NCBI GenBank assembly: GCA_009711825.1
Contig: VEMY01000003.1
Coordinates: forward strand, 1-64,000
Direction: 5' to 3'
Source of the DNA: Bacillota bacterium
Lineage (GTDB): Bacteria; Bacillota; Proteinivoracia; UBA4975; VEMY01
Length of the DNA stretch: 64,000 nucleotides
Shown here: in pieces, positions 1 through 64,000 of the stretch
Layout: each line of letters starts with the position of its first letter
Numbering within the stretch: the first letter of the stretch is position 1
Position numbers and translations under genes: made by a program
Notes under the pieces: generated by a model
Database searches by the model: none
The model's input: only the letters and a program-made list of their open reading frames with translations
What the model was told of the DNA's origin: nothing

Positions 1-192
1 CCCCTTCCCCTGTTTTGTTATGCCCAAAAACAGAGCACAACTGGGGAGATAAGCCTTAATCGTGGCAAAAAACAAGAGAAAAGAGCTATCGCCCTACGTT
101 AATAATTAAACGTTTTGCGACAGCCCCTTTATTTTTTCCGGACTCCATATTGCTAATATTAAAGTTAATATTAAATTATTTAAGTGTAGGGC

Positions 193-220
193 TTGCAATT
201 TCTCTGGGAACATGTATAAT
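193..220 (+). promoter_or_regulatory. sigma-A type promoter of a 22-codon gene
   Basis: A -35 TTGCAA (193-198) and a perfect -10 TATAAT (215-220) are separated by 16 bases in an AT-rich stretch. Transcription would start near 227 and run into the short ORF at 295. The 192 bases upstream hold no gene I can support. Confidence 0.75.
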
Positions 221-294
221 ATAATTCAAAACAAGCGTGCAACTTAAATTATTAAAGTATAGCATTGCATAAATCAATACAGGGAGGGATTGTT

Positions 295-363
295 TTGACC
301 CGCAAAGAAGAACTATTGGAAAAGGAAAAGGTTAAGTACTGGGAAATCTGTGGCAGCAAGTAG
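295..363 (+). CDS. predicted 22-residue small protein
   Basis: A TTG codon preceded by a strong AGGGAGGG ribosome binding site opens a 22-codon frame that ends in TAG. The peptide is charged (TRKEELLEKEKVKYW) and ends in a Cys-Gly-Ser-Lys tail. It has no membrane segment and looks like one short amphipathic helix. It sits alone between a good sigma-A promoter (193-220) and a hairpin terminator (401-432), so the whole transcript would be about 200 nt. I do not recognise a family. It could be a microprotein gene or the translated part of a small regulatory RNA. The only Trp codon is single, so a trp-type attenuation leader is unlikely. Confidence 0.5.
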   Translation: MTRKEELLEKEKVKYWEICGSK

Positions 364-400
364 TTTTGATTACTAGCATACTCCTACACACCTCTTTTTC

Positions 401-432
401 AGCCAAGCCAGCTTCGGTTTGGCTGTTTTTAT
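401..432 (+). terminator. intrinsic terminator of the small gene
   Basis: The sequence AGCCAAgcc and ggTTTGGCT forms a stem with a short loop and is followed by TTTTTAT. It closes the small transcription unit ahead of the HAD gene. Confidence 0.75.
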
Positions 433-490
433 ATCCCCATAAAACCCACAGATATGCTATCATGGTGTTATCAGTTCAAAGGAGGTCACC

Positions 491-1285
491 ATGCGTAAAT
501 TGATCGCCCTGGATTTGGATGGAACGCTGTTACAGAGCGACATGACCATATCCACGGCCACCAAAAAGCTTCTTAAAGAACTTCAAGCCGCCGGCCACCT
601 AGTGACGATTGCCACTGGCAGACCATTCGTTTCTGCGGTCGGTTTTGTCCGGGAGCTTGAGATCACCAATCCGTTTTTAGCGATAAACGGCGCCCTGATG
701 GTCAACTCCAATGGGAAAATCTACAAGACCCATCCTGTTCCTAAAAATCTTGCCAGGGAATTCCTTGATTTTTGCCTGGAAAAAGATATAACATGCACAC
801 TGGTCACCAAAGATGAAATGTTTATCAGCCGCAATGACATTTATGCCATCCAGATGCATCAGCTATATGACAAAACCACGCCGACTTTAATCGAAAACCG
901 GGAAACGGCAACGGAAGCGCCTATCTTAAACATCTTCCTCAATTCATCTGACCATGCGCGTTTTGAGGAGATTTTCAAAACCATCCATGATGCTTTCGAA
1001 CCGAGACTCAGGGTTGTACGCGTTGGCGACTTGATGATGGACGTTGTGCAGCCGGGAGTTTCCAAAGGTGAGGGGCTAAAAGATTTAGCGGCAATGCTTA
1101 ATATTCCAATGTCTGACACCATCGCAATCGGCGATAACCATAATGATATTCAAATGCTAAAAATGGCCGGCACCGGTGTAGCAATGGCCGGCGCTGACCG
1201 GGAAGTACAGCAAGCAGCCGACATGGTGACGGCCGGAAATGATGAAGATGGGGTTATCCGTGCTCTGGAGAAACTGATACAGTAA
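491..1285 (+). CDS. Cof-type HAD-superfamily sugar-phosphate phosphatase
   Basis: This 264-residue protein is a HAD hydrolase of the Cof/YidA type (class IIB), which usually dephosphorylates sugar phosphates or flavin nucleotides in the cytoplasm. HAD motif I is the DLDGTLL near the N-terminus, with its two catalytic Asp. The last motif is GDNHNDIQML near residue 217, which supplies the Mg-binding Asp. A C2-type cap lies between them. The ATG is preceded by AAAGGAGGTCACC. The gene stands alone and is followed at once by a terminator. The substrate cannot be predicted. Confidence 0.9.
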   Translation: MRKLIALDLDGTLLQSDMTISTATKKLLKELQAAGHLVTIATGRPFVSAVGFVRELEITNPFLAINGALMVNSNGKIYKTHPVPKNLAREFLDFCLEKDITCTLVTKDEMFISRNDIYAIQMHQLYDKTTPTLIENRETATEAPILNIFLNSSDHARFEEIFKTIHDAFEPRLRVVRVGDLMMDVVQPGVSKGEGLKDLAAMLNIPMSDTIAIGDNHNDIQMLKMAGTGVAMAGADREVQQAADMVTAGNDEDGVIRALEKLIQ

Positions 1286-1288
1286 CCT

Positions 1289-1316
1289 GCACCGCCCAAC
1301 GGCGGTGCTTTGCTTT
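1289..1316 (+). terminator. intrinsic terminator after the HAD gene
   Basis: The 8-bp perfect stem GCACCGCC/GGCGGTGC with a CAAC loop is followed by TTTGCTTT. Confidence 0.85.
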
Positions 1317-1343
1317 ACGAATATTACAATTTGATGGCGGCAC

Positions 1344-1372
1344 TTGTCTAAAGACAGGGATGGTGATATATT
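1344..1372 (+). promoter_or_regulatory. candidate promoter and operator of the XRE/ABC operon
   Basis: TTGTCT (1344-1349) and TATATT (1367-1372) are 17 bases apart. The -35 box lies in the short palindrome TGTCT-AA-AGACA, a possible binding site for the XRE repressor encoded downstream. The boxes are moderate matches only. Confidence 0.5.
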
Positions 1373-1411
1373 TTTAACATAATGTGAGCAATTTATAACA
1401 GAGGTGATGAT

Positions 1412-1471
1412 ATGCGCCTGAATCCAATTTCCCTAGTTGGCTTGCTGGCCTTTATAGGGCGTGGTGACTGA
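1412..1471 (+). pseudogene. 19-codon stub, likely remnant of a small membrane protein gene
   Basis: An ATG with a good GAGGTGATGAT site opens a 19-codon frame (MRLNPISLVGLLAFIG, then RGD and TGA) that stops two bases before the XRE gene's GTG. The residues look like the start of a small hydrophobic membrane protein, a type often found beside short XRE regulators, cut off after one half-helix. It may be a decayed gene. Alternatively it is a leader peptide whose translation couples to the GTG start at 1474. Confidence 0.4.
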
Positions 1472-1473
1472 AG

Positions 1474-1686
1474 GTGAAGCTAAACTCACAGCTAAAAAAA
1501 CACCGGGTGCTGGCAGAACTAACCCAGGATGAACTGGCTGCCAAAGTTGGTGTGCGCAGGGAGACGATTGTTCACTTAGAGGCAGGCCGCTACAATCCAT
1601 CCTTAAAGCTAGCCTGGCAGCTTGCCAAAGTTTTAAACACCGGGATTGAAGAGATTTTTTGGTACGATGAGGATAGCGAAAGCTAA
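1474..1686 (+). CDS. XRE-family (Cro/CI-type) helix-turn-helix regulator
   Basis: This 70-residue protein is almost entirely a five-helix HTH_3 domain. The recognition region TQDELAAKVGVRRETIVHLE and the following NPSLKLAWQLAKVL are typical of short YozG/PBSX-type regulators with no effector domain. It starts with GTG. The downstream ABC genes begin 25 bases later, so it probably autoregulates and controls the exporter. DNA binding is inferred from the family. Confidence 0.9.
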   Translation: MKLNSQLKKHRVLAELTQDELAAKVGVRRETIVHLEAGRYNPSLKLAWQLAKVLNTGIEEIFWYDEDSES

Positions 1687-1711
1687 AATATTTTTGGAGA
1701 GGTTTGAGCAA

Positions 1712-2629
1712 ATGGACCATTTACTGTCTGTACGCAACCTAAGCAAAGCCTATAACGGCAAACCGGCGGTGGACAATATCAGCTTTGACGTGCGCCGCCA
1801 CGAAATCATGGGATTTCTTGGGCCCAATGGCGCTGGCAAAACCACGGCGATTCGCATGATTCTCGGGATACTGAGGCCCAACGGGGGAGAAGTCAGTTTT
1901 TTTTGGAACGGTGAAGCGAGCGCTTTGAACAAACAAATGGTCGGCTACCTGCCAGAAGAGCGGGGACTGTACGATAACGCCAAAGTTCTGGACTCACTGA
2001 TTTATCTTGCCGCCCTTAAAGGCGTGGACGGGCGCACCGCCCGGGCCCGGGCCATTGAGTGGCTGGAGCTCTTGAAATTAAGTGATTACGCCAACCACAA
2101 ACTGGAGAAACTCTCCAAAGGTATGCAGCAAAAGGTGCAGTTTATCGCCACCATCCTGCATAAACCAGAATTGGTGGTTTTGGATGAACCCTTCTCGGGC
2201 CTGGACCCAATTAACCAGGACTTGTTCAAAGAGATGATTCTCAAGCTCCGGGAAGAGGGAATCACGGTGCTACTCTCGGCCCATCAAATGAATGTCGTGC
2301 AGGAACTCTGTGACCGGATTTTTTTGATTAACAATGGTAAGGCGGTATTGTACGGCACCTTGGAAGAAATCCGCGACCAACATAAGATTAACCAAGTTGT
2401 AATCGAGTTTACTGGGGAAGACAATCTGGAGCGTTATCTTACCGGACTGCGAGATGCCAGCGATGTAAAGGTTGCCGGCAACAGGGCCAGCCTGCGCCTG
2501 CATACCGATATGGATGTCAATCAATTTATTCAGGAAGCAGGACGGCACTGTACACTCAAAGGAATCAAAGTGGAAAAACCCCAGCTTCATGAAATATTTA
2601 TCGAAACTGTCGGCGGGAGGTCTAAATAA
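1712..2629 (+). CDS. ABC transporter ATP-binding protein, NatA-like
   Basis: This 305-residue ATPase has Walker A GPNGAGKTT (about residues 38-46), signature LSKGMQQK, Walker B LVVLDEP and an H-loop in SAHQM. A C-terminal extension of about 90 residues is of the type common in NatA/YhaQ exporters. I chose the ATG at 1712, preceded by TTGGAGAGG, over the in-frame ATG at 1646, which lies inside the XRE gene. The permease gene overlaps its stop codon, so the two form one exporter, perhaps for Na+, an antibiotic or a peptide. The substrate is unknown. Confidence 0.9.
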   Translation: MDHLLSVRNLSKAYNGKPAVDNISFDVRRHEIMGFLGPNGAGKTTAIRMILGILRPNGGEVSFFWNGEASALNKQMVGYLPEERGLYDNAKVLDSLIYLAALKGVDGRTARARAIEWLELLKLSDYANHKLEKLSKGMQQKVQFIATILHKPELVVLDEPFSGLDPINQDLFKEMILKLREEGITVLLSAHQMNVVQELCDRIFLINNGKAVLYGTLEEIRDQHKINQVVIEFTGEDNLERYLTGLRDASDVKVAGNRASLRLHTDMDVNQFIQEAGRHCTLKGIKVEKPQLHEIFIETVGGRSK

Positions 2630-3831
2630 TGCAGAGACGTAATATCGCCAGTGTTTTTAAATGGGAACTGCGCAAGCACATAAAGAGTCCGATATTCTTG
2701 ATCTTCACCTTTTTGATTCCCGGGTTCATGATTCTGGGAGGATTTTTACCTAACTTCGTGGTCTCCCAAATCGGGGCCGATGCCCAGGATCTCTATATCA
2801 GGGATGAAACAGCGCAACTGGCGCCCCTGATTGAGGATACCCTCAGGGATTCAAACTACGAGATCATTATCACCGACAGTGATGTTGATGAACTGGAAGC
2901 AAAACTGGAAGCGGGCGAAATCCCCGGCTATCTGCATATTACGGAAGAAACTTTGGCCAGCGGCCAGATGACCTTTTATCTTGCAGACGCAAAGGATATC
3001 AGTCGCAACGATTTGCAACAATCCCTGCAGCCGGCATACACCCAATACCGTCTGCAAGCGTCCGGGGTCAACCCCGAGGAGCTTGCGTCGATCATGGTTC
3101 CGGCAACGGTGAACGTGCTGACAGTAAGTGGCGAAGAGCAAGGGATAGCCGATATCCTAATTCCGATGTTCACCGGAATGATTCTGTTCATTTCGATTCT
3201 GTTCTCCGGTCAGATCCTGATGCAGAGCGTAATCAAGGAAAAGCGCAACCGCATTATCGAGATTCTCCTATCTTCGTTGTCAGCCAGAGAATTATTGGTT
3301 GGCAAAATCCTCGCCTTTGGCGCTCTTGGTCTGATTCAAATTGGCATTTGGTTGACTGCCGGTCTTACTGTCGCCACCCGATTCATGGACTTAAGCGCCC
3401 TTCAATTTGAATATACACAGATTCTCACGTCCCTGCCCTATTTTGTCCTCGGTTACCTGCTGCTGGCAACGATGTTTGCGGCGATGGCGGCGATGATGAA
3501 AGATGCCGAGAGTGGCAGCCAGGCCCATGGTCTTGTAATCATGATCCCCATTCTCCCGCTGATGCTTTCGGCGCCAATCATGATGGCCCCGAACCACATC
3601 ATCGTCCGGATTGTCAGCTTCATCCCGATATTTACACCGGCGACAATGCTGATGCGGATGGGTGCGACCACTGTTCCGGCATGGGAAATAATCGCCACAT
3701 CACTGGCACTGCTGGCGGGAACCATTTTCTTCCTTTATATCGGAGCCCGGATATATGGCGGCAGCCTCTTGAAGTATGACACCGCCTCCGGGTTCAAGGA
3801 TGTAATCGGCCTCCTAAAAAACAAAGATTAA
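2629..3831 (+). CDS. ABC-2 family permease, NatB-like
   Basis: This 400-residue membrane protein has one N-terminal transmembrane helix (about residues 22-45), an extracytoplasmic domain of about 150 residues, and then five or six clustered helices from about residue 180. This is the usual NatB/YhaP arrangement. The conserved segment EKRNRIIEILLSS follows the second helix, as in ABC-2 exporters. Its start overlaps the ATPase stop, indicating translational coupling. A strong hairpin terminator follows directly. Confidence 0.88.
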   Translation: MQRRNIASVFKWELRKHIKSPIFLIFTFLIPGFMILGGFLPNFVVSQIGADAQDLYIRDETAQLAPLIEDTLRDSNYEIIITDSDVDELEAKLEAGEIPGYLHITEETLASGQMTFYLADAKDISRNDLQQSLQPAYTQYRLQASGVNPEELASIMVPATVNVLTVSGEEQGIADILIPMFTGMILFISILFSGQILMQSVIKEKRNRIIEILLSSLSARELLVGKILAFGALGLIQIGIWLTAGLTVATRFMDLSALQFEYTQILTSLPYFVLGYLLLATMFAAMAAMMKDAESGSQAHGLVIMIPILPLMLSAPIMMAPNHIIVRIVSFIPIFTPATMLMRMGATTVPAWEIIATSLALLAGTIFFLYIGARIYGGSLLKYDTASGFKDVIGLLKNKD

Positions 3832-3875
3832 AACTAATAAGACCACAGCTATTTATGGCTGTGGTCTTATTAGTT
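3832..3875. terminator. bidirectional terminator between converging genes
   Basis: An 18-bp perfect inverted repeat (3832-3849 and 3858-3875, 8-base loop) has AT-rich outer arms giving T-runs in both directions. It separates the plus-strand ABC operon from the minus-strand genes that begin at 3875. Confidence 0.9.
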
Positions 3876-4096
3876 CAAGTTATCCATAACTGAATTAAAA
3901 CAATAGTTATGAGCAGCAAAAAGAAAATTGAGGACCACTTGGCCACCTTAATCGCCAATTCACTTGGCTCGAGGTCATTATCAAACTGCCAGCGTCTGCC
4001 GAACAACACGGCCTGCTCCGGAAAGAAATATGACCAGGCCAACCCCCCGATTACAGGCAACAAAGCGAATGTCAGTACCCACTTTTGGATAATAAT
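3875..4096 (-). CDS. small two-helix membrane protein with an unclear start codon
   Basis: The frame encodes about 73 residues with two hydrophobic helices (VLTFALLPVIGGLAW and SSIFFLLLITIVLIQLW) joined by a polar link containing LEPSELAIKV. This pattern resembles the DUF6199-type small membrane proteins. No ATG, GTG or TTG lies at the right distance from the clear GGAGGG site at 4100-4105. Candidate starts are ATT (4096 or 4093) or ATC (4090); the nearest upstream ATG (4163) would lie 5' of that site. The true ATG may have mutated to ATT. Its start overlaps the damaged zinc-ribbon gene upstream. Confidence 0.5.
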   Translation of the reverse strand: MIIQKWVLTFALLPVIGGLAWSYFFPEQAVLFGRRWQFDNDLEPSELAIKVAKWSSIFFLLLITIVLIQLWIT

Positions 4097-4244
4097 TCTC
4101 CCTCCAGAATCCAAATCACGACAAGAGTTATGGCAATGCCCATGCCTGGGACACATCTGACTGCTTTTGCCCCGCAGTGACGACAGTTGACTTCCTTTTC
4201 GCCAGCAGGGGCTTACAATGAAACCCAATTAGTCCCTTATTCAT
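4072..4244 (-). pseudogene. frameshifted small zinc-ribbon/transmembrane protein gene
   Basis: An ATG at 4244 opens MNKGLIGFHCKP. One base is missing at the CCCC run near 4215, after which the other frame reads AGEKEVNCRHCGAKAVRC followed by a hydrophobic helix MGIAITLVVIWIL and a stop at 4072. Joined, this is a short protein with a Cys-based zinc ribbon and one transmembrane segment. As written the gene is broken. It could be real decay or a single-base sequencing error in the homopolymer. Confidence 0.5.
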
Positions 4245-4287
4245 TATACCAAAGTTGGTTAATACCCAACACAACCAGGTACGTAAT

Positions 4288-5724
4288 TTAAAGCATATAT
4301 TCAAAGGGATAGGTGATCCACGAAAGTATTCTGACCAACAAGCGCTTAAACCTTGACACAGGCCTGGCCTCCACCGCCGAGCTGTCTTGATATCCATAAT
4401 CGGGGCCTACGGCCAGACTGCCTTCCGCAACAAGGTGCTTGATTTGCTCCTCCAGGATGGCTGCAAATTCCTCGCTGTCAATAACAACCATGGTTTCAGT
4501 GCTTAAAAATGCGCTGCGTGGGTCGATGTTGAAGGAGCCAACCAGACTGAGCCGGCTGTCAAAGACATAAGATTTGGCATGAACAGAGCCCGGACCCTGA
4601 TACTCATATAGATTGATACCAACATCCACCAACCAGGGGCGATAACGGGTATAGCCGGACATGGCGAAGGGATTGGGGCTGGTGGCCACCGAATTTGTTA
4701 GAATATTGATATCCTCCGCCGAAATTTGTTCCACATCCAGGCAGCGCATCATTTGGCCGCCGGGAATAACGTACGGGCTTTGCATATATATCGACTCTTC
4801 AGCTCCGACAAGCAGACCCGCCAACTCCTGCCACACCCAGGGCTCTTTGTTCAGGCGTTGCAAGGGATTATGGATCAGAGTTATCTTATTTGTCGGAACT
4901 GAATCCTCCAACCAGTTATTAGCAGGCTTAAACAATTCCGGCTGCGCCCGTCTTTGTTCAGCGACAAACCGGCGCAACTCCTCTATCCGCTCTTGACCGC
5001 GGCGCCGCTGGCGCCCGGTCAAGTCCTGGCTGGGCATACTGGTAAATTCATGCTCCCAAACCTCATCGAAATAATCACCTATCTGGCTGACAACGCTCTG
5101 GGTGGGCACGTCCATGTCAGTGTTGACTATAACAACATCCCGGTCATGGACAGGCTCCCCGTCGAAGTCCTCAAGAAAATATTTATCACCGATGTTTCGG
5201 CCGCCGGTCATCGCCAATTGTTTGTCAACAACCAGCAACTTGTCATGCAAGCGATTATTTGCCGTCCAGGGCTGAAGCAAATTCAAGGGCTCATAGAGGC
5301 GGAGCTCAATATTGGGATGGTCAATCACGGCGTAGAGCAAGTCTTTGTTAGTTCCCCGGAGACTATGGAACAGGCCATCCAAAAGCAACCGCACTTGCAC
5401 ACCCCGGTCGGCCGCGGCAAAAATGCACCCAAAGAATAAATCGGCACTCTCCCCGGCATGGACTGCATGGTAAGTGATGTCCAGGGTATGCTGCGCTTTC
5501 TCAATTAGATTAACCCGTGCCTGGGCAGATTGGGAGCGTCCCTCCACCAAAACCACCCGGTCGGGACCAGTTTCTTCGCTAAAGAATCTGGCACTAACAT
5601 ACTCTGTGGGCTGGTTCACCGCCGGTTGATGAAAACCAAAGATGATCACTCCGGCCACCAGGGCGTAAACTGCATAGATTGCTGCTATGTATAGAACTAC
5701 TTTTAGTGCACGACTCAGCGTCAA
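4288..5724 (-). CDS. phospholipase D-family cardiolipin synthase, ClsC/YmdC-like
   Basis: This 478-residue enzyme has one N-terminal membrane helix (about residues 9-30) and two PLD active-site motifs. The first is His160-x-Lys162-x4-Asp167 (HDKLLVVD), followed by GGRNIGDKYF. The second is His382-x-Lys384-x4-Asp389 (HAKSYVFD), followed by GSFNIDPRS. The GGRNIGD and GSFNxDPRS signatures point to the ClsC branch of cardiolipin synthases, which joins phospholipids at the membrane. It starts at TTG, 8 bases after GGGAGGTG. The gene stands alone. A different PLD-type transferase or hydrolase cannot be excluded. Confidence 0.85.
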   Translation of the reverse strand: MTLSRALKVVLYIAAIYAVYALVAGVIIFGFHQPAVNQPTEYVSARFFSEETGPDRVVLVEGRSQSAQARVNLIEKAQHTLDITYHAVHAGESADLFFGCIFAAADRGVQVRLLLDGLFHSLRGTNKDLLYAVIDHPNIELRLYEPLNLLQPWTANNRLHDKLLVVDKQLAMTGGRNIGDKYFLEDFDGEPVHDRDVVIVNTDMDVPTQSVVSQIGDYFDEVWEHEFTSMPSQDLTGRQRRRGQERIEELRRFVAEQRRAQPELFKPANNWLEDSVPTNKITLIHNPLQRLNKEPWVWQELAGLLVGAEESIYMQSPYVIPGGQMMRCLDVEQISAEDINILTNSVATSPNPFAMSGYTRYRPWLVDVGINLYEYQGPGSVHAKSYVFDSRLSLVGSFNIDPRSAFLSTETMVVIDSEEFAAILEEQIKHLVAEGSLAVGPDYGYQDSSAVEARPVSRFKRLLVRILSWITYPFEYML

Positions 5725-5751
5725 ATCACTTACACCTCCCGGAGCATGGGC

Positions 5752-6057
5752 GGAGCATGGGGACGGTTCTCCTGCTCCCGTCCAAAGCCACTCCAGATAG
5801 TTTTACGAAAAAATCCTTGTTTACAATATACCCACAGACTCAGTGAAAACTCATCCCGCACCTGGAGCAAAGAGCTTAACTCCGCCACTCCCGCCAAGTC
5901 GAGAAAAAACAAGACAGAGTAAATCTGCCTTGTTTTATTTCCCGATGTTTCCCGGCTGAGTTGCGAAAACATATTTAAACGTTGCCTGGTAATGCAAAGC
6001 ATTTCAAGGTCAGAAAGCCGGGAGCAGCCGGGAGCAGCAGAACCGTCCCCGTGCTCC
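5752..6057. repeat. 306-bp element bounded by 29-bp inverted repeats
   Basis: The 29-bp ends at 5752-5780 and 6029-6057 are inverted copies with two mismatches, and each is itself palindromic (GGAGCA...TGCTCC) around the core GGGGACGGTTCT. The right end overlaps the last base of the glmS stop codon. The interior holds no convincing gene (a weak 90-codon frame only) but does hold the probable glmS terminator. It looks like a non-autonomous MITE or REP-pair insertion. Confidence 0.65.
5903..5941 (-). terminator. intrinsic terminator downstream of glmS
   Basis: On the minus strand AACAAGgCAGA pairs with TCTGtCTTGTT over a short loop and is followed by TTTTTTCTC. It lies about 120 bases after the glmS stop. 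The plus strand also ends in TTTTATTT, so it may work both ways. Confidence 0.75.
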
Positions 6058-7877
6058 TACTCTACTGTGACGCTCTTGGCTAGGTTGCGGGGTTTGTCGA
6101 CATCCCGGTCCCGGACAACTGCGGCGTAATATGCCAGCAGCTGGGTGGGAATAACGGAGATTATTGGCATCAGCGGGTCGGGCAATTTGGGCAACTGGAT
6201 GAGAATGTCTGACGCTTCCCGCATCCGCTCTGGGTACTGACTGATGCCAATGACCAGCGCACCCCGCGCCTTGGTCTCCTTAATATTGCTAATAGTCTTA
6301 TCCAGCAGATCGCTTTGGGTGGCGAGACCGATTACCGGTGTTCCCTCTTCCACCAAGGCAAGGGTGCCATGTTTCAGTTCGCCGGCGGCATATGCCTCGG
6401 CGTGAATATATGATATTTCTTTTAGTTTCAATGAACCTTCCTGGGCCACAGCCCAATCCAGCCCGCGACCAATAAAGAACGCGTCATGCCATTCGCGGCC
6501 GCTATCGGCCAGTTCGGCCAGTTCTTTGCTGCTGTGGGTAAGGAAGCTGTCGGCCACATTAGGCAGTTCTCTGAGCGCCTTCAGCAGTGGCTGGAACTGC
6601 TGCCAATTGCGGTCCAGTTCCCGGGACAGGTAGCAGGCAAACAAGGCCAGGGCCACCAACTGGGTGCTGTAGGCCTTGGTGCTGGCCACAGCAATTTCAG
6701 GCCCGGCGGCGGTGAAGATGACATTGTCTGCCTCCCGGGCTATCGAGCTGCCCACCACATTAGTAATCGCCAGGGCTTTGGCGCCGCGGCGCTTTGCCTC
6801 CCGCAGGGCGGCCAGGGTGTCGGCGGTTTCACCGGACTGGCTGATTACCAGGACCAAATGGCGGGAATCGAGAACCGGGTCCCGATAGCGGAACTCGCTG
6901 GCCAAATCGTTCTCCACCGGAATCCTCAGCATCCGCTCCAACAGGTATTTGGCCATAAGGCCGGCGTGGTAGGCGGTGCCGCAGGCAACGACAAAGATTT
7001 TCTCAACCCCGGCCAGGTCTTCTGCGGTCAGCCTGACGTCGGGGAAGTCGATTGAGTCATCGGCAGACAGATACTGACTAATGGTGTTGCGCAAAGCCGC
7101 CGGCTGCTCCATGATTTCCTTGAGCATGAAGTGGGGATACCCCCCTTTTTCCACGGCTTCGGCATCCCAATCGATTGTAGTGGGCGCCTTTTCAACCTGG
7201 TTGCCGTCGGCGTCAAAGACTGTTAGGTTCTTCCTGGTCACCCGGGCCAGCTGCCCGTCTTCGAGGATGACAATCTGGCGGGTGTACTCCAAGATTGCCG
7301 GAATATCTGAGGCGATGTAATTCTCATTCTCGCCCACGCCCAGGACCAACGGACTGTCCTGGCGGACGACAATGATTTCTTCCGGATTGTCCCGGCACAT
7401 CACGCCCAAGGCATAGGATCCCTCCAGCCGGCCTACAACCTGACGCACAGCGGCAAGCAAATCTCCCTGCCAGTATTCCTCCAGCAAATGCGGGATCACT
7501 TCAGTGTCGGTTTCGGAGCTGAAGCTGTGGCCCCGGGATTTTAACTCCTGAATCAACTCCTGATAGTTCTCAATAATCCCATTGTGCACCGCAGCAAACC
7601 GGTTATCGCAACCGGTATGGGGGTGGGAGTTGGCGTCAGAGGGCTTGCCATGGGTAGCCCAACGGGTGTGTCCGATACCAATGGTACCGACATTGTTCTG
7701 ATTGCTCACCTGGGTTTCCAGACTGTCCAGTCGTCCCTTGGTCTTAATCACGCGAATCTCGCCCTGATGCAAAGCAATACCGGCCGAATCGTAGCCCCGG
7801 TACTCCAGGCGCTTCAATCCAGCTATCATAATCGGTGCGGCCTCGCGGCCCCCGATGTATCCCACAATTCCACACAT
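6057..7877 (-). CDS. glmS: glutamine-fructose-6-phosphate aminotransferase (isomerizing)
   Basis: This 606-residue enzyme makes glucosamine-6-phosphate from fructose-6-phosphate and glutamine, the first step toward UDP-GlcNAc. The N-terminal MCGIVGY exposes the nucleophilic Cys2 of the class II glutamine amidotransferase domain (to about residue 225). Two SIS sugar-isomerase domains follow, with SQSGETADT in the first. The C-terminus DKPRNLAKSVTVE is the classic GlmS tail. A glmS ribozyme occupies the 265-base leader between glmM and this gene, so glucosamine-6-phosphate should trigger mRNA self-cleavage. Confidence 0.98.
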   Translation of the reverse strand: MCGIVGYIGGREAAPIMIAGLKRLEYRGYDSAGIALHQGEIRVIKTKGRLDSLETQVSNQNNVGTIGIGHTRWATHGKPSDANSHPHTGCDNRFAAVHNGIIENYQELIQELKSRGHSFSSETDTEVIPHLLEEYWQGDLLAAVRQVVGRLEGSYALGVMCRDNPEEIIVVRQDSPLVLGVGENENYIASDIPAILEYTRQIVILEDGQLARVTRKNLTVFDADGNQVEKAPTTIDWDAEAVEKGGYPHFMLKEIMEQPAALRNTISQYLSADDSIDFPDVRLTAEDLAGVEKIFVVACGTAYHAGLMAKYLLERMLRIPVENDLASEFRYRDPVLDSRHLVLVISQSGETADTLAALREAKRRGAKALAITNVVGSSIAREADNVIFTAAGPEIAVASTKAYSTQLVALALFACYLSRELDRNWQQFQPLLKALRELPNVADSFLTHSSKELAELADSGREWHDAFFIGRGLDWAVAQEGSLKLKEISYIHAEAYAAGELKHGTLALVEEGTPVIGLATQSDLLDKTISNIKETKARGALVIGISQYPERMREASDILIQLPKLPDPLMPIISVIPTQLLAYYAAVVRDRDVDKPRNLAKSVTVE

Positions 7878-7933
7878 ATTTTGTTTTCCTCCAATTGTTT
7901 TGTATAGGTTGCATTGATTAGATCGTACGCCTG

Positions 7934-8067
7934 GTCCTATTGTCCCGGAGATCGCTCTCCGGATTTGTCAGACCGTTAACGGCGGCGCTTACGCCGGGAG
8001 GTCACCCGCCGAAAAACTCGCCAAACCTCCATCCGCGTCAACTTGCCTCACGGCAAGCCCGGGCGCT
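7934..8067 (-). ncRNA. glmS ribozyme: glmS ribozyme/riboswitch
   Basis: The minus strand upstream of glmS carries the conserved ribozyme core in order: AAA then GCGCCCGGGCTTGCCG at the cleavage site (cut expected between 8067 and 8066), GGCAAGTTGACGCGGATG, GAGGTTTGGCGAGTTTTTCGG, and GGGTGACCTCCCGG, followed by a supporting hairpin CCGGAG/CTCCGG. These match the ligand-binding and pseudoknot segments of the glmS class. Glucosamine-6-phosphate acts as cofactor for self-cleavage, which exposes the downstream mRNA to decay. Confidence 0.95.
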
Positions 8068-8142
8068 TTGCCTAAACTTTGTTTTTCACCTCCTCGCCTT
8101 ATTTCCACATGTACAGGCCTCACCTCCTTAAGAGCGAGAGTT

Positions 8143-9480
8143 TTAGCCCTGCTCGGCTTTAATTACGTCTGCGATACCCTGGGCAAGCACAGCCAGTTGT
8201 TCCTGCTCCGGTCCCTCTAACATCACTCTGATCAGGGGTTCGGTTCCGGAAGGCCGCACCAGAACCCTGCCCCGGTCGCCTAACTGGACCTCGGCGCCAG
8301 CAATCGCCTCGTTAATGCGCTGATTGCTTTCCCAGCCATCTTTGCTGGCAACCCGCACATTCACCAGAACCTGGGGCAATCGTTCCATAACCTTTGACAG
8401 ATCCGCCAAGGAACTACCGGTTTGGGACATTATCTCCATCAGCTGCAATCCTGTGAGAATACCGTCACCGGTGGTGGCGTAGCGGCGGAAAATCACATGC
8501 CCTGACTGTTCGCCGCCCAGACTGTACTCGCCTTTGAGCATTGCCTCCAGTACATACCGATCCCCGACCTTGGTGGCTACGGTCTTGATACCCAAGTCCC
8601 GAGCCGCAAGTTGCAAGCCCATATTGCTCATAACCGTCACTACCAGAGTATTGTCTTTGAGCAAACCTTGTTCCTTTAAATGCCGGGCGCAGATTAACAT
8701 GATTTTGTCGCCGTCCACCTCGCTACCGGTATGATCCACGGCAATCAGGCGGTCGGCGTCCCCGTCAAGAGCTAGCCCCAGATCGGCGCGTTGTGCCCGC
8801 ACTGCCTTGGCCACTGCCTCCGGATGGGTCGAGCCGCAACCGGCGTTGATATTGCTGCCATCAGGATTGGCATAGATAACCTGCACAGTTGCGCCGGCGC
8901 TCTCCAGAACCCGGGGGGCGATAAAACTACCGGCGCCGTTGGCGCAATCCAGAACCACCTTGAGCCCGTTAAGCGGCTTGCAGATGGTGCTCCCCAGATA
9001 CTCTATGTAGCCCTCAGCCAGAGACTGATCATGGGCAATTCGCCCGACATTGGGACCCACCGGCCGCGGCAGGGCATCCATACCCTCCCTGATGATACTT
9101 TCAATCTCTTCTTCCTGGGCATCCTCTAATTTCAACCCCCAGGTATTTACAAACTTTATGCCATTATCGGCCATGGGATTGTGTGATGCGGAAATCATTG
9201 CACCGGCCACAGCATTGCTGGTCTTGGTAAGCCAGGCCAGAGCAGGGGTTGTCACCACGCCGGCCAAACGCACATCGACACCAACAGAGGCAATGCCGCT
9301 GGCCAAAGCCGCTTCCAGCATCGTTCCCGAAAGCCGGGTATCACGTCCAATAATAATTTCGCCACCCTGTTCCCGGGCCAGGTTCCAGGCCGCTGCCCGG
9401 CCAAGGGAAAATGCCAATTCTGGCGTCAATTGGGAATTGGCCTCGCCACGCACGCCATCGGTGCCAAACAATTTACTCAT
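8143..9480 (-). CDS. glmM: phosphoglucosamine mutase
   Basis: This 445-residue alpha-D-phosphohexomutase interconverts glucosamine-6-phosphate and glucosamine-1-phosphate. The phospho-serine is Ser99 in ISASHNP, the Mg site is LDGDADR, the sugar-binding loop is GGEQSGH and the phosphate loop is RPSGTEP. It starts six bases after cdaA ends and lies upstream of glmS, so three genes of amino-sugar supply and its c-di-AMP control are together. Activation by autophosphorylation or a Ser kinase is known for the family. Confidence 0.97.
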   Translation of the reverse strand: MSKLFGTDGVRGEANSQLTPELAFSLGRAAAWNLAREQGGEIIIGRDTRLSGTMLEAALASGIASVGVDVRLAGVVTTPALAWLTKTSNAVAGAMISASHNPMADNGIKFVNTWGLKLEDAQEEEIESIIREGMDALPRPVGPNVGRIAHDQSLAEGYIEYLGSTICKPLNGLKVVLDCANGAGSFIAPRVLESAGATVQVIYANPDGSNINAGCGSTHPEAVAKAVRAQRADLGLALDGDADRLIAVDHTGSEVDGDKIMLICARHLKEQGLLKDNTLVVTVMSNMGLQLAARDLGIKTVATKVGDRYVLEAMLKGEYSLGGEQSGHVIFRRYATTGDGILTGLQLMEIMSQTGSSLADLSKVMERLPQVLVNVRVASKDGWESNQRINEAIAGAEVQLGDRGRVLVRPSGTEPLIRVMLEGPEQEQLAVLAQGIADVIKAEQG

Positions 9481-9486
9481 ATCAAA

Positions 9487-10326
9487 TCACTCCTTCCATC
9501 CAGGTTGCCAGCGTCTAGAAAATAGCGAGTGCTCTTGCTGTCTTGTTTGCAAAAATGTCTCCAGACGCTGTTTGAGATTCTTTTCATCTAAATAACGGGT
9601 AAGGGTTCCCTCCACCGCCATCGAAATCGCTCCGGTCTCCTCCGAAACAACAATTGCTACAGCGTCGGATTGTTCGGTAATCCCCAGGGCCGCCCGATGC
9701 CGGGAGCCCAATTCGATGTTGACCTCGGGATTATCGGTTAGGGGCAGATAACAGCTGGCGGCGCGTACCCGGTTGGCCCGGAGAATGACAGCGCCGTCAT
9801 GCAGCGGTGTGTTGGGTTCGAAAATGTTAATTAAGAGTTCGGATGTAAGCTGGGCGTCAACCGCCACTCCGGACTCGGACCAGTCTTTGAGACCAGTCTC
9901 TTGCTCCCAAATAATCAGCGCTCCGACCCGGCGCTCTGCCAGGTTGACAACGGCCCGCACCAGGTGACTGATTGCCTGGGCGCGCTCCTGGGGCGGCAAC
10001 AGCGACGCTTTCGGGAAAAGCCTGCCCCGACCCAACTGCTCCAGGGCCCGACGCAATTCAGGATAGAATATGATTGGCAATGCCACCAAACCAACAGTCA
10101 TCACCTGGCTCAGCAGCCAGCTGGTTAACTGCAGGCCCACCCATTGACTGATGACGCTGGCAATCACCAAAACGGCCAACCCCTTAAGCAGCTGAACTGC
10201 CCGGGTGCCACGAATCAGCAGCAAAACCCGGTAAAAGAGCAGGCCGATAATCGCCAAGTCCAAAAGCAGAACCGGCGATATTAGTGTCCGCACAGATTCA
10301 TACAAACCAGCGATGGTTTCCCACAT
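9487..10326 (-). CDS. cdaA: membrane diadenylate cyclase
   Basis: This 279-residue protein makes cyclic di-AMP from two ATP. Three N-terminal membrane helices fill the first 90 residues or so. The DisA_N cyclase domain follows, with the catalytic motifs DGAVILR and GSRHRAALG. c-di-AMP controls potassium uptake, osmolytes and cell-wall homeostasis. In most Bacillota the order is cdaA-cdaR-glmM. Here glmM begins only six bases after cdaA, so the regulator CdaR (YbbR repeats) is missing from this position. Confidence 0.96.
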   Translation of the reverse strand: MWETIAGLYESVRTLISPVLLLDLAIIGLLFYRVLLLIRGTRAVQLLKGLAVLVIASVISQWVGLQLTSWLLSQVMTVGLVALPIIFYPELRRALEQLGRGRLFPKASLLPPQERAQAISHLVRAVVNLAERRVGALIIWEQETGLKDWSESGVAVDAQLTSELLINIFEPNTPLHDGAVILRANRVRAASCYLPLTDNPEVNIELGSRHRAALGITEQSDAVAIVVSEETGAISMAVEGTLTRYLDEKNLKQRLETFLQTRQQEHSLFSRRWQPGWKE

Positions 10327-10351
10327 CTCTTTTCCCTGCCTTATGCTTAGG

Positions 10352-11674
10352 TTACTCGGAACCGTTAAACTTAAACCCGCGAATCTTCAGAGCCGGCACC
10401 CGCACACTCCCCCAAAACCAACCGAAAAGCTTGCTGCTGTCTCCAACCATTTCCACCCGGCTTAAAGCGCGAATCAAACTCTCGGTAAAACGGAGGTTCT
10501 TCAGGGACCGGGTGAGTTTTCCGTCCTCAATTAACAAGGTGCCGTCCCTGGTGACGCCGGTAAGCACTGCCTGCCGGGCGTCCAGTACGTTCACATAGTG
10601 AAACCTGCTTATAAGTATACCACGTTTTGTGGACACAATCATATCGTCTAACATTGCATTGCCGGCTTCCATGAACATATGATTGGGCAGCGGGCCCTGG
10701 GAGGGCGGTAGCTGTCCGTGTCCGGTACTGGCCTTTTCCATATAGGTTGCAACAGAATTATCCGTGGCGACATTCTGAACAATACCCTTGGTAATCAAAT
10801 TGAGCTTGCGTTTGGGGACACCCTGAAAATCAAAGGGCATCGCCAGCCCTTCGGGGTCAAGGGCATCATCCCAGATTGTAACGTTATCACCAAGATATTT
10901 TTCCCCCAGTTTGGGGAAGGGGCTGCGCCCTTCAAGGAGTGCCTGGCCGTTCAAGCCAATCAATGCCAGAAACCTGACTAAGTCTGCGACAGCGGCAGGC
11001 TCCAAAATGACTGTATGCTCGCCTGGCGGAAACCCTTGGGGATTGCTGGCTGCTTCACACTTCGCTGCAGCGGCGGTCATCGCCCCAATAAAGTCCAAAT
11101 CTGCCAGACGCCGGCCACAGGTGCTGCCATATCCGGAGGTTGTTTGCTGGTGGTCGCTGACCACCAAATGGAAATCTGCAAATGTGGCCCGGGTCCAGGC
11201 CCGCAGGCCCCGGGTATTCACCAAGGCCAGCTCTTGGTCGGCGCCGGTAAAAGCGCCGCTAGCCTGCATCTTGGCGTTTCGCACAGTCACCAATGTGTCG
11301 GCCACCAACTGGGCATGCCCCTCAGGAGTAAGGTTGCTCAGTTCGGGATCGTGTAAATTCATTTCTTTATATGAGGTGGCCGGACTAAGGGGCGGCTGGG
11401 ATGAACGGGGCATAGGCAGTTTTGCCGCCTCCAGCGCCTTGCGAACGGCACCGGCCAACTGTTTGCTATCCAGGCTGTTGGTAATAAAAGTGCCGCCTTT
11501 ACCATTCTCGATCACCCGCACAAACACGCGACTGTTTTGCTCCCTGATGTTCTGATGGATGGTATTGTTACTAAACCGGGTCAGCTGCTCGCTGCTGACC
11601 TGGGCGATAATTTCGGCGTCGATATGCTCCGGCAACGCAGCCTCTAGACGGGAAAGCAATTGTTCTTTAGCCAT
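10352..11674 (-). CDS. pmbA: TldE/PmbA-type metalloprotease partner subunit
   Basis: This 440-residue protein belongs to the TldD/PmbA peptidase family, whose two subunits form a heterodimer that trims unfolded or modified peptides. It is the subunit that lacks the zinc-binding HExxxH motif. Its ATG overlaps the tldD stop (TGATG), giving translational coupling and defining the start; an in-frame upstream ATG lies within tldD. It ends 25 bases before cdaA and probably shares that operon. Confidence 0.92.
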   Translation of the reverse strand: MAKEQLLSRLEAALPEHIDAEIIAQVSSEQLTRFSNNTIHQNIREQNSRVFVRVIENGKGGTFITNSLDSKQLAGAVRKALEAAKLPMPRSSQPPLSPATSYKEMNLHDPELSNLTPEGHAQLVADTLVTVRNAKMQASGAFTGADQELALVNTRGLRAWTRATFADFHLVVSDHQQTTSGYGSTCGRRLADLDFIGAMTAAAAKCEAASNPQGFPPGEHTVILEPAAVADLVRFLALIGLNGQALLEGRSPFPKLGEKYLGDNVTIWDDALDPEGLAMPFDFQGVPKRKLNLITKGIVQNVATDNSVATYMEKASTGHGQLPPSQGPLPNHMFMEAGNAMLDDMIVSTKRGILISRFHYVNVLDARQAVLTGVTRDGTLLIEDGKLTRSLKNLRFTESLIRALSRVEMVGDSSKLFGWFWGSVRVPALKIRGFKFNGSE

Positions 11675-13113
11675 CAGCGAGCTGCACCTGCCTTTACACG
11701 GCGGAATCGGGCAGGAGCAGCGCCATGACCGACCATCATTGCCTGGAGTGGCTCCCCTTTGCCACAATTGGGAATCCCCCACATCTGCCAAGCTTCGGGG
11801 CCGGCAATGCCGTCACACCGGGACCAGAATTCCGGCGTTATGCCAGTATAGACAGGATTTTTCACCATATGGGTTATTTTACCGCCCGCAATTCGCCAAC
11901 CGATTTCGGTGCCAAACTGAAAATTGAGCCGCTGATCGTCGATGCTGAAACTGCGATTGGTCTCCAATAGCAATCCGCGCTCGATACCGCCCACAAGGTC
12001 TGCCAGGGAACCGTGGCCTGGGTGAAGGTTGACATTGGTCATCCGCACCAAGGGTAGATGGTGCCAACTCTGGGCACGCATCGCCCCGGAGCTAAAACGT
12101 CCGATGGCACCCGCCGACTCGCGCCCAGAAAGGTAGTTTTGAAAAATACCGTTACGGATTATTGGGGTTACCTGGGCCTTAACCCCTTCGTCATCATAAG
12201 CGAAACTACCCGGCGCCCCCGATATGGTGGCGTCGGCAGTGATGTTAACTATATTGGAGCCATAGCGATAATTGCCCAGTTTGTCGGGAGTGAGGAAGCT
12301 GCCGCCGGCCAAGCTGATCTCGCTGCCCAGGGCGCGGTCCAACTCCACCGCATGTCCGCAGGTTTCGTGTAAGTGCAGAGCCAGCTGGGAGCCGGCGATG
12401 ATGATATCTGTTTCCTCATCGGGGCACAGGGGCGCCCGGACCAGTTCTAAGGCCTGCTCCGCAGTCTTGCGGGCATTGCCCACCAGATCCAGCTCGCGTA
12501 TATATTCATAACCACGACTTGCATAGTTGCCACCAAATCCACAGGGGTAAGTACGCACCTGGGCATCTTCATCAGTGACCGCCGTTATCGTGAGCCCACC
12601 GCCACTGTAGACAAATGTCTGATCTATTACTGAATCTAATGTCGATACAAATTGCTTGCGTTCTCTACGGAAGCGCATTTGCGCCTGGCGCACAGCCACT
12701 CCCGGCAGGTTCATCTCCTGATCAGCTGCCAGCAGTAGTTCCAATTTATCTGCGTTGGGAATCGCAAACGGATCTTCTTCCAACGGGCTCTTGTAGCTGG
12801 TCTGCACCGACACATAGGGGCTGAGCCGGGCGGGTTCGCCGCCACCCAGGGCACTTGCCCGGGCCACCGCCATCGCCTGCAACACCAGCTCCTCGATTTG
12901 CTCCGGGAGCAGCGCCGGCGCAGCGGCAAACCCCCAATAACCAGCAAGCAAGACCCGGACACCTATGCCCCGGGTCTCAGACTCCATGAGAGTATCGAGA
13001 CTGCCATTCTTGACAGATATTAACTGTTCAGTGCTGGTGACTCCCCGGAGCTCAGCGTAATCTACTCCCTGCTCCCGGGCAATTTTAAGGCCTTCCAGCA
13101 ATAAGACATCCAT
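11674..13113 (-). CDS. tldD: TldD metalloprotease, catalytic subunit
   Basis: This 479-residue protein carries the zinc motif HETCGH (HExxxH) in LHLHETCGHAVELD at about residue 245, and the downstream GAPGSFAYDDEG that is conserved in TldD. Together with the next gene it should form the TldD-TldE heterodimer protease, an unspecific exo/endopeptidase for unfolded peptides and for maturation of some RiPPs. I chose the ATG at 13113 after GGGAGGTGGAGGC rather than the in-frame start 51 bases earlier. Confidence 0.95.
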   Translation of the reverse strand: MDVLLLEGLKIAREQGVDYAELRGVTSTEQLISVKNGSLDTLMESETRGIGVRVLLAGYWGFAAAPALLPEQIEELVLQAMAVARASALGGGEPARLSPYVSVQTSYKSPLEEDPFAIPNADKLELLLAADQEMNLPGVAVRQAQMRFRRERKQFVSTLDSVIDQTFVYSGGGLTITAVTDEDAQVRTYPCGFGGNYASRGYEYIRELDLVGNARKTAEQALELVRAPLCPDEETDIIIAGSQLALHLHETCGHAVELDRALGSEISLAGGSFLTPDKLGNYRYGSNIVNITADATISGAPGSFAYDDEGVKAQVTPIIRNGIFQNYLSGRESAGAIGRFSSGAMRAQSWHHLPLVRMTNVNLHPGHGSLADLVGGIERGLLLETNRSFSIDDQRLNFQFGTEIGWRIAGGKITHMVKNPVYTGITPEFWSRCDGIAGPEAWQMWGIPNCGKGEPLQAMMVGHGAAPARFRRVKAGAAR

Positions 13114-13126
13114 GCCTCCACCTCCC

Positions 13127-13165
13127 AGACAGAAAAAATGCGCCCGATGGCGCCAAAACTGCAAC
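13127..13165 (-). terminator. hairpin and T-run ahead of tldD
   Basis: On the minus strand GCGCC-ATCG-GGCGC (or the longer GCCCG...CGGGC) is followed by ATTTTTTC, just before the tldD ribosome binding site. It may end the transcript of the DUF2007 gene, or act as an attenuator for the tldD-glmS operon. Confidence 0.55.
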
Positions 13166-13268
13166 CGGGCTTTATCAATATATTCGCTGAATCTGTTCTT
13201 AAAACCTGCTTAGCCGGTGATTTTGTCGAATCTTCTATTGCCCGGGAAATTTTTTGTCGAAATCTGAC

Positions 13269-13511
13269 TTAAATCTGGTCTTCGTGGTCGAGAGCGCCGT
13301 CCCGGAAGGCCTCCAGCAGCTGACGCGCTTCCTCCAGGTTTTGCTCCCTAACATAGAGATCTACGTCCTGACCGAGGCCGGTATAAATTTTGGCAGCGTC
13401 ACCAAATCCTCGATACTGCCGATGCACCGGAATGTTCGCCGATTTGAGCACATCCTCAAGCATTTGCGCTTCAAAGTCATCCCGACAGTTAACCAGAAGT
13501 TTCATGCTCAC
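13269..13511 (-). CDS. DUF2007-family putative signal-transducing protein
   Basis: This 80-residue soluble protein matches the small DUF2007 fold, a GlnB-like ferredoxin fold. It has an N-terminal strand MKLLVNCRDDFEAQMLEDVLKS, a central IPVHRQYRGFG and a C-terminal LYVREQNLEEARQLLEAF. GTG at 13511 is 7 bases after GGAGGTG, while the ATG at 13505 is too far from it. Its function is unknown. It stands alone between two terminator-like hairpins. Confidence 0.8.
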   Translation of the reverse strand: MSMKLLVNCRDDFEAQMLEDVLKSANIPVHRQYRGFGDAAKIYTGLGQDVDLYVREQNLEEARQLLEAFRDGALDHEDQI

Positions 13512-13530
13512 TGCTTACACCTCCCTATTT

Positions 13531-13552
13531 AGTATTTCGCTTCCTAAATACT
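13531..13552. promoter_or_regulatory. palindrome in the leader of the DUF2007 gene
   Basis: AGTATTT (13531-13537) and AAATACT (13546-13552) form a perfect 7-bp inverted repeat with an 8-base spacer, just upstream of the ribosome binding site. It could be an operator or an mRNA hairpin. The upstream AT-rich stretch has only poor promoter matches. Confidence 0.35.
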
Positions 13553-13604
13553 TAATCCCTGTGTATATCTCAATATATTAACTGAAACTTTACTCAATGA
13601 CCGA

Positions 13605-13642
13605 TTAAAACAGCCCGCTCCGAAAACCGTTGAGCGGGCTAT
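13605..13642 (-). terminator. intrinsic terminator of the encapsulin operon
   Basis: On the minus strand AGCCCGCTC pairs perfectly with GAGCGGGCT and is followed by GTTTTAATC. It begins just after the encapsulin stop codon. Confidence 0.9.
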
Positions 13643-13647
13643 TGCGA

Positions 13648-14439
13648 TTAGACGCTGTATTGAACTATCAAACCGGGGTCGAGCACCCGGAAGGTAAAGG
13701 ACTCGGCAACAAACAAACGCACTTTTTTGCTGTCATGGGATTCATAGCCGATGGAAAAGTCCATGCCCAGGGTAAGCTCCAGATCTTCGTGGTCATAGGG
13801 CAGGAGCAGAGCGCCTTCTAAGGCGGGGCTGTAGAGGATTTCGCCGCCAATCAGCTTCTCAACCCGCTTGGATAACGGATAACCGGCAGATTCTTTGTGC
13901 AGCAACTGCCAGGCCTTTTCACCCACAACCAAAGTCAGGGGCGGCAAGACAAAGGCATCCTTCAAGGCCAAAACGCCTGAAGATAATGATTCTAAAATGG
14001 CTTCACTGCTTGCCCCAAAGGGACGGGCTTCGGCGCCAACCTGCCGGAGGCCGGCAATCATCCCGCGTTCATAACCATTAAACACTGCATCCTCTTCAAA
14101 GCGGGCCGCCTTTTTCGCTGCATCCTCCAGAGCCTCGAGATTTACATCCCGGGCGCCGCGGGCTATGTTATCCAGCTCCCAGCGATCCAGTTCAAAACTG
14201 ACCCGGGTTTCCACCAGCGGCTTAACCTGATGGATACCGGTGCGCACATTTCCGGGCTCATCGTCCAGCATTGCCAGGCGGCCTTCGGGCACAGCGGTAT
14301 AATCCAAGCCCAGCGGGCCTCTTACCCGAACCGCTTTCCGGGCGGTGAGATTACTTTTGAGCACCTGGGTGGCGCGTTCGTCAATTTCATGCCATGCTTC
14401 CTTGGTCAATGGAGCTAATTGCCGTTTAAGAATATCCAT
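13648..14439 (-). CDS. enc: encapsulin nanocompartment shell protein (family 1)
   Basis: This 263-residue protein has the HK97-like fold of family 1 encapsulins (linocin M18 type), which self-assemble into icosahedral shells. Diagnostic features are the N-terminal MDILKRQLAPLTKEAW, the segment VRGPLGLDYTAV, the E-loop region, and the C-terminal FRVLDPGLIVQYSV. Shells load cargo through C-terminal peptides that bind the inner wall. Directly upstream is an encapsulated ferritin with such a tail, so this shell should store iron or protect against oxidative stress. Confidence 0.96.
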   Translation of the reverse strand: MDILKRQLAPLTKEAWHEIDERATQVLKSNLTARKAVRVRGPLGLDYTAVPEGRLAMLDDEPGNVRTGIHQVKPLVETRVSFELDRWELDNIARGARDVNLEALEDAAKKAARFEEDAVFNGYERGMIAGLRQVGAEARPFGASSEAILESLSSGVLALKDAFVLPPLTLVVGEKAWQLLHKESAGYPLSKRVEKLIGGEILYSPALEGALLLPYDHEDLELTLGMDFSIGYESHDSKKVRLFVAESFTFRVLDPGLIVQYSV

Positions 14440-14456
14440 TAAATTTCCCTCCCAAT

Positions 14457-14792
14457 TTATTTCTTTAAGTCGCCGAGCTTGAGCCCGGCTTGCTTATGGT
14501 CTTCGCCGTCTTCACTGTGGCCGATGGGGCCCTCGGTGAACAGATACTTCCTCAGTTCCTTGTCCCAGCCCGGCATGTTCCTGCGCAACCATTCCAAAGT
14601 CATCGCCGCATGCTCAATCTCTTCATCTCTGTTATGGGCGAGTATTTCTTTGAGAGCGGGATTGTCGCTGTTATCTACCCGCTGCTGGTACCAACTTACT
14701 GCCTCCACCTCTTCTTTGAGGCTGCTCAGGGCGCGAACATAGTCCTTCGTCTCTTCGCTCAATTTCGCCAACCCTTCCACGTATACAGACAT
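14457..14792 (-). CDS. encapsulated ferritin-like ferroxidase (encapsulin cargo)
   Basis: This 111-residue two-helix protein is an EncFtn, which forms rings whose ferroxidase centres are built between subunits. Likely iron ligands are Glu30 (in EAVSWYQQR) and Glu58/His61 (in DEEIEHAAMTLEW). After residue 90 a flexible acidic linker leads to GLKLGDLKK, a typical encapsulin-targeting peptide. It oxidises Fe2+ and feeds mineral into the shell. The shell gene starts 17 bases downstream, in one operon with the cargo first. Confidence 0.95.
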   Translation of the reverse strand: MSVYVEGLAKLSEETKDYVRALSSLKEEVEAVSWYQQRVDNSDNPALKEILAHNRDEEIEHAAMTLEWLRRNMPGWDKELRKYLFTEGPIGHSEDGEDHKQAGLKLGDLKK

Positions 14793-14830
14793 GGTTTCCT
14801 CCTCCTTATTAGTAATGGTTCTTGTTTGTA

Positions 14831-14859
14831 ATACTACCGGAGTTTCTGCTTGCAGTCAA
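14831..14859 (-). promoter_or_regulatory. sigma-A promoter of the encapsulin operon
   Basis: On the minus strand TTGACT (14854-14859) and TAGTAT (14831-14836) are 17 bases apart. Transcription would start near 14824, about 30 bases before the EncFtn ATG. I see no convincing Fur or PerR box. Confidence 0.75.
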
Positions 14860-14941
14860 GGGTTTTTTGGAACTTTTTCATTAGTATTCACGTTGCCTCA
14901 ATCTATGACTAATTGACCAGTAATTAGACTGCGACATAAAA

Positions 14942-14970
14942 GCGAGACCGCCCCCCAGAGACAGTCCCGC
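14942..14970 (-). terminator. terminator of the 148-residue membrane protein gene
   Basis: On the minus strand GCGGGAC pairs with GTCTCGC and is followed by TTTTATG. The loop contains TGTCTCTGGGG, nearly the same as in the terminator at 15540-15568. Confidence 0.7.
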
Positions 14971-15006
14971 AGTTTATTTTGCTACTTCCCAGAATCGCGG
15001 CCAAAA

Positions 15007-15453
15007 TTATGATACCCGAGTGCAATCCTGGGGTTCAACTTTTTCTGCCCTAATAATCAGGGCAGCGAAAAAACCGGTATACGCGGCAGTGCCAATAAAG
15101 AGCCAATCTATGTGCTCAACATTGACAGAGGTAAAAGCCCGCAACAGGATAAGCAGAGCTAAGAGCAGAATAAAGCTTGCGAGTATAATCAAAACCATCC
15201 GCAAATGCATGCCCGGCTTTCCAACACACTCAATGAATCGATGGGCTACCCGCTTGAGCTTGGGAACCAGATTTATCCGTTGGCCCACAGTGCAATAAAT
15301 CATGCCCAGCCCCAAAAACATGACACCCAGTACAATCAATTTCCACGCCGAGTCAACTGTAGCTCGACTCAGTATACGATATATTAACAGTATTAGATAA
15401 AGACCAACTGCCGACGCCCACGATTTAAAAAATGTATTTTCGTTATTCTGCAA
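15007..15453 (-). CDS. uncharacterised four-helix membrane protein
   Basis: I do not recognise a family for this 148-residue protein. Four hydrophobic helices are visible at about residues 12-30, 37-57, 84-108 and 115-134. A basic cytoplasmic-type loop (PKLKRVAHRF) lies between helices two and three. It starts at TTG after GGGGAGGGG. It stands alone between terminators. No catalytic motif is visible. Confidence 0.7.
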   Translation of the reverse strand: MQNNENTFFKSWASAVGLYLILLIYRILSRATVDSAWKLIVLGVMFLGLGMIYCTVGQRINLVPKLKRVAHRFIECVGKPGMHLRMVLIILASFILLLALLILLRAFTSVNVEHIDWLFIGTAAYTGFFAALIIRAEKVEPQDCTRVS

Positions 15454-15539
15454 TAATTACACCCCTCCCCTTGAATAACGATAGCATTATGCAATTACCA
15501 AATCAAGGCAATACCGAATCCCTACTAAAGCTATTTAAA

Positions 15540-15568
15540 ACGGGACTGCTCCCCAGAGACAGTCCCGT
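15540..15568 (-). terminator. terminator of the arginine/ornithine gene cluster
   Basis: On the minus strand ACGGGACTG pairs with CAGTCCCGT and is followed by TTTAAATA. It comes right after the GTPase stop codon, the last gene of the cluster. Confidence 0.85.
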
Positions 15569-15575
15569 AGTGTAA

Positions 15576-16886
15576 TTACTTCAGTTTCTCCAGGACATCG
15601 GCCAGGGTGGGATGCCCAATTTCTTGTAGTTCGTAGCGCACCCGCAAAGCGGGCTTGTTAATCCCGAGAATTCTCGTCAAGTCGATGGGCGTGGCGACGA
15701 TTACCAGGTCCACATCGGTGGCGTTGATGGTCTCCTCCAGCTCTTTAATCTGCTTGTCACCATAGCCCATGGCCGGCAGCAAATTGCCCATGTGGGAATA
15801 CTTCTCGTACGTATGTCGAATTGTTCCCACCGCCCAGGGTCGAGGATCGACCATCTCGGCAGCGCCGAATTTATGGGCCGCAACGACGCCGGCGCCATAG
15901 GCCATTTCGCCATGGGTGAGGGTGGGACCATCTTCAATTACCAGTACCCGCTTGCCCTTGACCTGCGCACCGTCCTCGATGTAAATTGGCGAGGCGCCCT
16001 CGATAACCACGGCGTCGGGGCAAGCCCGGGCGATGCTAGCACGCACGGTGGCAACCCCTTCAGGGGAAGCGGTTTCCATTTTGTTGATTACAACCACATC
16101 GGCCATTCGCAGATTACTTTCACCGGGATGATAGTTCAGTTCATGGCCTGGCCGGTGCGGGTCCACCAAGGTGATATATATGTCGGGCTTGTAGAAGGCA
16201 AGGTCATTGTTGCCCCCGTCCCAGACGATGACATCTGCTTCTTTTTCGGCCTCGTGAAGAATCTTTGCATAGTCGACACCGGCGTAGACGATGATGCCTT
16301 TGTCAATATGGGGTTCGTACTCCTCCCGCTCCTCAATTGTGCATTCATGCCGATCCAAATCTGCGTATGTTTCATAGCGCTGCCGGACCTGTTTGGACAG
16401 GTCGCCGTAGGGCATCGGGTGGCGAATTGCCACAACCTTTTTACCCATTCCCCTGAGCGTGTCGCATACCTTGCGGGTTGTCTGACTCTTGCCAACACCA
16501 GTGCGGACAGCGGTCACCGCCACCACCGGCTTGTTGGCCCTGAGCATGGTGGTAACGGGGCCCATCAGGCGGAAATCGGCGCCGGCAGCCATGACGATAC
16601 TGGCCTTTTCCATGACATAAGTATGAGGGACATCACTGTAGGCAAAGATTACTTGTTCCACATTATGCCGCTCAATTAAGTCTGGCAGCTCTACTTCACT
16701 GTGGATTGGGATGCCGTCGGGATACATCTTTCCGGCAAGCAATGCCGGATACACCCGCCCGTCGATGTCGGGAATCTGGGTAGCAGTAAAGGCCACCACC
16801 TGATAAGCGTCGTTGTCCCGAAAGTAGACGTTGAAATTGTGGAAGTCGCGACCCGCGGCCCCCATGATAATAACTTTCGTTGCCAT
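15576..16886 (-). CDS. cyclic 2,3-diphosphoglycerate synthetase-like GTPase (COG2403)
   Basis: This 436-residue protein has an N-terminal Rossmann-like part (KVIIMGAAGRDFHNF) and a P-loop TGVGKSQTTRK near residue 134, followed by VWDGGNNDL and VVINKMETA, which act as the switch and guanine-type motifs. It resembles the archaeal cyclic 2,3-diphosphoglycerate synthetase. Bacterial homologues often sit beside arginine deiminase genes, but their reaction is not established. I chose ATG 16886 after GGGAGGG. It is the last gene of the arc cluster, 363 bases after arcA, behind a tandem hairpin element. Confidence 0.8.
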   Translation of the reverse strand: MATKVIIMGAAGRDFHNFNVYFRDNDAYQVVAFTATQIPDIDGRVYPALLAGKMYPDGIPIHSEVELPDLIERHNVEQVIFAYSDVPHTYVMEKASIVMAAGADFRLMGPVTTMLRANKPVVAVTAVRTGVGKSQTTRKVCDTLRGMGKKVVAIRHPMPYGDLSKQVRQRYETYADLDRHECTIEEREEYEPHIDKGIIVYAGVDYAKILHEAEKEADVIVWDGGNNDLAFYKPDIYITLVDPHRPGHELNYHPGESNLRMADVVVINKMETASPEGVATVRASIARACPDAVVIEGASPIYIEDGAQVKGKRVLVIEDGPTLTHGEMAYGAGVVAAHKFGAAEMVDPRPWAVGTIRHTYEKYSHMGNLLPAMGYGDKQIKELEETINATDVDLVIVATPIDLTRILGINKPALRVRYELQEIGHPTLADVLEKLK

Positions 16887-17061
16887 TCGTTTCCCTCCCA
16901 GTTTGAGTTGTATGAGTCCCTTTGGAACCCGAAGCAGTTCACCTGCTGCATTTAGCACAACTCAGAAGTCAGTCCGTCCCCCTTTCTCTATTTAGCTTAT
17001 GTCAAGGCCCCTGACTACTTTCCTTTTGCAGTCAGACGCTCGGTTTTTCTCCGTAAAACAA

Positions 17062-17137
17062 AGGCAACCGAAAGTGCGGCTGTGCCGTACCCCGGTCGCC
17101 TAAGTTGCCCTCATTTCAGTAATTGACTGAGGCAGGC
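17062..17137 (-). ncRNA. two-hairpin cis-element, copy 1
   Basis: On the minus strand the order is CCTCA...TGAGG hairpin, GGGCAACTTA linker, then GGCGACCG...CGGTTGCC hairpin followed by TTTGTTTT. The second hairpin is a plausible terminator. It lies between arcA and the GTPase gene and is a diverged direct repeat of copy 2. I could not match it to a known riboswitch class. Confidence 0.5.
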
Positions 17138-17163
17138 TTGGTTTATTTTTTTTGGTGCAAAAA

Positions 17164-17240
17164 ATAGCGACCCCGTACAGTTTCGCCCGTACCGCGGTCG
17201 CTAAGCTGTCCTCATCGTGGTATGACTGAGGCACGTTTGG
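17164..17240 (-). ncRNA. two-hairpin cis-element, copy 2
   Basis: This copy repeats the layout of copy 1 about 100 bases upstream in the transcript: TGCCTCAGTCA...TGAGG hairpin, GACAGCTTA linker, then GCGACC...GGTCGC hairpin followed by TATTTTTTGC. The shared blocks are TGCCTCAGTCA, CTTAG and GGTACGG. It begins right after the arcA stop codon and could be a terminator, attenuator or sensor. The 17,000-17,060 stretch beyond copy 1 holds only a small CTGACT/AGTCAG hairpin. Confidence 0.5.
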
Positions 17241-17249
17241 ACTTTTTCG

Positions 17250-18446
17250 TTACTCCCGTTCTAAGGGCAGGCTCATGCAACGGGGGCCGCCCCGGCCCCG
17301 AACCAATTCCGAGCCCTCGATTTCGATGGTTTCGATGCCGGCAGACCGTAAAGTTTTGTTGGCCAAAGTATTGCGATTATAGACCACTACTTTACCTGGG
17401 GCCACCGCCAGCGTGTTGGTGGAATCGTTCCACTGCTCCCGGGAGGCCTGATGCAATGAGCTGCCATTGGTGTAAATTATCTGCACCGGCCGCTCCAGTG
17501 CCTGGGTAAGTCCGCCCTTGAGGTCACCCAGCTGTTCGGCATGGATGCGTCCGGACCGTCCCCGGGTCAGACGGTAAAGATATACCGAATCACGAATGCC
17601 GGGATAAAACAGGAACTTATCATAATCCAGCATTGTAAACACTGTGTCCAGATGCATATATGCCCGCTGGATAGGAATTTGCAGAACGAGGATCTGCTTG
17701 AGACGCTCCTGCTCGCCCAACAGCCGCAGGGCCAGAGTCTCTATCGCCTGTTCGGTGGTGCGCTGGCTCAGCCCCACAAGCAAAGTATCCTCCGAAAGCA
17801 CCAGCACGTCGCCCCCCTCCAGGCCCTTGGGCATCGGTTCGGTGTCGATGATTTCCACATCGGCAAACAGAGGATGGTGCTTGACCACTTTGCGCAGGAA
17901 CAGAGGCTCCCGTTTGCGGGCTTCGCTAAACATTGAACTCATCAGGATATCTTTGCCTACCATTACCCCATGGTCACGCATGAAATACATGCTGGGGAGC
18001 GGTGGCAGGTAGAAGGGAAAACCAACCGGTGTCAAATCGCTCAAGGACAAATGGTCCTTGAGGTCGCGGACCAAGCGCTTATGCAGACCGGCGGTCAATA
18101 ACTCGGTAGTTTTATTATCAGGCAAATCCAATAGGTATTCAAAGACTGCGCTCCTGGTATCGGGATCAGCGATATTGCTCAGCTCTAAATGTTCCCGGAT
18201 TAAATCTTCCTTAATTGGGCGCTCTGCCATGATGTCGGCAACAAGATCCTGGATGTAATAAACCCTGGTCCCGGCTTCGGTTAACGCCCGGGCGAAGGCA
18301 TCATGCTCCTCCCTGGCCCGTTCCAGCCAGGGGATCTCGTCAAACAACATATCTTCCATATATGCAGGCAGCAGATGTTCCAGTTCCATACCGGGACGGT
18401 AGAGTAGCACTTTTTTCAGGGCGCCGATTTCAGATGTGACATTCAT
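17250..18446 (-). CDS. arcA: arginine deiminase
   Basis: This 398-residue enzyme hydrolyses L-arginine to citrulline and ammonia. Signatures are FMRDHGVMVG and EGGDVLVL (guanidino and catalytic acidic residues), HLDTVFTMLD (catalytic His) and GRGGPRCMSLPL with the nucleophilic Cys near residue 390. Length is normal for bacterial ArcA. It is the last of the contiguous arcC-arcB-arcA block, the reverse of the common arcABC order. An intercistronic hairpin separates it from arcB. Confidence 0.97.
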   Translation of the reverse strand: MNVTSEIGALKKVLLYRPGMELEHLLPAYMEDMLFDEIPWLERAREEHDAFARALTEAGTRVYYIQDLVADIMAERPIKEDLIREHLELSNIADPDTRSAVFEYLLDLPDNKTTELLTAGLHKRLVRDLKDHLSLSDLTPVGFPFYLPPLPSMYFMRDHGVMVGKDILMSSMFSEARKREPLFLRKVVKHHPLFADVEIIDTEPMPKGLEGGDVLVLSEDTLLVGLSQRTTEQAIETLALRLLGEQERLKQILVLQIPIQRAYMHLDTVFTMLDYDKFLFYPGIRDSVYLYRLTRGRSGRIHAEQLGDLKGGLTQALERPVQIIYTNGSSLHQASREQWNDSTNTLAVAPGKVVVYNRNTLANKTLRSAGIETIEIEGSELVRGRGGPRCMSLPLERE

Positions 18447-18490
18447 GGTTAATGCCCCCTTGGCTACAGCGTGCGCTGCTTAGGTTGGTT

Positions 18491-18512
18491 GGGCCCGGGC
18501 CATGCCGGGCCC
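18491..18512 (-). other. GC-rich hairpin between arcB and arcA
   Basis: GGGCCCGG/CCGGGCCC forms an 8-bp perfect stem with a 6-base loop in the 71-base gap. No T-run follows on the minus strand, so it is probably an mRNA stabilising or processing hairpin rather than a terminator. Confidence 0.6.
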
Positions 18513-18517
18513 TGGAT

Positions 18518-19513
18518 TTAATTATTCCCTGCTGTTGCGACCATTACCGCCTTGATGGTATGCATGCGGTTTTCGGCCTGGTCAAAGACCTTGGAATACT
18601 TGCTCTCAAATACTTCATCAGTAACTTCCATTTCGGGGATACCGTGCTCTTGGAAAATCTGCTCGCCAACTGTAGTTTCCCGATTGTGGAATGCAGGCAG
18701 GCAATGGAGGAAAGTGACATCAGGAGCCGCCATTTTTATCATGTCCATATTGACCTGATAGGGCTTGAGCAGGGCGATACGCTCGGCGAATTGATCTTCT
18801 TCGCCCATGGAAACCCAGACATCAGTGTAAATGACATCGACACCAGCCACGCCTTCTTTTACATCGTCAGTAAGGGTGACCTGGGCGCCCGTTTCGGCAG
18901 CAATGTTCCGGGCCTGATCCACCAGTTCCGGCTCGGGGAACAGGCTGGATGGTGAAACGATCCGGAAATCCATGCCCATTTTGGCGGCGCCAATCATCAG
19001 CGAGTTGGCCATGTTATTGCGTCCATCGCCAACATAAGCAAACTTGATGCCCTTGAGCTTGCCCTTTTGCTCGATGATTGTCAGGAAGTCGGCGAGAATC
19101 TGGGTGGGGTGGTATTGGTCGGTGAGGCCATTCCACACCGGCACACCGGCGTGTTTGGCCAGCTCTTCCACAGTCTCGTGCTTGAAGCCACGGAACTGAA
19201 TGCCGTCAAACATGCGCCCCAGGACCCGGGCGGTGTCAGCAACAGATTCTTTTTTACCCAGCTGAATGTCATCTTTGCCCAAGTAATCGGCATGGGCGCC
19301 TTCATCAGAAGCGGCAACCACAAAGGCGCAACGGGTGCGGGTAGAGGGCTTTTCGAAGATTAGGGCGATATTTTTCCCCTCCAGCATCCGGGGTTTTACG
19401 CCCGAGTACTTAAGACGTTTGAGTTCAGCCGAGAGCTCCAGCAGATAATTGATTTCCTCGGGGCTGTAATCCAACAACTTGAGAAAATGTCTTCCTTTCA
19501 AGTTAAAAGCCAT
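18518..19513 (-). CDS. arcB: ornithine carbamoyltransferase (catabolic)
   Basis: This 331-residue enzyme splits citrulline with phosphate into ornithine and carbamoyl phosphate in this context. It has the carbamoyl-phosphate loop STRTRCAF and the ornithine loop HCLPAF, plus the DVWVSMGEE segment. I chose the ATG at 19513 after AAGGAGTGG; the in-frame start 60 bases upstream lies beyond that site. The product ornithine feeds the upstream ora/ort genes. Confidence 0.96.
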
Positions 19514-19538
19514 TTCTATCCACTCCTTATATACGTTT

Positions 19539-20468
19539 TTACCGGATAAACCGGGTACCGGACTTACCTTCAATTGCTTCTAGGGCATTGTTCAGGGAAG
19601 CGATAACAGCCATCTGGCCACCAGCTTCCAGGAACCGTAGGGCAGCTTCCACTTTCGGACCCATGCTGCCGGCCCGGAAATGGCCCTGTTCCTGATATTT
19701 GCGGGCTTCTGTTATCGTCAGTTCGCCCAGGAACTGCTGATCGGGCTTGCCCCAGTTGATTGCCACGGCTTCGACATCGGTGAGAATCAAGAGGATATCG
19801 GCCTCGACATCGGCGGCCAGGCGCTGACCGGCCAAATCCTTGTCAATTACTGCTTCGACACCGACTAGCTTTCCATTCTCATCTTCGATAACCGGAACGC
19901 CGCCGCCACCAGAAGCAATGACCAGAATGCCCTTTTCAATCAGGGCGAGGACTGCGTCCTTTTCGATGATAGCCTTGGGATTAGGAGAAGGCACAACCCG
20001 ACGCCAACCCCGCCCCGAGTCCTCGACAACAGCATAACCCTTTTCCGCCCGCAGTCGTTCCGCTTCTTCCTGGCTATAGAAGGGACCGATTGGCTTGGTG
20101 GGGTTCTTAAACGCGGGGTCATTGATGTCCACCAACACCTGGGTGACGACGGTGGCCACTGCTTGCTCTGGCAAAAGATTGCCCATGGACTGCTGAATCA
20201 TGTAGCCGATAAAGCCCTGGGTTTCGGCGCCACAGAAATCCAGCGGAAACGGTGGGACAACGTTCTTGGCCTCTTCGTTCTGCAGAAGGATATTCCCCAC
20301 CTGGGGACCATTGCCATGGGTGATAATGACCTCATACCCGTTGGTTATCATGTCCGCCAACTGTGCGCAGGTGTTGCGAACATTTTCCATCTGTATTGCC
20401 GCAGTTCCCGACTGTTTAGGCTGCAACATGGCATTGCCGCCCAGGGCAACCACAATCCGTTTGCTCAA
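19539..20468 (-). CDS. arcC: carbamate kinase
   Basis: This 309-residue amino-acid-kinase-fold enzyme makes ATP from carbamoyl phosphate and ADP, the energy-yielding step of the arginine deiminase pathway. Motifs are [10 protein letters not shown] at the N-terminus, [20 protein letters not shown] and [11 protein letters not shown]. The start is TTG at 20468, 8 bases after GGAG; the GTG at 20477 is too close to that site. Confidence 0.96.
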
Positions 20469-20486
20469 TCTAATCACTCCATTTCG

Positions 20487-21467
20487 TTAAAGATGTATGG
20501 GTATCCGGTGAGTACACCGGGGACATGAATCTTTATTTAGGTTGAATGCTATTCCCCGTCCTCTTACTATCACCGCTTCGCCGCATTCCGGACAATGAGT
20601 GCCGTCGATCTTGCCCGGGATATTGCCGACGTAGACATAACGCAAACGCTTCCGCGCCCGCGCTGCCAGGGCTCTGACCGTGGCAACAGAAGTAGGCGGT
20701 CGGCGCCAGTTACGCGCGGGGTAGTAGCGGGAAAGATGCAGAGGGATATCCGGGTCCAGCTCAGCAAGGAATTCGCTCAGCGCATCAATTTCTGCGGTGC
20801 CAGTGTTCTCATCGGGAACCAGCAGCGTGGTGACCTCGACATGGCAGCGGCCCACCGCCTCCCTGACGGTTTCGAGAACCGGGGCCAGACGGCCGCCGCA
20901 ATGCTCCTGATAAAATTCCGGCCGGAAGGATTTAATGTCGATGTTTACGGCGTCAATGTAAGCCACGAGCTGTCGCCAGGGCTCGGGATTGATGAAGCCG
21001 TTGGTAACCAGCACGGTCTTCAATCCCTGTTTTTGCGCCAAGCGGGCTGACTCCAGCACAAACTCATACCACATTAGGGGTTCGGTATAGGTCTAGGCCA
21101 AGCCGATATTGCCGCGGTCCCTGGTTTCTTTGGCAAGTTCGACCACTTCGGCTGGGGTGACCGCTTTTGTCGGCCAGGCGCCGCTTACCGCCTCATGGTT
21201 CTGGCAAAACCCACAGTCTAGATTGCATCCCGTGGAGCCCAGAGACAAAATCATTGACCCGGGGTGGAAATGGTAGAGGGGCTTTTTCTCCATCGGGTCT
21301 AAGGCAATGCCGCCGAGCTCGTCATAGTTTCGGGCATGGAGAGCTCCCTCTCGATTTTCCCGGACAGTACAGCGCCCCCGCCTTCCGGGCTGAATTCGGC
21401 AGTTATGCGGGCAAAGCGAGCAAATCACGCTGCCGTCCTTTCCGGGCTGCCACCAAAGCGCTTCCAT
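20487..21467 (-). pseudogene. amrS: AmmeMemoRadiSam radical SAM enzyme gene with in-frame amber codon
   Basis: The reading frame encodes a radical SAM protein of the AmmeMemoRadiSam system. Its N-part has SLCPHNC, NYDELGGIALDPMEKKPLYHF and the [4Fe-4S] motif GCNLDCGFCQNHE (CxxxCxxC). The C-part has LVTNGF, DIKSF and a terminal CPECGEA...CPRC cluster. A TAG at 21093-21095 interrupts the frame inside GLA-*-TYTEPLMWYE, where relatives have Tyr (AYTY-EP). One base change (TAT or TAC to TAG) would explain it. The ATG at 21467 follows the amrBA stop (TGAGATG). As written only a 124-residue fragment is made unless the stop is read through. Confidence 0.85.
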
Positions 21468-21468
21468 C

Positions 21469-22833
21469 TCAGCTATACCTTGTGACCGTAAATGTGAAGA
21501 GTTTGGCTTCATCGCGATGCTTTTCCGAGATGCCAGCTTTCTGGCAAGTTATCGCCAACTGTTCTTCCGCTGTATCGACTCCGGGGAGATCGGGCAGCAA
21601 GAGACCGCGTCGGCCTTGCCATTCCACCACAAGTCCCAGTTGTTTCGGGTCCAAGTCCGCGAAGGAGGCGGGAGTCAGCCCGCCCAGGACATCTATACTG
21701 ATGGACAACTCTGTCAGCTCCGCTTCGGTCACCGGTTCAAACCGGGGGTCATTGACAGCGGCGTCAACAGCGTTCGCAATGATTTCTGTTGCCAGATTGG
21801 GATGTCTGGGCTCGATGGTGCCAATACAACCCCTGAGCTGATCATCCAGCTTGAGACTGACAAAGGTCCCGGCCCGCTTATCCAGAGGCGGCGCCAAGTC
21901 AGCAGGAGCATCCAAGTATTCACCGCTGGTCAAATAATGGCTTATCGCCTCCCGGGCAAGCGCGGTGAGCCGACTCCTGTCCTGGGGGGTGTGGTCGGGG
22001 AACTCTGCCTGACCGTTGGGGCCCCGTACATCAAACCCGGCCACCAGATAGCCGACGCCAAAGGGTCCTTCATAGCTGAGCACCTGTGACTCAACCTGCC
22101 ACTGGGATAAGCTCCCCAAAAGGGTAATCAAGGGGCGCCAACCGCATTCGGCGGCCCGTTGACGCTCATCGGGGGGAATCGCCAGTACAGTTGCAAACTC
22201 TCCCCGTTCCAGGGCGCTGGTCACCAGTTTATCGAATTTGGCTCCTGCCGGATTGTACGGCGAAGGCGCGTCATCTGTCAAACAATGGGACATGTCGCCG
22301 CTGGCAATCAAGGCGAGTTTTTTGTCAGTGGCCATTGTCAATGCTCGGCCGATTTCCCAACATTGTCGGGGCGCCAAACCGCCGATGCGGACAACCGCAA
22401 TTTTTCCGCGCCAACCCGCCTGTTCCAGATACCAGAGGGGAATCATGGCGCCATGGTCCAGTTCGGTGCTTTGTCGGTGTTTACCTAATTGCCTGCCGTC
22501 CACGGCATACAGGGGTAAGTTAACGCGCTCAGCCAGCTGATCCAGCGCTTGCACATAAGCGCTATCATTTTCCCAGACCATGGACTCGGGCGAACCAAAG
22601 GCAGTGAACCCGCCTTTCAGCGGCGTCCAATCGGCGACGGTGTACGCATCAGAAAACACGGGACCGTGGGGGGTGATAATCACCACCAATTCCGGCTCCC
22701 GGGCCGCTATCCGGCCGGCCAACTCCCGACAAGCCTGGTCGGTGGACTGCACTTCCGGTTTTTGTTCATCGCCCACGCCTGTAATCAGCAGGGGCGGATG
22801 GGGAAACAGTCCGGCGTAGACCAGAGGGGACAA
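21469..22833 (-). CDS. AmmeMemoRadiSam fusion protein: AmrB (MEMO1-like) plus AmrA (AMMECR1)
   Basis: This 454-residue protein joins two parts. Residues 1 to about 270 are a LigB/MEMO1-like dioxygenase-fold domain with FPHPPLL, ITPHGPV, ELDHGAMIPL and ASGDMSHCL. The rest is an AMMECR1 domain with LRGCIGTIEP and NAVDAAVNDPRFEPVT. The two are usually fused or adjacent to the radical SAM gene amrS, as here. The biochemical role is unknown. The start is TTG at 22833 after GGGAGGTG. It lies between orr and arcC in the ornithine/arginine operon. Confidence 0.9.
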   Translation of the reverse strand: MSPLVYAGLFPHPPLLITGVGDEQKPEVQSTDQACRELAGRIAAREPELVVIITPHGPVFSDAYTVADWTPLKGGFTAFGSPESMVWENDSAYVQALDQLAERVNLPLYAVDGRQLGKHRQSTELDHGAMIPLWYLEQAGWRGKIAVVRIGGLAPRQCWEIGRALTMATDKKLALIASGDMSHCLTDDAPSPYNPAGAKFDKLVTSALERGEFATVLAIPPDERQRAAECGWRPLITLLGSLSQWQVESQVLSYEGPFGVGYLVAGFDVRGPNGQAEFPDHTPQDRSRLTALAREAISHYLTSGEYLDAPADLAPPLDKRAGTFVSLKLDDQLRGCIGTIEPRHPNLATEIIANAVDAAVNDPRFEPVTEAELTELSISIDVLGGLTPASFADLDPKQLGLVVEWQGRRGLLLPDLPGVDTAEEQLAITCQKAGISEKHRDEAKLFTFTVTRYS

Positions 22834-22849
22834 ATTAACACCTCCCAAT

Positions 22850-23914
22850 TTAGTGACGGTATTCTTTGTGCACGAACTGGGATGTCATTGCTGCAAGCAA
22901 CGCGCCGTACCCCGGGCTGAAGGTTAGTATATCTCCAACCGCCAGCGTACTTGCATAATTGGTCACATCCAGAAGCAGGTGGTCGCTGCTGGCACCAATT
23001 ATTTCAATGCCATCAGGCGCCTCCAAACTGTCGATGGCAACATCTTGCCGCCCCAGGGCGACAATTGCCCGCTTGTGGATGCCTTTGTTTACAAATTCCG
23101 GCGTACCGCCAAAGGCATCCTGACCGATCTCTCCAATGGGCACCGATGGTTTTTCACGAAGTTCGATGACTTCAGCCTGCAACTGGAAACAATCGAGGTG
23201 GGCGCCGGGAACAGGCGCCCGGGCCACCGTCTCGCGGCCCAGCACAATGGACTCGCCAAGACGCAATTGGGTAACCGGCGGCAGCTTACCTGCCAATAGC
23301 AGGGGCAGGCTGCTGGAGTTACCGCCGGAGATTACTGGCAACGGCCGTCCGTAAACAGCCTGGGCGCGCTCATTGAGACTCAAGAGCTGTCCCAGGTTTT
23401 GCTGGGTGGGGATTACGCCACCGTAACAAGTGAGGTTTGTGCCCAGTCCCAGCAGCTGGATATGCTCAAGTCCGGCGATTGCTTTAACGGTTGTTTCCAA
23501 CTGATCCGGCCAGATACCTTCCCGCAAGTCACCCAAATCAACCATAAGGATGATTTTATGGATGGTGCTCTGGTTGGCAGCGGCCCGGTTCAGGGCTTCG
23601 ATGGTGGCCAGCTCCGAGTTGAGACTGACCTGAAAATATTTAACTACGTCTTCGACCTGGCTGGCCATGGGCAGACGCAATAAAAGCATTGGCGCATTAA
23701 TTCCTGCCTCTCGCAGACGACGGGCGTTCTCCACCCGGGATTCACCAAGCATTTCAATACCACCGGCAATAAATGCCCGGGCCACTTCCGGATCGCCACA
23801 GGTAACCTTGGTTACTCCCACCGGCTCGATGCCGTTTTCTCGGCACAATTTATTCAGCAAGGCGGCATTTTCCTGTATTTTAGCCAGATCAATAATCAAC
23901 TTGGGGTATTTCAC
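22850..23914 (-). CDS. orr: ornithine racemase (PLP-dependent, alanine-racemase-like fold)
   Basis: This 354-residue protein has the N-terminal TIM-barrel of alanine racemases; the PLP Lys is in GVTKVTCGDPEVA near residue 36. The GGNSSSLPLL segment and the absence of a standard alanine racemase C-domain point to the Orr/YhfX-type branch. It converts L- to D-ornithine, the substrate of OraSE. Its GTG overlaps the stop of the preceding MutL-like gene. Confidence 0.92.
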   Translation of the reverse strand: MKYPKLIIDLAKIQENAALLNKLCRENGIEPVGVTKVTCGDPEVARAFIAGGIEMLGESRVENARRLREAGINAPMLLLRLPMASQVEDVVKYFQVSLNSELATIEALNRAAANQSTIHKIILMVDLGDLREGIWPDQLETTVKAIAGLEHIQLLGLGTNLTCYGGVIPTQQNLGQLLSLNERAQAVYGRPLPVISGGNSSSLPLLLAGKLPPVTQLRLGESIVLGRETVARAPVPGAHLDCFQLQAEVIELREKPSVPIGEIGQDAFGGTPEFVNKGIHKRAIVALGRQDVAIDSLEAPDGIEIIGASSDHLLLDVTNYASTLAVGDILTFSPGYGALLAAMTSQFVHKEYRH

Positions 23915-25278
23915 TCTGCCTCTCCTTTCCCGTCAATGGCCAGCGATTTCATGAGCAGCTGCACTGCCGCCCGGGGATGATTCTTTGCCAACACCCCAAC
24001 GGTGGCCATTATATAGTCCCGGTCCAATAGCACCCGGGTCTCTGCATCCGGTTTTAGCAACTGAGGGTCCCGGATTTTCAGGCCCTCGGCCAGTAATTGT
24101 TTGCCCCGGGGCAAGCGGGTGAGGGCGCCGCCGGTGCCAATCACGTATTTGACCTTGGTCAAATCCTTACCCCGGACTATTCGGTGGCGGCCACCGGGTC
24201 CGTAGATATAACTAATCCGGCCGGCATGGCGTTCTAAAGCCGCCTTTACCGCCCCCCCGGTCAGGGCCTCGGCCACGGCAATCTGTTCTGGGCTGGTGGG
24301 AATCGGCACAACGGCCGCTTCCGGGTCCGCGACACCGGTCAGCGCGTGCAAATTCTCCTGACCGAGCAAGTTTATCAGGTTGGAAGCGTTGACATAGACC
24401 CCCAAATCCCCTTCCACCGTCCGCTTGGCCAGCGGCTCAGGACTGAGGGCAATTGCGTTATATTCATCAGAGCCGGGGGTCACCGAATGCAGATCAGTGG
24501 TGGCGCCGCCAACGTCAAAGACCATCAGGTCGCCCAGCTCCCGGTATAGGGTGATGGCAGCGTTGAGCACCGCACCGGGCACCGGTTGGATGGAGCCCTG
24601 AACAAGCTCCCGGATTTGCCCCATTCCCGGGGCATGGACGATATGCTTCTCAAATGCAGCCTGAATCGCCTGACGGGTTGGTTCCACGTTTAACTCGTCT
24701 ATCCTGGGGTAAACATTCTCCACCAGCACAAGGTCAAATTCACTGCCGCCAAATATTTTGCGGATATCCTCGGTGATGGCGACATTGCCGGCATAGATCA
24801 AGGGAATCGGCAGATTCAGGGCCGCAAGCTTGCGGGCATTATCGAGAATGATCTCCCTTTCGCCATAGTCGACACCGCCAGCCAGCAAGATAATATTTGG
24901 CATAATCGTCCGGATCTGCTCCAGGTCGCTTTCGGACAAGGGACCCGCTGTTACCTGGTGCAGGACAGCGCCAGCCCCCAGGGCGGCCTCCCGGGCTGCC
25001 CGGGCCGTCATGTCATAGACCAGGCCGTGGACGGTCATTTTCAGACCGCCGGCAGCGCTGCTGCAGGCATAGATTGTGTCCCAGGATAACTCCTCGGCGC
25101 CGAGATTATTCTGGAGAGCGGCCAGGGCCTGTTTCAGGCCCTGGCGCACATCTCCCTGTTCCACTGTTGTCGGTCCCTGACCCTGCCCAACAAAACAGGG
25201 GTCTGTTTCCAGATTGGCGAAACCGCTGACCACCGTAGTGGTGCTACCGATTTCTGCCACGATTACATCGAGTTTCAC
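23911..25278 (-). CDS. MutL/GlmL-like protein of the ornithine aminomutase operon
   Basis: This 455-residue protein has an ASKHA-type ATPase layout, with DVIVAEIGSTTTVV at the N-terminus, LLAGGVDYGE and DVGGATTDLHSV. It belongs to the MutL/GlmL family found beside B12-dependent aminomutases, thought to protect or reactivate them. GTG at 25278 follows GGAAGTTGATCCC and lies 13 bases after the oraE stop; the longer frame would start inside oraE. Confidence 0.88.
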   Translation of the reverse strand: MKLDVIVAEIGSTTTVVSGFANLETDPCFVGQGQGPTTVEQGDVRQGLKQALAALQNNLGAEELSWDTIYACSSAAGGLKMTVHGLVYDMTARAAREAALGAGAVLHQVTAGPLSESDLEQIRTIMPNIILLAGGVDYGEREIILDNARKLAALNLPIPLIYAGNVAITEDIRKIFGGSEFDLVLVENVYPRIDELNVEPTRQAIQAAFEKHIVHAPGMGQIRELVQGSIQPVPGAVLNAAITLYRELGDLMVFDVGGATTDLHSVTPGSDEYNAIALSPEPLAKRTVEGDLGVYVNASNLINLLGQENLHALTGVADPEAAVVPIPTSPEQIAVAEALTGGAVKAALERHAGRISYIYGPGGRHRIVRGKDLTKVKYVIGTGGALTRLPRGKQLLAEGLKIRDPQLLKPDAETRVLLDRDYIMATVGVLAKNHPRAAVQLLMKSLAIDGKGEAE

Positions 25279-25291
25279 GGGATCAACTTCC

Positions 25292-27478
25292 TTACTCGCC
25301 GCGGCGTTTTTTGACCAGGAAGCTTGCGACCATGTGTCCATTGCTGCCCCGGCCAAAACCGGCGTCCATGCCCTCTTCCTTGGCGATATCATCAGTTACC
25401 TGGGTTCCGCCGGCCACCAGGATGATTTTATCCCGGATTCCTTTTTCCTTACAGAGGTCGTTGAGCCGGCGCATGTTGATGCGGTGAATGTCGGCATGAG
25501 TAATGATTGTGCTAATGAGAATCGCGTCGGCTGCTGTTTCAATCGCCGCATCCACTACCTTCTCGATGGAAACGGAAGTGCCAAGATAGTGGCACTGCAC
25601 GCCGAAACCTTCGATGCCGCCGTGCTTGATGTCGATAATCTCCCGCATACCGACCGAGTGCTCATCCTCGCCGACGGTGGCGCCGACAATGGTCATCGGT
25701 TTTTCCTTGATATCAGCGCGAATTTCATCTTCGCTCAAGAGCGGCACTTCCGGCGGAATGTCCAGGGTGGAGGGATCGATGTCGATATCGACCTTGCCCT
25801 TCAGCTCCAGAAAGGTGCCTTCCACAGGGTGCATCGCCTGCTTGTTGATAACCTCGGCGTCCTTGATGCCCATCTTCTCCGCCAGGGCAAGGGCAGTATA
25901 CTCTGCCACCCGCAGACTGGTGGGGAAGAATAGATTCATGCTGACCACGCCGTCGGCATACCATTCCACCTCGGGGCGCAGCAGGCCCTGCTCCCGATGC
26001 TCGGCCTTGGCCGCCATCCGCTGATTAGCATTATCCTCTTCATCAAGTTCATCGATATAGACAATCTTGTCGGGGTTGCACAGGGTGCAGCCGTCGATGA
26101 GATCACAGGGCTTCTGGCCGGCGCGGATGTTGTTGCGGCCATAGTGGTGACAGACCGGCGCCAGGTAATCTTCATCCCGGGGAGTGATTGTATCAACGCC
26201 AATGCCGCCGTCCATATGGCGGACGATGCCGTCGGCATTGCGCTGGGGATAATAACCGGAGTCCACGAAGAAACCCTGCTCAACGGCTTTGAAGTAGCCG
26301 CCAACTTCCAGCATTTCCTCCAGGAAGAGGATTGCCCGCTCTTTGAGCTCCCGCACCCGCTCCCGGAGCACGCCATCTTTTTTGAGCTCCACCAAGTCTT
26401 GAAGACCGTCGAGGCCAATCAGGGCCTGCTTGGCAGTGTTGACAGCGGCAACCGAGTTATAATGCCAGGGCACGTTGCGGCCCTCATCGGGGGTAATGGT
26501 GCTCTGGATGTCAACGCTGGTCAGCCGGGAGATCATCAGGTTCAAAGCATGGGTTACGGTGACTTCCCGGGTGCAGGACTCCATGTACTTGGTGTTCATC
26601 TGGGCCCGCATCTTGTATTCGCCGAACAATTCCCGCAAAGCCACGGCGTACGGCAGATCCAGATACATGTTGGGCGCCGGTGTGGCTGTAGGGGGAACCG
26701 TGGATAAACTGATATTTTCTTTCTTCATGCCAACCTTGACCGAGTAGGCGGCATTGATGCCGTGCTGAACCATCAGCTCGGGCATAACCTTCCAGGCTTC
26801 CCGGGCGGTTGCGTTGGCGTTATGGGCGCCGTCGATCTGCAGCATATCTACCGAAGCCATCAACTTCTTGGCAACGGCAGCATCGACAAATGAACGCAGC
26901 ATATTGACGTTGCGGTAGAGCACGTTGTACTGGGGATCCTGATGGGCGCCGTTTACCCCTTCTTCGGCGAAAAGCACAGCAATATCCGGGCCAGCAACGC
27001 CACTGACATATGAGTGCAAGTTGATGGGGCGACCGACTTCATCTTCGATGATGTCCAAAGCCTTGCGGCTGGCGCGGATTTGCTTGCGGGTGATGGGCAC
27101 GCCGCCCACCCCTTCGGGTGTACCTTCAATCAGGCCATCATAATGACTCTGGCCGGCAGTGCGAATGACCATGATATGGTCGGCGCCATGCCAGGCCGCC
27201 ATCCGCATCCGACGGATATCGTCTTCAAAGCGGCCGGAGGCGATTTCGGAAGTGATAACGCATTCCGGTTGCGGGTCGATATTGCCAAAATATTTGGCAG
27301 CCGGTAGCGGCTGGCTGTTGGTCAGTGATTCCGAGACCTGCTTATATTTAAACGGTCCGATCTGGGTGTCTTCCGGCAGGCGCTTGCGCCAGGTCCAGCC
27401 TTTGCGGCGCGGACGATAGCTTTCCAGGTCCTGCAGGATTGCTTCTACGTTTAGCTTCACATTCGCTTGCATGTCCAT
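25292..27478 (-). CDS. oraE: D-ornithine 4,5-aminomutase, large (B12/PLP) subunit
   Basis: This 728-residue enzyme moves the terminal amino group of D-ornithine to C4, giving 2,4-diaminopentanoate. An N-terminal TIM-barrel is followed by a C-terminal Rossmann B12 domain with CHYLGTS, where His at about residue 630 is the expected cobalt ligand. A Lys ten residues later is a candidate for the PLP aldimine. The domain ends in GFGRGSNGH. OraS is the immediate upstream gene, separated by two bases. Confidence 0.97.
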   Translation of the reverse strand: MDMQANVKLNVEAILQDLESYRPRRKGWTWRKRLPEDTQIGPFKYKQVSESLTNSQPLPAAKYFGNIDPQPECVITSEIASGRFEDDIRRMRMAAWHGADHIMVIRTAGQSHYDGLIEGTPEGVGGVPITRKQIRASRKALDIIEDEVGRPINLHSYVSGVAGPDIAVLFAEEGVNGAHQDPQYNVLYRNVNMLRSFVDAAVAKKLMASVDMLQIDGAHNANATAREAWKVMPELMVQHGINAAYSVKVGMKKENISLSTVPPTATPAPNMYLDLPYAVALRELFGEYKMRAQMNTKYMESCTREVTVTHALNLMISRLTSVDIQSTITPDEGRNVPWHYNSVAAVNTAKQALIGLDGLQDLVELKKDGVLRERVRELKERAILFLEEMLEVGGYFKAVEQGFFVDSGYYPQRNADGIVRHMDGGIGVDTITPRDEDYLAPVCHHYGRNNIRAGQKPCDLIDGCTLCNPDKIVYIDELDEEDNANQRMAAKAEHREQGLLRPEVEWYADGVVSMNLFFPTSLRVAEYTALALAEKMGIKDAEVINKQAMHPVEGTFLELKGKVDIDIDPSTLDIPPEVPLLSEDEIRADIKEKPMTIVGATVGEDEHSVGMREIIDIKHGGIEGFGVQCHYLGTSVSIEKVVDAAIETAADAILISTIITHADIHRINMRRLNDLCKEKGIRDKIILVAGGTQVTDDIAKEEGMDAGFGRGSNGHMVASFLVKKRRGE

Positions 27479-27480
27479 GC

Positions 27481-27843
27481 TTAATTACCTCCCGCCACTT
27501 GTTCTTCCACCTGGTCCCAGAGGCGACCTTCAGCCAGTTCCAAGCCGGCCTCCCGGTAGGGTTTGCCGCTCAGCTCCGCGGCTTTCAGGACCATATGTCC
27601 GGCGCCTTTGCCCAAGAGGCCGCGCTGCTCACATTTTTCCACGATGTTCTTGGCCTCGAGACTGCTGAAACCCATCCGCAAGAGGACAGAGCGCTCAATT
27701 GCCGGAGATGTATGGGTTTTGGCCAGTTCGGTCATGGGAGTAACAACCTGGTCGAGAAGCTCCCAAAATCGTTGATTAAGCTGTTCGTCGCTGAGGTCGG
27801 CCAAATGTTTGCGTCGCTCTTGATAATCGTCTTTTCTTTCCAT
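27481..27843 (-). CDS. oraS: D-ornithine 4,5-aminomutase, small subunit
   Basis: This 120-residue protein matches OraS in size and in the sequence LLRMGFSSLEAKNIVEKCEQRGLLGKGAG. It pairs with OraE to form the heterotetrameric aminomutase. It is spaced by two bases from both neighbours, consistent with tight co-translation. Confidence 0.95.
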   Translation of the reverse strand: MERKDDYQERRKHLADLSDEQLNQRFWELLDQVVTPMTELAKTHTSPAIERSVLLRMGFSSLEAKNIVEKCEQRGLLGKGAGHMVLKAAELSGKPYREAGLELAEGRLWDQVEEQVAGGN

Positions 27844-27845
27844 CT

Positions 27846-29258
27846 CTACCTGCCTCCTTGTGCTCTCAGTTGTTCCTGCACCCAGTCAATACTAGCCCGA
27901 CAGTCCTCGGCCAAGAACTTAATGTCCTCGGCGCAGAGGTCGATTGCCTCAAATTGCTTGAGGGCGTTCTTAATGTAAGACTTGCGCAGGTCATCCAAAT
28001 CAGTTTCCACTGCCTTAATTTGCCGGGGATGTTCGGGAAGAACAATCGTCTCACCCGGCTTGTTTTCCGCCGGGTCTCCGACAGAGATCTTGATGCCGTT
28101 GGCCCGGGCAAAGCTCAGCTGTGCGCTGACATGTTTACCGGCGCCAGTGTATTCAGTCTCCTGGACGACAAGGACCTTATCCTGATCCATTTCCGCCGCC
28201 AGGGCAATTGCTGCCGCCAATGAAGTGTTGCCCGCCGGGCCCCGTTCCAGGCCTTCCAGTTGGGCGAGGAGTTCGGTAACGTAAAAGGCCTCGCCCTGGG
28301 TTATGGTGACATAGCGGTCCATATAGCGTAGCGGCCGGGCAGCGTTCTTGGGCACATCGGCCCGGTCAGGCCAGGTGGCGAAGGGAACGCCAAAACCGGT
28401 ATGGCCGGTGGTAAAGGATTTGCGGTTGAAATCCTGGTCGCTGGCCATATGCAGCCCCGAAAGGTCAACACTGGCAGCGACGATTTCGACATCCACACAA
28501 CCGGCCTTGATCAGGCCGCGGGCGGTACCGGTGAGGTTGCCACCACCGGCATGGGTGACGACCACAGTATCCGGCTTAAGGCCATGTTGCTCCCGCAGTT
28601 GTTGTTCAATCTCCCAGCCCAGGGTCTCCACCCCGGCAATCGCGTACGGAGTATATAAAGAAGCGTTGAAATAGCCGGTATCCTCCAGGGTGCGTAGGAA
28701 AACATAGAATAGCTCCGGCCCCACCGAGAGTTGCAGCACTTCGGCGCCATAGGCTTCACATGCCCGGCCTTTCTCGGCAATCTCGGGCTGGAAAACGCCG
28801 CGGCTGTCAAAGGCCTCCTGGACGATAATCGACCGCAGATTCTTCATCGCCGCCTGGGAAGCAACAGCGGCGCCATAGTTGCCACTGGTGGCGGCCACTA
28901 CGCCTTTGTAACCATGTTTGGCGGCATGATAGACGGCCAGGGCAGCGCGCCGGGCCTTAAAGCTGCCAGACGGATTTGCGGCTTCGTCCTTGAGGAATAT
29001 CCGGGCGCCTTTACCGGCGGGCGCAAATTTGCGCACCAGCGCTGTAATGTTCTTCAGTTCTAGAAGTGGCGTGTTTCCGACACCGGCATCGCGCTGAATT
29101 GACACTACCTCGTCGAGACTGTAACCAGCTTCCTTCATCATGCCCTCATAGTCGAAGGCCAGTTTGCCCATGGTATAGCGGCTGTAGTCCATACCGACGG
29201 CCTGCTTCATAATGTCATTGCGGCGGTCCATTACTGCCTTGTATGAGTTGTCAGTCAT
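27846..29258 (-). CDS. ortB: 2-amino-4-ketopentanoate thiolase, beta (PLP) subunit
   Basis: This 470-residue fold type II PLP enzyme has the Schiff-base Lys in NPSGSFKARRAAL, the phosphate-binding loop SGNYGAAVAS, and HAGGGNLTGTA. With OrtA it cleaves 2-amino-4-ketopentanoate with CoA to acetyl-CoA and alanine, the final step of oxidative ornithine breakdown. It overlaps ortA by eight bases. Confidence 0.95.
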   Translation of the reverse strand: MTDNSYKAVMDRRNDIMKQAVGMDYSRYTMGKLAFDYEGMMKEAGYSLDEVVSIQRDAGVGNTPLLELKNITALVRKFAPAGKGARIFLKDEAANPSGSFKARRAALAVYHAAKHGYKGVVAATSGNYGAAVASQAAMKNLRSIIVQEAFDSRGVFQPEIAEKGRACEAYGAEVLQLSVGPELFYVFLRTLEDTGYFNASLYTPYAIAGVETLGWEIEQQLREQHGLKPDTVVVTHAGGGNLTGTARGLIKAGCVDVEIVAASVDLSGLHMASDQDFNRKSFTTGHTGFGVPFATWPDRADVPKNAARPLRYMDRYVTITQGEAFYVTELLAQLEGLERGPAGNTSLAAAIALAAEMDQDKVLVVQETEYTGAGKHVSAQLSFARANGIKISVGDPAENKPGETIVLPEHPRQIKAVETDLDDLRKSYIKNALKQFEAIDLCAEDIKFLAEDCRASIDWVQEQLRAQGGR

Positions 29259-29565
29259 TGTCTCCGCCTCCCATCAGCTGGCGCACCTTGACGCCGATCT
29301 CAAGAAGTTCCGGCACAGCTTCGCCGAAGTCATGGGTATAGCGGGGCATGACTGCAACTAGTTCGCCCCTCAGTACACGACCGCTGAGGGTGCGGATTTC
29401 CGCCTCGCTCCCGGGACTGGCTTGACTAACCAAAAAACCTTTGGCCAGCATCACCAAGGGTGTGTCGGCGGTATCGGCGGGCACCTGGGGCGCCCGCTCG
29501 CCGGCAGCGAGGACCTGGTGACGTATTTGCACCCAGGTTCCTGCAGCTACTGTATCCAAAGTCAA
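29251..29565 (-). CDS. ortA: 2-amino-4-ketopentanoate thiolase, alpha subunit
   Basis: This 104-residue protein fits OrtA by size and by its WVQIRHQVLAAGERAPQVP and GELVAVMPRYTHDFG segments. It forms the thiolase with OrtB. It lies six bases after ord. Confidence 0.94.
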   Translation of the reverse strand: MTLDTVAAGTWVQIRHQVLAAGERAPQVPADTADTPLVMLAKGFLVSQASPGSEAEIRTLSGRVLRGELVAVMPRYTHDFGEAVPELLEIGVKVRQLMGGGDND

Positions 29566-29571
29566 TACCTC

Positions 29572-30600
29572 CTAGCGCTTAATCAGTTGACGAATATCGC
29601 CGAGAATTGCCGGTGGCAGAGGCAGGTCGATCATTGAGACCAGACCGGCAGGCGCATTAATCACGTTGGGAATTGAGTTCACGGCGACGGCGATTGTACC
29701 AATGCCGCCAGGGATTTCCGGCTTGATGGCCAGGTTGACATCGGGCTCACCCTTGATCCAGATGTAATCGCCGGTGTCAACGCCTTCGGCCTCGGGACGC
29801 ACCTGCTGGGGATGCTCCATGGTGATAAGCGTCTTGCCATCTTTGATGCCATAGGCAATATGTTTGCAGCCGGCAACCATACCCGGAGCCACTTTCACAT
29901 GCGGGGTCTCCCGGTGAGTTTTGGAGATAATCGGCTCTTTAGTTTGCTTGATTTCATCTAATTCCCAACCCAGTGCCTTGGCGACCATTGCCATGGACTC
30001 GGGGAAGCCGACGTGGCCAACCACGGTGCCTGCTTCGACACCGGCCTTGAATTCTTCGGGGCTGATGCCGACGCCCTGGGTCCGCATAACGGTGGGGCCA
30101 AAGGGTGAAAGGTCGTTGATCCGCGCAGCCTTGATTTCGGTTACGTTATAGCAAACGCCGGTCATGGCCACAATCAGCAGGTCGAGGACAAAACCGGGGT
30201 TGATACCGGTGCCCAGCACTGAGACATTGTTTTCCCGGGCCAGTTTGTCAATTTTCTCAGCCAGTTCTGGCTGCTGTTGCTGAGGATAGGCCATTTCTTC
30301 GGCGATACAAATGACATTCTTTTTCGCTTCGATAGCCTGAACCAGTTGGGGATATACTTCCTCTGTGAAGGAGCCGGTAGCGACGATAACCAGGTCGGCG
30401 TCGGCTTTGAGCGCTTCGGCAGCGTTGTTCACAACCTTGGCATTGCTCGCCACACCAAACAGCTCGTTCAGGGTTTTACCCTGCTTGTTGGGATCGACAT
30501 CAATCGCGGCCACACTTTCGGCGCCGGTTTTGCTGCCCAGCAGCTTAACCATACCGCCACCCATGGCGCCAAGACCCCAGTGAATAACTTTAACTGTCAT
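29572..30600 (-). CDS. ord: 2,4-diaminopentanoate dehydrogenase
   Basis: This 342-residue NAD(P)-dependent enzyme oxidises 2,4-diaminopentanoate to 2-amino-4-ketopentanoate with release of ammonia. The Rossmann motif is VIHWGLGAMGGGM, and GINPGFVLDLLIVAMTG is typical of Ord and the related DapB-like fold. I chose ATG 30600 after AAGGGGTG. It is the first gene of the cluster, with a sigma-54 promoter 46-62 bases upstream. Confidence 0.96.
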   Translation of the reverse strand: MTVKVIHWGLGAMGGGMVKLLGSKTGAESVAAIDVDPNKQGKTLNELFGVASNAKVVNNAAEALKADADLVIVATGSFTEEVYPQLVQAIEAKKNVICIAEEMAYPQQQQPELAEKIDKLARENNVSVLGTGINPGFVLDLLIVAMTGVCYNVTEIKAARINDLSPFGPTVMRTQGVGISPEEFKAGVEAGTVVGHVGFPESMAMVAKALGWELDEIKQTKEPIISKTHRETPHVKVAPGMVAGCKHIAYGIKDGKTLITMEHPQQVRPEAEGVDTGDYIWIKGEPDVNLAIKPEIPGGIGTIAVAVNSIPNVINAPAGLVSMIDLPLPPAILGDIRQLIKR

Positions 30601-30645
30601 TAAAAATACACCCCTTTTCATGGATTATGTTTCCCCAATTACCAA

Positions 30646-30662
30646 ATGCAAAAACCGTACCA
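30646..30662 (-). promoter_or_regulatory. sigma-54 (-24/-12) promoter of the ornithine operon
   Basis: The minus strand reads TGGTACGGTTTTTGCAT. It matches the TGGCACG-N4-TTGCA consensus, with GG and GC exactly ten bases apart. Transcription would begin near 30636, about 36 bases before the ord ATG. A sigma-54 activator gene lies 6 kb away. Confidence 0.85.
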
Positions 30663-30707
30663 TCGGCAGGTAAAGCCTTTTATTACGGGAAGGGACAACA
30701 CTGCCAA

Positions 30708-30745
30708 CTTTTTTGCACCAATCAACCGCCACCTTTTTTGCACCA
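30708..30745 (-). promoter_or_regulatory. candidate activator sites upstream of the ord promoter
   Basis: Two identical 13-mers CTTTTTTGCACCA stand at 30708-30720 and 30733-30745 (plus-strand reading), 25 bases apart, 46-83 bases upstream of the -24 box. A direct repeat at this distance is a reasonable enhancer-type binding site for the sigma-54 activator. The same TTTTTTGCACCA also occurs on the minus strand near 17153-17164. Confidence 0.5.
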
Positions 30746-30789
30746 TGCCCATTCGGGGACGGAGGTTAAATGGGCACGGCTTGAGATGC

Positions 30790-30817
30790 GCCAATCGAGA
30801 ACCGTCCTGAATTGGCA
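30790..30817. repeat. GAACCGTCC palindromic repeat, left of the Uma2 gene
   Basis: GCCAAT ... ATTGGC arms surround GAGAACCGTCCT. The copy at 31670-31696 is inverted relative to it and shares 19 identical bases. Confidence 0.75.
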
Positions 30818-30852
30818 TCGCACGAACCCAGACATAGAATCGTACATCTCGC

Positions 30853-30886
30853 TTGCGGAAAACGTACAATACTTATATAATTGTAC
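30853..30886 (+). promoter_or_regulatory. promoter with overlapping palindromic operator
   Basis: TTGCGG (30853-30858) and TATAAT (30876-30881) are 17 bases apart. The perfect inverted repeat GTACAAT (30864-30870) / ATTGTAC (30880-30886) spans the -10 box. This is the expected layout for autorepression by the Phd domain of the encoded protein. Confidence 0.7.
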
Positions 30887-30900
30887 CGGAGGTGATTTCT

Positions 30901-31668
30901 TTGAAACCCCGCAAGTACAAAGAAGGTACGGTAGTAACGGCCACTGAGTTGAAGCAGAATTTCGGCAAATACCTGGATTTTGTCGAGGCGCAAAATGATG
31001 TGGTAATCAGCAAAAACGGACATAAGGTTGCCCGGCTCACCCCTTATGTAACGGATATCGAGCAATACTTCACCATCCGGGAAAAGGCGTTGGATTACCA
31101 GTACGGCGGCAAGAAGGTGTCGTATCAAGAATTCATGGAAATCTACGAGAAGAGCACGCTGCGGATGGAGTTTATTAACGGCGAGATTTATCTCCTGGGC
31201 TCACCCAGCATCGGTCACCAGGAGATTCTGGGTCGTCTGTATTTGCAGTTCCATGAATCCTTTAAGGGCAACAAATGCCGGGTGTTTTTTGCTCCCTTCG
31301 ACGTACATTTTCACAAGATAGACTTTAAGGAACCGGATGTAATGCAGCCGGATATCCTGGTCGCCTGCGACCTGGAAGGCAATATTAGCGAAAAAGACCG
31401 GTATATGGGGACCCCGACGTTGGTGGTTGAAATTCTCTCCGACAGCACCCGCACCAAGGATATGGTCGACAAGCTCAGCACCTATATGCTCTCCGGTGTT
31501 GAGGAATACTGGCTATTTGACCCCAAGCAGGAGAGCGTGATGATTTACTCCTTTGCCAAGCACGAGATTGACAGCTGCAAGGCATATGAACGGGGCGATA
31601 CTGCTCAGTCGAAAGTGTTTGCTGGGTTGCAGGTCGACGTTGAAAGCCTGTTCACCAACCTGCTCTAG
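30901..31668 (+). CDS. Phd/YefM antitoxin domain fused to a Uma2-family nuclease
   Basis: This 255-residue protein begins with a Phd/YefM-like DNA-binding domain (TVVTATELKQNFGKYLDFVEAQ and VVISKNGHKVARL, residues 1 to about 60). It continues into a Uma2 (DUF820) PD-(D/E)XK nuclease domain with RMEFINGEIYLL, EPDVMQPDILVACD and PTLVVEILSDSTRTKD. TTG 30901 sits 8 bases after GGAGG. Fusing antitoxin and nuclease in one chain suggests a self-controlled toxin or defence factor, but activity is unproven. An operator palindrome overlaps the promoter, and inverted GAACCGTCC repeats bracket the gene. Confidence 0.85.
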   Translation: MKPRKYKEGTVVTATELKQNFGKYLDFVEAQNDVVISKNGHKVARLTPYVTDIEQYFTIREKALDYQYGGKKVSYQEFMEIYEKSTLRMEFINGEIYLLGSPSIGHQEILGRLYLQFHESFKGNKCRVFFAPFDVHFHKIDFKEPDVMQPDILVACDLEGNISEKDRYMGTPTLVVEILSDSTRTKDMVDKLSTYMLSGVEEYWLFDPKQESVMIYSFAKHEIDSCKAYERGDTAQSKVFAGLQVDVESLFTNLL

Positions 31669-31669
31669 G

Positions 31670-31696
31670 GCCACTCGAGGACGGTTCTCGATTGGC
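31670..31696. repeat. GAACCGTCC palindromic repeat, right of the Uma2 gene
   Basis: This copy reads GAGGACGGTTCTCGATTGGC on the plus strand, inverted relative to the copy at 30790. It directly abuts the terminator that follows. Confidence 0.75.
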
Positions 31697-31735
31697 ATAA
31701 CAGAAAAAGCGCCTCGGGGCGCTTTTTCTGTTATG
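31696..31735. terminator. bidirectional terminator between the Uma2 gene and the catalase gene
   Basis: An 18-bp perfect inverted repeat (31696-31713 / 31718-31735) centred on GCGCCTCGGGGCGC has A- and T-rich outer arms serving both converging genes. It includes the catalase stop codon. Confidence 0.9.
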
Positions 31736-33869
31736 CTGGAGTCATTTCGGCCTGGTGCTGACGGGCCCAGTGCCGGTGCTGGCCAATTGCCTTGATAAAC
31801 TCCTGGGCCAAGCCGCCGAGGTCCTTAGTGTCGCGGACGGTGACAACACCCAGCTCAGTGACGACATCGCCGGACGATTCCGGTCCGGCCATGGCCACAT
31901 CCCGAATCCCCGACACGGCCAGCAGATCGCAGCCTTCGTTGGCGGCGGCTACCGCCTTGTAATGCTTGAATGCTTCGTTGACAAAGCCCAGGGCATCGCC
32001 CTGAAGGAGCAGGCTTTCGACGCACTTTTTGCCTCCGGCCACATACACAGCATCGTACATCACCGAAGATGTGGTCCACCAGTTGTGGCCTGCCTCCAAC
32101 TCCTGTCCGTCTTCACTGGAGAGCATACCCTGGTGCTTGGAGACAAGCTCCACAACTACGTCGGCGGCCCGCAACTGGTCCATGACCTGGGAAACCTCTT
32201 GGTAATTGAAGCCGTTGTCGGCGAGGATTGCCACCCGCCGGGTGGCTGCAGACATCGGTGTATTCAGCTGGCTGACAGCCGGCGAGTTGTCGCTAACGCC
32301 GGTGCCCCCGGGCTGGGATGGTGGCTTGACGCCAATCCCCTGGGCAATCTGCTTGGCCAGTTCGCCATCGACGTTGTTGAACAGATGGACAATCTGCTCC
32401 CGGATACATTTATCCTTCACCTTGCCTACCTCAAAATGGAAGGCATCGATGATATGCTTTTTCTCCGGCTCGCTCATACTGTTCCAGAATAAAGTTGCCT
32501 GACTGAAGTGGTCCATAAAGCTTTGGCTGCGGGCGCGGATTTTCTTACCATCCACCTTCTCCGCGTAATGGACGTATCCGCCCTGGGCCTCCGGCGCCGG
32601 TGTCGGCGCGTTCTGCTGCAGGCTGTTGGGTGCGTAACTTACCTTCCCCCGATCAATGGTCATCCGGTGGTAGCCGTCCCGCTGGTTGTTATGGACCGGA
32701 GCCAACGGCCTGTTGATGGGAATCTCGTGGAAGTTGGGTCCGCCCAAACGGATGAGCTGGGTATCCATGTACGAGAAGAGGCGGCCCTGAAGCAGGGGAT
32801 CGTTGGTGAAGTCAATTCCCGGCACCACATTGGCCGGGTGGAAAGCAACTTGCTCGGTCTCGGCGAAGAAATTGTCGGTGTTCCGATTCAGGACCATTTT
32901 GCCGATTTTCTGTACCGGCACAATCTCCTCGGGCCAGAACTTGGTGGCGTCGAGAATGTCGAAGTCGAAGTCAAACTCCTGACTTTCATCAATCATCTGC
33001 ACGCCCAGTTCATATTCGGGATACTGGCCCATCTCAATGGCCTCCCAGAGATCGCGACGGTTGTAGTCAGGGTCCTTGCCCGCCAGCTTTTGGGCCTCAT
33101 CCCAGACCAATGAGTGAACGCCTAACATAGGTTTCCAGTGGAATTTAACAAACCTTCCTTCGCCCTGCTCATTGACAAAGCGGAAGGTATTGACGCCGAA
33201 CCCCTCCATCATCCGATAGCTGCGGGGAATCGCCCGGTCCGAGAGTAGCCACATGATCATCGGGGTAAGCTCCGGGGTGTTGGCGACAAAGTCCCAAAAG
33301 GTGTCATGGGCCGCCGAGGCCTGGGGCATCTCATTATGGGGCTCCGGCTTGATGGCATGGACGATGTCGGGGAATTTGATTGCATCGTGGATGAAAAATA
33401 TCGGAATGTTATTGGCCACCAAGTCGTAATTGCCCTCTTCGGTATAGAACTTGGTGGCAAACCCCCGGACGTCCCGGACGGTATCTGCTGAGCCCCGAGA
33501 CCCAACCACGGTGGAGAAGCGCACAAACACCGGGGTCTTCTTAGCCGGATCCTGGAGAAAACCAGCTTTAGTGTAGGTCGCCATCGACTCATAGGGCTGA
33601 AAATAACCATGGGCGCCAAAGCCCCGGGCGTGGACAACCCGCTCGGGAATCCGCTCGTGATCAAAATGGGTCATCTTCTCCCGGAAGTGGAAGTCCTCCA
33701 TCAATGTCGGGCCGCGCTCGCCTACCTTCAGCGAATCGTCAGTATGGGACACCCGGAGGCCCTGATTGGTGGTGAGCTTCTCGCCAGCATGGTCGGCGCG
33801 AAACTGGGTGAGCTGTTCTATCTTGGTCTTATCGGTGATTTCCGTCTGTTCCTTTTGGACCTTATCCAT
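31731..33869 (-). CDS. katE: large-subunit (clade 2, HPII-like) haem catalase with C-terminal DJ-1/PfpI-like domain
   Basis: This 712-residue protein decomposes hydrogen peroxide. His80 ([11 protein letters not shown]) and Asn153 or Asn154 (VANNIPIFF) form the active site, and Tyr367 (RLFSYMDTQ) is the haem ligand. The segment from about residue 540 ([16 protein letters not shown]) is the flavodoxin-like DJ-1/PfpI domain of large catalases. It is unusual in a presumed strict anaerobe and suggests real oxygen exposure. It stands alone. The start follows AAAGGGTG. Confidence 0.96.
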
Positions 33870-34071
33870 CGTTGCACCCTTTCCAAATTATTCTCCCCTT
33901 AGTGTGCAACCTCTGGCAAGTTCTTATGCCCGTGATTAAGACAGTTTTGCGGACTGGCTCACGCAGAATAAAATTCCTCAGAGTAAACTTCACCGTCAAG
34001 CATACCGCAAGACAGAACATATGATTGTTTTACAATAGCAGCTGGACAACTGCTTCAGGTATTGTTAGCCC

Positions 34072-36132
34072 TTAATTCCTCATTATCCTATCCGGTTGAT
34101 ATCTGTTAACTATCACCAGAGAGATTATTGTTGGCATGACTACTGCCACCAATGAAACCAGCAAATTGATAACAAGAATGCTTATCCCTAAATTGATAAT
34201 GGCGAAACTGAACATAAAGTTAACTGCCAGTATCAACAGTAGGGAAACAAGTGTTGCTAACCCAGCAATGGTTAATACCTGAATACCTGACTCAGTTAAA
34301 ATTAATTTAGTTAGTTCTGCCCGTGTCAATCCATTCGCCTTTAAAAGTGAAATCTCATATTTACGGCTCATCATATTGTTAGTGTGGATTATCGCCATCA
34401 GCAAAAATATAATGACAAGAACCACTAAAACAACCGAAAGCGCAACCTGGCGGACGTTCCCTATCAATGAATTCCTGGCATTAATGTCTTGGTATTCACT
34501 AGCCGTACGAAAATTTGGGTTTATGGTGGCAACACTATCTCTGAGCTGCTGAACCAAGTTATAGCTTTTTGCATAAGCAACATAGAAACTGGGAAACCAT
34601 TCATCTTCGGGCTGTCCATGCTGGGACTGAGTTTCATTTAAAATTTCCATCATCAGCGAATGAGGTATAAATATAACATTATTTCCATGATCAGTGTATT
34701 GGTTTGTTACCAGATCATCCAAAACACCTGCCACCTGGAACTTAAAATTTTCAACCACGAACTCGTCTAGCTTTACCGAGTAGGCACTACCCTCTTCATC
34801 CACTGTTGCTTCGGCAACTTGATAATCACCCGTCGGAATACAAGCTTGCACATTCAAGACAACATCTTGCGCCAGAGAATCTATTTCCAGGACCTCAGCG
34901 AATTGTGCTGATATATATATTGGATCCTGAATCGTGGCTGGAGAGGCTATCTCAAGCCTGTTATCTAAATTTTGTTCCGGGAAATATGGCAATAGAGAAT
35001 AGACATCATAAGGGGGGGTATTCATTATATTAAAGTTATACTCTCTACCATTAACACTGATGGTGGACAAGTCACCGGCTCTCTGATGAGAAAATGAACG
35101 AAACTCTATAAAAGGGTAGATAGAATCAAGTTGTACGATTTTGGCCAATGCTTCAGCTTCTTGAGCATCAACGGGCATATTAGCTTCGTCATACAAAACC
35201 CGTCCCGCGCCAGAAGCCATATTAGATATATACACCTCACGCGAGGACATCTGCTCGATTAGGGCTTCTGATCCCTCAATAAATGCTTCTCCGAAGTTAA
35301 ATGCTGCTGCACTAAACGCGATGGCAATTGCACATATAGTAGTCATCAAGCTCTTTTGAAAGTGGTGTTTTCTTGCGGATTTTTTTGCATAATTGTAGAA
35401 AAAACCAAGCCCGAACATCCGTGATGACGCGACTTGATTGGTAGTGGTGTCTTGGTGTGTTAAACTTAACAAATCGGCGCCTTTAACTGGGTTTAGTTTT
35501 GTGTTCTTAATTTCGTAAATTACATCGGCCTGATTGTAGATTTCTGCGTTGTGACTAGCGATAATCACTTTTTTTGAATCTTCGTGGGCCATCCGCCGCA
35601 GAATTTTCATAATACGTTGAGAATTAGTTGTATCTAAAGCGGATGTCGGTTCGTCGGCGACAATTATATCCGGCTGTTTGGCAAGGACACATGCTAAAGC
35701 AGCTCGTTGTTGTTCCCCGCCCGACAATCGCCTGGGGTAATGATTCAGATGTATGCCCGGCAGCTCGACATAGTCCATATAGTCCCGCACATTTTTGTCG
35801 CTAATCGGTATGTTGGCTATGGATGCCGATAATATAATGTTTTCCTTAATTGTCAGGTTATCTATCAAATTATTGTCTTGAAATATAAAACCGATTCTCT
35901 TTTTTCGGAGCTCACTGGTAACAACATCACTAGTTAAATCGATAGAGTTTCCATCTAATTGATAATGGTACTGGTCATTCGAAGAAATTAGGCCGATGTG
36001 GTATAACAGTGTTGATTTGCCACTGCCGCTTTCACCGATAATCGCGGTAATTCTGCCGTCCAATAGGTCAATAGCACCGTCGACAATTAAATCCCTGTCA
36101 AATCTAATGTTAATATTGCTTAGCCTGAGCAT
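34072..36132 (-). CDS. ABC transporter with fused ATPase and FtsX/MacB-like permease
   Basis: This 686-residue protein has an N-terminal ATPase (Walker A GESGSGKST near residue 35, signature LSGGEQQR, Walker B DIIVADEPTSALD). A MacB/FtsX permease follows, with one helix near residue 265, a periplasmic-side domain of about 250 residues and three C-terminal helices from about residue 570. Such single-chain transporters often export peptides or give self-immunity. It is clearly more AT-rich than its neighbours, suggesting acquisition. It lies 86 bases after the secreted-peptide gene, separated by a hairpin. Confidence 0.88.
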   Translation of the reverse strand: MLRLSNINIRFDRDLIVDGAIDLLDGRITAIIGESGSGKSTLLYHIGLISSNDQYHYQLDGNSIDLTSDVVTSELRKKRIGFIFQDNNLIDNLTIKENIILSASIANIPISDKNVRDYMDYVELPGIHLNHYPRRLSGGEQQRAALACVLAKQPDIIVADEPTSALDTTNSQRIMKILRRMAHEDSKKVIIASHNAEIYNQADVIYEIKNTKLNPVKGADLLSLTHQDTTTNQVASSRMFGLGFFYNYAKKSARKHHFQKSLMTTICAIAIAFSAAAFNFGEAFIEGSEALIEQMSSREVYISNMASGAGRVLYDEANMPVDAQEAEALAKIVQLDSIYPFIEFRSFSHQRAGDLSTISVNGREYNFNIMNTPPYDVYSLLPYFPEQNLDNRLEIASPATIQDPIYISAQFAEVLEIDSLAQDVVLNVQACIPTGDYQVAEATVDEEGSAYSVKLDEFVVENFKFQVAGVLDDLVTNQYTDHGNNVIFIPHSLMMEILNETQSQHGQPEDEWFPSFYVAYAKSYNLVQQLRDSVATINPNFRTASEYQDINARNSLIGNVRQVALSVVLVVLVIIFLLMAIIHTNNMMSRKYEISLLKANGLTRAELTKLILTESGIQVLTIAGLATLVSLLLILAVNFMFSFAIINLGISILVINLLVSLVAVVMPTIISLVIVNRYQPDRIMRN

Positions 36133-36159
36133 ATCGACCCCTCCCTTTTAGGTAAATTG

Positions 36160-36195
36160 CTAGAGCATCCCCGCCAAAGGGCGGGGATGCTCTAG
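36160..36195 (-). other. intercistronic hairpin between peptide and transporter genes
   Basis: A 16-bp perfect stem (36160-36175 / 36180-36195) with a 4-base loop has no T-run after it on the minus strand. It may act as a partial terminator or RNA-stability element giving more peptide than transporter. Confidence 0.65.
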
Positions 36196-36218
36196 CGGCG
36201 AAGTCTGCGATTTGCGAT

Positions 36219-36551
36219 CTAAGGAAACAAAATACTAAATGAGCCTTCCTGCACGTTCGAGCCTTGGAAAAACCAGTATTCACCGTACGCGTATCCTACT
36301 CCAGTGAAATTTATAATTTCATACTCTCCCCTAAAAGTAGATGGTCGATCCAAGCCATAATCAAACCATGCATCATGCACCCATCCTGTTACAACGTTGC
36401 CATAAGCGGAAAATCTTACCCACTCATGTCCGTGCCAACGAGTCTGAGATTTTGTAGTATTGGATGCGCTAGCTATATCGGCCAAGCTCGCGAAGATAAG
36501 TGTCATAAGAATAACAACAGCAATAACCTTAAAAACCTTGTTTTTTCCCAT
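36219..36551 (-). CDS. secreted small protein, candidate bacteriocin-like peptide
   Basis: This 110-residue protein has a clear signal peptide: a basic GKNKVFK, a hydrophobic core VIAVVILMTLIF and a cleavage site after ASA (about residue 29). The mature part of about 80 residues has no Cys and is rich in Trp, Tyr, Phe and Gly (for example GVGYAYGEYWFFQG). I do not recognise a family; a lactococcin-972-like role is only a thought. I chose ATG 36551 after AAAGG. It heads an AT-rich two-gene unit with the ABC transporter. Confidence 0.6.
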   Translation of the reverse strand: MGKNKVFKVIAVVILMTLIFASLADIASASNTTKSQTRWHGHEWVRFSAYGNVVTGWVHDAWFDYGLDRPSTFRGEYEIINFTGVGYAYGEYWFFQGSNVQEGSFSILFP

Positions 36552-36974
36552 TATAATACAACCTTTCTTTATTTTCAATTCTTGGCCTGCAATGTTAGCA
36601 AACTATGACCACCTCCCGTTACATGCTTCTACCTGCACGCAACAATGCTCCTCCGATGAGACACAAGTTGATAGGAAGTTATGCCGTAAGCAGAATGCAC
36701 TAGAAAAATACAGAATGTTACTTAAGCTTACCCCCCCCCCCCCCGAAAAAGGTCAAGCTAAATCGTGCAACATAATTCACCATTTTCCGACATTAATGCT
36801 GCATGTAAAGTATACCAAACTCGATTGGCATAAAAACAAACGGGAACCGCTCACAGTAACGGTTCCCAGTTCTAACATTTATGATTTATCCGCAGTAAGC
36901 GCCCGGACCAGCATGATTGCGGGACAAAAACGCTAAAAGATCCCACCAATTGAGAACCGTCCTGTTTTGGCATT
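36552..36974. other. 423-base gene-free region with repeat debris
   Basis: No convincing gene is visible. It contains a run of 14 C (36731-36744), a half-copy of the GAACCGTCC repeat (CTCGATTGGCAT at 36820-36831), a hairpin GGGAACCG/CGGTTCCC (36842-36867) and a full repeat copy (36946-36972). The promoter of the peptide gene should lie near 36,580-36,720 on the minus strand, but I cannot pick clear boxes. Confidence 0.5.
36946..36972. repeat. GAACCGTCC palindromic repeat beside the sigma-54 activator gene
   Basis: CCAATTGAGAACCGTCCTG followed by TTTTGGCA, immediately 3' of the activator stop codon. The half-copy at 36820-36831 is inverted relative to it. Confidence 0.7.
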
Positions 36975-38609
36975 TTACAAGCCATGTCGCTTCAGTTTAT
37001 ACTGCAGGGCCTGGCGGGTGACGCCCAACATCCGAGCCGCCCGGGTGATATTGCCGTTATAGCGGTCCATAGCCCGGCGAATCAGGCGGCGCTCCACTAC
37101 GTCCAGGGCCTCGGGGAGGGTGAATTCCTCCAAATCCGAACCGTCGTCCCGGGAGCGCTGACCCAAGAGGTGTTGGGGAAGGTGCGGGACATCAATCACC
37201 TGTTCGTCGCCCAGGACGTTCATCGCCCCTTCAATGATATGCTCTAACTCGCGGACGTTGCCTGGCCAGGCGTAGGTGCGGAACAATTCCGCCACCGCCG
37301 GCGATACTCCCTCTACAGAAAGCCCGAATTCTCGGTTATATTTGTCAACAAAGTGCCTGGTCAACAAGTCAATATCTTCCCGACGGCGTACCAGTGGCGG
37401 TAAAGTGATATTAACCACCGCCAGTCGGTAGTATAGGTCCTGACGCAGAGTGCCCTGGGCAATCGCCGCCTGGGGTTGGACATTGGTTGTAGCAATTACG
37501 CGCACATCCACGGGCACCTCTTTCATTCCCCCGACTCGGCGCACGCGGTGTTCCTGTAAAACCCTCAGAATCTTGGCCTGAAGATCAATGCCCATGGAAT
37601 TTATTTCGTCTAGAAGCAAGGTGCCGCCGCTGGCCTGCTCCAGCAGACCGGGCCTATCCACGGCGCCAGTAAAGCTTCCTTTGACGGTGCCAAAGAGAAT
37701 CCCCTCCAGCAGTGAGCCAGGGAGGGCGGCGCAGTTTTGGGCAATGAACGGGCCCTGGCGGGCGCTGGCATTGTGAATGCTCTGGGCCACCAATTCCTTA
37801 CCGGTGCCGGTTTCGCCGTAAACTAATACCGGCGAGACGGTGCGGGCTGCTCGGCGGGCCAACTCCAATTGTTGCTGAAGAGCAGGGCTTTCGCCGATTA
37901 TATCTTCAAACGTAAAGCCCTGGGGCTGCTTGCGGGCACCTTGTTTCTTAGTGTAAAGCTGTTGCTGCAAATCGATGACCTTGCGGGCCAGATCTTCCAT
38001 CCGGGTAACATCCTTGGCCACCTCCAACACCCCGATAAACCGGGAACGATGCCAGAGGGGAATTGTGCTGTTCACGGAAGTAATTCTCTGTCCCTTATGG
38101 TTATGGTAGGTCTGCACTTGATCATATATCGGTTCCCGGGTGCGGAGCACCCGAAGGATTGTACTGGTCTCAGGGGTCAGGGATGGAAACATCGTCAGGA
38201 CATCGGTGTTAATGACCTGGGAATAGTCCATGCCTTCCATTTTTGCCAGCGTCGGGTTGTAGAAAACAGTCCGGCCATGCTCATTCACCACGTGTATACC
38301 CTCGTCAATGGCGTTGAGGATTGCCGTCATTTCACTGGACGAGCGGTCGCTCTCGGTAATCATTAGCAGTGTATAACCAGCCCAACCGTCGGCGGTGATG
38401 GTCAGAGTCCGCCCCTCCAGGTCGATGTCTTGGGGCAAGTTGCGGCTCCAACCATCCAGAGCAGCGGGCAGAGGATTACCTAACTCCAACTTCAGCCCTT
38501 CCAAAAGCTCATGGGCGCCGGTACTGGCGTACACTAAATTGCCCTGTCCATCCAGGACCAACAGAGCAGGAAATCCGGTTTTATCTATCAGACTGGCTAA
38601 ATCAAGCAT
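36975..38609 (-). CDS. sigma-54-dependent transcriptional activator, RocR-like
   Basis: This 544-residue protein has a PAS-type sensor region (about residues 90-205), an AAA+ domain (about 240-465) and a Fis-type HTH at the C-terminus (NGNITRAARMLGVTRQALQYKL). Walker A is GETGTGKE, the sigma-54 contact loop is GSFTGA and Walker B is GGTLLLDE. It should activate -24/-12 promoters using ATP. The only good such promoter I see is ahead of ord, so arginine or ornithine catabolism is the likely target. ATG 38609 follows AGGGGGTG. Confidence 0.93.
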   Translation of the reverse strand: MLDLASLIDKTGFPALLVLDGQGNLVYASTGAHELLEGLKLELGNPLPAALDGWSRNLPQDIDLEGRTLTITADGWAGYTLLMITESDRSSSEMTAILNAIDEGIHVVNEHGRTVFYNPTLAKMEGMDYSQVINTDVLTMFPSLTPETSTILRVLRTREPIYDQVQTYHNHKGQRITSVNSTIPLWHRSRFIGVLEVAKDVTRMEDLARKVIDLQQQLYTKKQGARKQPQGFTFEDIIGESPALQQQLELARRAARTVSPVLVYGETGTGKELVAQSIHNASARQGPFIAQNCAALPGSLLEGILFGTVKGSFTGAVDRPGLLEQASGGTLLLDEINSMGIDLQAKILRVLQEHRVRRVGGMKEVPVDVRVIATTNVQPQAAIAQGTLRQDLYYRLAVVNITLPPLVRRREDIDLLTRHFVDKYNREFGLSVEGVSPAVAELFRTYAWPGNVRELEHIIEGAMNVLGDEQVIDVPHLPQHLLGQRSRDDGSDLEEFTLPEALDVVERRLIRRAMDRYNGNITRAARMLGVTRQALQYKLKRHGL

Positions 38610-38690
38610 AAAGAAAACACCCCCTGACATAGCTTTAATTAGCCATTGGGGGCGCTTATTCCTGCTGAAAAGGGCTGGAATAACATAACT

Positions 38691-39410
38691 TTAACGTCTA
38701 TCCAGCTCAGTGGGGTAATGAATATATTTGCTAATGCCAAGCATTATGGCCAGGGCCAGCCGCCGCTGGTATTCCGGTTGTTGAAGCAAGGTCCGCTCCC
38801 GGGGGTTGGAGATAAACCCCACCTCTACCAGGCTGCCGATCCGGGTGCTCTCCCGAAGCAAGTAGTAGTCGCCGGAAGCAACCTGACGGCTGGTGTCTGT
38901 AAACCGGGTCAGGAAAAACTGTATATCTTCCGCCAACAGCTTGCCGCCGCCATACCCTTCCTGAAAAAAGGTCTGCGCGCCATACCAAACGGACGAGCCA
39001 ATGGCGTTACAATGGATCATGATAATCACATCCGGCTGGCTCTGCTCGACTACTGCCAGACGCCGCTGATAATCTGCGCGTTTCCGGGTCATATCGCCAG
39101 GGTCGTCTTCGCCAATCAGACTGTAGTCCCCATACCTGGTCATGAGCACCCGATACCCTGTGGCTAGCAAGACCTCCCGCAAAGCCAGGGCCACTTCCAA
39201 GTTTATGTCCTTCTCCAGCACCCCGTCCCGCTCGGCACCGCCATCATACCCGCCATGGCCGGGATCTATAACCACTAACGGCGGCAAAGAGCTGTTTTCA
39301 GTGGTAATCGGTACAGTTGGCTGGGCAAGGATAGTCGCCAGGACCAGGACAACAGCAAGCCCGGCGCCCAACACAATTCGCAGCTGCAGCGGCATTGCGC
39401 CTGGTCGCAT
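38691..39410 (-). CDS. cwlD: N-acetylmuramoyl-L-alanine amidase, CwlD-like
   Basis: This 239-residue protein has an N-terminal membrane or signal segment (about residues 8-29) and an Amidase_3 domain. Zinc ligands are expected in DPGHGGYDGG, in the E of EKDINLEV and in IHCNA; LVEVGFISN precedes the second catalytic Glu region. It matches the germination-specific amidase needed to make muramic-delta-lactam in spore cortex. ATG 39410 follows GGGAGGTGAGGGA. Confidence 0.88.
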   Translation of the reverse strand: MRPGAMPLQLRIVLGAGLAVVLVLATILAQPTVPITTENSSLPPLVVIDPGHGGYDGGAERDGVLEKDINLEVALALREVLLATGYRVLMTRYGDYSLIGEDDPGDMTRKRADYQRRLAVVEQSQPDVIIMIHCNAIGSSVWYGAQTFFQEGYGGGKLLAEDIQFFLTRFTDTSRQVASGDYYLLRESTRIGSLVEVGFISNPRERTLLQQPEYQRRLALAIMLGISKYIHYPTELDRR

Positions 39411-39528
39411 TCCCTCACCTCCCTGCTGATATATATGTTGTATATGCTAAATTATTAGCAGGAATGTCTGTGGACAATAAAGAATTGTTTCTATATACGA
39501 CCGGTATCTATCCAGAGAGGTGATATAA

Positions 39529-39972
39529 ATGAAGCGTTACTCTTTCCATCCCCGGGGCAGACTAATTTGCTATATTTTTTTGATTCTCCTCGGCCCCCTG
39601 ATTGCCCTGGCTGGAATGCTGGCCGGCACCAGGGTCGGCCTCACCCACTTTCTGCCTATTTATGGGGTGGTTTCTCTGATTTTTGTTCTGGAAATATTCC
39701 AGCACCTAACGGTGACTAATGAGGGCATCGAATACTACTCGCTTACCAAGCGCGCTCGCCTGAGCTGGGACCAAATTAAAACTGTTGAACTCCGGCAAAT
39801 TGGCCATCGTCAGGCCCTTTGCTTCGCGGTTAAACCTGTTGTCAGGCCCCGGCCGGAGGCAATCAGCGCCGATTTTATCATGACATATAACCCTGACCCT
39901 GTGCTTTTGGCCTGGATCAAACAACGCTGGGGTCAGATTGACGGTCTTGAGAGCAAAGAAAAGAGCGCCTGA
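39529..39972 (+). CDS. two-helix membrane protein with PH-like C-terminal domain
   Basis: This 147-residue protein has two adjacent hydrophobic helices (about residues 13-32 and 39-58). A beta-rich cytosolic domain follows (VTNEGIEYYSLTKRARLSWDQIKTVELR), which resembles small bacterial PH-like domains. I do not recognise a named family. ATG follows AGAGGTGATATAA. It converges on cotF through a shared terminator. Confidence 0.65.
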   Translation: MKRYSFHPRGRLICYIFLILLGPLIALAGMLAGTRVGLTHFLPIYGVVSLIFVLEIFQHLTVTNEGIEYYSLTKRARLSWDQIKTVELRQIGHRQALCFAVKPVVRPRPEAISADFIMTYNPDPVLLAWIKQRWGQIDGLESKEKSA

Positions 39973-39984
39973 GGGCGCTCTTTT
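39959..39984. terminator. bidirectional terminator
   Basis: AAAAGAGCGCC/GGCGCTCTTTT forms an 11-bp perfect stem with a 4-base loop, overlapping the ends of both converging genes. Confidence 0.9.
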
Positions 39985-40510
39985 ACTGGGGCTGATACAT
40001 CCCCTGGCTCTTCATGTAGTTAAAGATCTGTTCGCCATGCTGTTGTTCCTCTTTTTGGATGTGGTTGAGGACGTCTCTGGCGTTGCTGTCCTGGAACTCA
40101 AAGATCGCTGTATTGTATGTGCTGGACACATATTTTTCGGTCATCAACATATCGTTGCAAAGAGCCGCGTCATTTTCGTCATATGACTGCTTGCCCGAGC
40201 CAGAAGCCTGCATCTGGAATGAATTTGATTGCCCTTTGGCGACCTGTTGTCCCTTTTGTTGCTGGCCTTGCTGCTGTTGCTGACCTTGTTGCCCCTGTTG
40301 TTGCTGGTTAGTGGCGGGAATCTGGCCACTGAGCATCTGGGTTACTGAGTTCAGATGTTCTTTTTCTACCTGGGCAATATCGTTGAACAGTTGTTTCAGC
40401 TGTGGATCCCGAGCCTGATTGGCATAACTCTGATACTTTTGAACGCAAATTTCCTCATGCTTTTGTTGATCTTGAAGTAGCGCTGTTTCTTTCTGGGTTA
40501 ATTGCAGCAC
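39983..40510 (-). CDS. spore coat protein, CotF family
   Basis: This 175-residue protein has two ferritin-like helical halves joined by a Gln-rich low-complexity linker (about residues 68-95). The CotF motifs are QKHEEICVQKYQSYANQA in the first half and NDMLMTEKYVSSTYNTAIFE and IQKEEQQHGEQIFNYM in the second. It supports spore formation. GTG 40510 follows GGAGGTGTTTGT. Confidence 0.88.
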   Translation of the reverse strand: MLQLTQKETALLQDQQKHEEICVQKYQSYANQARDPQLKQLFNDIAQVEKEHLNSVTQMLSGQIPATNQQQQGQQGQQQQQGQQQKGQQVAKGQSNSFQMQASGSGKQSYDENDAALCNDMLMTEKYVSSTYNTAIFEFQDSNARDVLNHIQKEEQQHGEQIFNYMKSQGMYQPQ

Positions 40511-40574
40511 ACAAACACCTCCATGTTTTTTATAGTGTTTGTGAAAGACCCCGGTTTAATGCGTCAGCGACCAC

Positions 40575-41168
40575 CTATTCGCCTTGCGAATAGGTGATTT
40601 CGATTTCGGTGAAGCCAAGATTGCCAAGGAACGCCGCGATCAGGGCTTCCGCCTGGGTGGCTGCCTGAAGCAACAGGCCCCGTTCCACAGCTTCCATTTC
40701 CATCCGTTGCTTTTCGTTAGGCAGGACGGAATACAGGTCTTCGAAATCCAGCTTGTTGAACAGTGCAGAACTCTGATCATAGATGTAAACGTCATCCTCA
40801 TTGAGGACGCTGTCGGTAACCCGTGGCTGCGGCAAAACTATTTCAATCGCCTGCTCCGGGTCAATCGCCACCGAAATTGCCTCCAAATCGACACCCGCTT
40901 TCACATAGCCGGTGTACATGAGCATAAAACTCTTGGTGGTAAACGGCAGTGTCATATTACGAAACTTTATATTATCTTCCCAGGCCACCACATTGGTATA
41001 GTTATAGCGGGCTGTGGCCAACTCTCCCAGCATTGCAATCTGCTCCTCCACCAGCTGCGTAGTTACAGTGGAACCACTAACGGTGTTTTTTGTTACATAC
41101 AGATAAGATGACAACCCAACTACAACAACCAGCAAGAGGATAATCACCAGATTTTTTAGTTTACGCAT
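40575..41168 (-). CDS. DUF4230 membrane-anchored protein
   Basis: This 197-residue protein has one N-terminal membrane anchor (about residues 7-26) and an extracytoplasmic alpha/beta domain with ELATARYNYTNVV, YTGYVKAGVDLEAI and IVLPQPRV, as in the DUF4230 family. Function is unknown. ATG 41168 follows a GGGGGAGAAAG site. Confidence 0.75.
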   Translation of the reverse strand: MRKLKNLVIILLLVVVVGLSSYLYVTKNTVSGSTVTTQLVEEQIAMLGELATARYNYTNVVAWEDNIKFRNMTLPFTTKSFMLMYTGYVKAGVDLEAISVAIDPEQAIEIVLPQPRVTDSVLNEDDVYIYDQSSALFNKLDFEDLYSVLPNEKQRMEMEAVERGLLLQAATQAEALIAAFLGNLGFTEIEITYSQGE

Positions 41169-41282
41169 CTTTCTCCCCCCTCATTTGAAACTGACAGCAA
41201 TGGGCCCATTTGATTATACCAGTGTTTGGCGTCAGATTGTGACAAAAAAACAAACAAATGTTTGGTTTGGAGGTGAGGATTT

Positions 41283-41514
41283 ATGAAGCGGGATTTCGGC
41301 TTGGTCTTGACCGGTGGCGGTGGTCGCGGCGCCTACCAAATTGGCGCTTGGCGGGCGCTAAGAAGAGCTTGGCCTGGACACACGCATTGGCGCTGTGGCC
41401 GGCACCTCTGTTGGCGCGCTGAATGCGGCCCTTTTTACCCAGGGTGATTACCAGCGGGCCGAGCAGGCGTGGCTGAGCATCAGCCCGGAGCAGGTGTTGC
41501 ATGTAGATATATGA
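41283..41514 (+). pseudogene. patatin-like phospholipase fragment with frameshift
   Basis: The frame starts DFGLVLTGGGGRGAYQIGAWRAL (nucleophile-elbow neighbour GGGxRG), shifts by one base near 41363 and continues EELGLDTRIGAVAGTSVGALNAALF with the catalytic Ser in GTSVG. It ends at codon 77 or so, where family members have 250 or more residues. The start has a good GGAGGTGAGG site. The break near 41500 joins a second truncated gene. Confidence 0.85.
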
Positions 41515-41527
41515 AACCATTTCCTTA

Positions 41528-42067
41528 GTGAACTATAATCTGCTACCTTGTACAGGTTGTGGCCAATGTTTTCATTCCAAACAATGCTGCCAGGATGATG
41601 ACTTTAACCATCTGCATAAGCTTATGAACACAGCTGACGGCCTGATTGTTGTCAGTGCTCACTATGCTCCCATTCCGTCGAAGTTGGCAATCCTGTTGGA
41701 GAAAGCAGAGCAAATCGCCTTTTTGGGTCGATTCCATGGCGACCTTTGCCGCTCTTCCCTCTTTGGCAAACCTGCTGCAATAATCGGCCACGGCGGTGGC
41801 ACTGAAGAGATTATGAACGGTTATAAAACCGTTGTCTTAAAAGCAATTGCCAACGCCTTGATGTATCCGATTGACATGGACATTATCCGCATAGGCGACG
41901 ACCGGGACCCGGGGGTAGTCTTCCCCGTGGCGAAAGTGAGCAAAGACCCCGATTCTCCGTTCCCCGTTCAGGAATACGACTGGCCGGATATCCAACGCCG
42001 TATCACTCCAATCGTGCAGGCGCTCGCCGGGCGTATGCTAAATCAGGACGGTTCTCAATTGGCATAG
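41528..42067 (+). pseudogene. flavodoxin-fold NADPH-dependent FMN reductase / iron-sulfur flavoprotein, N-terminally truncated
   Basis: The frame encodes 179 residues with LPCTGCGQCFHSKQCC and the FMN-side loop SAHYAPIPSKLAILLEKAE, typical of flavodoxin-family reductases. The N-terminal 35 residues or so that bind the FMN phosphate are missing. The homologous frame extends back only to about 41503, where the patatin fragment ends. GTG 41528 lacks a clear ribosome site. The last residues (QDGSQLA) are encoded by a GAACCGTCC repeat copy. Probably non-functional. Confidence 0.7.
42045..42064. repeat. GAACCGTCC palindromic repeat at the end of the flavoprotein frame
   Basis: AGGACGGTTCTCAATTGGCA on the plus strand, inverted relative to the copy at 42161-42190. 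Confidence 0.7.
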
Positions 42068-42160
42068 TATAAACAAAGCCCGCCTACAAGAGTAAATAAC
42101 CCGGTCTTCTTTTGGGAGAATGTGAGCAGTAGGCGAAAAAGCAACTCATTCTTTCGTGGG

Positions 42161-42190
42161 TGCCAATCGAGAACCGTCCTCGATTGGTGC
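42161..42190. repeat. GAACCGTCC palindromic repeat beside rpsI
   Basis: TGCCAATCGAG, AACCGTCC and TCGATTGGTGC make the most symmetrical copy. It abuts the rpsI terminator. Confidence 0.75.
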
Positions 42191-42192
42191 GA

Positions 42193-42222
42193 AAAGACTC
42201 TGTGGGTGTCCACAGAGTCTTT
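42193..42222 (-). terminator. terminator of rplM-rpsI
   Basis: AAAGACTCTGTG/CACAGAGTCTTT forms a 12-bp perfect stem with a 6-base loop; the minus strand continues TTCG, so the T-run is short. Confidence 0.8.
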
Positions 42223-42236
42223 GGTTTTGCTTTTTT

Positions 42237-42632
42237 TTAACGCTTGGAGAATTGGGGTGCACGGCGGGCTTTCTTGAGGCCGTACTTTTTCCGCTCGGTC
42301 ATCCGTGGGTCACGGGTGAGGAAGCCGGCTTTCTTAAGGGTCGGGCGGAGCTCGGCGTCTGCTTTGAGCAGGGCGCGGGCGATTCCGTGCCGGATTGCGC
42401 CGGCCTGACCGCTGATGCCGCCGCCATCAACGTTGGCGAATACATCATAAGTGCCGATGTTCTGGGTTGCTTCGAGAGGCTGGGCAACGATCAGCTTCAG
42501 GGTTTCAAGACCGCCAAAGTAATCGTCGATATCCCGCTTGTTGATAACAATCTTACCTTCGCCAGGGACCAGACGGACCCGGGCGACTGCGTTCTTCCTA
42601 CGACCGGTACCAATGTACTGAACTTGAGCCAT
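42237..42632 (-). CDS. rpsI: 30S ribosomal protein S9
   Basis: The 131-residue protein has the S9 start [16 protein letters not shown] and the conserved basic tail [10 protein letters not shown] that reaches the P-site tRNA. It lies 21 bases after rplM, as in most bacteria. Confidence 0.98.
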
Positions 42633-42653
42633 TATTTACACATCCCCCTTTCC

Positions 42654-43091
42654 TTAACCTCTTGGTTCCCATTTTTCGGGCATCTGGGCGGCATGGGGAT
42701 GGTCCGCGCCTTTGTAAACCCGGAGTTTCTTGAGCATTGCCCGACCCAGCTTGTTGTGGGGGAGCATGCCCTTGACGGCCAGGTGCAGTACCCGCTCGGG
42801 ATGCTTCTGCATCATGGTCGCGAAGTTGGTTTCCTTTAGTCCACCGGCATAACCGGTGTAGCGATAATACTTTTTGTCTTGGGCTTTGTTACCGGAAACA
42901 ACGACCTTTTCAGCGTTTATGATGATAACGTGGTCCCCGGTATCAACGTTAGGGGTAAAAACTGGTTTGTGTTTGCCGCGCAACAATGTGGCGACTTCAC
43001 TGGCCAGGCGACCAAGGGTTTTGCCCTCGGCGTCAACCAACAGCCATTTACGTTCAATCTGACCTGGTTTGGCCAAAAATGTGGTGCGCAT
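42654..43091 (-). CDS. rplM: 50S ribosomal protein L13
   Basis: The 145-residue protein has [17 protein letters not shown] and [19 protein letters not shown], both diagnostic for L13. A 71-base gap from truA contains a hairpin that may regulate it. Confidence 0.98.
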
Positions 43092-43119
43092 GTTTTCCCT
43101 CCTCGGTGAATTCTGTGCA

Positions 43120-43148
43120 AAATCCGGGGCTCACGGATTTTAGCATAT
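43120..43148 (-). promoter_or_regulatory. hairpin in the rplM leader
   Basis: On the minus strand AAATCCG and CGGATTT pair around TGAGCCC. It may be part of an L13-type leader, but I cannot confirm the consensus. Confidence 0.35.
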
Positions 43149-43162
43149 CCTGAATCATTTTA

Positions 43163-43939
43163 TTATAGCTGCGCCAGCCTGTCAAGGGAAGGGCGATATA
43201 TAACCCGTTCCAGGAACAGTCCGGCAGCAGGCGCAGTTGGTCCTGTTAGTTTTCGGTCCCGGGCAGCCAGAGCCGCGGCCACTTCCGGGGCTGAGCGTTT
43301 GCTAAGGCCACACTCGGCAATGGTGCCGGCGATAATTCGCACCATGTTATACAAGAAACCATCGCCATAGACGGTCATCACAACCCAGTGCCCGCGCCGC
43401 TGAGACCAGATATGCTGTAACGTGCGCACTGTGCTGGCGACTGCGGAACCGGCGGCCTGAAAGGCCTGGAAATCGTGGCGGCCACGCAGACAGGCTGCTG
43501 CGGCATTCATGGCTTGAAGATCCAATGGCTTCGGAATATGCCAACAATAGTTGGCTGCAATTGCCGGCGCATGGGAACGGTTAAAGAAAAAATATCGGTA
43601 AATTTTTCCTTTGGCAGCGTACTGGGGATGAAAATCTTCCGGCACTTCTATGGCCCGCACCACCCGGATATCCCGGGGCAGATTGCCATTTAAGGCCGCT
43701 GCCAGCCGCTCCACGGGAAAGGGCCGGCTGCGGTCAAAGGCGACAACCTGGCCGCGGGCATGAACGCCAGCGTCGGTGCGACTGGCTGCTTTGGTTGACA
43801 CAGAAGCGCCCATTATGGTTGCCAGCGCTGCTTCCAAACGAGCCTGAACCGAGTCGCCGTTAAGCTGGAACTGATAGCCGCTATAGCGGGAACCATCATA
43901 TTCTAGAATCAGGGCACAGCGCCCTAGAGGCCCAACCAT
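43163..43939 (-). CDS. truA: tRNA pseudouridine(38-40) synthase
   Basis: This 258-residue enzyme modifies the tRNA anticodon stem-loop. The catalytic Asp is in SRTDAGVHARGQV; LEYDGSRYSGYQ is the N-terminal motif and GDGFLYNMVRI the C-terminal one. It overlaps ecfT by 16 bases. Confidence 0.96.
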   Translation of the reverse strand: MVGPLGRCALILEYDGSRYSGYQFQLNGDSVQARLEAALATIMGASVSTKAASRTDAGVHARGQVVAFDRSRPFPVERLAAALNGNLPRDIRVVRAIEVPEDFHPQYAAKGKIYRYFFFNRSHAPAIAANYCWHIPKPLDLQAMNAAAACLRGRHDFQAFQAAGSAVASTVRTLQHIWSQRRGHWVVMTVYGDGFLYNMVRIIAGTIAECGLSKRSAPEVAAALAARDRKLTGPTAPAAGLFLERVIYRPSLDRLAQL

Positions 43940-44721
43940 ATGACCACCACCATGGCGGCGATAAAGCCACCTAGCGTAAGCCAGTCTTTAGCCCTGATGA
44001 CCTGGACCCGCATCCTGGTCCGGCCCTTGCCACCGCGGTAGCAGCGGGCTTCCATGGCCAGAGCCAACTCATCGGCCCGGCGGAAGGCGCTGATAAACAA
44101 GGGCACCAAGAGCGGTATCATTGCCTTGGCCCGTTTGAGGATGCTCCCCGATTCAAAATCGGCGCCCCGGGCCATCTGGGCCTTCATGATCTTCTCCGCT
44201 TCTTCCAGAAGTGTGGGGATGAAGCGCAGGGCAATGGTCATCATCATTGCCAGCTCATGGGCCGGCACGCCTATTGGCCGCAGGGGGTTGAGCAAGCCCT
44301 CAATAGCGTCGGTGAGAGCAATTGGTGACGTGGTCAGAGTTAAAAGCGAGGTTGTGGTCACCAACAGCACCAGACGCCAAGCCATCATCAGGCCGGTGAT
44401 TACCCCGTTGGACTCGATGGTAAACCTCCCCAACTGCACCCAGACCTCGCCGCCCTTGGTGAAGAATATGTGCAGCAGCAAGGTAAAACCAATGATGAAA
44501 AACAGCGGCTTCAGGCCCCGCAGCATCAGCTTTAGGGGCAGGCGAGCTGTGAGGATTACCAACAAGGTCAACGCCATCATCAGCAAGTAGCCCCAGGCGG
44601 TGTCGGCCAAAAATAAAAATACTATATATGCTGTAATCAGGCCAATCTTTATCCGGGGCTCGAGATTGTGCATAAAGGACTCGCCTGGATAATACTGGCC
44701 GATTGTTATTCCTTTAAGCAT
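43924..44721 (-). CDS. ecfT: energy-coupling factor transporter transmembrane protein EcfT
   Basis: This 265-residue protein has about five membrane helices and the two Ala-Arg-Gly-type coupling motifs, one seen as KAQMARGADFESG, plus AMEARCYRGGKGRT. It links the two EcfA ATPases to interchangeable substrate-binding S-components for vitamins or metals. It overlaps ecfA2 by 16 bases. Confidence 0.95.
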   Translation of the reverse strand: MLKGITIGQYYPGESFMHNLEPRIKIGLITAYIVFLFLADTAWGYLLMMALTLLVILTARLPLKLMLRGLKPLFFIIGFTLLLHIFFTKGGEVWVQLGRFTIESNGVITGLMMAWRLVLLVTTTSLLTLTTSPIALTDAIEGLLNPLRPIGVPAHELAMMMTIALRFIPTLLEEAEKIMKAQMARGADFESGSILKRAKAMIPLLVPLFISAFRRADELALAMEARCYRGGKGRTRMRVQVIRAKDWLTLGGFIAAMVVVIWLGL

Positions 44722-45578
44722 TGTTTCCGCCCCCCCTTCCAGGTCCGGATGGCAGCCCGCACCTCTTCAAGGGTCAGGAGATTGTTGGGCAGATCATAGC
44801 CTCGGGCTGAGAGCTCCAACATCAGACGTGTAAGCGGGGGCACGTCCAGGCCAATGGCCTGCAACTCCTCAGCACGGGTGAATACCTCCCGGGGCGTACC
44901 CTGGGTGTGGATTGTCCCTTGATCCATGACAATGATCCGGTCAGCAAAGGTAGCGACCTCTTCCATACTGTGGGACACAATAATCATTGTCAGCCCCTGT
45001 TCGCTGTGGATGCGCCGTAAATGGGAGAGGATTTCCCGACGGGAGCGGGGGTCCAACCCGGCGGTGGGTTCATCAAGAATTAACACTTCCGGCGCCATGG
45101 CCAACACACCGGCCACGGCAACCCGCCGCATTTGCCCGCCGCTAAGCTCAAAGGGCGAACGGTCCTTTACCGCTTCGTAATCTAGGTCCACTGCTGCCAA
45201 TGCCTCACGAACCCGTTCGGTTACCTGGTCCGGGCTCAACCCAAGATTCTTGGGACCGAAGGCCACGTCTGCAGCTACAGTTTCTTCAAACAGTTGATGT
45301 TCGGGATACTGAAAAACCAGCCCGACCTTTTGCCGAAGCTTCTTCAGGGAAGTGCCCTTTTCAGCGGTGTTAATACCCTGAACCTCAATCCTGCCGCTGG
45401 TCGGTTTGAGCAGTCCGTTGAAATGTTGAATCAGGGTGGACTTGCCCGAGCCGGTATGGCCAATCAGGCCAACGATTTCGCCGTCTTTAATTTCCAGATT
45501 GACATTACGTAGCGCTTCAACGGCAAAGGAAGTGCCAGGAGAATACATGTGCCCAAGATTGGTGGCGATTATTGACAT
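44706..45578 (-). CDS. ecfA2: energy-coupling factor ATPase EcfA2
   Basis: This 290-residue ATPase has Walker A GHTGSGKST, Q-loop VFQYPEHQLFEE, signature LSGGQMRR and Walker B VLILDEPTAGLDP. It pairs with EcfA1 to power the shared vitamin uptake module. Confidence 0.95.
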   Translation of the reverse strand: MSIIATNLGHMYSPGTSFAVEALRNVNLEIKDGEIVGLIGHTGSGKSTLIQHFNGLLKPTSGRIEVQGINTAEKGTSLKKLRQKVGLVFQYPEHQLFEETVAADVAFGPKNLGLSPDQVTERVREALAAVDLDYEAVKDRSPFELSGGQMRRVAVAGVLAMAPEVLILDEPTAGLDPRSRREILSHLRRIHSEQGLTMIIVSHSMEEVATFADRIIVMDQGTIHTQGTPREVFTRAEELQAIGLDVPPLTRLMLELSARGYDLPNNLLTLEEVRAAIRTWKGGRKQCLKE

Positions 45579-46399
45579 AAATGCATCACCATCTCATCTA
45601 CAGTCAGTATGTCGTCGGGGAGGTCAAGGCCGTCTTCCGCCAGCAACTGGCCAAGGCGGGTAATTACCGGCACATCCAAGTCCAGGTTTTTGAGGCGCTC
45701 TGTCTGACGGAAAACATCTTTGGGCTTGCCTTGCATAACAATTGCGCCCTGCTCCATTACCAGGACTCGATCGGCGTGGGCCGCCTCATCCATATGGTGT
45801 GTAATCCAGACAGCGGTCATGCCATCCCTGGCATTTAGCTGACGCACAGTCTTTAATACCTCCCGGCGGCCCCGGGGATCGAGCATTGCCGTGGGTTCAT
45901 CCAACACCAGACAGCGGGGCCGCATGGCTAGGATACCGGCAATCGCAACCCGTTGCTTTTGTCCGCCGGACAAGAGGTGGGGCGCATGGCGGCTGTACTT
46001 GGTCATGTCCACCTGGCGCAGCGACTCCCGGACCCGCTCAACAATCTGGACCGACGGCACACCCAGGTTCTCGGGACCAAAGGCAACGTCTTCCTCAACA
46101 ACAGTGGCAATGAGCTGGTTATCCGGGTTTTGGAATACCATCCCCACCTGTTGACGGATCTGCCAGTAGTGTTCGGGATCCAATGTCGAACGCCCGTTAA
46201 TCGTCACAGTCCCTGTGTCGGGGGTGAGCAGGCCATTGAGCAGCTTCGCCAGAGTGGATTTCCCGGAACCATTGTGGCCGATAATAACGACAAATTCGCC
46301 TTTTTCAATGCTCAGATTAATATCCCTAAGGGCATGAATCCCCTGTTCCTCCCCTGTGCGGTACCAGTAGTTTGCGTCTGTTACCTGTATTAAACTCAT
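45569..46399 (-). CDS. ecfA1: energy-coupling factor ATPase EcfA1
   Basis: This 276-residue ATPase has Walker A GHNGSGKST, Q-loop VFQNPDNQLIATVVEEDVAFGPEN, signature LSGGQKQR and Walker B LVLDEPTAMLDP. I chose ATG 46399 after GGGGAGGAG; the longer frame would read through the upstream terminator hairpin. It is the first gene of the ecf block. Confidence 0.95.
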   Translation of the reverse strand: MSLIQVTDANYWYRTGEEQGIHALRDINLSIEKGEFVVIIGHNGSGKSTLAKLLNGLLTPDTGTVTINGRSTLDPEHYWQIRQQVGMVFQNPDNQLIATVVEEDVAFGPENLGVPSVQIVERVRESLRQVDMTKYSRHAPHLLSGGQKQRVAIAGILAMRPRCLVLDEPTAMLDPRGRREVLKTVRQLNARDGMTAVWITHHMDEAAHADRVLVMEQGAIVMQGKPKDVFRQTERLKNLDLDVPVITRLGQLLAEDGLDLPDDILTVDEMVMHLCQ

Positions 46400-46412
46400 A
46401 CTCTCCTCCCCT

Positions 46413-46486
46413 GCCGTGGATAAAAAAAGACAGGACAAACAGTCAGCGACCCTGGGGTCCCCAACTGTGACTGACCTGTCCACGGC
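46413..46486 (-). terminator. terminator between rplQ and ecfA1, nested in a larger stem
   Basis: On the minus strand GGACAGGTCAG...CTGACTG..CCTGTC forms a stem ending in TTTTTTT. An outer stem GCCGTGGA (46479-46486) / TCCACGGC (46413-46420) encloses the T-run and reaches toward the ecfA1 ribosome site. It closes the alpha operon or attenuates ecf expression. Confidence 0.75.
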
Positions 46487-46492
46487 TTTGAT

Positions 46493-46831
46493 TTAGACCA
46501 GTTCCAGAATCGCCTGGGGCGCTCCGTCTCCGCGCCGGGGGGAAGCTTTATAAATTCTGGTATAGCCACCGTTGCGCTCGGCATAACGGGGGGCAATGTC
46601 TTCAAAAAGCTTGGTTACCACGTCTTCTTCTAAAACATAGCTGAGTACCTGGCGACGGGCGTGAAGGTCGCCCTTCTTACCCAAAGTAATCAGCTTCTCC
46701 ACAACCGGCTTGACGGCTTTTGCCTTCGCTTCGGTTGTGGTGATGCGTTCGTTTTTCAAGGCTGCAGTGGCCAGGCCACGCAAGAGGGCACGCCGTTGGT
46801 TGGTTGGACGGCCAAATTTGGATTGTGCCAC
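46493..46831 (-). CDS. rplQ: 50S ribosomal protein L17
   Basis: The 112-residue protein has the L17 start [20 protein letters not shown], and [18 protein letters not shown] near the C-terminus. It is the last alpha-operon gene. Confidence 0.98.
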
Positions 46832-46844
46832 GGGTCTTCCCTCC

Positions 46845-47801
46845 TTATTCTTCTTCTTGCCTGAGGCTCAGTCCCAGACTATCCAGTTTTTGGACAACTT
46901 CTTCCAGGGACTTCTTGCCCAGGTTACGCACCTTGACCATCTCGTTCTCGGTCTTGGCGGTTAATTCGTGCACAAAATTAATGCCAGCCCGCTTTAGGCA
47001 GTTATATGAGCGAACCGACAGGTCCAGTTCTTCGATGGGCATTTCCAGCGCTTTGCCTTTTTCCTCTTCTTCCTTCTCAACCATCACTTCGATATCATTT
47101 ACCGACTGACTGAGGTTGACGAATAAATCCAAGTGTTCTTTGAGAACTTTTGCAGAAAGGCTGATTGCTTCATCAGGACGGATGCTGCCGTCGGTCCACA
47201 CTTCCAGAGTCAGCTTGTCGTAGTCGGTGACCTGGCCAACCCGGGTGTTTTGAACATGGAAATTGACCCTGCGCACTGGCGAAAAGATTGAATCTACGGC
47301 AATTACGCCTATCGGTTGCTCCGGCGACTTGTTTTTCTCGGCTGCGACATAACCCCTGCCGGGGCTGACTGTCAGTTCGGCCTGGAAACGCTCACCGGGT
47401 TCCAAAGTGGCGATTAACTGTTCCGGGTTGAGAATCTCAACATCGGCATCGCCGGCGATTATGTCCTTGCCGGTAACGGGACCTTCGCCACTGGCTTCGA
47501 TCCGCATGGTTACCGGCTCAAACTGGTTCTGGAACATTTTAAATCTTAATTTCTTAAGGTTAAGGACGATCTCAGTGGTGTCCTCAACTACCCCGGGAAC
47601 GGTCGAAAATTCGTGGAGCACCCCTTCAATCTTGACACTGGTCACCGCTGCTCCCGGCAAAGACGAAAGCAGTACGCGACGCAGACTGTTCCCCAGAGTG
47701 GTACCATAACCTCTTTCCAGAGGTTCAACAGTGAACTTGGCATAAAAGTTCTCTTCCGACGAGTCGACACATTCAATACGGGGCTTTTCTATTTCAAGCA
47801 C
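46845..47801 (-). CDS. rpoA: RNA polymerase alpha subunit
   Basis: This 318-residue protein has the N-terminal dimerisation domain ([30 protein letters not shown]) and the C-terminal domain for DNA and activators ([16 protein letters not shown] and [12 protein letters not shown]). Length is normal. Confidence 0.99.
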
Positions 47802-47842
47802 TTACACAGACCCTCCCTTTCTTAATTGACTCGAGGGTGGTT

Positions 47843-48472
47843 TTAACGAGAATAACGCTCAATGATAAGATGCTCTTCGATTGGAACATCTTGGACATCT
47901 TCGCGACGTGGCAGCGCCAATACGGAGCCGCTGAGGTTTTCCGCGTTCTTTTCCAACCACTCGGGATGAGTATGCTGGGCCGCGAACTCACGGATGTCTT
48001 TGAACTTGGGCGAGCTTGCGCTCTTTTCCAGAACGGTGATTACGTCGCCAACTTTGCACTGGAAGGAAGGAATATTGACCTTCTTGCCGTTGACGAGGAA
48101 ATGACCATGCCGGACTAGTTGTCTTGCCTCGGGGCGGGACAGCGCAAATCCGAGACGGAAAACCACGTTGTCCAGACGGGTTTCCAAGAGTTGAAGCAGG
48201 ATTTCGCCGGTTACTCCCTCGCGACGGTTAGCTTCCTCATAGTAGCTGCGGAACTGACGTTCCATAACACCGTAAATACGGCGCACTTTTTGTTTTTCCC
48301 TGAGCTGGATACCAAACTCGGTCTCTTTACGCCGACGCTGCCCATGTTGTCCCGGCGGATAAGTCCGACGGTCGATGGCGCATTTGGGCGTATAGCAACG
48401 TTCGCCTTTTAGAAACAGCTTGTGGCCCTCACGACGACACAGGCGGCAAACTGCTTCGGTATATCTTGCCAT
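47843..48472 (-). CDS. rpsD: 30S ribosomal protein S4
   Basis: The 209-residue protein has an N-terminal Cys cluster ([18 protein letters not shown]) of the zinc-binding form and an S4 RNA-binding domain ([20 protein letters not shown]). In many bacteria S4 represses the alpha operon. Confidence 0.98.
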
Positions 48473-48493
48473 ATAGCTTACACCTCCTGTAGA

Positions 48494-48889
48494 TTACATC
48501 CGGCGCCGTTTTGGCGGCCGACAGCCGTTGTGGGGGAAGGGGGTTACGTCTCTGATTGCAGTGACTTCCAGACCAGCGGCCTGCATCGAACGAATAGCGG
48601 CTTCCCGGCCGGAACCGGGGCCTTTGACGAAGACCTCGACCACCCGCATTCCATGTTCCATGGCGGTGCGTGCTGCCGATTCCGCTGCCGTCTGGGCGGC
48701 AAAGGGAGTGCTCTTTCTCGAGCCCTTGAACCCGTTGGCGCCGGCGCTGGACCAGGCAACAGTATTGCCGTTTACATCACTGATTGTGATGATTGTGTTG
48801 TTGAAGGTTGACTGAATGTGAGCGACACCGCGCTCAATATTTTTACGCTCCCTGCGTTTGGGGCGTGCAGTTCTCCTGGCCAAACTCAA
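48494..48889 (-). CDS. rpsK: 30S ribosomal protein S11
   Basis: The 131-residue protein carries [16 protein letters not shown] and the C-terminal [17 protein letters not shown], standard for S11. Confidence 0.98.
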
Positions 48890-48904
48890 ATCCCTCCTTC
48901 TTAA

Positions 48905-49276
48905 TTACTTCTTCCGTTTGATTCCAACGGTGCGCTTAGCACCCTTGCGGGTCCGGGAGTTGTTCTTGGTGTTCTGGCCCCGGACGGGTAGTCCGCGACG
49001 GTGTCTGATACCGCGATAGCAGCCAATCTCCACCAAACGCTTGATATTCATTGATGTTTCCCGACGCAGGTCCCCTTCGACTTTATATTCTTTGTCCAAG
49101 GTTTCCCGCAGGCGGGAGATTTCGTCTTCGGTCAGGTCGCGTACCCGGGTGTCGGGGTTGATGCCGGTTTTGGCGACAACTTCCTTAGCCAGGCTGGGAC
49201 CGATACCGAAAATATATGTCAGGGCAACTTCGATACGTTTTTCCCTTGGCAGGTCAACGCCAGAAATACGTGCCAA
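48905..49276 (-). CDS. rpsM: 30S ribosomal protein S13
   Basis: The 123-residue protein starts [18 protein letters not shown] and ends with the basic [16 protein letters not shown], as S13 does. It follows rpmJ by 16 bases. Confidence 0.98.
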
Positions 49277-49292
49277 TCGATTACACCTCCTG

Positions 49293-49406
49293 CTATCCCT
49301 GTTTTTGTTTGTGTTTGGGGTTTTCGCAGATCACCATAACTGCGCCTTTCCGGCGGATGATCTTACATTTTTCACAGATTTTCTTGACCGATGGTCTTAC
49401 CTTCAC
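49293..49406 (-). CDS. rpmJ: 50S ribosomal protein L36
   Basis: The 37-residue protein reads [15 protein letters not shown], then the IRRKG core and a C-terminal [10 protein letters not shown], with Cys-x2-Cys...Cys...His for zinc. It starts at GTG 49406 after GGAGG. The gene is short but certain from context between infA and rpsM. Confidence 0.97.
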
Positions 49407-49434
49407 TGTTCTACCTCCTTTTCAGGGGTGGGTC

Positions 49435-49653
49435 TCATTTATGACGATACGTAATCCGACCTTTTGTCAGGTCATACGGTGATAATTCCAACGAGACCCG
49501 GTCACCGGGCAATATCCTGATAAAATTCATACGCAATTTGCCGCGCACGTACGCCATAATCACATGGCCGTTCTCCAATTCCACTTTAAATGTGGCGTTG
49601 GGCAGTGCGTCGATGACCCGGCCTTCTACTTCGATGACATCCTGTTTAGCCAT
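49435..49653 (-). CDS. infA: translation initiation factor IF-1
   Basis: The 72-residue S1-fold protein begins [19 protein letters not shown] and ends [16 protein letters not shown]. The ATG overlaps the upstream stop (TGATG). Confidence 0.98.
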
Positions 49654-49930
49654 CAAAAATTCCCTCCCTCTCTTCCTTGTCTGGAGTTGTTCCGCCGCCT
49701 TCTGAAAGTATCTGCCTGATTTCCAAATCCGTGGGCGCCACGTCCTTGGCGGCCGGCCTCTGACTGACCAATTGCAGATGTAACGGATTTTTGGCCTTTG
49801 GCTTGGCCGTGGTTCGCACCCGACCGTCAGCTACCAGCACACGTTTTGGTTCAATGGCAATAACCACGTATTCGCGGCCGTGGTCACGGCCGGCAGTTGA
49901 ACGAACAATCTGACCAACTGAAAACTCCAT
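49646..49930 (-). CDS. KOW-domain RNA-binding protein (L14e-like)
   Basis: This 94-residue protein has an N-terminal KOW motif ([23 protein letters not shown]) like eukaryotic/archaeal L14e, and a charged C-terminal tail. It sits between map and infA, where some Clostridia carry such a gene. It probably binds rRNA or a ribosomal intermediate. ATG 49930 follows GGAGGGCGTGCAA; the longer frame overlaps map. Confidence 0.85.
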
Positions 49931-49943
49931 TTGCACGCCCTCC

Positions 49944-50696
49944 TTAGTCCGGGGTCGTGAGCACCCACGGCCCCTGAGGCGTAATCGCAACTGTGTGTTC
50001 AAAGTGGGCCGAGAGTTTTCCGTCAACAGTAACGACAGTCCAATCATCTGCAAGGGTTTTGACATGAAAGCTACCCGCATTGACCATTGGCTCGATTGCA
50101 AACACCATGCCTGCTGCAAGCCGGGGGCCAAAACCGGGTCGGCCAAAGTTGGGAATTTGCGGATCTTCGTGCATCTGCTGGCCTATGCCATGGCCGACGT
50201 AATCCCTGACCACTGAAAATCCATGGGATTCGGCCCACTGTTGGACAGCGGCCGAGATGTCGAAAAGACGGTTTCCCTCCACAGCCTGGGCAATCCCCTT
50301 TTCCAGGGATTCGGCGGTGACCCGAAGCAGTTTCTCAGCGTCCGGGGAAATTTTCCCCACCGGATATGTGGCCGCTGCGTCGCCAACATAACCGTCGACG
50401 ATGGCGCCAATGTCCACACTGAGAATGTCTCCCTCGTTAAGGATCACGTCATTGCTGGGAATGCCGTGCACGACCTGTTCGTTTACTGATGCACAGATGC
50501 TGGCAGGGAAACCGTTATACCCCTTGAAGGCAGGTATCACACCCTGACCAAGCAAAAAATCTTCCACTAATTTATCCAGTTCGCTGGTAGATATTCCCGG
50601 ACGCACCGCCTCTTTGACCAATTGATGGGCTTGGGCGGTTACTTTTCCTGCCCGGGCCATTATCTCCAGCTCCCGGGGCGATTTAACAATGATCAT
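49944..50696 (-). CDS. map: methionine aminopeptidase, type I
   Basis: This 250-residue enzyme removes the initiator Met. Metal ligands are visible as [24 protein letters not shown] and FAIEPMV. The ATG overlaps the adk stop by four bases; the upstream in-frame start lies in adk. Confidence 0.97.
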
Positions 50697-51328
50697 TGGG
50701 CAGCTCCCAAAACACTGAGGATATCGGCAAAGACCCGGTCTATAGCCTGGTTGCCGTCTACCTCGGACAGCAATCCCCGTTCCTGGTACCATCCCTTAAG
50801 CGGGCTGGTCTGCCGCTCATAGACGTCCAGCCGGGATCCTACTGTCTCACTGGTGTCGTCGCTGCGCTGATAGAGCTCGCCACCACACTCACAGGTGTCG
50901 CCGCTAGGGGCTGGATTGAACTCCACATGCCAGGCGCGGCCACATTCCCGACAGATCCGGCGCCCGGTCAGGCGCTTAAGCAACAGTTCCCGGGGCACTT
51001 CGATGCTGACAGCTGCATCCAGTTCAACTTCTGCCTGTTCTAGGGCCAACGCCTGCTCTACAGTGCGCGGAAACCCGTCCAACAAGAACCCCTGGGCACA
51101 GTCGGGCTGACTGAGGCGCTCCCGGACGATGCCAACAACCACTTCGTCGGGCACCAGTTGTCCGGAGTCCATGTAACTCTGGGCCTTTTTGCCCAACTCG
51201 GTCTTTTGGCGCCGCGCCTCCCGGAGCATGTCACCGGTGGAGATATGGGGTATTTTGAAATGGTCACGTATCAGTTCCGCCTGGGTGCCTTTGCCGGCGC
51301 CCGGGGGGCCCAATAAAATCAGACGCAT
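50693..51328 (-). CDS. adk: adenylate kinase (zinc-lid form)
   Basis: This 211-residue enzyme interconverts ATP, ADP and AMP. The P-loop is [10 protein letters not shown], and the LID has four Cys (CRECGRAW and CECGG), the zinc-containing Gram-positive form. It lies nine bases after secY. Confidence 0.98.
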
Positions 51329-51337
51329 AATTACCTC

Positions 51338-52630
51338 CTACATAAAGCCCTTGTAGTGGCGCATCAACATCTGGCTTTCGATTTGCTTCATAGTTTCCAA
51401 AGCCACGCCAACCACAATCAGGAGGGCAGTTCCGCCCAGCCCCATCTGAATACCGGTCAAAGCATTCAAGGCAAAGGGCAAGACTACGATGATGGCCAAA
51501 AATACAGCGCCGGCCAAAGTGATGCGGTTGATGATCCGCTCGATGTATCCGGCTGTCGGCCGCCCCGGACGAATACCGGGTATGAAGCCGCCATTCTTGC
51601 GCATGTTATCGGCAAGGTCATTGGGGTTAACTGTAATGGCGGTGTAAAAATAACTGAAGAAAACAATAGCAATTACATAGAGGGTGGTCCCAAATGGGGA
51701 GCCAATCCGCAGGAAATTGCTGACTCTGATTAGGAAATCATTTTGCCAAAACTGGGCAATTGTTTCCGGGAATAACAGAATCGAAGAAGCGAAAATTACC
51801 GGGATAACCCCTGCCTGGTTAACTTTGAGGGGAATATGACTGCTGGCGCCGCCATACATCCGACGTCCGACAACCCGCTTGGCATATTGGACGGGAATCC
51901 GCCGCTCGCCCTGCTGGATGTAGACAACACCGGCGATAACGACCAGCGCAAGAACCGCGATTGCCACCAAATTAAAGACATTGATTTCACCAACCCGGTA
52001 CATCTGGTAGGTCTCGGTGAAGGTTATCGGCAACCGAGAGATAATCCCGGCGAAAATGATGATTGAGATTCCATTGCCAATTCCCTTGTCAGTGATTTGC
52101 TCGCCCAACCACATCAGGAACGCAGTTCCGGCAGTCAAGGTCAGGGCAATAATCGCCAGGGTTGTGTAAAAATTCAGGGGATCAACCACACGGCTGACGC
52201 CGATAGCGCCCTGAAAAGCCCAGGCCATACCGGTGGACTGAATAAAGCCCAAAAGAACGGTTCCGTAGCGAGTGAACTGATTGAGCTTTTTCCGGCCCTC
52301 AGGACCCTCTTTGGACCATTCTTCAAACTTGGGAATGACAGTCTGCAGAAGCGTCATGATAATTGACGCGTTAATATAGGGCATAATCCCCATGGCGAAT
52401 ATCGAGAATTGGGACAATGCACCGCCGGCAAACATATCAAACATGCCCAAAATTCCGCCGGTGCCGTCGCCGCCGCCACTGAGGATTTCGCTGACTGTAT
52501 CGGCATCGATACCGGGAACCGGTACAAAGGAACCGAGGCGGAAAACAAAGAGCATTGCCAAGGTGAACAACAGTTTGCGACGTATGTCCTTAATCTTCCA
52601 GGCGTTTGTCAGTGTCGCCACCAGTTGCAT
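51338..52630 (-). CDS. secY: protein translocase subunit SecY
   Basis: The 430-residue membrane protein has ten helices and SecY signatures including PGIDADTVSEI near the start of TM1-2, PYINASIIMTLLQ, and GGFIPGIRPGRPT in the cytoplasmic loop. It forms the Sec channel with SecE and SecG. Confidence 0.98.
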   Translation of the reverse strand: MQLVATLTNAWKIKDIRRKLLFTLAMLFVFRLGSFVPVPGIDADTVSEILSGGGDGTGGILGMFDMFAGGALSQFSIFAMGIMPYINASIIMTLLQTVIPKFEEWSKEGPEGRKKLNQFTRYGTVLLGFIQSTGMAWAFQGAIGVSRVVDPLNFYTTLAIIALTLTAGTAFLMWLGEQITDKGIGNGISIIIFAGIISRLPITFTETYQMYRVGEINVFNLVAIAVLALVVIAGVVYIQQGERRIPVQYAKRVVGRRMYGGASSHIPLKVNQAGVIPVIFASSILLFPETIAQFWQNDFLIRVSNFLRIGSPFGTTLYVIAIVFFSYFYTAITVNPNDLADNMRKNGGFIPGIRPGRPTAGYIERIINRITLAGAVFLAIIVVLPFALNALTGIQMGLGGTALLIVVGVALETMKQIESQMLMRHYKGFM

Positions 52631-52631
52631 A

Positions 52632-53072
52632 CTATATCACCTCGATACTGCCGCCGGCAGCCTGAATTTTTTCTTCGGCTCCTTTGCTGAAACCATGGGC
52701 CTTGACTGTAAGCTTTACGCTCAGTTCGCCAGTGCCCAGGACCTTTACTCCGTGCTTGAGTTTCTTTATCAAACCGTTCTCAATCAAGAGCTGCGGTGTA
52801 ACTTCGGTGCCGTCAGCAAACCGGTTGAGGTCGCTAACATTAACTTCCGCATACTCTTTGCGGAACTTATTGGTAAATCCGCGCTTGGGGAGGCGTTGAT
52901 GCAGTGGCATCTGGCCGCCTTCGAAGCCGGGACGGGTGCCGCCGCCACTGCGGGAGTTCTGTCCGTTATGCCCGCGACCGGCAGTCTTGCCCAAACCTGA
53001 ACCGATGCCAATACCCTTGCGCTTGCCTTTTTTGCGTGCGCCTTTGGGCGACTTGAGTTCATGGAGTTTCAC
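52632..53072 (-). CDS. rplO: 50S ribosomal protein L15
   Basis: The 146-residue protein has the Gly/Arg-rich [21 protein letters not shown] region and RLPKRGF, typical of L15. Confidence 0.98.
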
Positions 53073-53085
53073 GTCTGCACCTCCT

Positions 53086-53265
53086 CTACTCGATTACCTG
53101 AACCAGGTGTGATACCTTGTCAATCATCCCGCGGATCTGTTTGTTGTCGGGCTTGGTTACAACCTGGTTAACCCTGACAAAACCAAGAGCCCGAAGGGTC
53201 AGGCGCTGATCTTTGGGACGACCAATAAAACTCTTGACCAATTTTATACGAATTTGTTTTTCCAT
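53086..53265 (-). CDS. rpmD: 50S ribosomal protein L30
   Basis: The 59-residue protein reads [20 protein letters not shown], has the central [11 protein letters not shown] and ends [12 protein letters not shown]. It fills the gap between rpsE and rplO in the standard order. Confidence 0.97.
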
Positions 53266-53277
53266 CTTTGTTACCTC

Positions 53278-53793
53278 CTAGCCCCGCAGTTCTTCCACGG
53301 CCTTGCCCCGGAGCCTGGCAACTTCTTCGGCGGTGCGAAGACTCTTGATTGCCTCCAGGGTAGCGCCGACCATGTTGATGGCGTTGGATGAACCCAGGGA
53401 TTTGGTGAGGATGTCGCGGACCCCTGCAGCTTCCAGAACAGCACGCACCGGTCCACCTGCGATAACACCGGTACCTTCGGAGGCAGGTTTTAAGAGCACC
53501 TGTCCGGCGCCAAACTTTCCGAGTACTTCGTGGGGAATGGTGGTACCGACAATTGGGACTTTGATCATGCTCTTCTTGGCTTCTTCGATTCCCTTGCGGA
53601 TTGCGTCGGGAACCTCGCCCGCCTTACCAAGTCCGGCGCCAACATTACCATTGCCGTCACCGACGACTACCAGGGCGCTGAAGCTGAAACGACGGCCACC
53701 CTTGACAACCTTGGCAACCCGGTTTATATTAACAACCTTTTCGGTCAGATCCATTGTGCTTGGGTCTTTTCTTGGGTCTTTTTTGGTGTTCAA
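53278..53793 (-). CDS. rpsE: 30S ribosomal protein S5
   Basis: The 171-residue protein has [20 protein letters not shown] and [15 protein letters not shown] 53793 lies six bases after GGAGGG and gives the usual charged N-tail; ATG 53754 is an alternative. Confidence 0.97.
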
Positions 53794-53810
53794 GTGTTTC
53801 CCTCCTTTGC

Positions 53811-54170
53811 CTAAAACTCGAGGCCCGCTTCACGGGCTGCGTCGGCAAGTTCTTTGATGCGTCCGTGGTAGAGGTATCCGCCACGGTCAAAAACAACGTT
53901 GCTGATACCAGCTTCTTTTGCGCGTTCAGCGATGACGCGTCCGACTATGCGGGCAGCGTCCTTGTTTCCGCCGTGCTCCAAATCGGCTTTGACAGCCGGA
54001 TTCAGGGTTGAAGCCGCCACCAATGTGTTGCCTTTGGTGTCATCGATAATCTGTGCGTAGATATTTTTTGCGCTCCTGAAGACATTGAGACGTGGACGCT
54101 CAGGGGTGCCAAACAATCTTTTGCGCACCCGCAAATGTCTTTTCTTGCGCGGATTAATATTACGACCCAA
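53811..54170 (-). CDS. rplR: 50S ribosomal protein L18
   Basis: The 119-residue protein has [20 protein letters not shown] and [20 protein letters not shown], which bind 5S rRNA. It starts at TTG after AAGGAGTG. Confidence 0.97.
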
Positions 54171-54194
54171 CCGGTTTCACTCCTTTCAGTGCTG

Positions 54195-54734
54195 CTACTT
54201 GCCGGCCTTGCCTTCCTTGCGCCGGATAGTTTCGTTCTCATATTTGATGCCTTTGCCAAGATACGGTTCCGGCTTGCGGACCGCACGAATCTCAGCGGCA
54301 ATTTGTCCGACTGTCTGCTTATGAATACCCTTGACGGTTATCTTGGTGGGCGCCGGTACTTCAAACTGAATACCTTCGGGCGCTTTTATTACCACGGGAT
54401 GGGAATAACCGACTGCAAGGTTGAGATCCTTGCCCTGCAGGGTTGCCCGATAGCCGACTCCGACCATTTCAAGATTGCGGGTATACCCTTTGGCAACGCC
54501 CTCAACCATGTTGGCCAACAGACTGCGGGACAAGCCGTGCAACGCGCGATGCTGTTTATGATCGCTGGGACGGGTAATCACAATCTGATTTTCCGCTTGC
54601 TCTATTTTCATTTCGCCGGGCAGTTTTTCGCTCAGCTGGCCCAGAGGACCTTTAACTGTAACCATATTGCCCTCGGCGATGGTAACCTGAACGCCGGCAG
54701 GTAGTTCGACCGGCTTTCTACCGATTCTGGACAT
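54195..54734 (-). CDS. rplF: 50S ribosomal protein L6
   Basis: The 179-residue protein begins [16 protein letters not shown] and ends with [20 protein letters not shown], both standard. ATG 54734 follows GGAGGTGTAGTG. Confidence 0.98.
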
Positions 54735-54755
54735 CACTACACCTCCGCTCTGAAG

Positions 54756-55154
54756 TTACCAAACGTAGCAAAGGACTTCGCCGCCAAGGCCGGCTGCCCG
54801 GGCCTGACGATCAACCATTACCCCTTGTGAGGTAGAAATAATCGCCACTCCCAGTCCGCCCAGAACCCGGGGGATCTCATCCTTTTTGGCATAAACCCTG
54901 AGACCGGGCTTGCTAATCCGTTTGATACCTGTAATTATTCTGCCTTTGCTGTTCTCATAGCGCAATCTGATGCGCAAAATACCTTGTTTGTTATCTTCTA
55001 CGACTTCATAGTCGCCTATATACCCTTCCGCTTTGAGAATGTCAGCCACCGCAACTTTGAGTTTGGAGGCAGGAATCTCGACGCTGGGATGCAGGGCCAT
55101 ATTCGCATTTCTGATTCTGGTCAGCATATCAGCAATTGGATCTGTCATAGTCAT
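54756..55154 (-). CDS. rpsH: 30S ribosomal protein S8
   Basis: The 132-residue protein has [17 protein letters not shown] and ends [25 protein letters not shown] 55154 follows GGAGGTTTTACCCCG; a second ATG two codons later is possible. In many bacteria S8 represses the spc operon. Confidence 0.98.
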
Positions 55155-55179
55155 CGGGGTAAAACCTCCTTTCCTAACA

Positions 55180-55365
55180 CTACCAGCTGGCTTTCTTGAC
55201 GCCGGGGATTTGACCCTTGTAGGCCAAATTACGGAAGCAGATACGGCACATACCAAACTTGCGCATATATGCGTGGGGACGACCGCAGATTTTGCAGCGG
55301 TTGTAACCCCGAACGTTAAACTTAGGGTCACGCTTTTGTTTGGCAATCATCGATTTTTTTGCCAC
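55180..55365 (-). CDS. rpsN: 30S ribosomal protein S14, zinc-binding type
   Basis: The 61-residue protein carries [20 protein letters not shown], the two Cys pairs of the zinc form, and ends PGVKKASW. This is the form typical of Gram-positive spc operons. Confidence 0.98.
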
Positions 55366-55389
55366 CCGTTTATTCCCTCCTTGTCGGGT

Positions 55390-55929
55390 TTATTTACTGA
55401 AGGGGACGCCAAAGGCTTTCAGCAGCTCCCGGCCCTCTTCATCAGTCTTGGCTGTAGTCACTATGACTACGTCCATACCCCGCACCCGGTCAACATTATC
55501 GTAGTTGATTTCCGGGAAGATCAGCTGTTCTTTGATGCCCAAAGTGTAGTTGCCGCGACCATCAAAGGCCTTGGGCGAAACACCGCGAAAGTCCCGCACC
55601 CGGGGCAGAGCGAGTCCCAGCAAGCGGTCGAGAAACTGGTACATCCGCTCGCCACGCAGAGTAACCTTGGTGCCGATGGACATGCCGGCCCGGATTTTGA
55701 ACCCGGCAATCGCTTTTTTTGCCTTGGTGATGACCGGCTTTTGTCCGGTGATCAAGGTCAATTCTTCGACTGCGCTGTCCAGGAACTTGGGGTTTTCCTT
55801 GGCATCGCCAACGCCCATATTCACGACGATCTTCTCTATTTTGGGGACTTCCATAACACTGGAATACTGAAATTTTTCCATTAAAGCAGGCACAATTTCC
55901 TGCTTGTATAATTCTTCAAGTCTAGCCAC
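55390..55929 (-). CDS. rplE: 50S ribosomal protein L5
   Basis: The 179-residue protein has [20 protein letters not shown] and [14 protein letters not shown] 55929 follows GGGAGGTCACAAC; the in-frame ATG 21 bases upstream is less likely. Confidence 0.97.
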
Positions 55930-55957
55930 GTTGTGACCTCCCTTCCGCATCGGTCAG

Positions 55958-56287
55958 TTACTTTTCGTTGACCTCGCCACAGTTTTTGCAGTAGCGAACC
56001 TTATCGCCGTTTTGCAGAAATTTATAGCCAACCCGGCTGGCCTCCTTGCACTTTGCACAAACGACCATTACCTTGTCGCTGTACAGAGGAGCCTCTTTTT
56101 CAAGGATACCGCCCTGGGGATTGTCACGGGTGGGACGCTGATGGCGCTTGATCATGTTTACGCCTTCCACAACCACTTTCCGCTCCCGGGGCAGAACTTC
56201 CAGAACTTTGCCGGTTTTGTTCCGGTCCTTGCCGGACATGATTTTGACTTTATCGCCTTTTTTAACGTGCAATTTGGGAACTGTCAC
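55958..56287 (-). CDS. rplX: 50S ribosomal protein L24
   Basis: The 109-residue protein has the KOW motif KGDKVKIMSGKDRNKTGKVLE, MIKRHQRPT, and a Cys-containing C-terminal half (CAKCKEASR, CKNCGE). Confidence 0.97.
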   Translation of the reverse strand: MTVPKLHVKKGDKVKIMSGKDRNKTGKVLEVLPRERKVVVEGVNMIKRHQRPTRDNPQGGILEKEAPLYSDKVMVVCAKCKEASRVGYKFLQNGDKVRYCKNCGEVNEK

Positions 56288-56306
56288 GTCTACACCTCCT
56301 TGCGGT

Positions 56307-56675
56307 CTACAGAACTTCGGGCGCCAGGGAAATTATTTTCATAAAGTCCTTTTCCCGTAACTCCCGGGCCACAGGCCCAAAAATCCTGGTTCCCCGTGGA
56401 TTTTTAGCATCATTTATGATAACCGCAGCGTTTTCATCAAACTTAATATGGGAGCCGTCCTTGCGATGAACTCCGGTCTTGGAGCGTACGATAACTGCCC
56501 GCACGACCTCACCTTTCTTGACAACCCCGCCGGGTGTTGCCTCTTTAACGGAAGCAACGATGATGTCGCCAATATTACCTGCATAGCGTTTGGAGCCGCC
56601 GAGCACCCGGATACACATGACCTTTTTGGCCCCCGAATTGTCGGCCACATTCAACATCGACTGCTGCTGAATCAT
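56307..56675 (-). CDS. rplN: 50S ribosomal protein L14
   Basis: The 122-residue protein has [20 protein letters not shown] and [20 protein letters not shown], both invariant features of L14. Confidence 0.98.
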
Positions 56676-56705
56676 TGTCTGCCCCTCCTTTCAAGCGCTA
56701 GTAAA

Positions 56706-56963
56706 TTACTGGGCTCTTTCGAGAATTTCCACCAACCGCCAGCACTTGTCTTTGCTGAGCGGACGAGTTTCCATGATTTGAACAATATCGCCAATGTTGC
56801 ATGCATTGTTTTCGTCATGAGCTTTAATCTTCTTAGTTTGTTTAACGGTTTTGCCGTATACCGGATGGCGCAGTTGGTCTTCAACAGCTACAACTACGGT
56901 TTTGTCCATCTTGTTGCTCACAACTTTGCCGGTCCGGACTTTGCGATTGTTGCGGTCACTCAT
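56706..56963 (-). CDS. rpsQ: 30S ribosomal protein S17
   Basis: The 85-residue protein has [17 protein letters not shown] and [18 protein letters not shown], typical for S17. Confidence 0.98.
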
Positions 56964-56988
56964 TCGACAAAAGCCTCCTTTCCGATTC

Positions 56989-57192
56989 CTATTGGGCGCC
57001 GGTGTTCAGTTCCTGCTCGCGCATAATTGTCTTAACCCGGGCGATGTCCTTGCGGACACGTCTAATCTGCATCGGGTTATCCAATTGACCGGTGGCTAAC
57101 TGAAACCGCAGGTTGAACAATTCAGTCTTGAGCTCATCCAGCCGGCGCTGCAGTTCGGTAGCGCTCAGTTCACGGATTTCTTTAGCTTTCAT
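56989..57192 (-). CDS. rpmC: 50S ribosomal protein L29
   Basis: The 67-residue two-helix protein starts [17 protein letters not shown] and has [16 protein letters not shown] 57192 overlaps the end of rplP by 11 bases; the longer frame is unlikely. Confidence 0.97.
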
Positions 57193-57616
57193 GGTCTTCA
57201 CCACCCATTTCCGCACGATTTACAAACTTGGTCTTGATGGGCAGTTTGTGGGCTGCCAAACGCATGGCTTCCCGGGCGACGTCTTCAGGGACACCGGCCA
57301 GTTCAAACATAATATGACCGGGCTTGACAACGGCCACCCACTTTTCGGGAGAACCTTTACCACTACCCATCCGGGTTTCTGCCGGTTTGGCGGTGATGGG
57401 CTTGTGGGGGAATATTTTAATCCATACTTTACCGCCCCGCTTGATATAACGGGTCATCGCTACCCGGGCGGCTTCGATCTGCTGATTGGTGATCCAGGTA
57501 GGCTCCAAAGCCATCAGGCCATACTCGCCAAAGTCAACCTGATTACCGCTCTGAGCTTTTCCCCGGATACCGCCGCGATGAGGACGACGATATTTAACTC
57601 GCTTAGGGATCAACAT
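57182..57616 (-). CDS. rplP: 50S ribosomal protein L16
   Basis: The 144-residue protein starts [15 protein letters not shown] and has [19 protein letters not shown], diagnostic for L16. Confidence 0.98.
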
Positions 57617-57622
57617 GGTTGA

Positions 57623-58291
57623 TTATTCTCCTCCTTCCTCAGCACCTTGCTTCTTGGGGGCCTTGGGCAGGATTTCGCCTTTATAAATCCAAACCTTGAC
57701 GCCAATCTGGCCATAGGTTGTCTTGGCTTCGGCAAATCCGTAGTCGATATCGGCCCTGAGGGTGTGCAAAGGAACTGTGCCTTCGGTGTACCATTCGGTC
57801 CGGGACATTTCAGCGCCGCCGAGACGACCGCTGGTCATAACCCGGATACCTTTGGCGCCGGCCCGAATTGTCCGACCCATTGCCTGCTTCATAGCGCGGC
57901 GGAATGCAACACGCTTTTCCAGCTGGGCGGCAATTCCTTCGGCCACTAGTTGGGCATCAAGTTCCGCTACCCGGATTTCAATGATATTGATGTGAGTGTT
58001 CTTACCGGTAAGCGCGTCTAATTGCTTGCGCAGCTTTTCGATGCTGGAGCCACCCTTGCCGATGACAACGCCCGGCTTGGCAGTATGGACCGAAATCCGC
58101 ATCCGGTTGGCTGCACGCTCAATCTCGACCCGGGAAATGCCGGAGTTGGGCAATTGTTCGCTGATAAATTTACGAACAGCGAAGTCTTCGTGCAGGGTGT
58201 CTACAAAATCCTTGCGCTCTGCGTACCATTTGGATTCCCAATCTTTAATGATGCCGATACGCAGACCGACAGGATTGACCTTCTGTCCCAC
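57623..58291 (-). CDS. rpsC: 30S ribosomal protein S3
   Basis: The 222-residue protein begins [20 protein letters not shown] and has the KH-domain [12 protein letters not shown], plus [11 protein letters not shown]. Its start shares a base with the rplV stop. Confidence 0.98.
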
Positions 58292-58644
58292 TAACTATCC
58301 CTCCTTTGGTTCTCCATGTCGGCGACCACCAAAGTTATGTGGCTGGTCTTCTTGTTGATGCGGCTGGCCATGCCTCTGGCCCGGGGGCGGAAACGCTTAA
58401 GGGTTGGCCCCTGGTCGACAAAGACTTTAGCCACAAACAAATTTTCGGGATTCAATTCAAAATTATGCTCTGCGTTGGCCACTGCTGATTTCAAGACTTT
58501 CTCCACCACCGGCGAGGCAGCTTTAGGAGTGTTTCTGAGGATGGCCAGCGCATCACCCACCGCTTTGCCGCGAATCAGGTCTACAACCACGCGGACCTTG
58601 CGGGGTGCAATCCGAATATGGCGTGCACTTGCTTTAACTTGCAT
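58291..58644 (-). CDS. rplV: 50S ribosomal protein L22
   Basis: The 117-residue protein has [19 protein letters not shown] and the tunnel loop [20 protein letters not shown]. Confidence 0.98.
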
Positions 58645-58663
58645 GAGATCTCCTCCTCTCTGC

Positions 58664-58948
58664 CTATTTCAGTGATGTGGACCGCTCGGTATGACTACCG
58701 TGTCCCCGGAATGTACGGGTGGGAGCGAATTCGCCTAGTTTATGGCCAACCATGTCCTCGGTTACATACACAGGAACGTGCTTGCGGCCGTCATAGACAG
58801 CAAAAGTATGACCAACAAATTCAGGGAATATCGTTGAACGGCGGGACCAGGTTTTGATAACCCGCTTTTCGCCTTTTTCGTTCATCTGCCTGACCTTTTT
58901 CAGCAGGCTCGCGTCACAAAAGGGACCTTTTTTTAGAGATCTACCCAT
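58664..58948 (-). CDS. rpsS: 30S ribosomal protein S19
   Basis: The 94-residue protein begins [18 protein letters not shown] and has the [15 protein letters not shown] ending. Confidence 0.98.
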
Positions 58949-58980
58949 CGAGATTCCTTCCCTCCTTTGGTCATGCCGTA

Positions 58981-59808
58981 TTATTTGTTACGGCGTTTGA
59001 CGATATATTGATTGGACTTTTTCTTCTTACGGGTTCTGTAACCCAGTGCCGGCTTGCCCCAGGGGCTGACCGGTGCAGGCATACCAATGGGCGCCCGGCC
59101 TTCGCCACCGCCGTGGGGGTGATCGGTCGGGTTCATGACCACACCGCGGACGGTGGGCCGCTTGCCCAGCCACCGGGAGCGCCCTGCTTTACCGATGGTG
59201 ATGTTCTCGTGGTTGATATTGCCAACCTGGCCAATGGTCGCCCGGCAGTTAACATGGATCAGGCGCACTTCGTTAGACGGGAGCCGCACGTGGGCGTAAT
59301 TGCCTTCTTTGGCCATCAGCTGGGCGCTGGCGCCGGCGGAACGTACCATCTGAGCACCTTTGCCCGGTTTAAGTTCGATATTGTGAATGACAGTACCGGT
59401 AGGCATATCCTTGAGGGCCAGACAATTGCCGACCTTGATGTCGGATCCCGGTCCGGAATGGACTTCCATGCCCACCTTGAGGTTGTTGGGGCAGATGATG
59501 TAACGCTTCTCCCCATCGGCATAATGGAGCAGGGCAATGTTGGCAGACCGGTTGGGGTCGTACTCAACAGCCGCCACCTTTGCGGGGATGCCGTCCTTAT
59601 CCCGCTTAAAGTCAATGATTCTATACTTGCGTTTATGTCCACCGCCCCGATGGCGAACCGTAATCCTGCCTTTGTTGTTGCGGCCTGAGTGCTTTTTCAG
59701 GGGCGCCAGCAGCGATTTTTCTGGTTCAGTTTTGGTGATCTCTTCAAAAGTGGAGACCGTTGCAAACCTTTTGCCTGGGGAAGTGGGTCGGAATGACTTG
59801 ATAGCCAT
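58981..59808 (-). CDS. rplB: 50S ribosomal protein L2
   Basis: The 275-residue protein has [37 protein letters not shown] and [17 protein letters not shown], typical of L2, which is needed for peptidyl transfer. Confidence 0.99.
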
Positions 59809-59851
59809 GACTCACCCTCCTTCTCGGAACTAGCTTGGTCGGATTATCGAC

Positions 59852-60136
59852 CTAGTCGAAAATTTCGATTGGTTTGGAATCGGCAGTCAGGGTCACTATC
59901 GCCTTTTTCCAGCTGGGGCGATAGCCTCTGTGTACGCCGAACCGCTTAAACTTGCCTTTGACATTGGCGATGTTTACAGCTGCAACCTTGACTTTGAACA
60001 AAGATTCGACGGCCTGTTTGACTTCAATTTTGTTGGCGTCTTTTTTGATGACAAAAGTATATTTGTTGTCAGCCATCATATCATTGGTCTTCTCTGTTAC
60101 CAGCGGGCGGATGATAATATCACGGGCGTCGCGCAT
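59852..60136 (-). CDS. rplW: 50S ribosomal protein L23
   Basis: The 94-residue protein has IIIRPLVTEKTNDMM and GKFKRFGVHRGYRPSWKKAI. It shares one base with rplD. Confidence 0.98.
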   Translation of the reverse strand: MRDARDIIIRPLVTEKTNDMMADNKYTFVIKKDANKIEVKQAVESLFKVKVAAVNIANVKGKFKRFGVHRGYRPSWKKAIVTLTADSKPIEIFD

Positions 60137-60759
60137 TATGCAAACACCTCCTCAATCCTGGCCACAGCGTCCCGGGTCACGATCAGCGTATCGCTATTGA
60201 CAATATCGTAAGTGTTAATGCTATCAGCAGAACTTGTGACCACGCCGGGAATATTGCGGGCGCTTTTGTAGACAACCGGCTCGGAACCGGCTGTAACCAA
60301 CAAAGTCTTGCCTGTTACCTGCAAGTTTTTCAGAATATCGGCAACCGCAGCTGTCTTCGGCTCGGGGATTGAGAGCTGGTCCAAAACAATCAGGTTGCTG
60401 TCGTTCACTTTAACAGTGAGCGCTGATTTTAAAGCCAGACGTCTGATTTTTTTGGGCAGACGAATCGTATAATCCCGGGGATTGGGGCCAAAGACTGTGC
60501 CGCCGCCGACCCAAATCGGTGAACGGCTGGTGCCGTGCCGGGCACGTCCGGTACCCTTTTGGCGCCAAGGTTTACGGCCACCGCCCCTGACCTCTCCGCG
60601 GGTCTTGGTGGATGCTGTTCCCCGGCGCTGGTTGGCTTGGTACGCCACCACTGCCTGATGGATTGCAGTCTGGTTAACCGGCGCTGCAAACACGGTAGCG
60701 TTTAATTCCAGTTCGCCGACCTGTTCGCCTTGTTGATTCTGTATTGCCACCTTAGGCAT
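60136..60759 (-). CDS. rplD: 50S ribosomal protein L4
   Basis: The 207-residue protein has the tunnel loop [21 protein letters not shown] and [21 protein letters not shown]4 can repress the S10 operon in some bacteria. Confidence 0.98.
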
Positions 60760-60788
60760 CTCCTGTGTCCTCCTTTCACAAACAAGTG

Positions 60789-61415
60789 CTAAGACTTAAC
60801 GGAATTTTTAATGCGCAACAGCGCGCCTTTAATGCCAGGCATAGCGCCCTTAATTAAAAGCAAGTTGCGTTCGGCGTCCACGCGGACAATTTCCAGACCC
60901 TGAACTGTAATTTTTTCGCCGCCCATGCGACCGGGAAGCGGACGTCCTTTGAATACACGCGCGGCATCGACACCGGCCAGGGCGCCAGGTCCGCGATGAT
61001 AATGGGAACCATGGGACATCGGTCCACGATGCTGGTTATGGCGCTTGATTGAACCGGCAAAACCTTTACCCTTGGAAATCCCTGTAACGTCTACAATATC
61101 GCCGGCTTCAAATATATCGGCGGTTATTTGTTGTCCTACTTCAAATTTATTGCTGTTTTCCAGCTTGAATTCTGCCAGATGCTTCATGGCCGGCTGTCCG
61201 GCACGCTTGAAATGTCCCAATTGCGGTTTGTTCAAACGTTGTTCTTTCTGCTCTGCAAAGCCAACCTGAACAGCATCATAGCCTTCATTGGCAACGGTTT
61301 TTTTCTGGATTACGGTGCAGGGGCCAGCTTCGACGACTGTTACAGGGATAACATTGCCCTTATCGTCAAAAATCTGGGTCATCCCGACCTTCTTACCGAG
61401 AATCGCTTTATTCAT
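60789..61415 (-). CDS. rplC: 50S ribosomal protein L3
   Basis: The 208-residue protein begins NKAILGKKVGMTQIFDDKG and has RGPMSHGSHYHRGPG. ATG 61415 follows GGAGGTGGCAAGC. Confidence 0.98.
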   Translation of the reverse strand: MNKAILGKKVGMTQIFDDKGNVIPVTVVEAGPCTVIQKKTVANEGYDAVQVGFAEQKEQRLNKPQLGHFKRAGQPAMKHLAEFKLENSNKFEVGQQITADIFEAGDIVDVTGISKGKGFAGSIKRHNQHRGPMSHGSHYHRGPGALAGVDAARVFKGRPLPGRMGGEKITVQGLEIVRVDAERNLLLIKGAMPGIKGALLRIKNSVKS

Positions 61416-61448
61416 GCTTGCCACCTCCTTGAACACTGGTGAAAACTA

Positions 61449-61760
61449 TTAAAGTTTGATTTCAATGTCAACTCCCGCGGGTAGGTCCAGGCGCATCAGG
61501 GCGTCGACTGTCTTGGGTGTGGGCTCAAGGATGTCAATCAGACGCTTGTGGGTGCGCATTTCAAATTGCTCCCGGGAATCCTTATATTTGTGAACAGCCC
61601 GCAGAATTGTATACACAGACTTGTCTGTGGGCAAAGGTACAGGACCGGAAACTTTGGCGCCGGTCCGCTTGGCTGTCTCAACAATCTTCTCTGCAGATAA
61701 GTCGAGAACACTGTGATCGAAGGCCTTGAGCCGGATCCTTATTTTTTGTGTGGCAGTCAC
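61449..61760 (-). CDS. rpsJ: 30S ribosomal protein S10
   Basis: The 103-residue protein has [20 protein letters not shown] and [19 protein letters not shown], diagnostic for S10/NusE. It follows fusA by only 30 bases; tuf, which normally stands between them, is missing. Confidence 0.98.
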
Positions 61761-61790
61761 TATTTTCCCTCCTTTTATCCCAAAAGGGCA

Positions 61791-63860
61791 CTAACTCCTG
61801 TTTGTGATTTCCTCGGCAATAGACTTGGGTACTTGTTCGTAATGGGAAAACTCCATCGAATAAATACCCCGGCCCTGGGTTCTGGAGCGCAGTTCAGTGG
61901 CGTAGCCAAACATCTCCGCCAGGGGAACAAAGGCTCTGATAACCTGTGCACCGGCAACGGGCTCCATCCCTTCGATGCGGCCACGTCGGGAGTTGATATC
62001 ACCCATGACATCTCCCATGTTTTCTTCGGGAACGGTGACCTCAACTTTCATCATTGGCTCCAACAATATCGGCTTGGCTTTGAGCATACCATTTTTAAAG
62101 GCCATGGAGCCGGCAACCTTGAAGGCAATTTCCGATGAGTCAACATCGTGGTAACTGCCGTCATAAATTGTAGCCGCCACGTCTATTACCGGAAAACCGG
62201 CCAGGGCTCCGTTTTCCATCGCTTCCTTTACACCGTTTTCTACCGCCGGAATATATTCCCGGGGCACAACGCCGCCGACAATTTTATTGTGGAACTGGAA
62301 GCCGCTACCGGGCTCAAGCGGTTCCAACTCTAACCAGACATGGCCGTACTGACCGCGGCCACCGCTCTGGCGGACAAACTTCCCTTCAGTCTGAACCGAT
62401 TGGGTAATTGTCTCTTTGTACGCCACCTGGGGCTTGCCAACATTGGCGCCCACTTTGAATTCCCGCAGCAAGCGGTCGACGATGACCTCGAGGTGTAACT
62501 CACCCATGCCTGAGATGATGGTTTGTCCGGTTTCAGCATCGGTGTATGTGCGGAAGGTTGGGTCTTCCTCGGTGAGTTTTTGCAGGGAAATCGACATCTT
62601 TTCCTGGTCGGCCTTGGTTTTGGGTTCAATGGCTACCGAGATAACAGGCTCGGGAAAAACCATAGACTCAAGAAGTACGGGGTTCTCTTCCGCACACAGA
62701 CTGTCGCCGGTGGCGGTATCCTTAAGGCCGACGGCAGCGGCAATGTCGCCGGTGCGAACCTCGTTGATTTCCTCCCTGTGATTTGCATGCATCCGCAAAA
62801 TTCTGCCGATGCGCTCTTTCTTGCCCTTAGTTGAGTTGTATACATAGCTACCGGAACGCAGCACACCAGAATAAACCCGGAAAAAGCACAGCTTGCCGAC
62901 ATAAGGGTCGGACATGATTTTAAAAGCCAATGCTGAAAACGGCTCGTCATCGGACGACTTCCGGGTTATTGGTTCTTCGGTTTTGAGATCTTTACCTTTT
63001 ATATCCGCAACCTCATGGGGAGCAGGCAACAAATCGACAACTGCGTCCAGGAGCAGCTGAACACCCTTGTTTTTGTAAGACGAACCGCAGAGTACCGGGA
63101 CCAGAGCATTGCTGAGGGTTGCGGTCCGCAGAGCGGCCATAATCTCATCAACGCTGATTTCCTCGCCCTCCAGATACTTGTCGGTAAGTGTTTCATCAAA
63201 TTCAGCGACAGCTTCTACCAGTTTTTCCCGGTATTCTTGGGCCACCTCCAAGTATTCAGCCGGAATCTGCTCTCGCCGGCTTTCGGTCCCCAAGTCATCG
63301 CTGTAAATAATCGCTTCCATGCGAACAATATCAATAATACCGGCAAATTGATCTTCGCTGCCGATGGGCAACTGAATTGGCACCGGATTGGCCTTCAGTC
63401 GCTCGTGAATCATATTGACAACCCGGTTGAAATCAGCACCGGTGATGTCCATTTTGTTTACGTAGGCAATCCGCGGCACCTGATACTTGTCAGCCTGCCG
63501 CCAGACGGTCTCCGACTGTGGTTCAACACCGCCTTTGGCACAAAATACACCGATGGCGCCATCCAACACCCGGAGGGAACGCTCGACCTCAACAGTAAAG
63601 TCAACGTGTCCTGGTGTGTCGATAATGTTTATTCGATGCCCTTGCCAGTGAGCCGTTGTAGCCGCTGAGGTAATGGTAATTCCCCGCTCCTGTTCCTGAA
63701 CCATCCAGTCCATTGTGGCGGCGCCGTCATGGGTTTCACCAAGCTTGTGGACACGACCGGTATAGAACAGAATCCGTTCGGTTGTAGTGGTTTTGCCAGC
63801 ATCGATGTGAGCCATAATTCCAATATTGCGTGTCTTTTCTAATGGGAATTCCCTTGCCAT
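61791..63860 (-). CDS. fusA: translation elongation factor G
   Basis: This 689-residue GTPase drives ribosomal translocation. G1 is [13 protein letters not shown]3 is DTPGHVDF and G4 is YVNKMD. Domain IV ([16 protein letters not shown]) is present. Length is normal for EF-G. Confidence 0.99.
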
Positions 63861-63896
63861 GTAAACTCCCTCCTTCCTGTGGGTGTAATAAATGTT

Positions 63897-64000
<104 letters not shown>

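Follow-up and report, generated by a model that had tools for sequence, protein, structure and literature searches.

The window, by which we mean the whole stretch of 64,000 nucleotides analysed here, carries on its minus strand a row of genes that runs with short gaps from ord through arcA, down to about position 17250. Upstream of ord lie a candidate promoter, two candidate enhancer sites and, further away, an activator gene (Table 1). The start of ord is probably the ATG at 30600, as read from the sequence, with AAAAGGGGTG just upstream; a start at 30621 is disfavoured because it would lie only about 15 nt after the predicted +1. The true start of or-4 is probably further in than the annotated frame. 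We infer that a single transcript spans the ord genes, the AmmeMemoRadiSam genes and arcCBA. The preliminary description spoke of an ornithine operon, and the ornithine genes are indeed downstream of the promoter, but the predicted transcript also takes in the AmmeMemoRadiSam genes and arcCBA. Arginine deiminase would feed ornithine into the ord route.

Table 1. Features of the ord region, listed in the direction of the minus strand (window coordinates).
Feature	Position	Strand	Basis or remark
ordR, PAS - AAA+ - Fis-HTH enhancer-binding protein	36975..38609	-	domain matches; start at 38609 follows AGGGGGTG
Distal candidate OrdR enhancer site (UAS), GCAAAAAAGGTGGC	30728..30741	-	one mismatch to GCAA-N6-TTGC
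Promoter-proximal candidate OrdR enhancer site (UAS), GCAAAAAAGTTGGC	30703..30716	-	one mismatch to GCAA-N6-TTGC
Sigma-54 (-24/-12) promoter, TGGTACG-N4-TTGCA	30647..30662	-	exact consensus match; kept across ord loci
ord, 2,4-diaminopentanoate dehydrogenase	29572..30600	-	NF040740, 514 bits against a cut-off of 400
ortA	29251..29565	-	NF040739, above cut-off
ortB	27846..29258	-	NF040741, above cut-off
oraS	27481..27843	-	PF16552 (OAM_alpha)
oraE	25292..27478	-	NF040743, above cut-off
or-4, GlmL-related ornithine degradation protein	23911..25392	-	NF040744, above cut-off
orr, ornithine racemase	22850..23914	-	NF040742, 450.7 bits, just below the cut-off of 480
AmmeMemoRadiSam system protein A domain (C-terminal part)	21469..22848	-	TIGR04335, above cut-off, residues 293-458
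AmmeMemoRadiSam radical SAM gene, in-frame TAG	20487..21512	-	TAG at GLA*TYTEP
arcC, carbamate kinase	19539..20477	-	TIGR00746, above cut-off
arcB, ornithine carbamoyltransferase	18518..19573	-	TIGR00658, above cut-off
arcA, arginine deiminase	17250..18446	-	NF002381, above cut-off

A TAG codon interrupts the radical SAM gene in frame, at GLA*TYTEP in its translation. Pyrrolysine at this position was considered and rejected, as no pyrrolysyl-tRNA synthetase (PylS) scores above cut-off in the genome; the TAG is a broken gene or an assembly error. A structured element (about 95 nt) follows arcA as two imperfect copies in tandem, at 17050-17240 on the minus strand. It reads TGCCTCAGTCA..ATGAGG-CA-CTTAG-CGACCG-GGTACGG and includes a hairpin rich in G+C; the fold z-scores are -2.9 and -3.6. 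The element has no Rfam match at E <= 1, and a search of 100 relatives returned background-level matches only. A partial third copy is found at 8284-8265, near a glmS ribozyme (7921-8078, minus strand, 86 bits, gathering score 37).

On the minus strand the promoter halves are TGGTACG (30662-30656) and TTGCA (30651-30647), separated by the 4-nt spacer GTTT. The sequence, TGGTACGGTTTTTGCA at 30662-30647, places the GG and GC dinucleotides with exactly 10 nt between them, so that direct reading upholds the earlier description of the element as having exact -24/-12 spacing. Nowhere else does the window match TGGYAYRNNNNTTGCW exactly. Counting C30648 as -12, transcription is predicted to start at about 30636, in agreement with the position proposed in the preliminary description. 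The genome to which the window belongs (3.09 Mb in 77 contigs, 99.8% complete) contains 12 exact -24/-12 matches, compared with 4 for a reversed control pattern, and 6 of the 12 have an activator gene no more than about 1 kb away. The promoter had been said to be untenable if the genome had no rpoN; one rpoN is present (G000:C21, PF04552, E = 1.5e-62).

The same type of promoter recurs upstream of ord in other genomes. For 91 ord loci, drawn from relatives and from named genomes, the 220 bp preceding ord were scanned and the highest-scoring sigma-54 site was taken, using consensus weights set by hand and a threshold of at least 21.5. A promoter was found at 45/48 loci that have an OrdR-like activator gene nearby, but at only 10/43 loci without such a gene in the examined stretch. 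The corresponding Fisher p value, 1.5e-12, is optimistic because the loci are related and the weights were hand-set, yet the contrast is large. Of the 10 exceptions, several (L063, L097 and L123 among them) are at contig ends or narrowly miss the activator threshold.

The activator gene of the window encodes a protein in which PF00158, PF02954 and PAS_4 all score above their cut-offs. It has the Walker A motif GETGTGKE and the loop GSFTGA, in which S replaces the A of GAFTGA, a substitution common to many OrdR orthologues. These findings bear out the PAS-AAA+-Fis activator read at this place earlier, and the protein combines what is expected of the NtrC/NifA type: an AAA+ domain with Walker A, a GAFTGA-type loop, a Fis-type HTH and a sensory domain. 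Its best matches are ord-linked activators, with 65-68% identity within the order, whereas its nearest paralogue in its own genome is 48% identical. In a quick tree it groups with the ord-linked activators of its order with support 100. An OrdR orthologue is found upstream of ord in most relatives, often directly, and this linkage extends across Bacillota. Within the order of the window, ordR lies 0.5-6.4 kb from ord, with different genes between; the distance is about 6.4 kb in the window and 2.5-4.6 kb in several relatives. By sequence comparison with the ord-linked activators of relatives, and by linkage, the product is an OrdR orthologue. Membership in PrdR was examined with NF041552, and the score of 393.9 bits is below the cut-off of 795.

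The interval between ordR and ord (31731-36578) holds genes for a large HPII-like catalase, whose tail is of the DJ-1/PfpI type, and for an ABC transporter that includes an FtsX domain, as well as a small frame that matched no family. The genes at the corresponding place in relatives differ from these. Divergent from ord, on the plus strand at 30853-31668, one frame combines Phd/YefM antitoxin and Uma2 putative endonuclease domains.

Upstream of the promoter, identical 13-mers TGGTGCAAAAAAG occur at 30733-30745 and 30708-30720, 25 bp apart. No other 13-mer in the window recurs exactly within 60 bp, and shuffles yield 0.03 such repeats. The two repeats noted earlier are therefore both present, but the functional unit appears to be a different one, namely two imperfect palindromes. 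A search for palindromic dyads in the DNA preceding 55 ord promoters of the sigma-54 type ranked the 14-bp palindrome GCAA-N6-TTGC first by a wide margin (35 loci compared with 0.6 expected). Exact copies were found at 35/55 of these promoters, compared with 0.5 expected and a maximum of 3 in 100 shuffle rounds, but at only 1/33 of the ord loci without a sigma-54-type promoter. If one mismatch is allowed, 27/55 promoters have at least two sites (0.5 expected). The site pairs are mostly 20-25 bp apart, with a second class at 54-76 bp. The motif also describes a locus that was left out when it was derived: in Acetoanaerobium noterae, ordR is followed by two exact sites at a distance of 22 bp from each other, then by TTGGCATTGATATTGCT and finally by the ord operon. 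Thus, the sequence comparison confirms that the conserved enhancer unit is the palindrome GCAA-N6-TTGC, often in two copies. One A. noterae record that carries the whole ord cluster (L176, NZ_CP154629.1) is included in the PLSDB plasmid listing; its size, 2.63 Mb, suggests that it is a chromosome.

Because the conserved unit is GCAA-N6-TTGC, the 13-mer amounts to the left half-site plus flank. We rejected it as the functional unit on this ground, and its one-mismatch copies in the genome are no more frequent than those of the control (8 vs 8). A 13-mer-like copy at 17153-17165 was also set aside; it belongs to the hairpin region that follows arcA, and no -24/-12 promoter adjoins it. Measured from the first G of the -24 GG, the centres of the two window sites are 48 bp (proximal) and 73 bp (distal) upstream. 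In same-order relatives the proximal sites are at -48/-49 (L063, L064, L066, L068 and L069) and the distal sites at -71/-72. Each window site has its one mismatch in the right half, TGGC for TTGC, and this right half is common to several of the same relatives (L064, L066 and L069). The preliminary description had suggested looking for other repeat pairs near -24/-12 promoters. Among the consensus sigma-54 promoters of the 3.09-Mb genome, a pair of OrdR-type sites was found only at ord; the remaining 11 have none. A genome-wide search for further OrdR targets by site pairs gave only the ord site and a weak hit (C34:6138), which is not beside a consensus sigma-54 promoter.

Taken by itself, the promoter-like sequence could be a chance match in an A-rich spacer, as could the repeats, and one-mismatch matches to the promoter pattern in the window are at chance level. 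This reading is contradicted by the conservation of both position and sequence over dozens of loci, and we give it almost no credence. The operon might instead be read from a vegetative sigma-70 promoter, with the repeats bound by a repressor such as ArgR/AhrC. A sigma-70-like match (9/12 positions) does overlap the promoter region, at 30652-30624. However, different families retain the GG and GC of the -24/-12 element, these go together with the activator gene, and the repeats in turn go together with the sigma-54 promoter, which makes a sigma-70 promoter with a repressor very improbable.

A different enhancer-binding protein could also activate the operon. The genome encodes eleven full sigma-54 activators, besides two weak AAA+ matches, and the nearest paralogue of OrdR (G000:C1:68500) also has the GSFTGA loop. 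This paralogue, however, adjoins a consensus promoter of its own (C1:69394) that has no GCAA-N6-TTGC pair, and it is OrdR that is linked to ord across Bacillota and that fits the conserved sites. We consider activation by another such protein quite unlikely, if slightly less so than the sigma-70 reading. In our judgement, the sequence evidence makes it very probable that an ornithine/arginine fermentation operon dependent on sigma-54 and controlled by OrdR is regulated from this region.

The location of the sites in other genomes suggests a further possibility. Where ordR is directly before ord, the sites begin 1-51 nt from the ordR stop in nearly all loci with sites, and they are usually within a predicted terminator hairpin that is followed by T-rich sequence. 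A site was wholly inside the hairpin at 17/19 loci with a terminator-like hairpin, compared with 5.8 expected from random placement; this comparison is partly circular, as palindromic sites themselves help to make hairpins, and the 19-locus table omitted some loci with weak hairpins. Stems that reach beyond the sites (L117, L122 and L144), together with T-runs, are more independent signs of a terminator. Folding of the window's own sites revealed no terminator hairpin, and we rejected a terminator function for them. We tentatively propose, as a close call on which we are slightly doubtful, that the sites form the stem of the ordR intrinsic terminator where ordR abuts ord, and that in the lineage of the window, where ordR and ord became parted, the sites turned into a plain direct repeat. 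If this is true, one palindrome would serve both as a DNA-level signal, the enhancer of the target, and as an RNA-level signal, the end of the ordR transcript. A literature search found no report of an ordR terminator/enhancer overlap, which is weak evidence of novelty.

Based on these results, we propose a model for the control of the operon. In the NtrC/NifA family, a closed complex of sigma-54 polymerase is opened by an enhancer-bound activator that uses ATP. At the ord promoter, sigma-54 RNA polymerase would wait as a closed complex. The PAS domain of OrdR may sense a ligand, probably ornithine or a related amino acid by analogy with RocR. Since arginine, ornithine or citrulline elicits the response of RocR (PMC9245794), a similar ligand for OrdR is a reasonable guess. 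OrdR would bind the two palindromic sites, assemble into an ATPase ring, loop the short intervening DNA and spend ATP to open the promoter. Transcription from about 30636 would then read ord-ortAB-oraSE-or4-orr and probably continue through the AmmeMemoRadiSam genes and arcCBA. The RocR-like enhancer circuit of the preliminary description is supported, as to mechanism, by the presence of rpoN, the conserved promoter and sites and the linked activator; its more precise name is OrdR.

Circuits of this type are already known for the ord operon, and the window is a new example (PMC6615313, PMC7438776). Nie et al. (2019) predicted that sigma-54 and OrdR control ord-ortBA-oraSEF-orr-nhaC in five species, and they called the OrdR motif distinct (PMC6615313); GCAA-N6-TTGC may be the same motif. 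In C. difficile, a SigL-type promoter was mapped upstream of ord and associated with OrdR (PMC7438776). The window shares with the Clostridiales OrdR regulon (PMC6615313; C. difficile CD0441/CD0442, PMC7438776) the ord-ort-ora-orr operon, the sigma-54 promoter and OrdR, as well as more than one upstream site, which is typical of such activators. The window differs in that it comes from another Bacillota lineage, its ordR is parted from ord by unrelated genes, its operon continues into arcCBA and not nhaC, and its sites form a direct repeat in which the right half is TGGC.

The RocR/SigL system of the Bacillus roc operons (PMC4813224, PMC9245794) likewise combines a PAS-type NtrC/NifA activator, a sigma-54 promoter and a two-part enhancer in arginine/ornithine catabolism. 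RocR targets the arginase-route genes rocABC and rocDEF, whereas the target in the window is the ord pathway; the likeness is one of mechanism. PrdR, the proline reductase activator, is the best-scoring named NCBIfam model for the window activator (NF041552, 394 bits), but its sites are described as TGT/ACA repeats (PMC6615313), in contrast to GCAA-N6-TTGC at ord. In sum, the paired GCAA-N6-TTGC palindrome offers an explicit, testable enhancer motif for finding OrdR targets, and the window adds an uncultured Bacillota lineage to the range of a sigma-54 amino-acid fermentation circuit described from the Clostridiales, C. difficile among them.

Follow-up and report, generated by a model that had tools for sequence, protein, structure and literature searches.

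A candidate antibacterial cassette of a Sec-exported peptide and a MacB-type ABC transporter in Bacillota

Within a 64,000-nucleotide stretch of a Bacillota genome (hereafter the window), two adjacent genes on the minus strand, one for a secreted peptide and the other for a single-chain ABC transporter, form a unit that on balance appears to be a self-contained antibacterial cassette, composed of an unmodified Sec-exported bacteriocin and a MacB-type self-protection transporter and spreading independently of the core genome. An earlier note on this DNA had read the layout as a bacteriocin with self-immunity. This reading is supported by the linkage of the two genes, as well as by the faster divergence of the peptide, by a broken peptide gene in front of an open ABC gene in a second copy (C5) and by a swapped transporter type at one chromosomal site, which together fit it better than an export or housekeeping function. 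Layout and evolution are read directly from the sequences, and from them we infer antibacterial action and immunity; sequences by themselves do not tell an immunity role apart from one in export or signalling.

The gene order on the minus strand is peptide gene (36219-36551, 110 aa), intercistronic hairpin (36159-36196) and ABC gene (34072-36132, 686 aa). The GC content of the unit is 41.5%, compared to 52.5% and 54.7% in its flanks, in agreement with the earlier remark that its composition is unlike that of the neighbours; the two-gene unit is AT-rich and was probably acquired from elsewhere. Both genes are preceded by ribosome-binding-like purine stretches, AAGAAAGG before the peptide gene and AAAAGGGAGGGG before the ABC gene. 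Since the upstream regulator gene (36975-38630) has a terminator-like hairpin of its own on the minus strand (36841-36868), the peptide and ABC genes are suggested to form a separate transcription unit. A sigma-70-like motif (TTGAAA-17-TATAAT, 36578-36550) was rejected as the peptide promoter, as it overlaps the peptide start codon. Approximately 180 bp upstream of the peptide start, 14 C follow one another at 36731-36744 (read as 14 G on the operon strand), a possible slippage site or assembly feature; C or G runs of at least 10 nucleotides occur at only five places in the genome.

The locus had also been described as bordering repeat debris, which stood in part. One copy of a dispersed intergenic repeat, AATYGAGAACCGTCC, adjoins the unit at 36948-36962 (no strand assigned), whereas the short left flank gave no convincing match in the window or in two other compared loci. 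This repeat is present in five copies in the window, compared to 0.07 expected (30793-30807, 31679-31693, 36948-36962, 42046-42060 and 42165-42179), two pairs of which are inverted, and one pair encloses the gene 30853-31668. In the product of this ORF, a Phd/YefM-type antitoxin domain (residues 27-65) is fused to a domain resembling Uma2 nucleases (residues 92-264).

The peptide ORF starts with an ATG at 36551 and ends with a stop at 36219. Its product begins with a Lys-rich MGKNK, followed by the hydrophobic core VIAVVILMTLIF (residues 9-20, mean hydropathy 3.3) and then by ASA, which together make up a Sec-type signal of approximately residues 1-29. The mature part of about 80 aa contains no Cys, has a W+Y+F content of 23.75% and a net charge of about -3, and thus corresponds to the signal-bearing, aromatic-rich and Cys-free product of about 80 residues noticed earlier. 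Cys residues are also missing from at least the G025 homologue, and a Cys pair is common to the G007, L010 and C5 copies. According to AlphaFold models, which are all-beta but of low confidence (best mean pLDDT 60.6), the mature peptide is probably beta-rich; a second structure model was too poor for use.

HMM and structure searches, which the earlier note had proposed, agreed with its statement that the peptide matches no recognised family. The window peptide and five homologues gave nothing relevant in Pfam and NCBIfam, nor did the peptide in PHROGs. Similarly, a PDB sequence search with the peptide profile returned nothing, a fold search with the pLDDT 60.6 model gave no match below E 0.5, and no convincing match was obtained in the phage and plasmid collections searched with the G007 peptide. 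No homology to known bacteriocins was detectable in the family-model and profile searches.

The ABC protein consists of an N-terminal ATPase followed by an FtsX/MacB-type permease with a large outside domain. Its Pfam matches to ABC_tran (92.5 bits) and FtsX (34.8 bits) are both above cut-off, and the MacB_PCD match (23.1) is below its cut-off of 27. With an ABC ATPase, an FtsX permease and helices 1 and 2 separated by the large outside domain, the protein is of the MacB/FtsX type, consistent with the MacB-like ATPase-permease first proposed. The Walker A, signature, Walker B and H-loop motifs are intact (at residues 33, 136, 156 and 193, respectively), and a hydropathy scan located helices at residues 262-280, 564-582 and 657-675, the third of the expected four not being resolved by the scan. 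The best NCBIfam match of the ATPase part is TIGR03608 at 160.5 bits (LolD 142.7), compared to a cut-off of 254.85, and PADLOC gave only non-specific ATPase matches for the ABC protein.

Six peptide homologues besides that of the window were accepted, located in five other genomes and, as one broken second copy, in the same genome. The earlier note had regarded peptide homologues unlinked to transporters as evidence against its reading. All six (C5, G007, L010, L011, G266 and G025) lie directly before an ABC gene, a figure that is partly biased, since L010 and L011 were found via the ABC, and C5, G007, G025 and G266 via the peptide. The survey of homologous peptide-ABC pairs suggested there was also carried out, and the pairing recurs in distant bacteria. 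We propose the ABC gene behind every accepted homologue as a candidate self-protection gene.

The second, distant copy in the same genome was found on contig C5. There, a TGA stop and a frameshift interrupt the peptide gene, the ABC gene behind it is open over 696 codons (696 aa), and the GC content of the copy is 42%, compared to 52-56% in the surroundings. An intact peptide-ABC pair is present in G007, which belongs to the same order. The aligned peptides are 22-30% identical to that of the window, compared to an ABC identity of 52% (C5) and 47% (G007), so that the peptide changes faster than the ABC. As the peptides have their own signals and neither a double-glycine leader nor a C39 peptidase was seen, their export would not require the ABC.

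The ABC profile, run against 84,980 species genomes, yielded three further near-full-length single-chain relatives, L009, L010 and L011. In L010 (an Oscillospiraceae MAG from goat omasum) and L011 (Mycoplasmatota strain zrk6), a homologous signal-bearing peptide is encoded immediately upstream of the ABC; in L009 (UBA5509), which was left out, the ABC is truncated and a peptide could not be read, possibly because of a join in the assembly. Among 399 sampled genomes of the phylum, the permease was found only in four (G000, G005, G007 and G266), G005 evidently being the L009 record, as the same 4258-bp contig occurs in both. In the same sample, the peptide profile matched G000, G007, G025 and G266, along with three weak matches that were not accepted. 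Of the further weak profile matches, in G616, G735, G058, G151, G279, G579 and G586, the first two were inspected; one is a membrane protein of larger size and the other resembles a lipoprotein, and neither is a relative. An upstream-ORF heuristic, applied to 69 fetched loci that are mostly ATPase-only matches, flagged eight, among which only the L011 peptide and an unrelated L018 peptide looked secreted by eye; this heuristic undercounts, since it missed the known L010 peptide. In the L018 locus (560-1663), from a Clostridium MAG, a LolD-like ATPase is directly preceded by a signal-bearing protein of 127 aa without convincing family match. L110 (1997-4554, G737) is laid out much like the window unit but with another peptide: it encodes an unrelated secreted Cys-containing protein of 152 aa and, behind it, an FtsX-type permease and a LolD-like ATPase as two separate proteins.

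In the window peptide, 18 residues follow the GYAYGEY motif, compared to 24-26 residues in C5, G007 and L010, whose tails include W, S and TITHxY-like motifs. As its C-end is 6-8 residues short of that of the closest relatives and their last strand motif is absent, the window copy of the peptide may be degenerate or inactive. The early stop, together with the certain breakage of the sister copy C5, would also be compatible with the window copy being a remnant; its peptide would then be missing the C-terminal strand, and the ABC alone would still serve the cell, by giving resistance to foreign peptides of the same family. However, neither the reading frame and signal peptide nor the hairpin and ribosome-binding sites show damage, and inspection by eye gave no frameshifted trace of the missing end, which makes this explanation very unlikely.

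The intercistronic hairpin is formed by arms at 36159-36175 and 36180-36196, which are 17 bp long, 100% complementary and separated by a 4-nt loop, and it is located just 5' of the ABC ribosome-binding site. Its predicted energy is -45.5 kcal/mol, compared to -24.0 +/- 3.5 kcal/mol for mononucleotide shuffles of the intercistronic stretch, and it therefore deserves the term strong hairpin that had been applied to it. The T run of an intrinsic terminator is missing on the operon strand. Hairpins of equal placement and unrelated sequence are found between peptide and ABC in C5 and G007 (-36.3 and -31.1 kcal/mol, compared to -16.3 and -16.7 kcal/mol for the shuffled sequences), and L010, L011 and G266 show no strong hairpin at this place; the hairpin thus belongs to the copies of this order and not to the whole family. 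All Rfam matches to the hairpin were below the gathering thresholds and were taken as chance. Its role would probably be to keep the amount of peptide high relative to that of the pump, or to shield the upstream mRNA.

The strongest evidence for a bacteriocin/immunity cassette comes from the lysS-dnaX interval in the genus g20. In two genomes of this genus, G025 and G266, the peptide gene lies directly after lysS, with dnaX further down. The LysS proteins of the two are 90-96% identical (in G266 the assembly splits the lysS gene), compared to 26% for the peptides. The peptide gene is followed in G266 by a MacB-type single-chain ABC and in G025 by a BcrA-like ATPase and ABC-2-type permeases (names given from reading of the sequences), and these two ABC types are unrelated. 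No peptide is present in the interval of three further g20 species: lysS and dnaX lie ~107 bp apart in G243 with no gene between them, and other genes come after lysS in G171 and G108. Turnover of this kind, seen here across five genomes, would be typical of bacteriocin/immunity cassettes, and it supports the view that the cassette is not tied to the core genome in its spread, exchange and decay.

This turnover also bears on the possibility that the peptide is a structural or binding surface protein (e.g. a wall, lectin-like or adhesion protein), placed or extracted by the ABC and without antibacterial role. A Sec signal, an aromatic-rich beta protein and a large outside domain on the ABC would all be in line with such a protein, but its fast turnover, sporadic presence and low GC content, the decay of the C5 peptide while its ABC stayed open and the replacement of genes at a variable site fit conflict genes better, and we consider this role distinctly unlikely. 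As a separate observation, a pair of metalloprotease-like and lipoprotein-like genes (L107, 510-1866; L141, 1105-2454) also occurs in the g20 lysS-dnaX interval, with or without the peptide unit.

The peptide might otherwise be a secreted signal or an envelope-stress peptide, exported or cleared by the MacB-type ABC as in peptide-sensing ABC modules, with no killing involved. MacB-like ABCs are known to act in antibiotic sensing and to export protein-like signalling molecules (PMC5985334), and each locus contains one peptide and one ABC. However, in the loci read no receptor, histidine kinase or peptide-responsive regulator was found inside the unit or as a recurrent neighbour of it, a pheromone would be expected to be smaller and less folded-looking than this peptide, and a dedicated exporter or sensor would not be expected to be swapped for an unrelated ABC type behind the peptide. 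A signalling function is therefore unlikely, and all three alternatives (signal peptide, surface protein and remnant) are less well supported than an antibacterial cassette.

Precedents for such a cassette exist, as MacB-type ABCs protect against endogenous SDP and against the bacteriocin AS-48 (PMC4887032, PMC5985334). Like the proposed self-protection transporter, the YknWXYZ system of Bacillus is a MacB-type ABC; it protects against SDP, a toxin peptide that is endogenous and secreted (PMC4887032, PMC5985334), but it has a separate ATPase and permease, the adaptor YknX and YknW, and does not form a two-gene unit with the toxin gene. Similarly, AS-48EFGH is a MacB-like ABC encoded with the bacteriocin and important for resistance to enterocin AS-48 (PMC5985334), whereas that bacteriocin is circular, the ATPase and permease are split and extra genes are present. 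MacB of MacAB-TolC shares with the window protein the single chain, the N-terminal ATPase, the four-helix permease type and the large outside domain, but the unit has no adjacent adaptor or TolC gene, and its MacB_PCD match is the one below cut-off.

The unit also resembles the lactococcin 972 units (lcn972-orf2-orf3 of pBL1 and pneumococcal scbABC), in which an unmodified, aromatic-rich peptide with a Sec-type signal comes first, followed by a membrane transporter that is thought to give immunity, and which likewise are sporadic and leave immunity-only remnants. Lactococcin 972 binds lipid II and blocks septum formation. Some pneumococcal genomes keep scbBC without scbA (PMC11796350), a situation that C5, with its broken peptide and open ABC, resembles. 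Nevertheless, the unit could not be assigned to this family. The window peptide and five homologues had no relevant match to TIGR01653, compared to 108.6 bits for the pBL1 lactococcin 972 control (the Lcn972 query sequence being a 100% match to the pBL1 record), and hhalign of the peptide profile against Lcn972 gave a probability of 1.2%. As for the partner genes (TIGR01654 and TIGR03608), the window permease has no TIGR01654 match and no homology to the pBL1 permease, and the ATPase is below the TIGR03608 cut-off of 254.85, which the pBL1 ATPase itself narrowly misses at 253.4. Moreover, pBL1 has a separate TIGR01654 permease and ATPase, whereas the window unit has one chain with a MacB/FtsX-type permease. 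On the best reading, the unit would work like a lactococcin 972 unit without being a detectable member of the family.

In an antibacterial cassette of this type, the peptide would leave by the Sec route, its ASA-site signal presumably being cleaved, would fold outside as a small beta-rich protein, as the weak model suggests, and may inhibit close competitors, probably at the cell envelope. Each predicted half-transporter combines a single ATPase with a large extracytoplasmic domain. By analogy with the MacB mechanism and with YknWXYZ, AS-48EFGH and BceAB, ATP-driven movement of the outside domains of the ABC dimer could pull the peptide away from the membrane or from its target in the cell wall and thereby protect the producer.

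The chances are about even that the peptides represent a new family of antibacterial proteins, unmodified and exported by the Sec route, which occurs sparsely across several poorly sampled lineages of Bacillota and their relatives, each protein protected by its own ABC, MacB-like single-chain or BcrA-like types being swapped behind homologous peptides at one chromosomal site. If true, this would be a bacteriocin family missed by the Pfam, NCBIfam and PHROGs models, in lineages with few known bacteriocins, and it would offer a simple two-gene system for how an adaptor-less MacB-type pump protects a cell from a folded peptide. In lactococcin 972 units, the function of the B and C genes is not verified (PMC11796350), and the compact one-chain version could help to settle their role.
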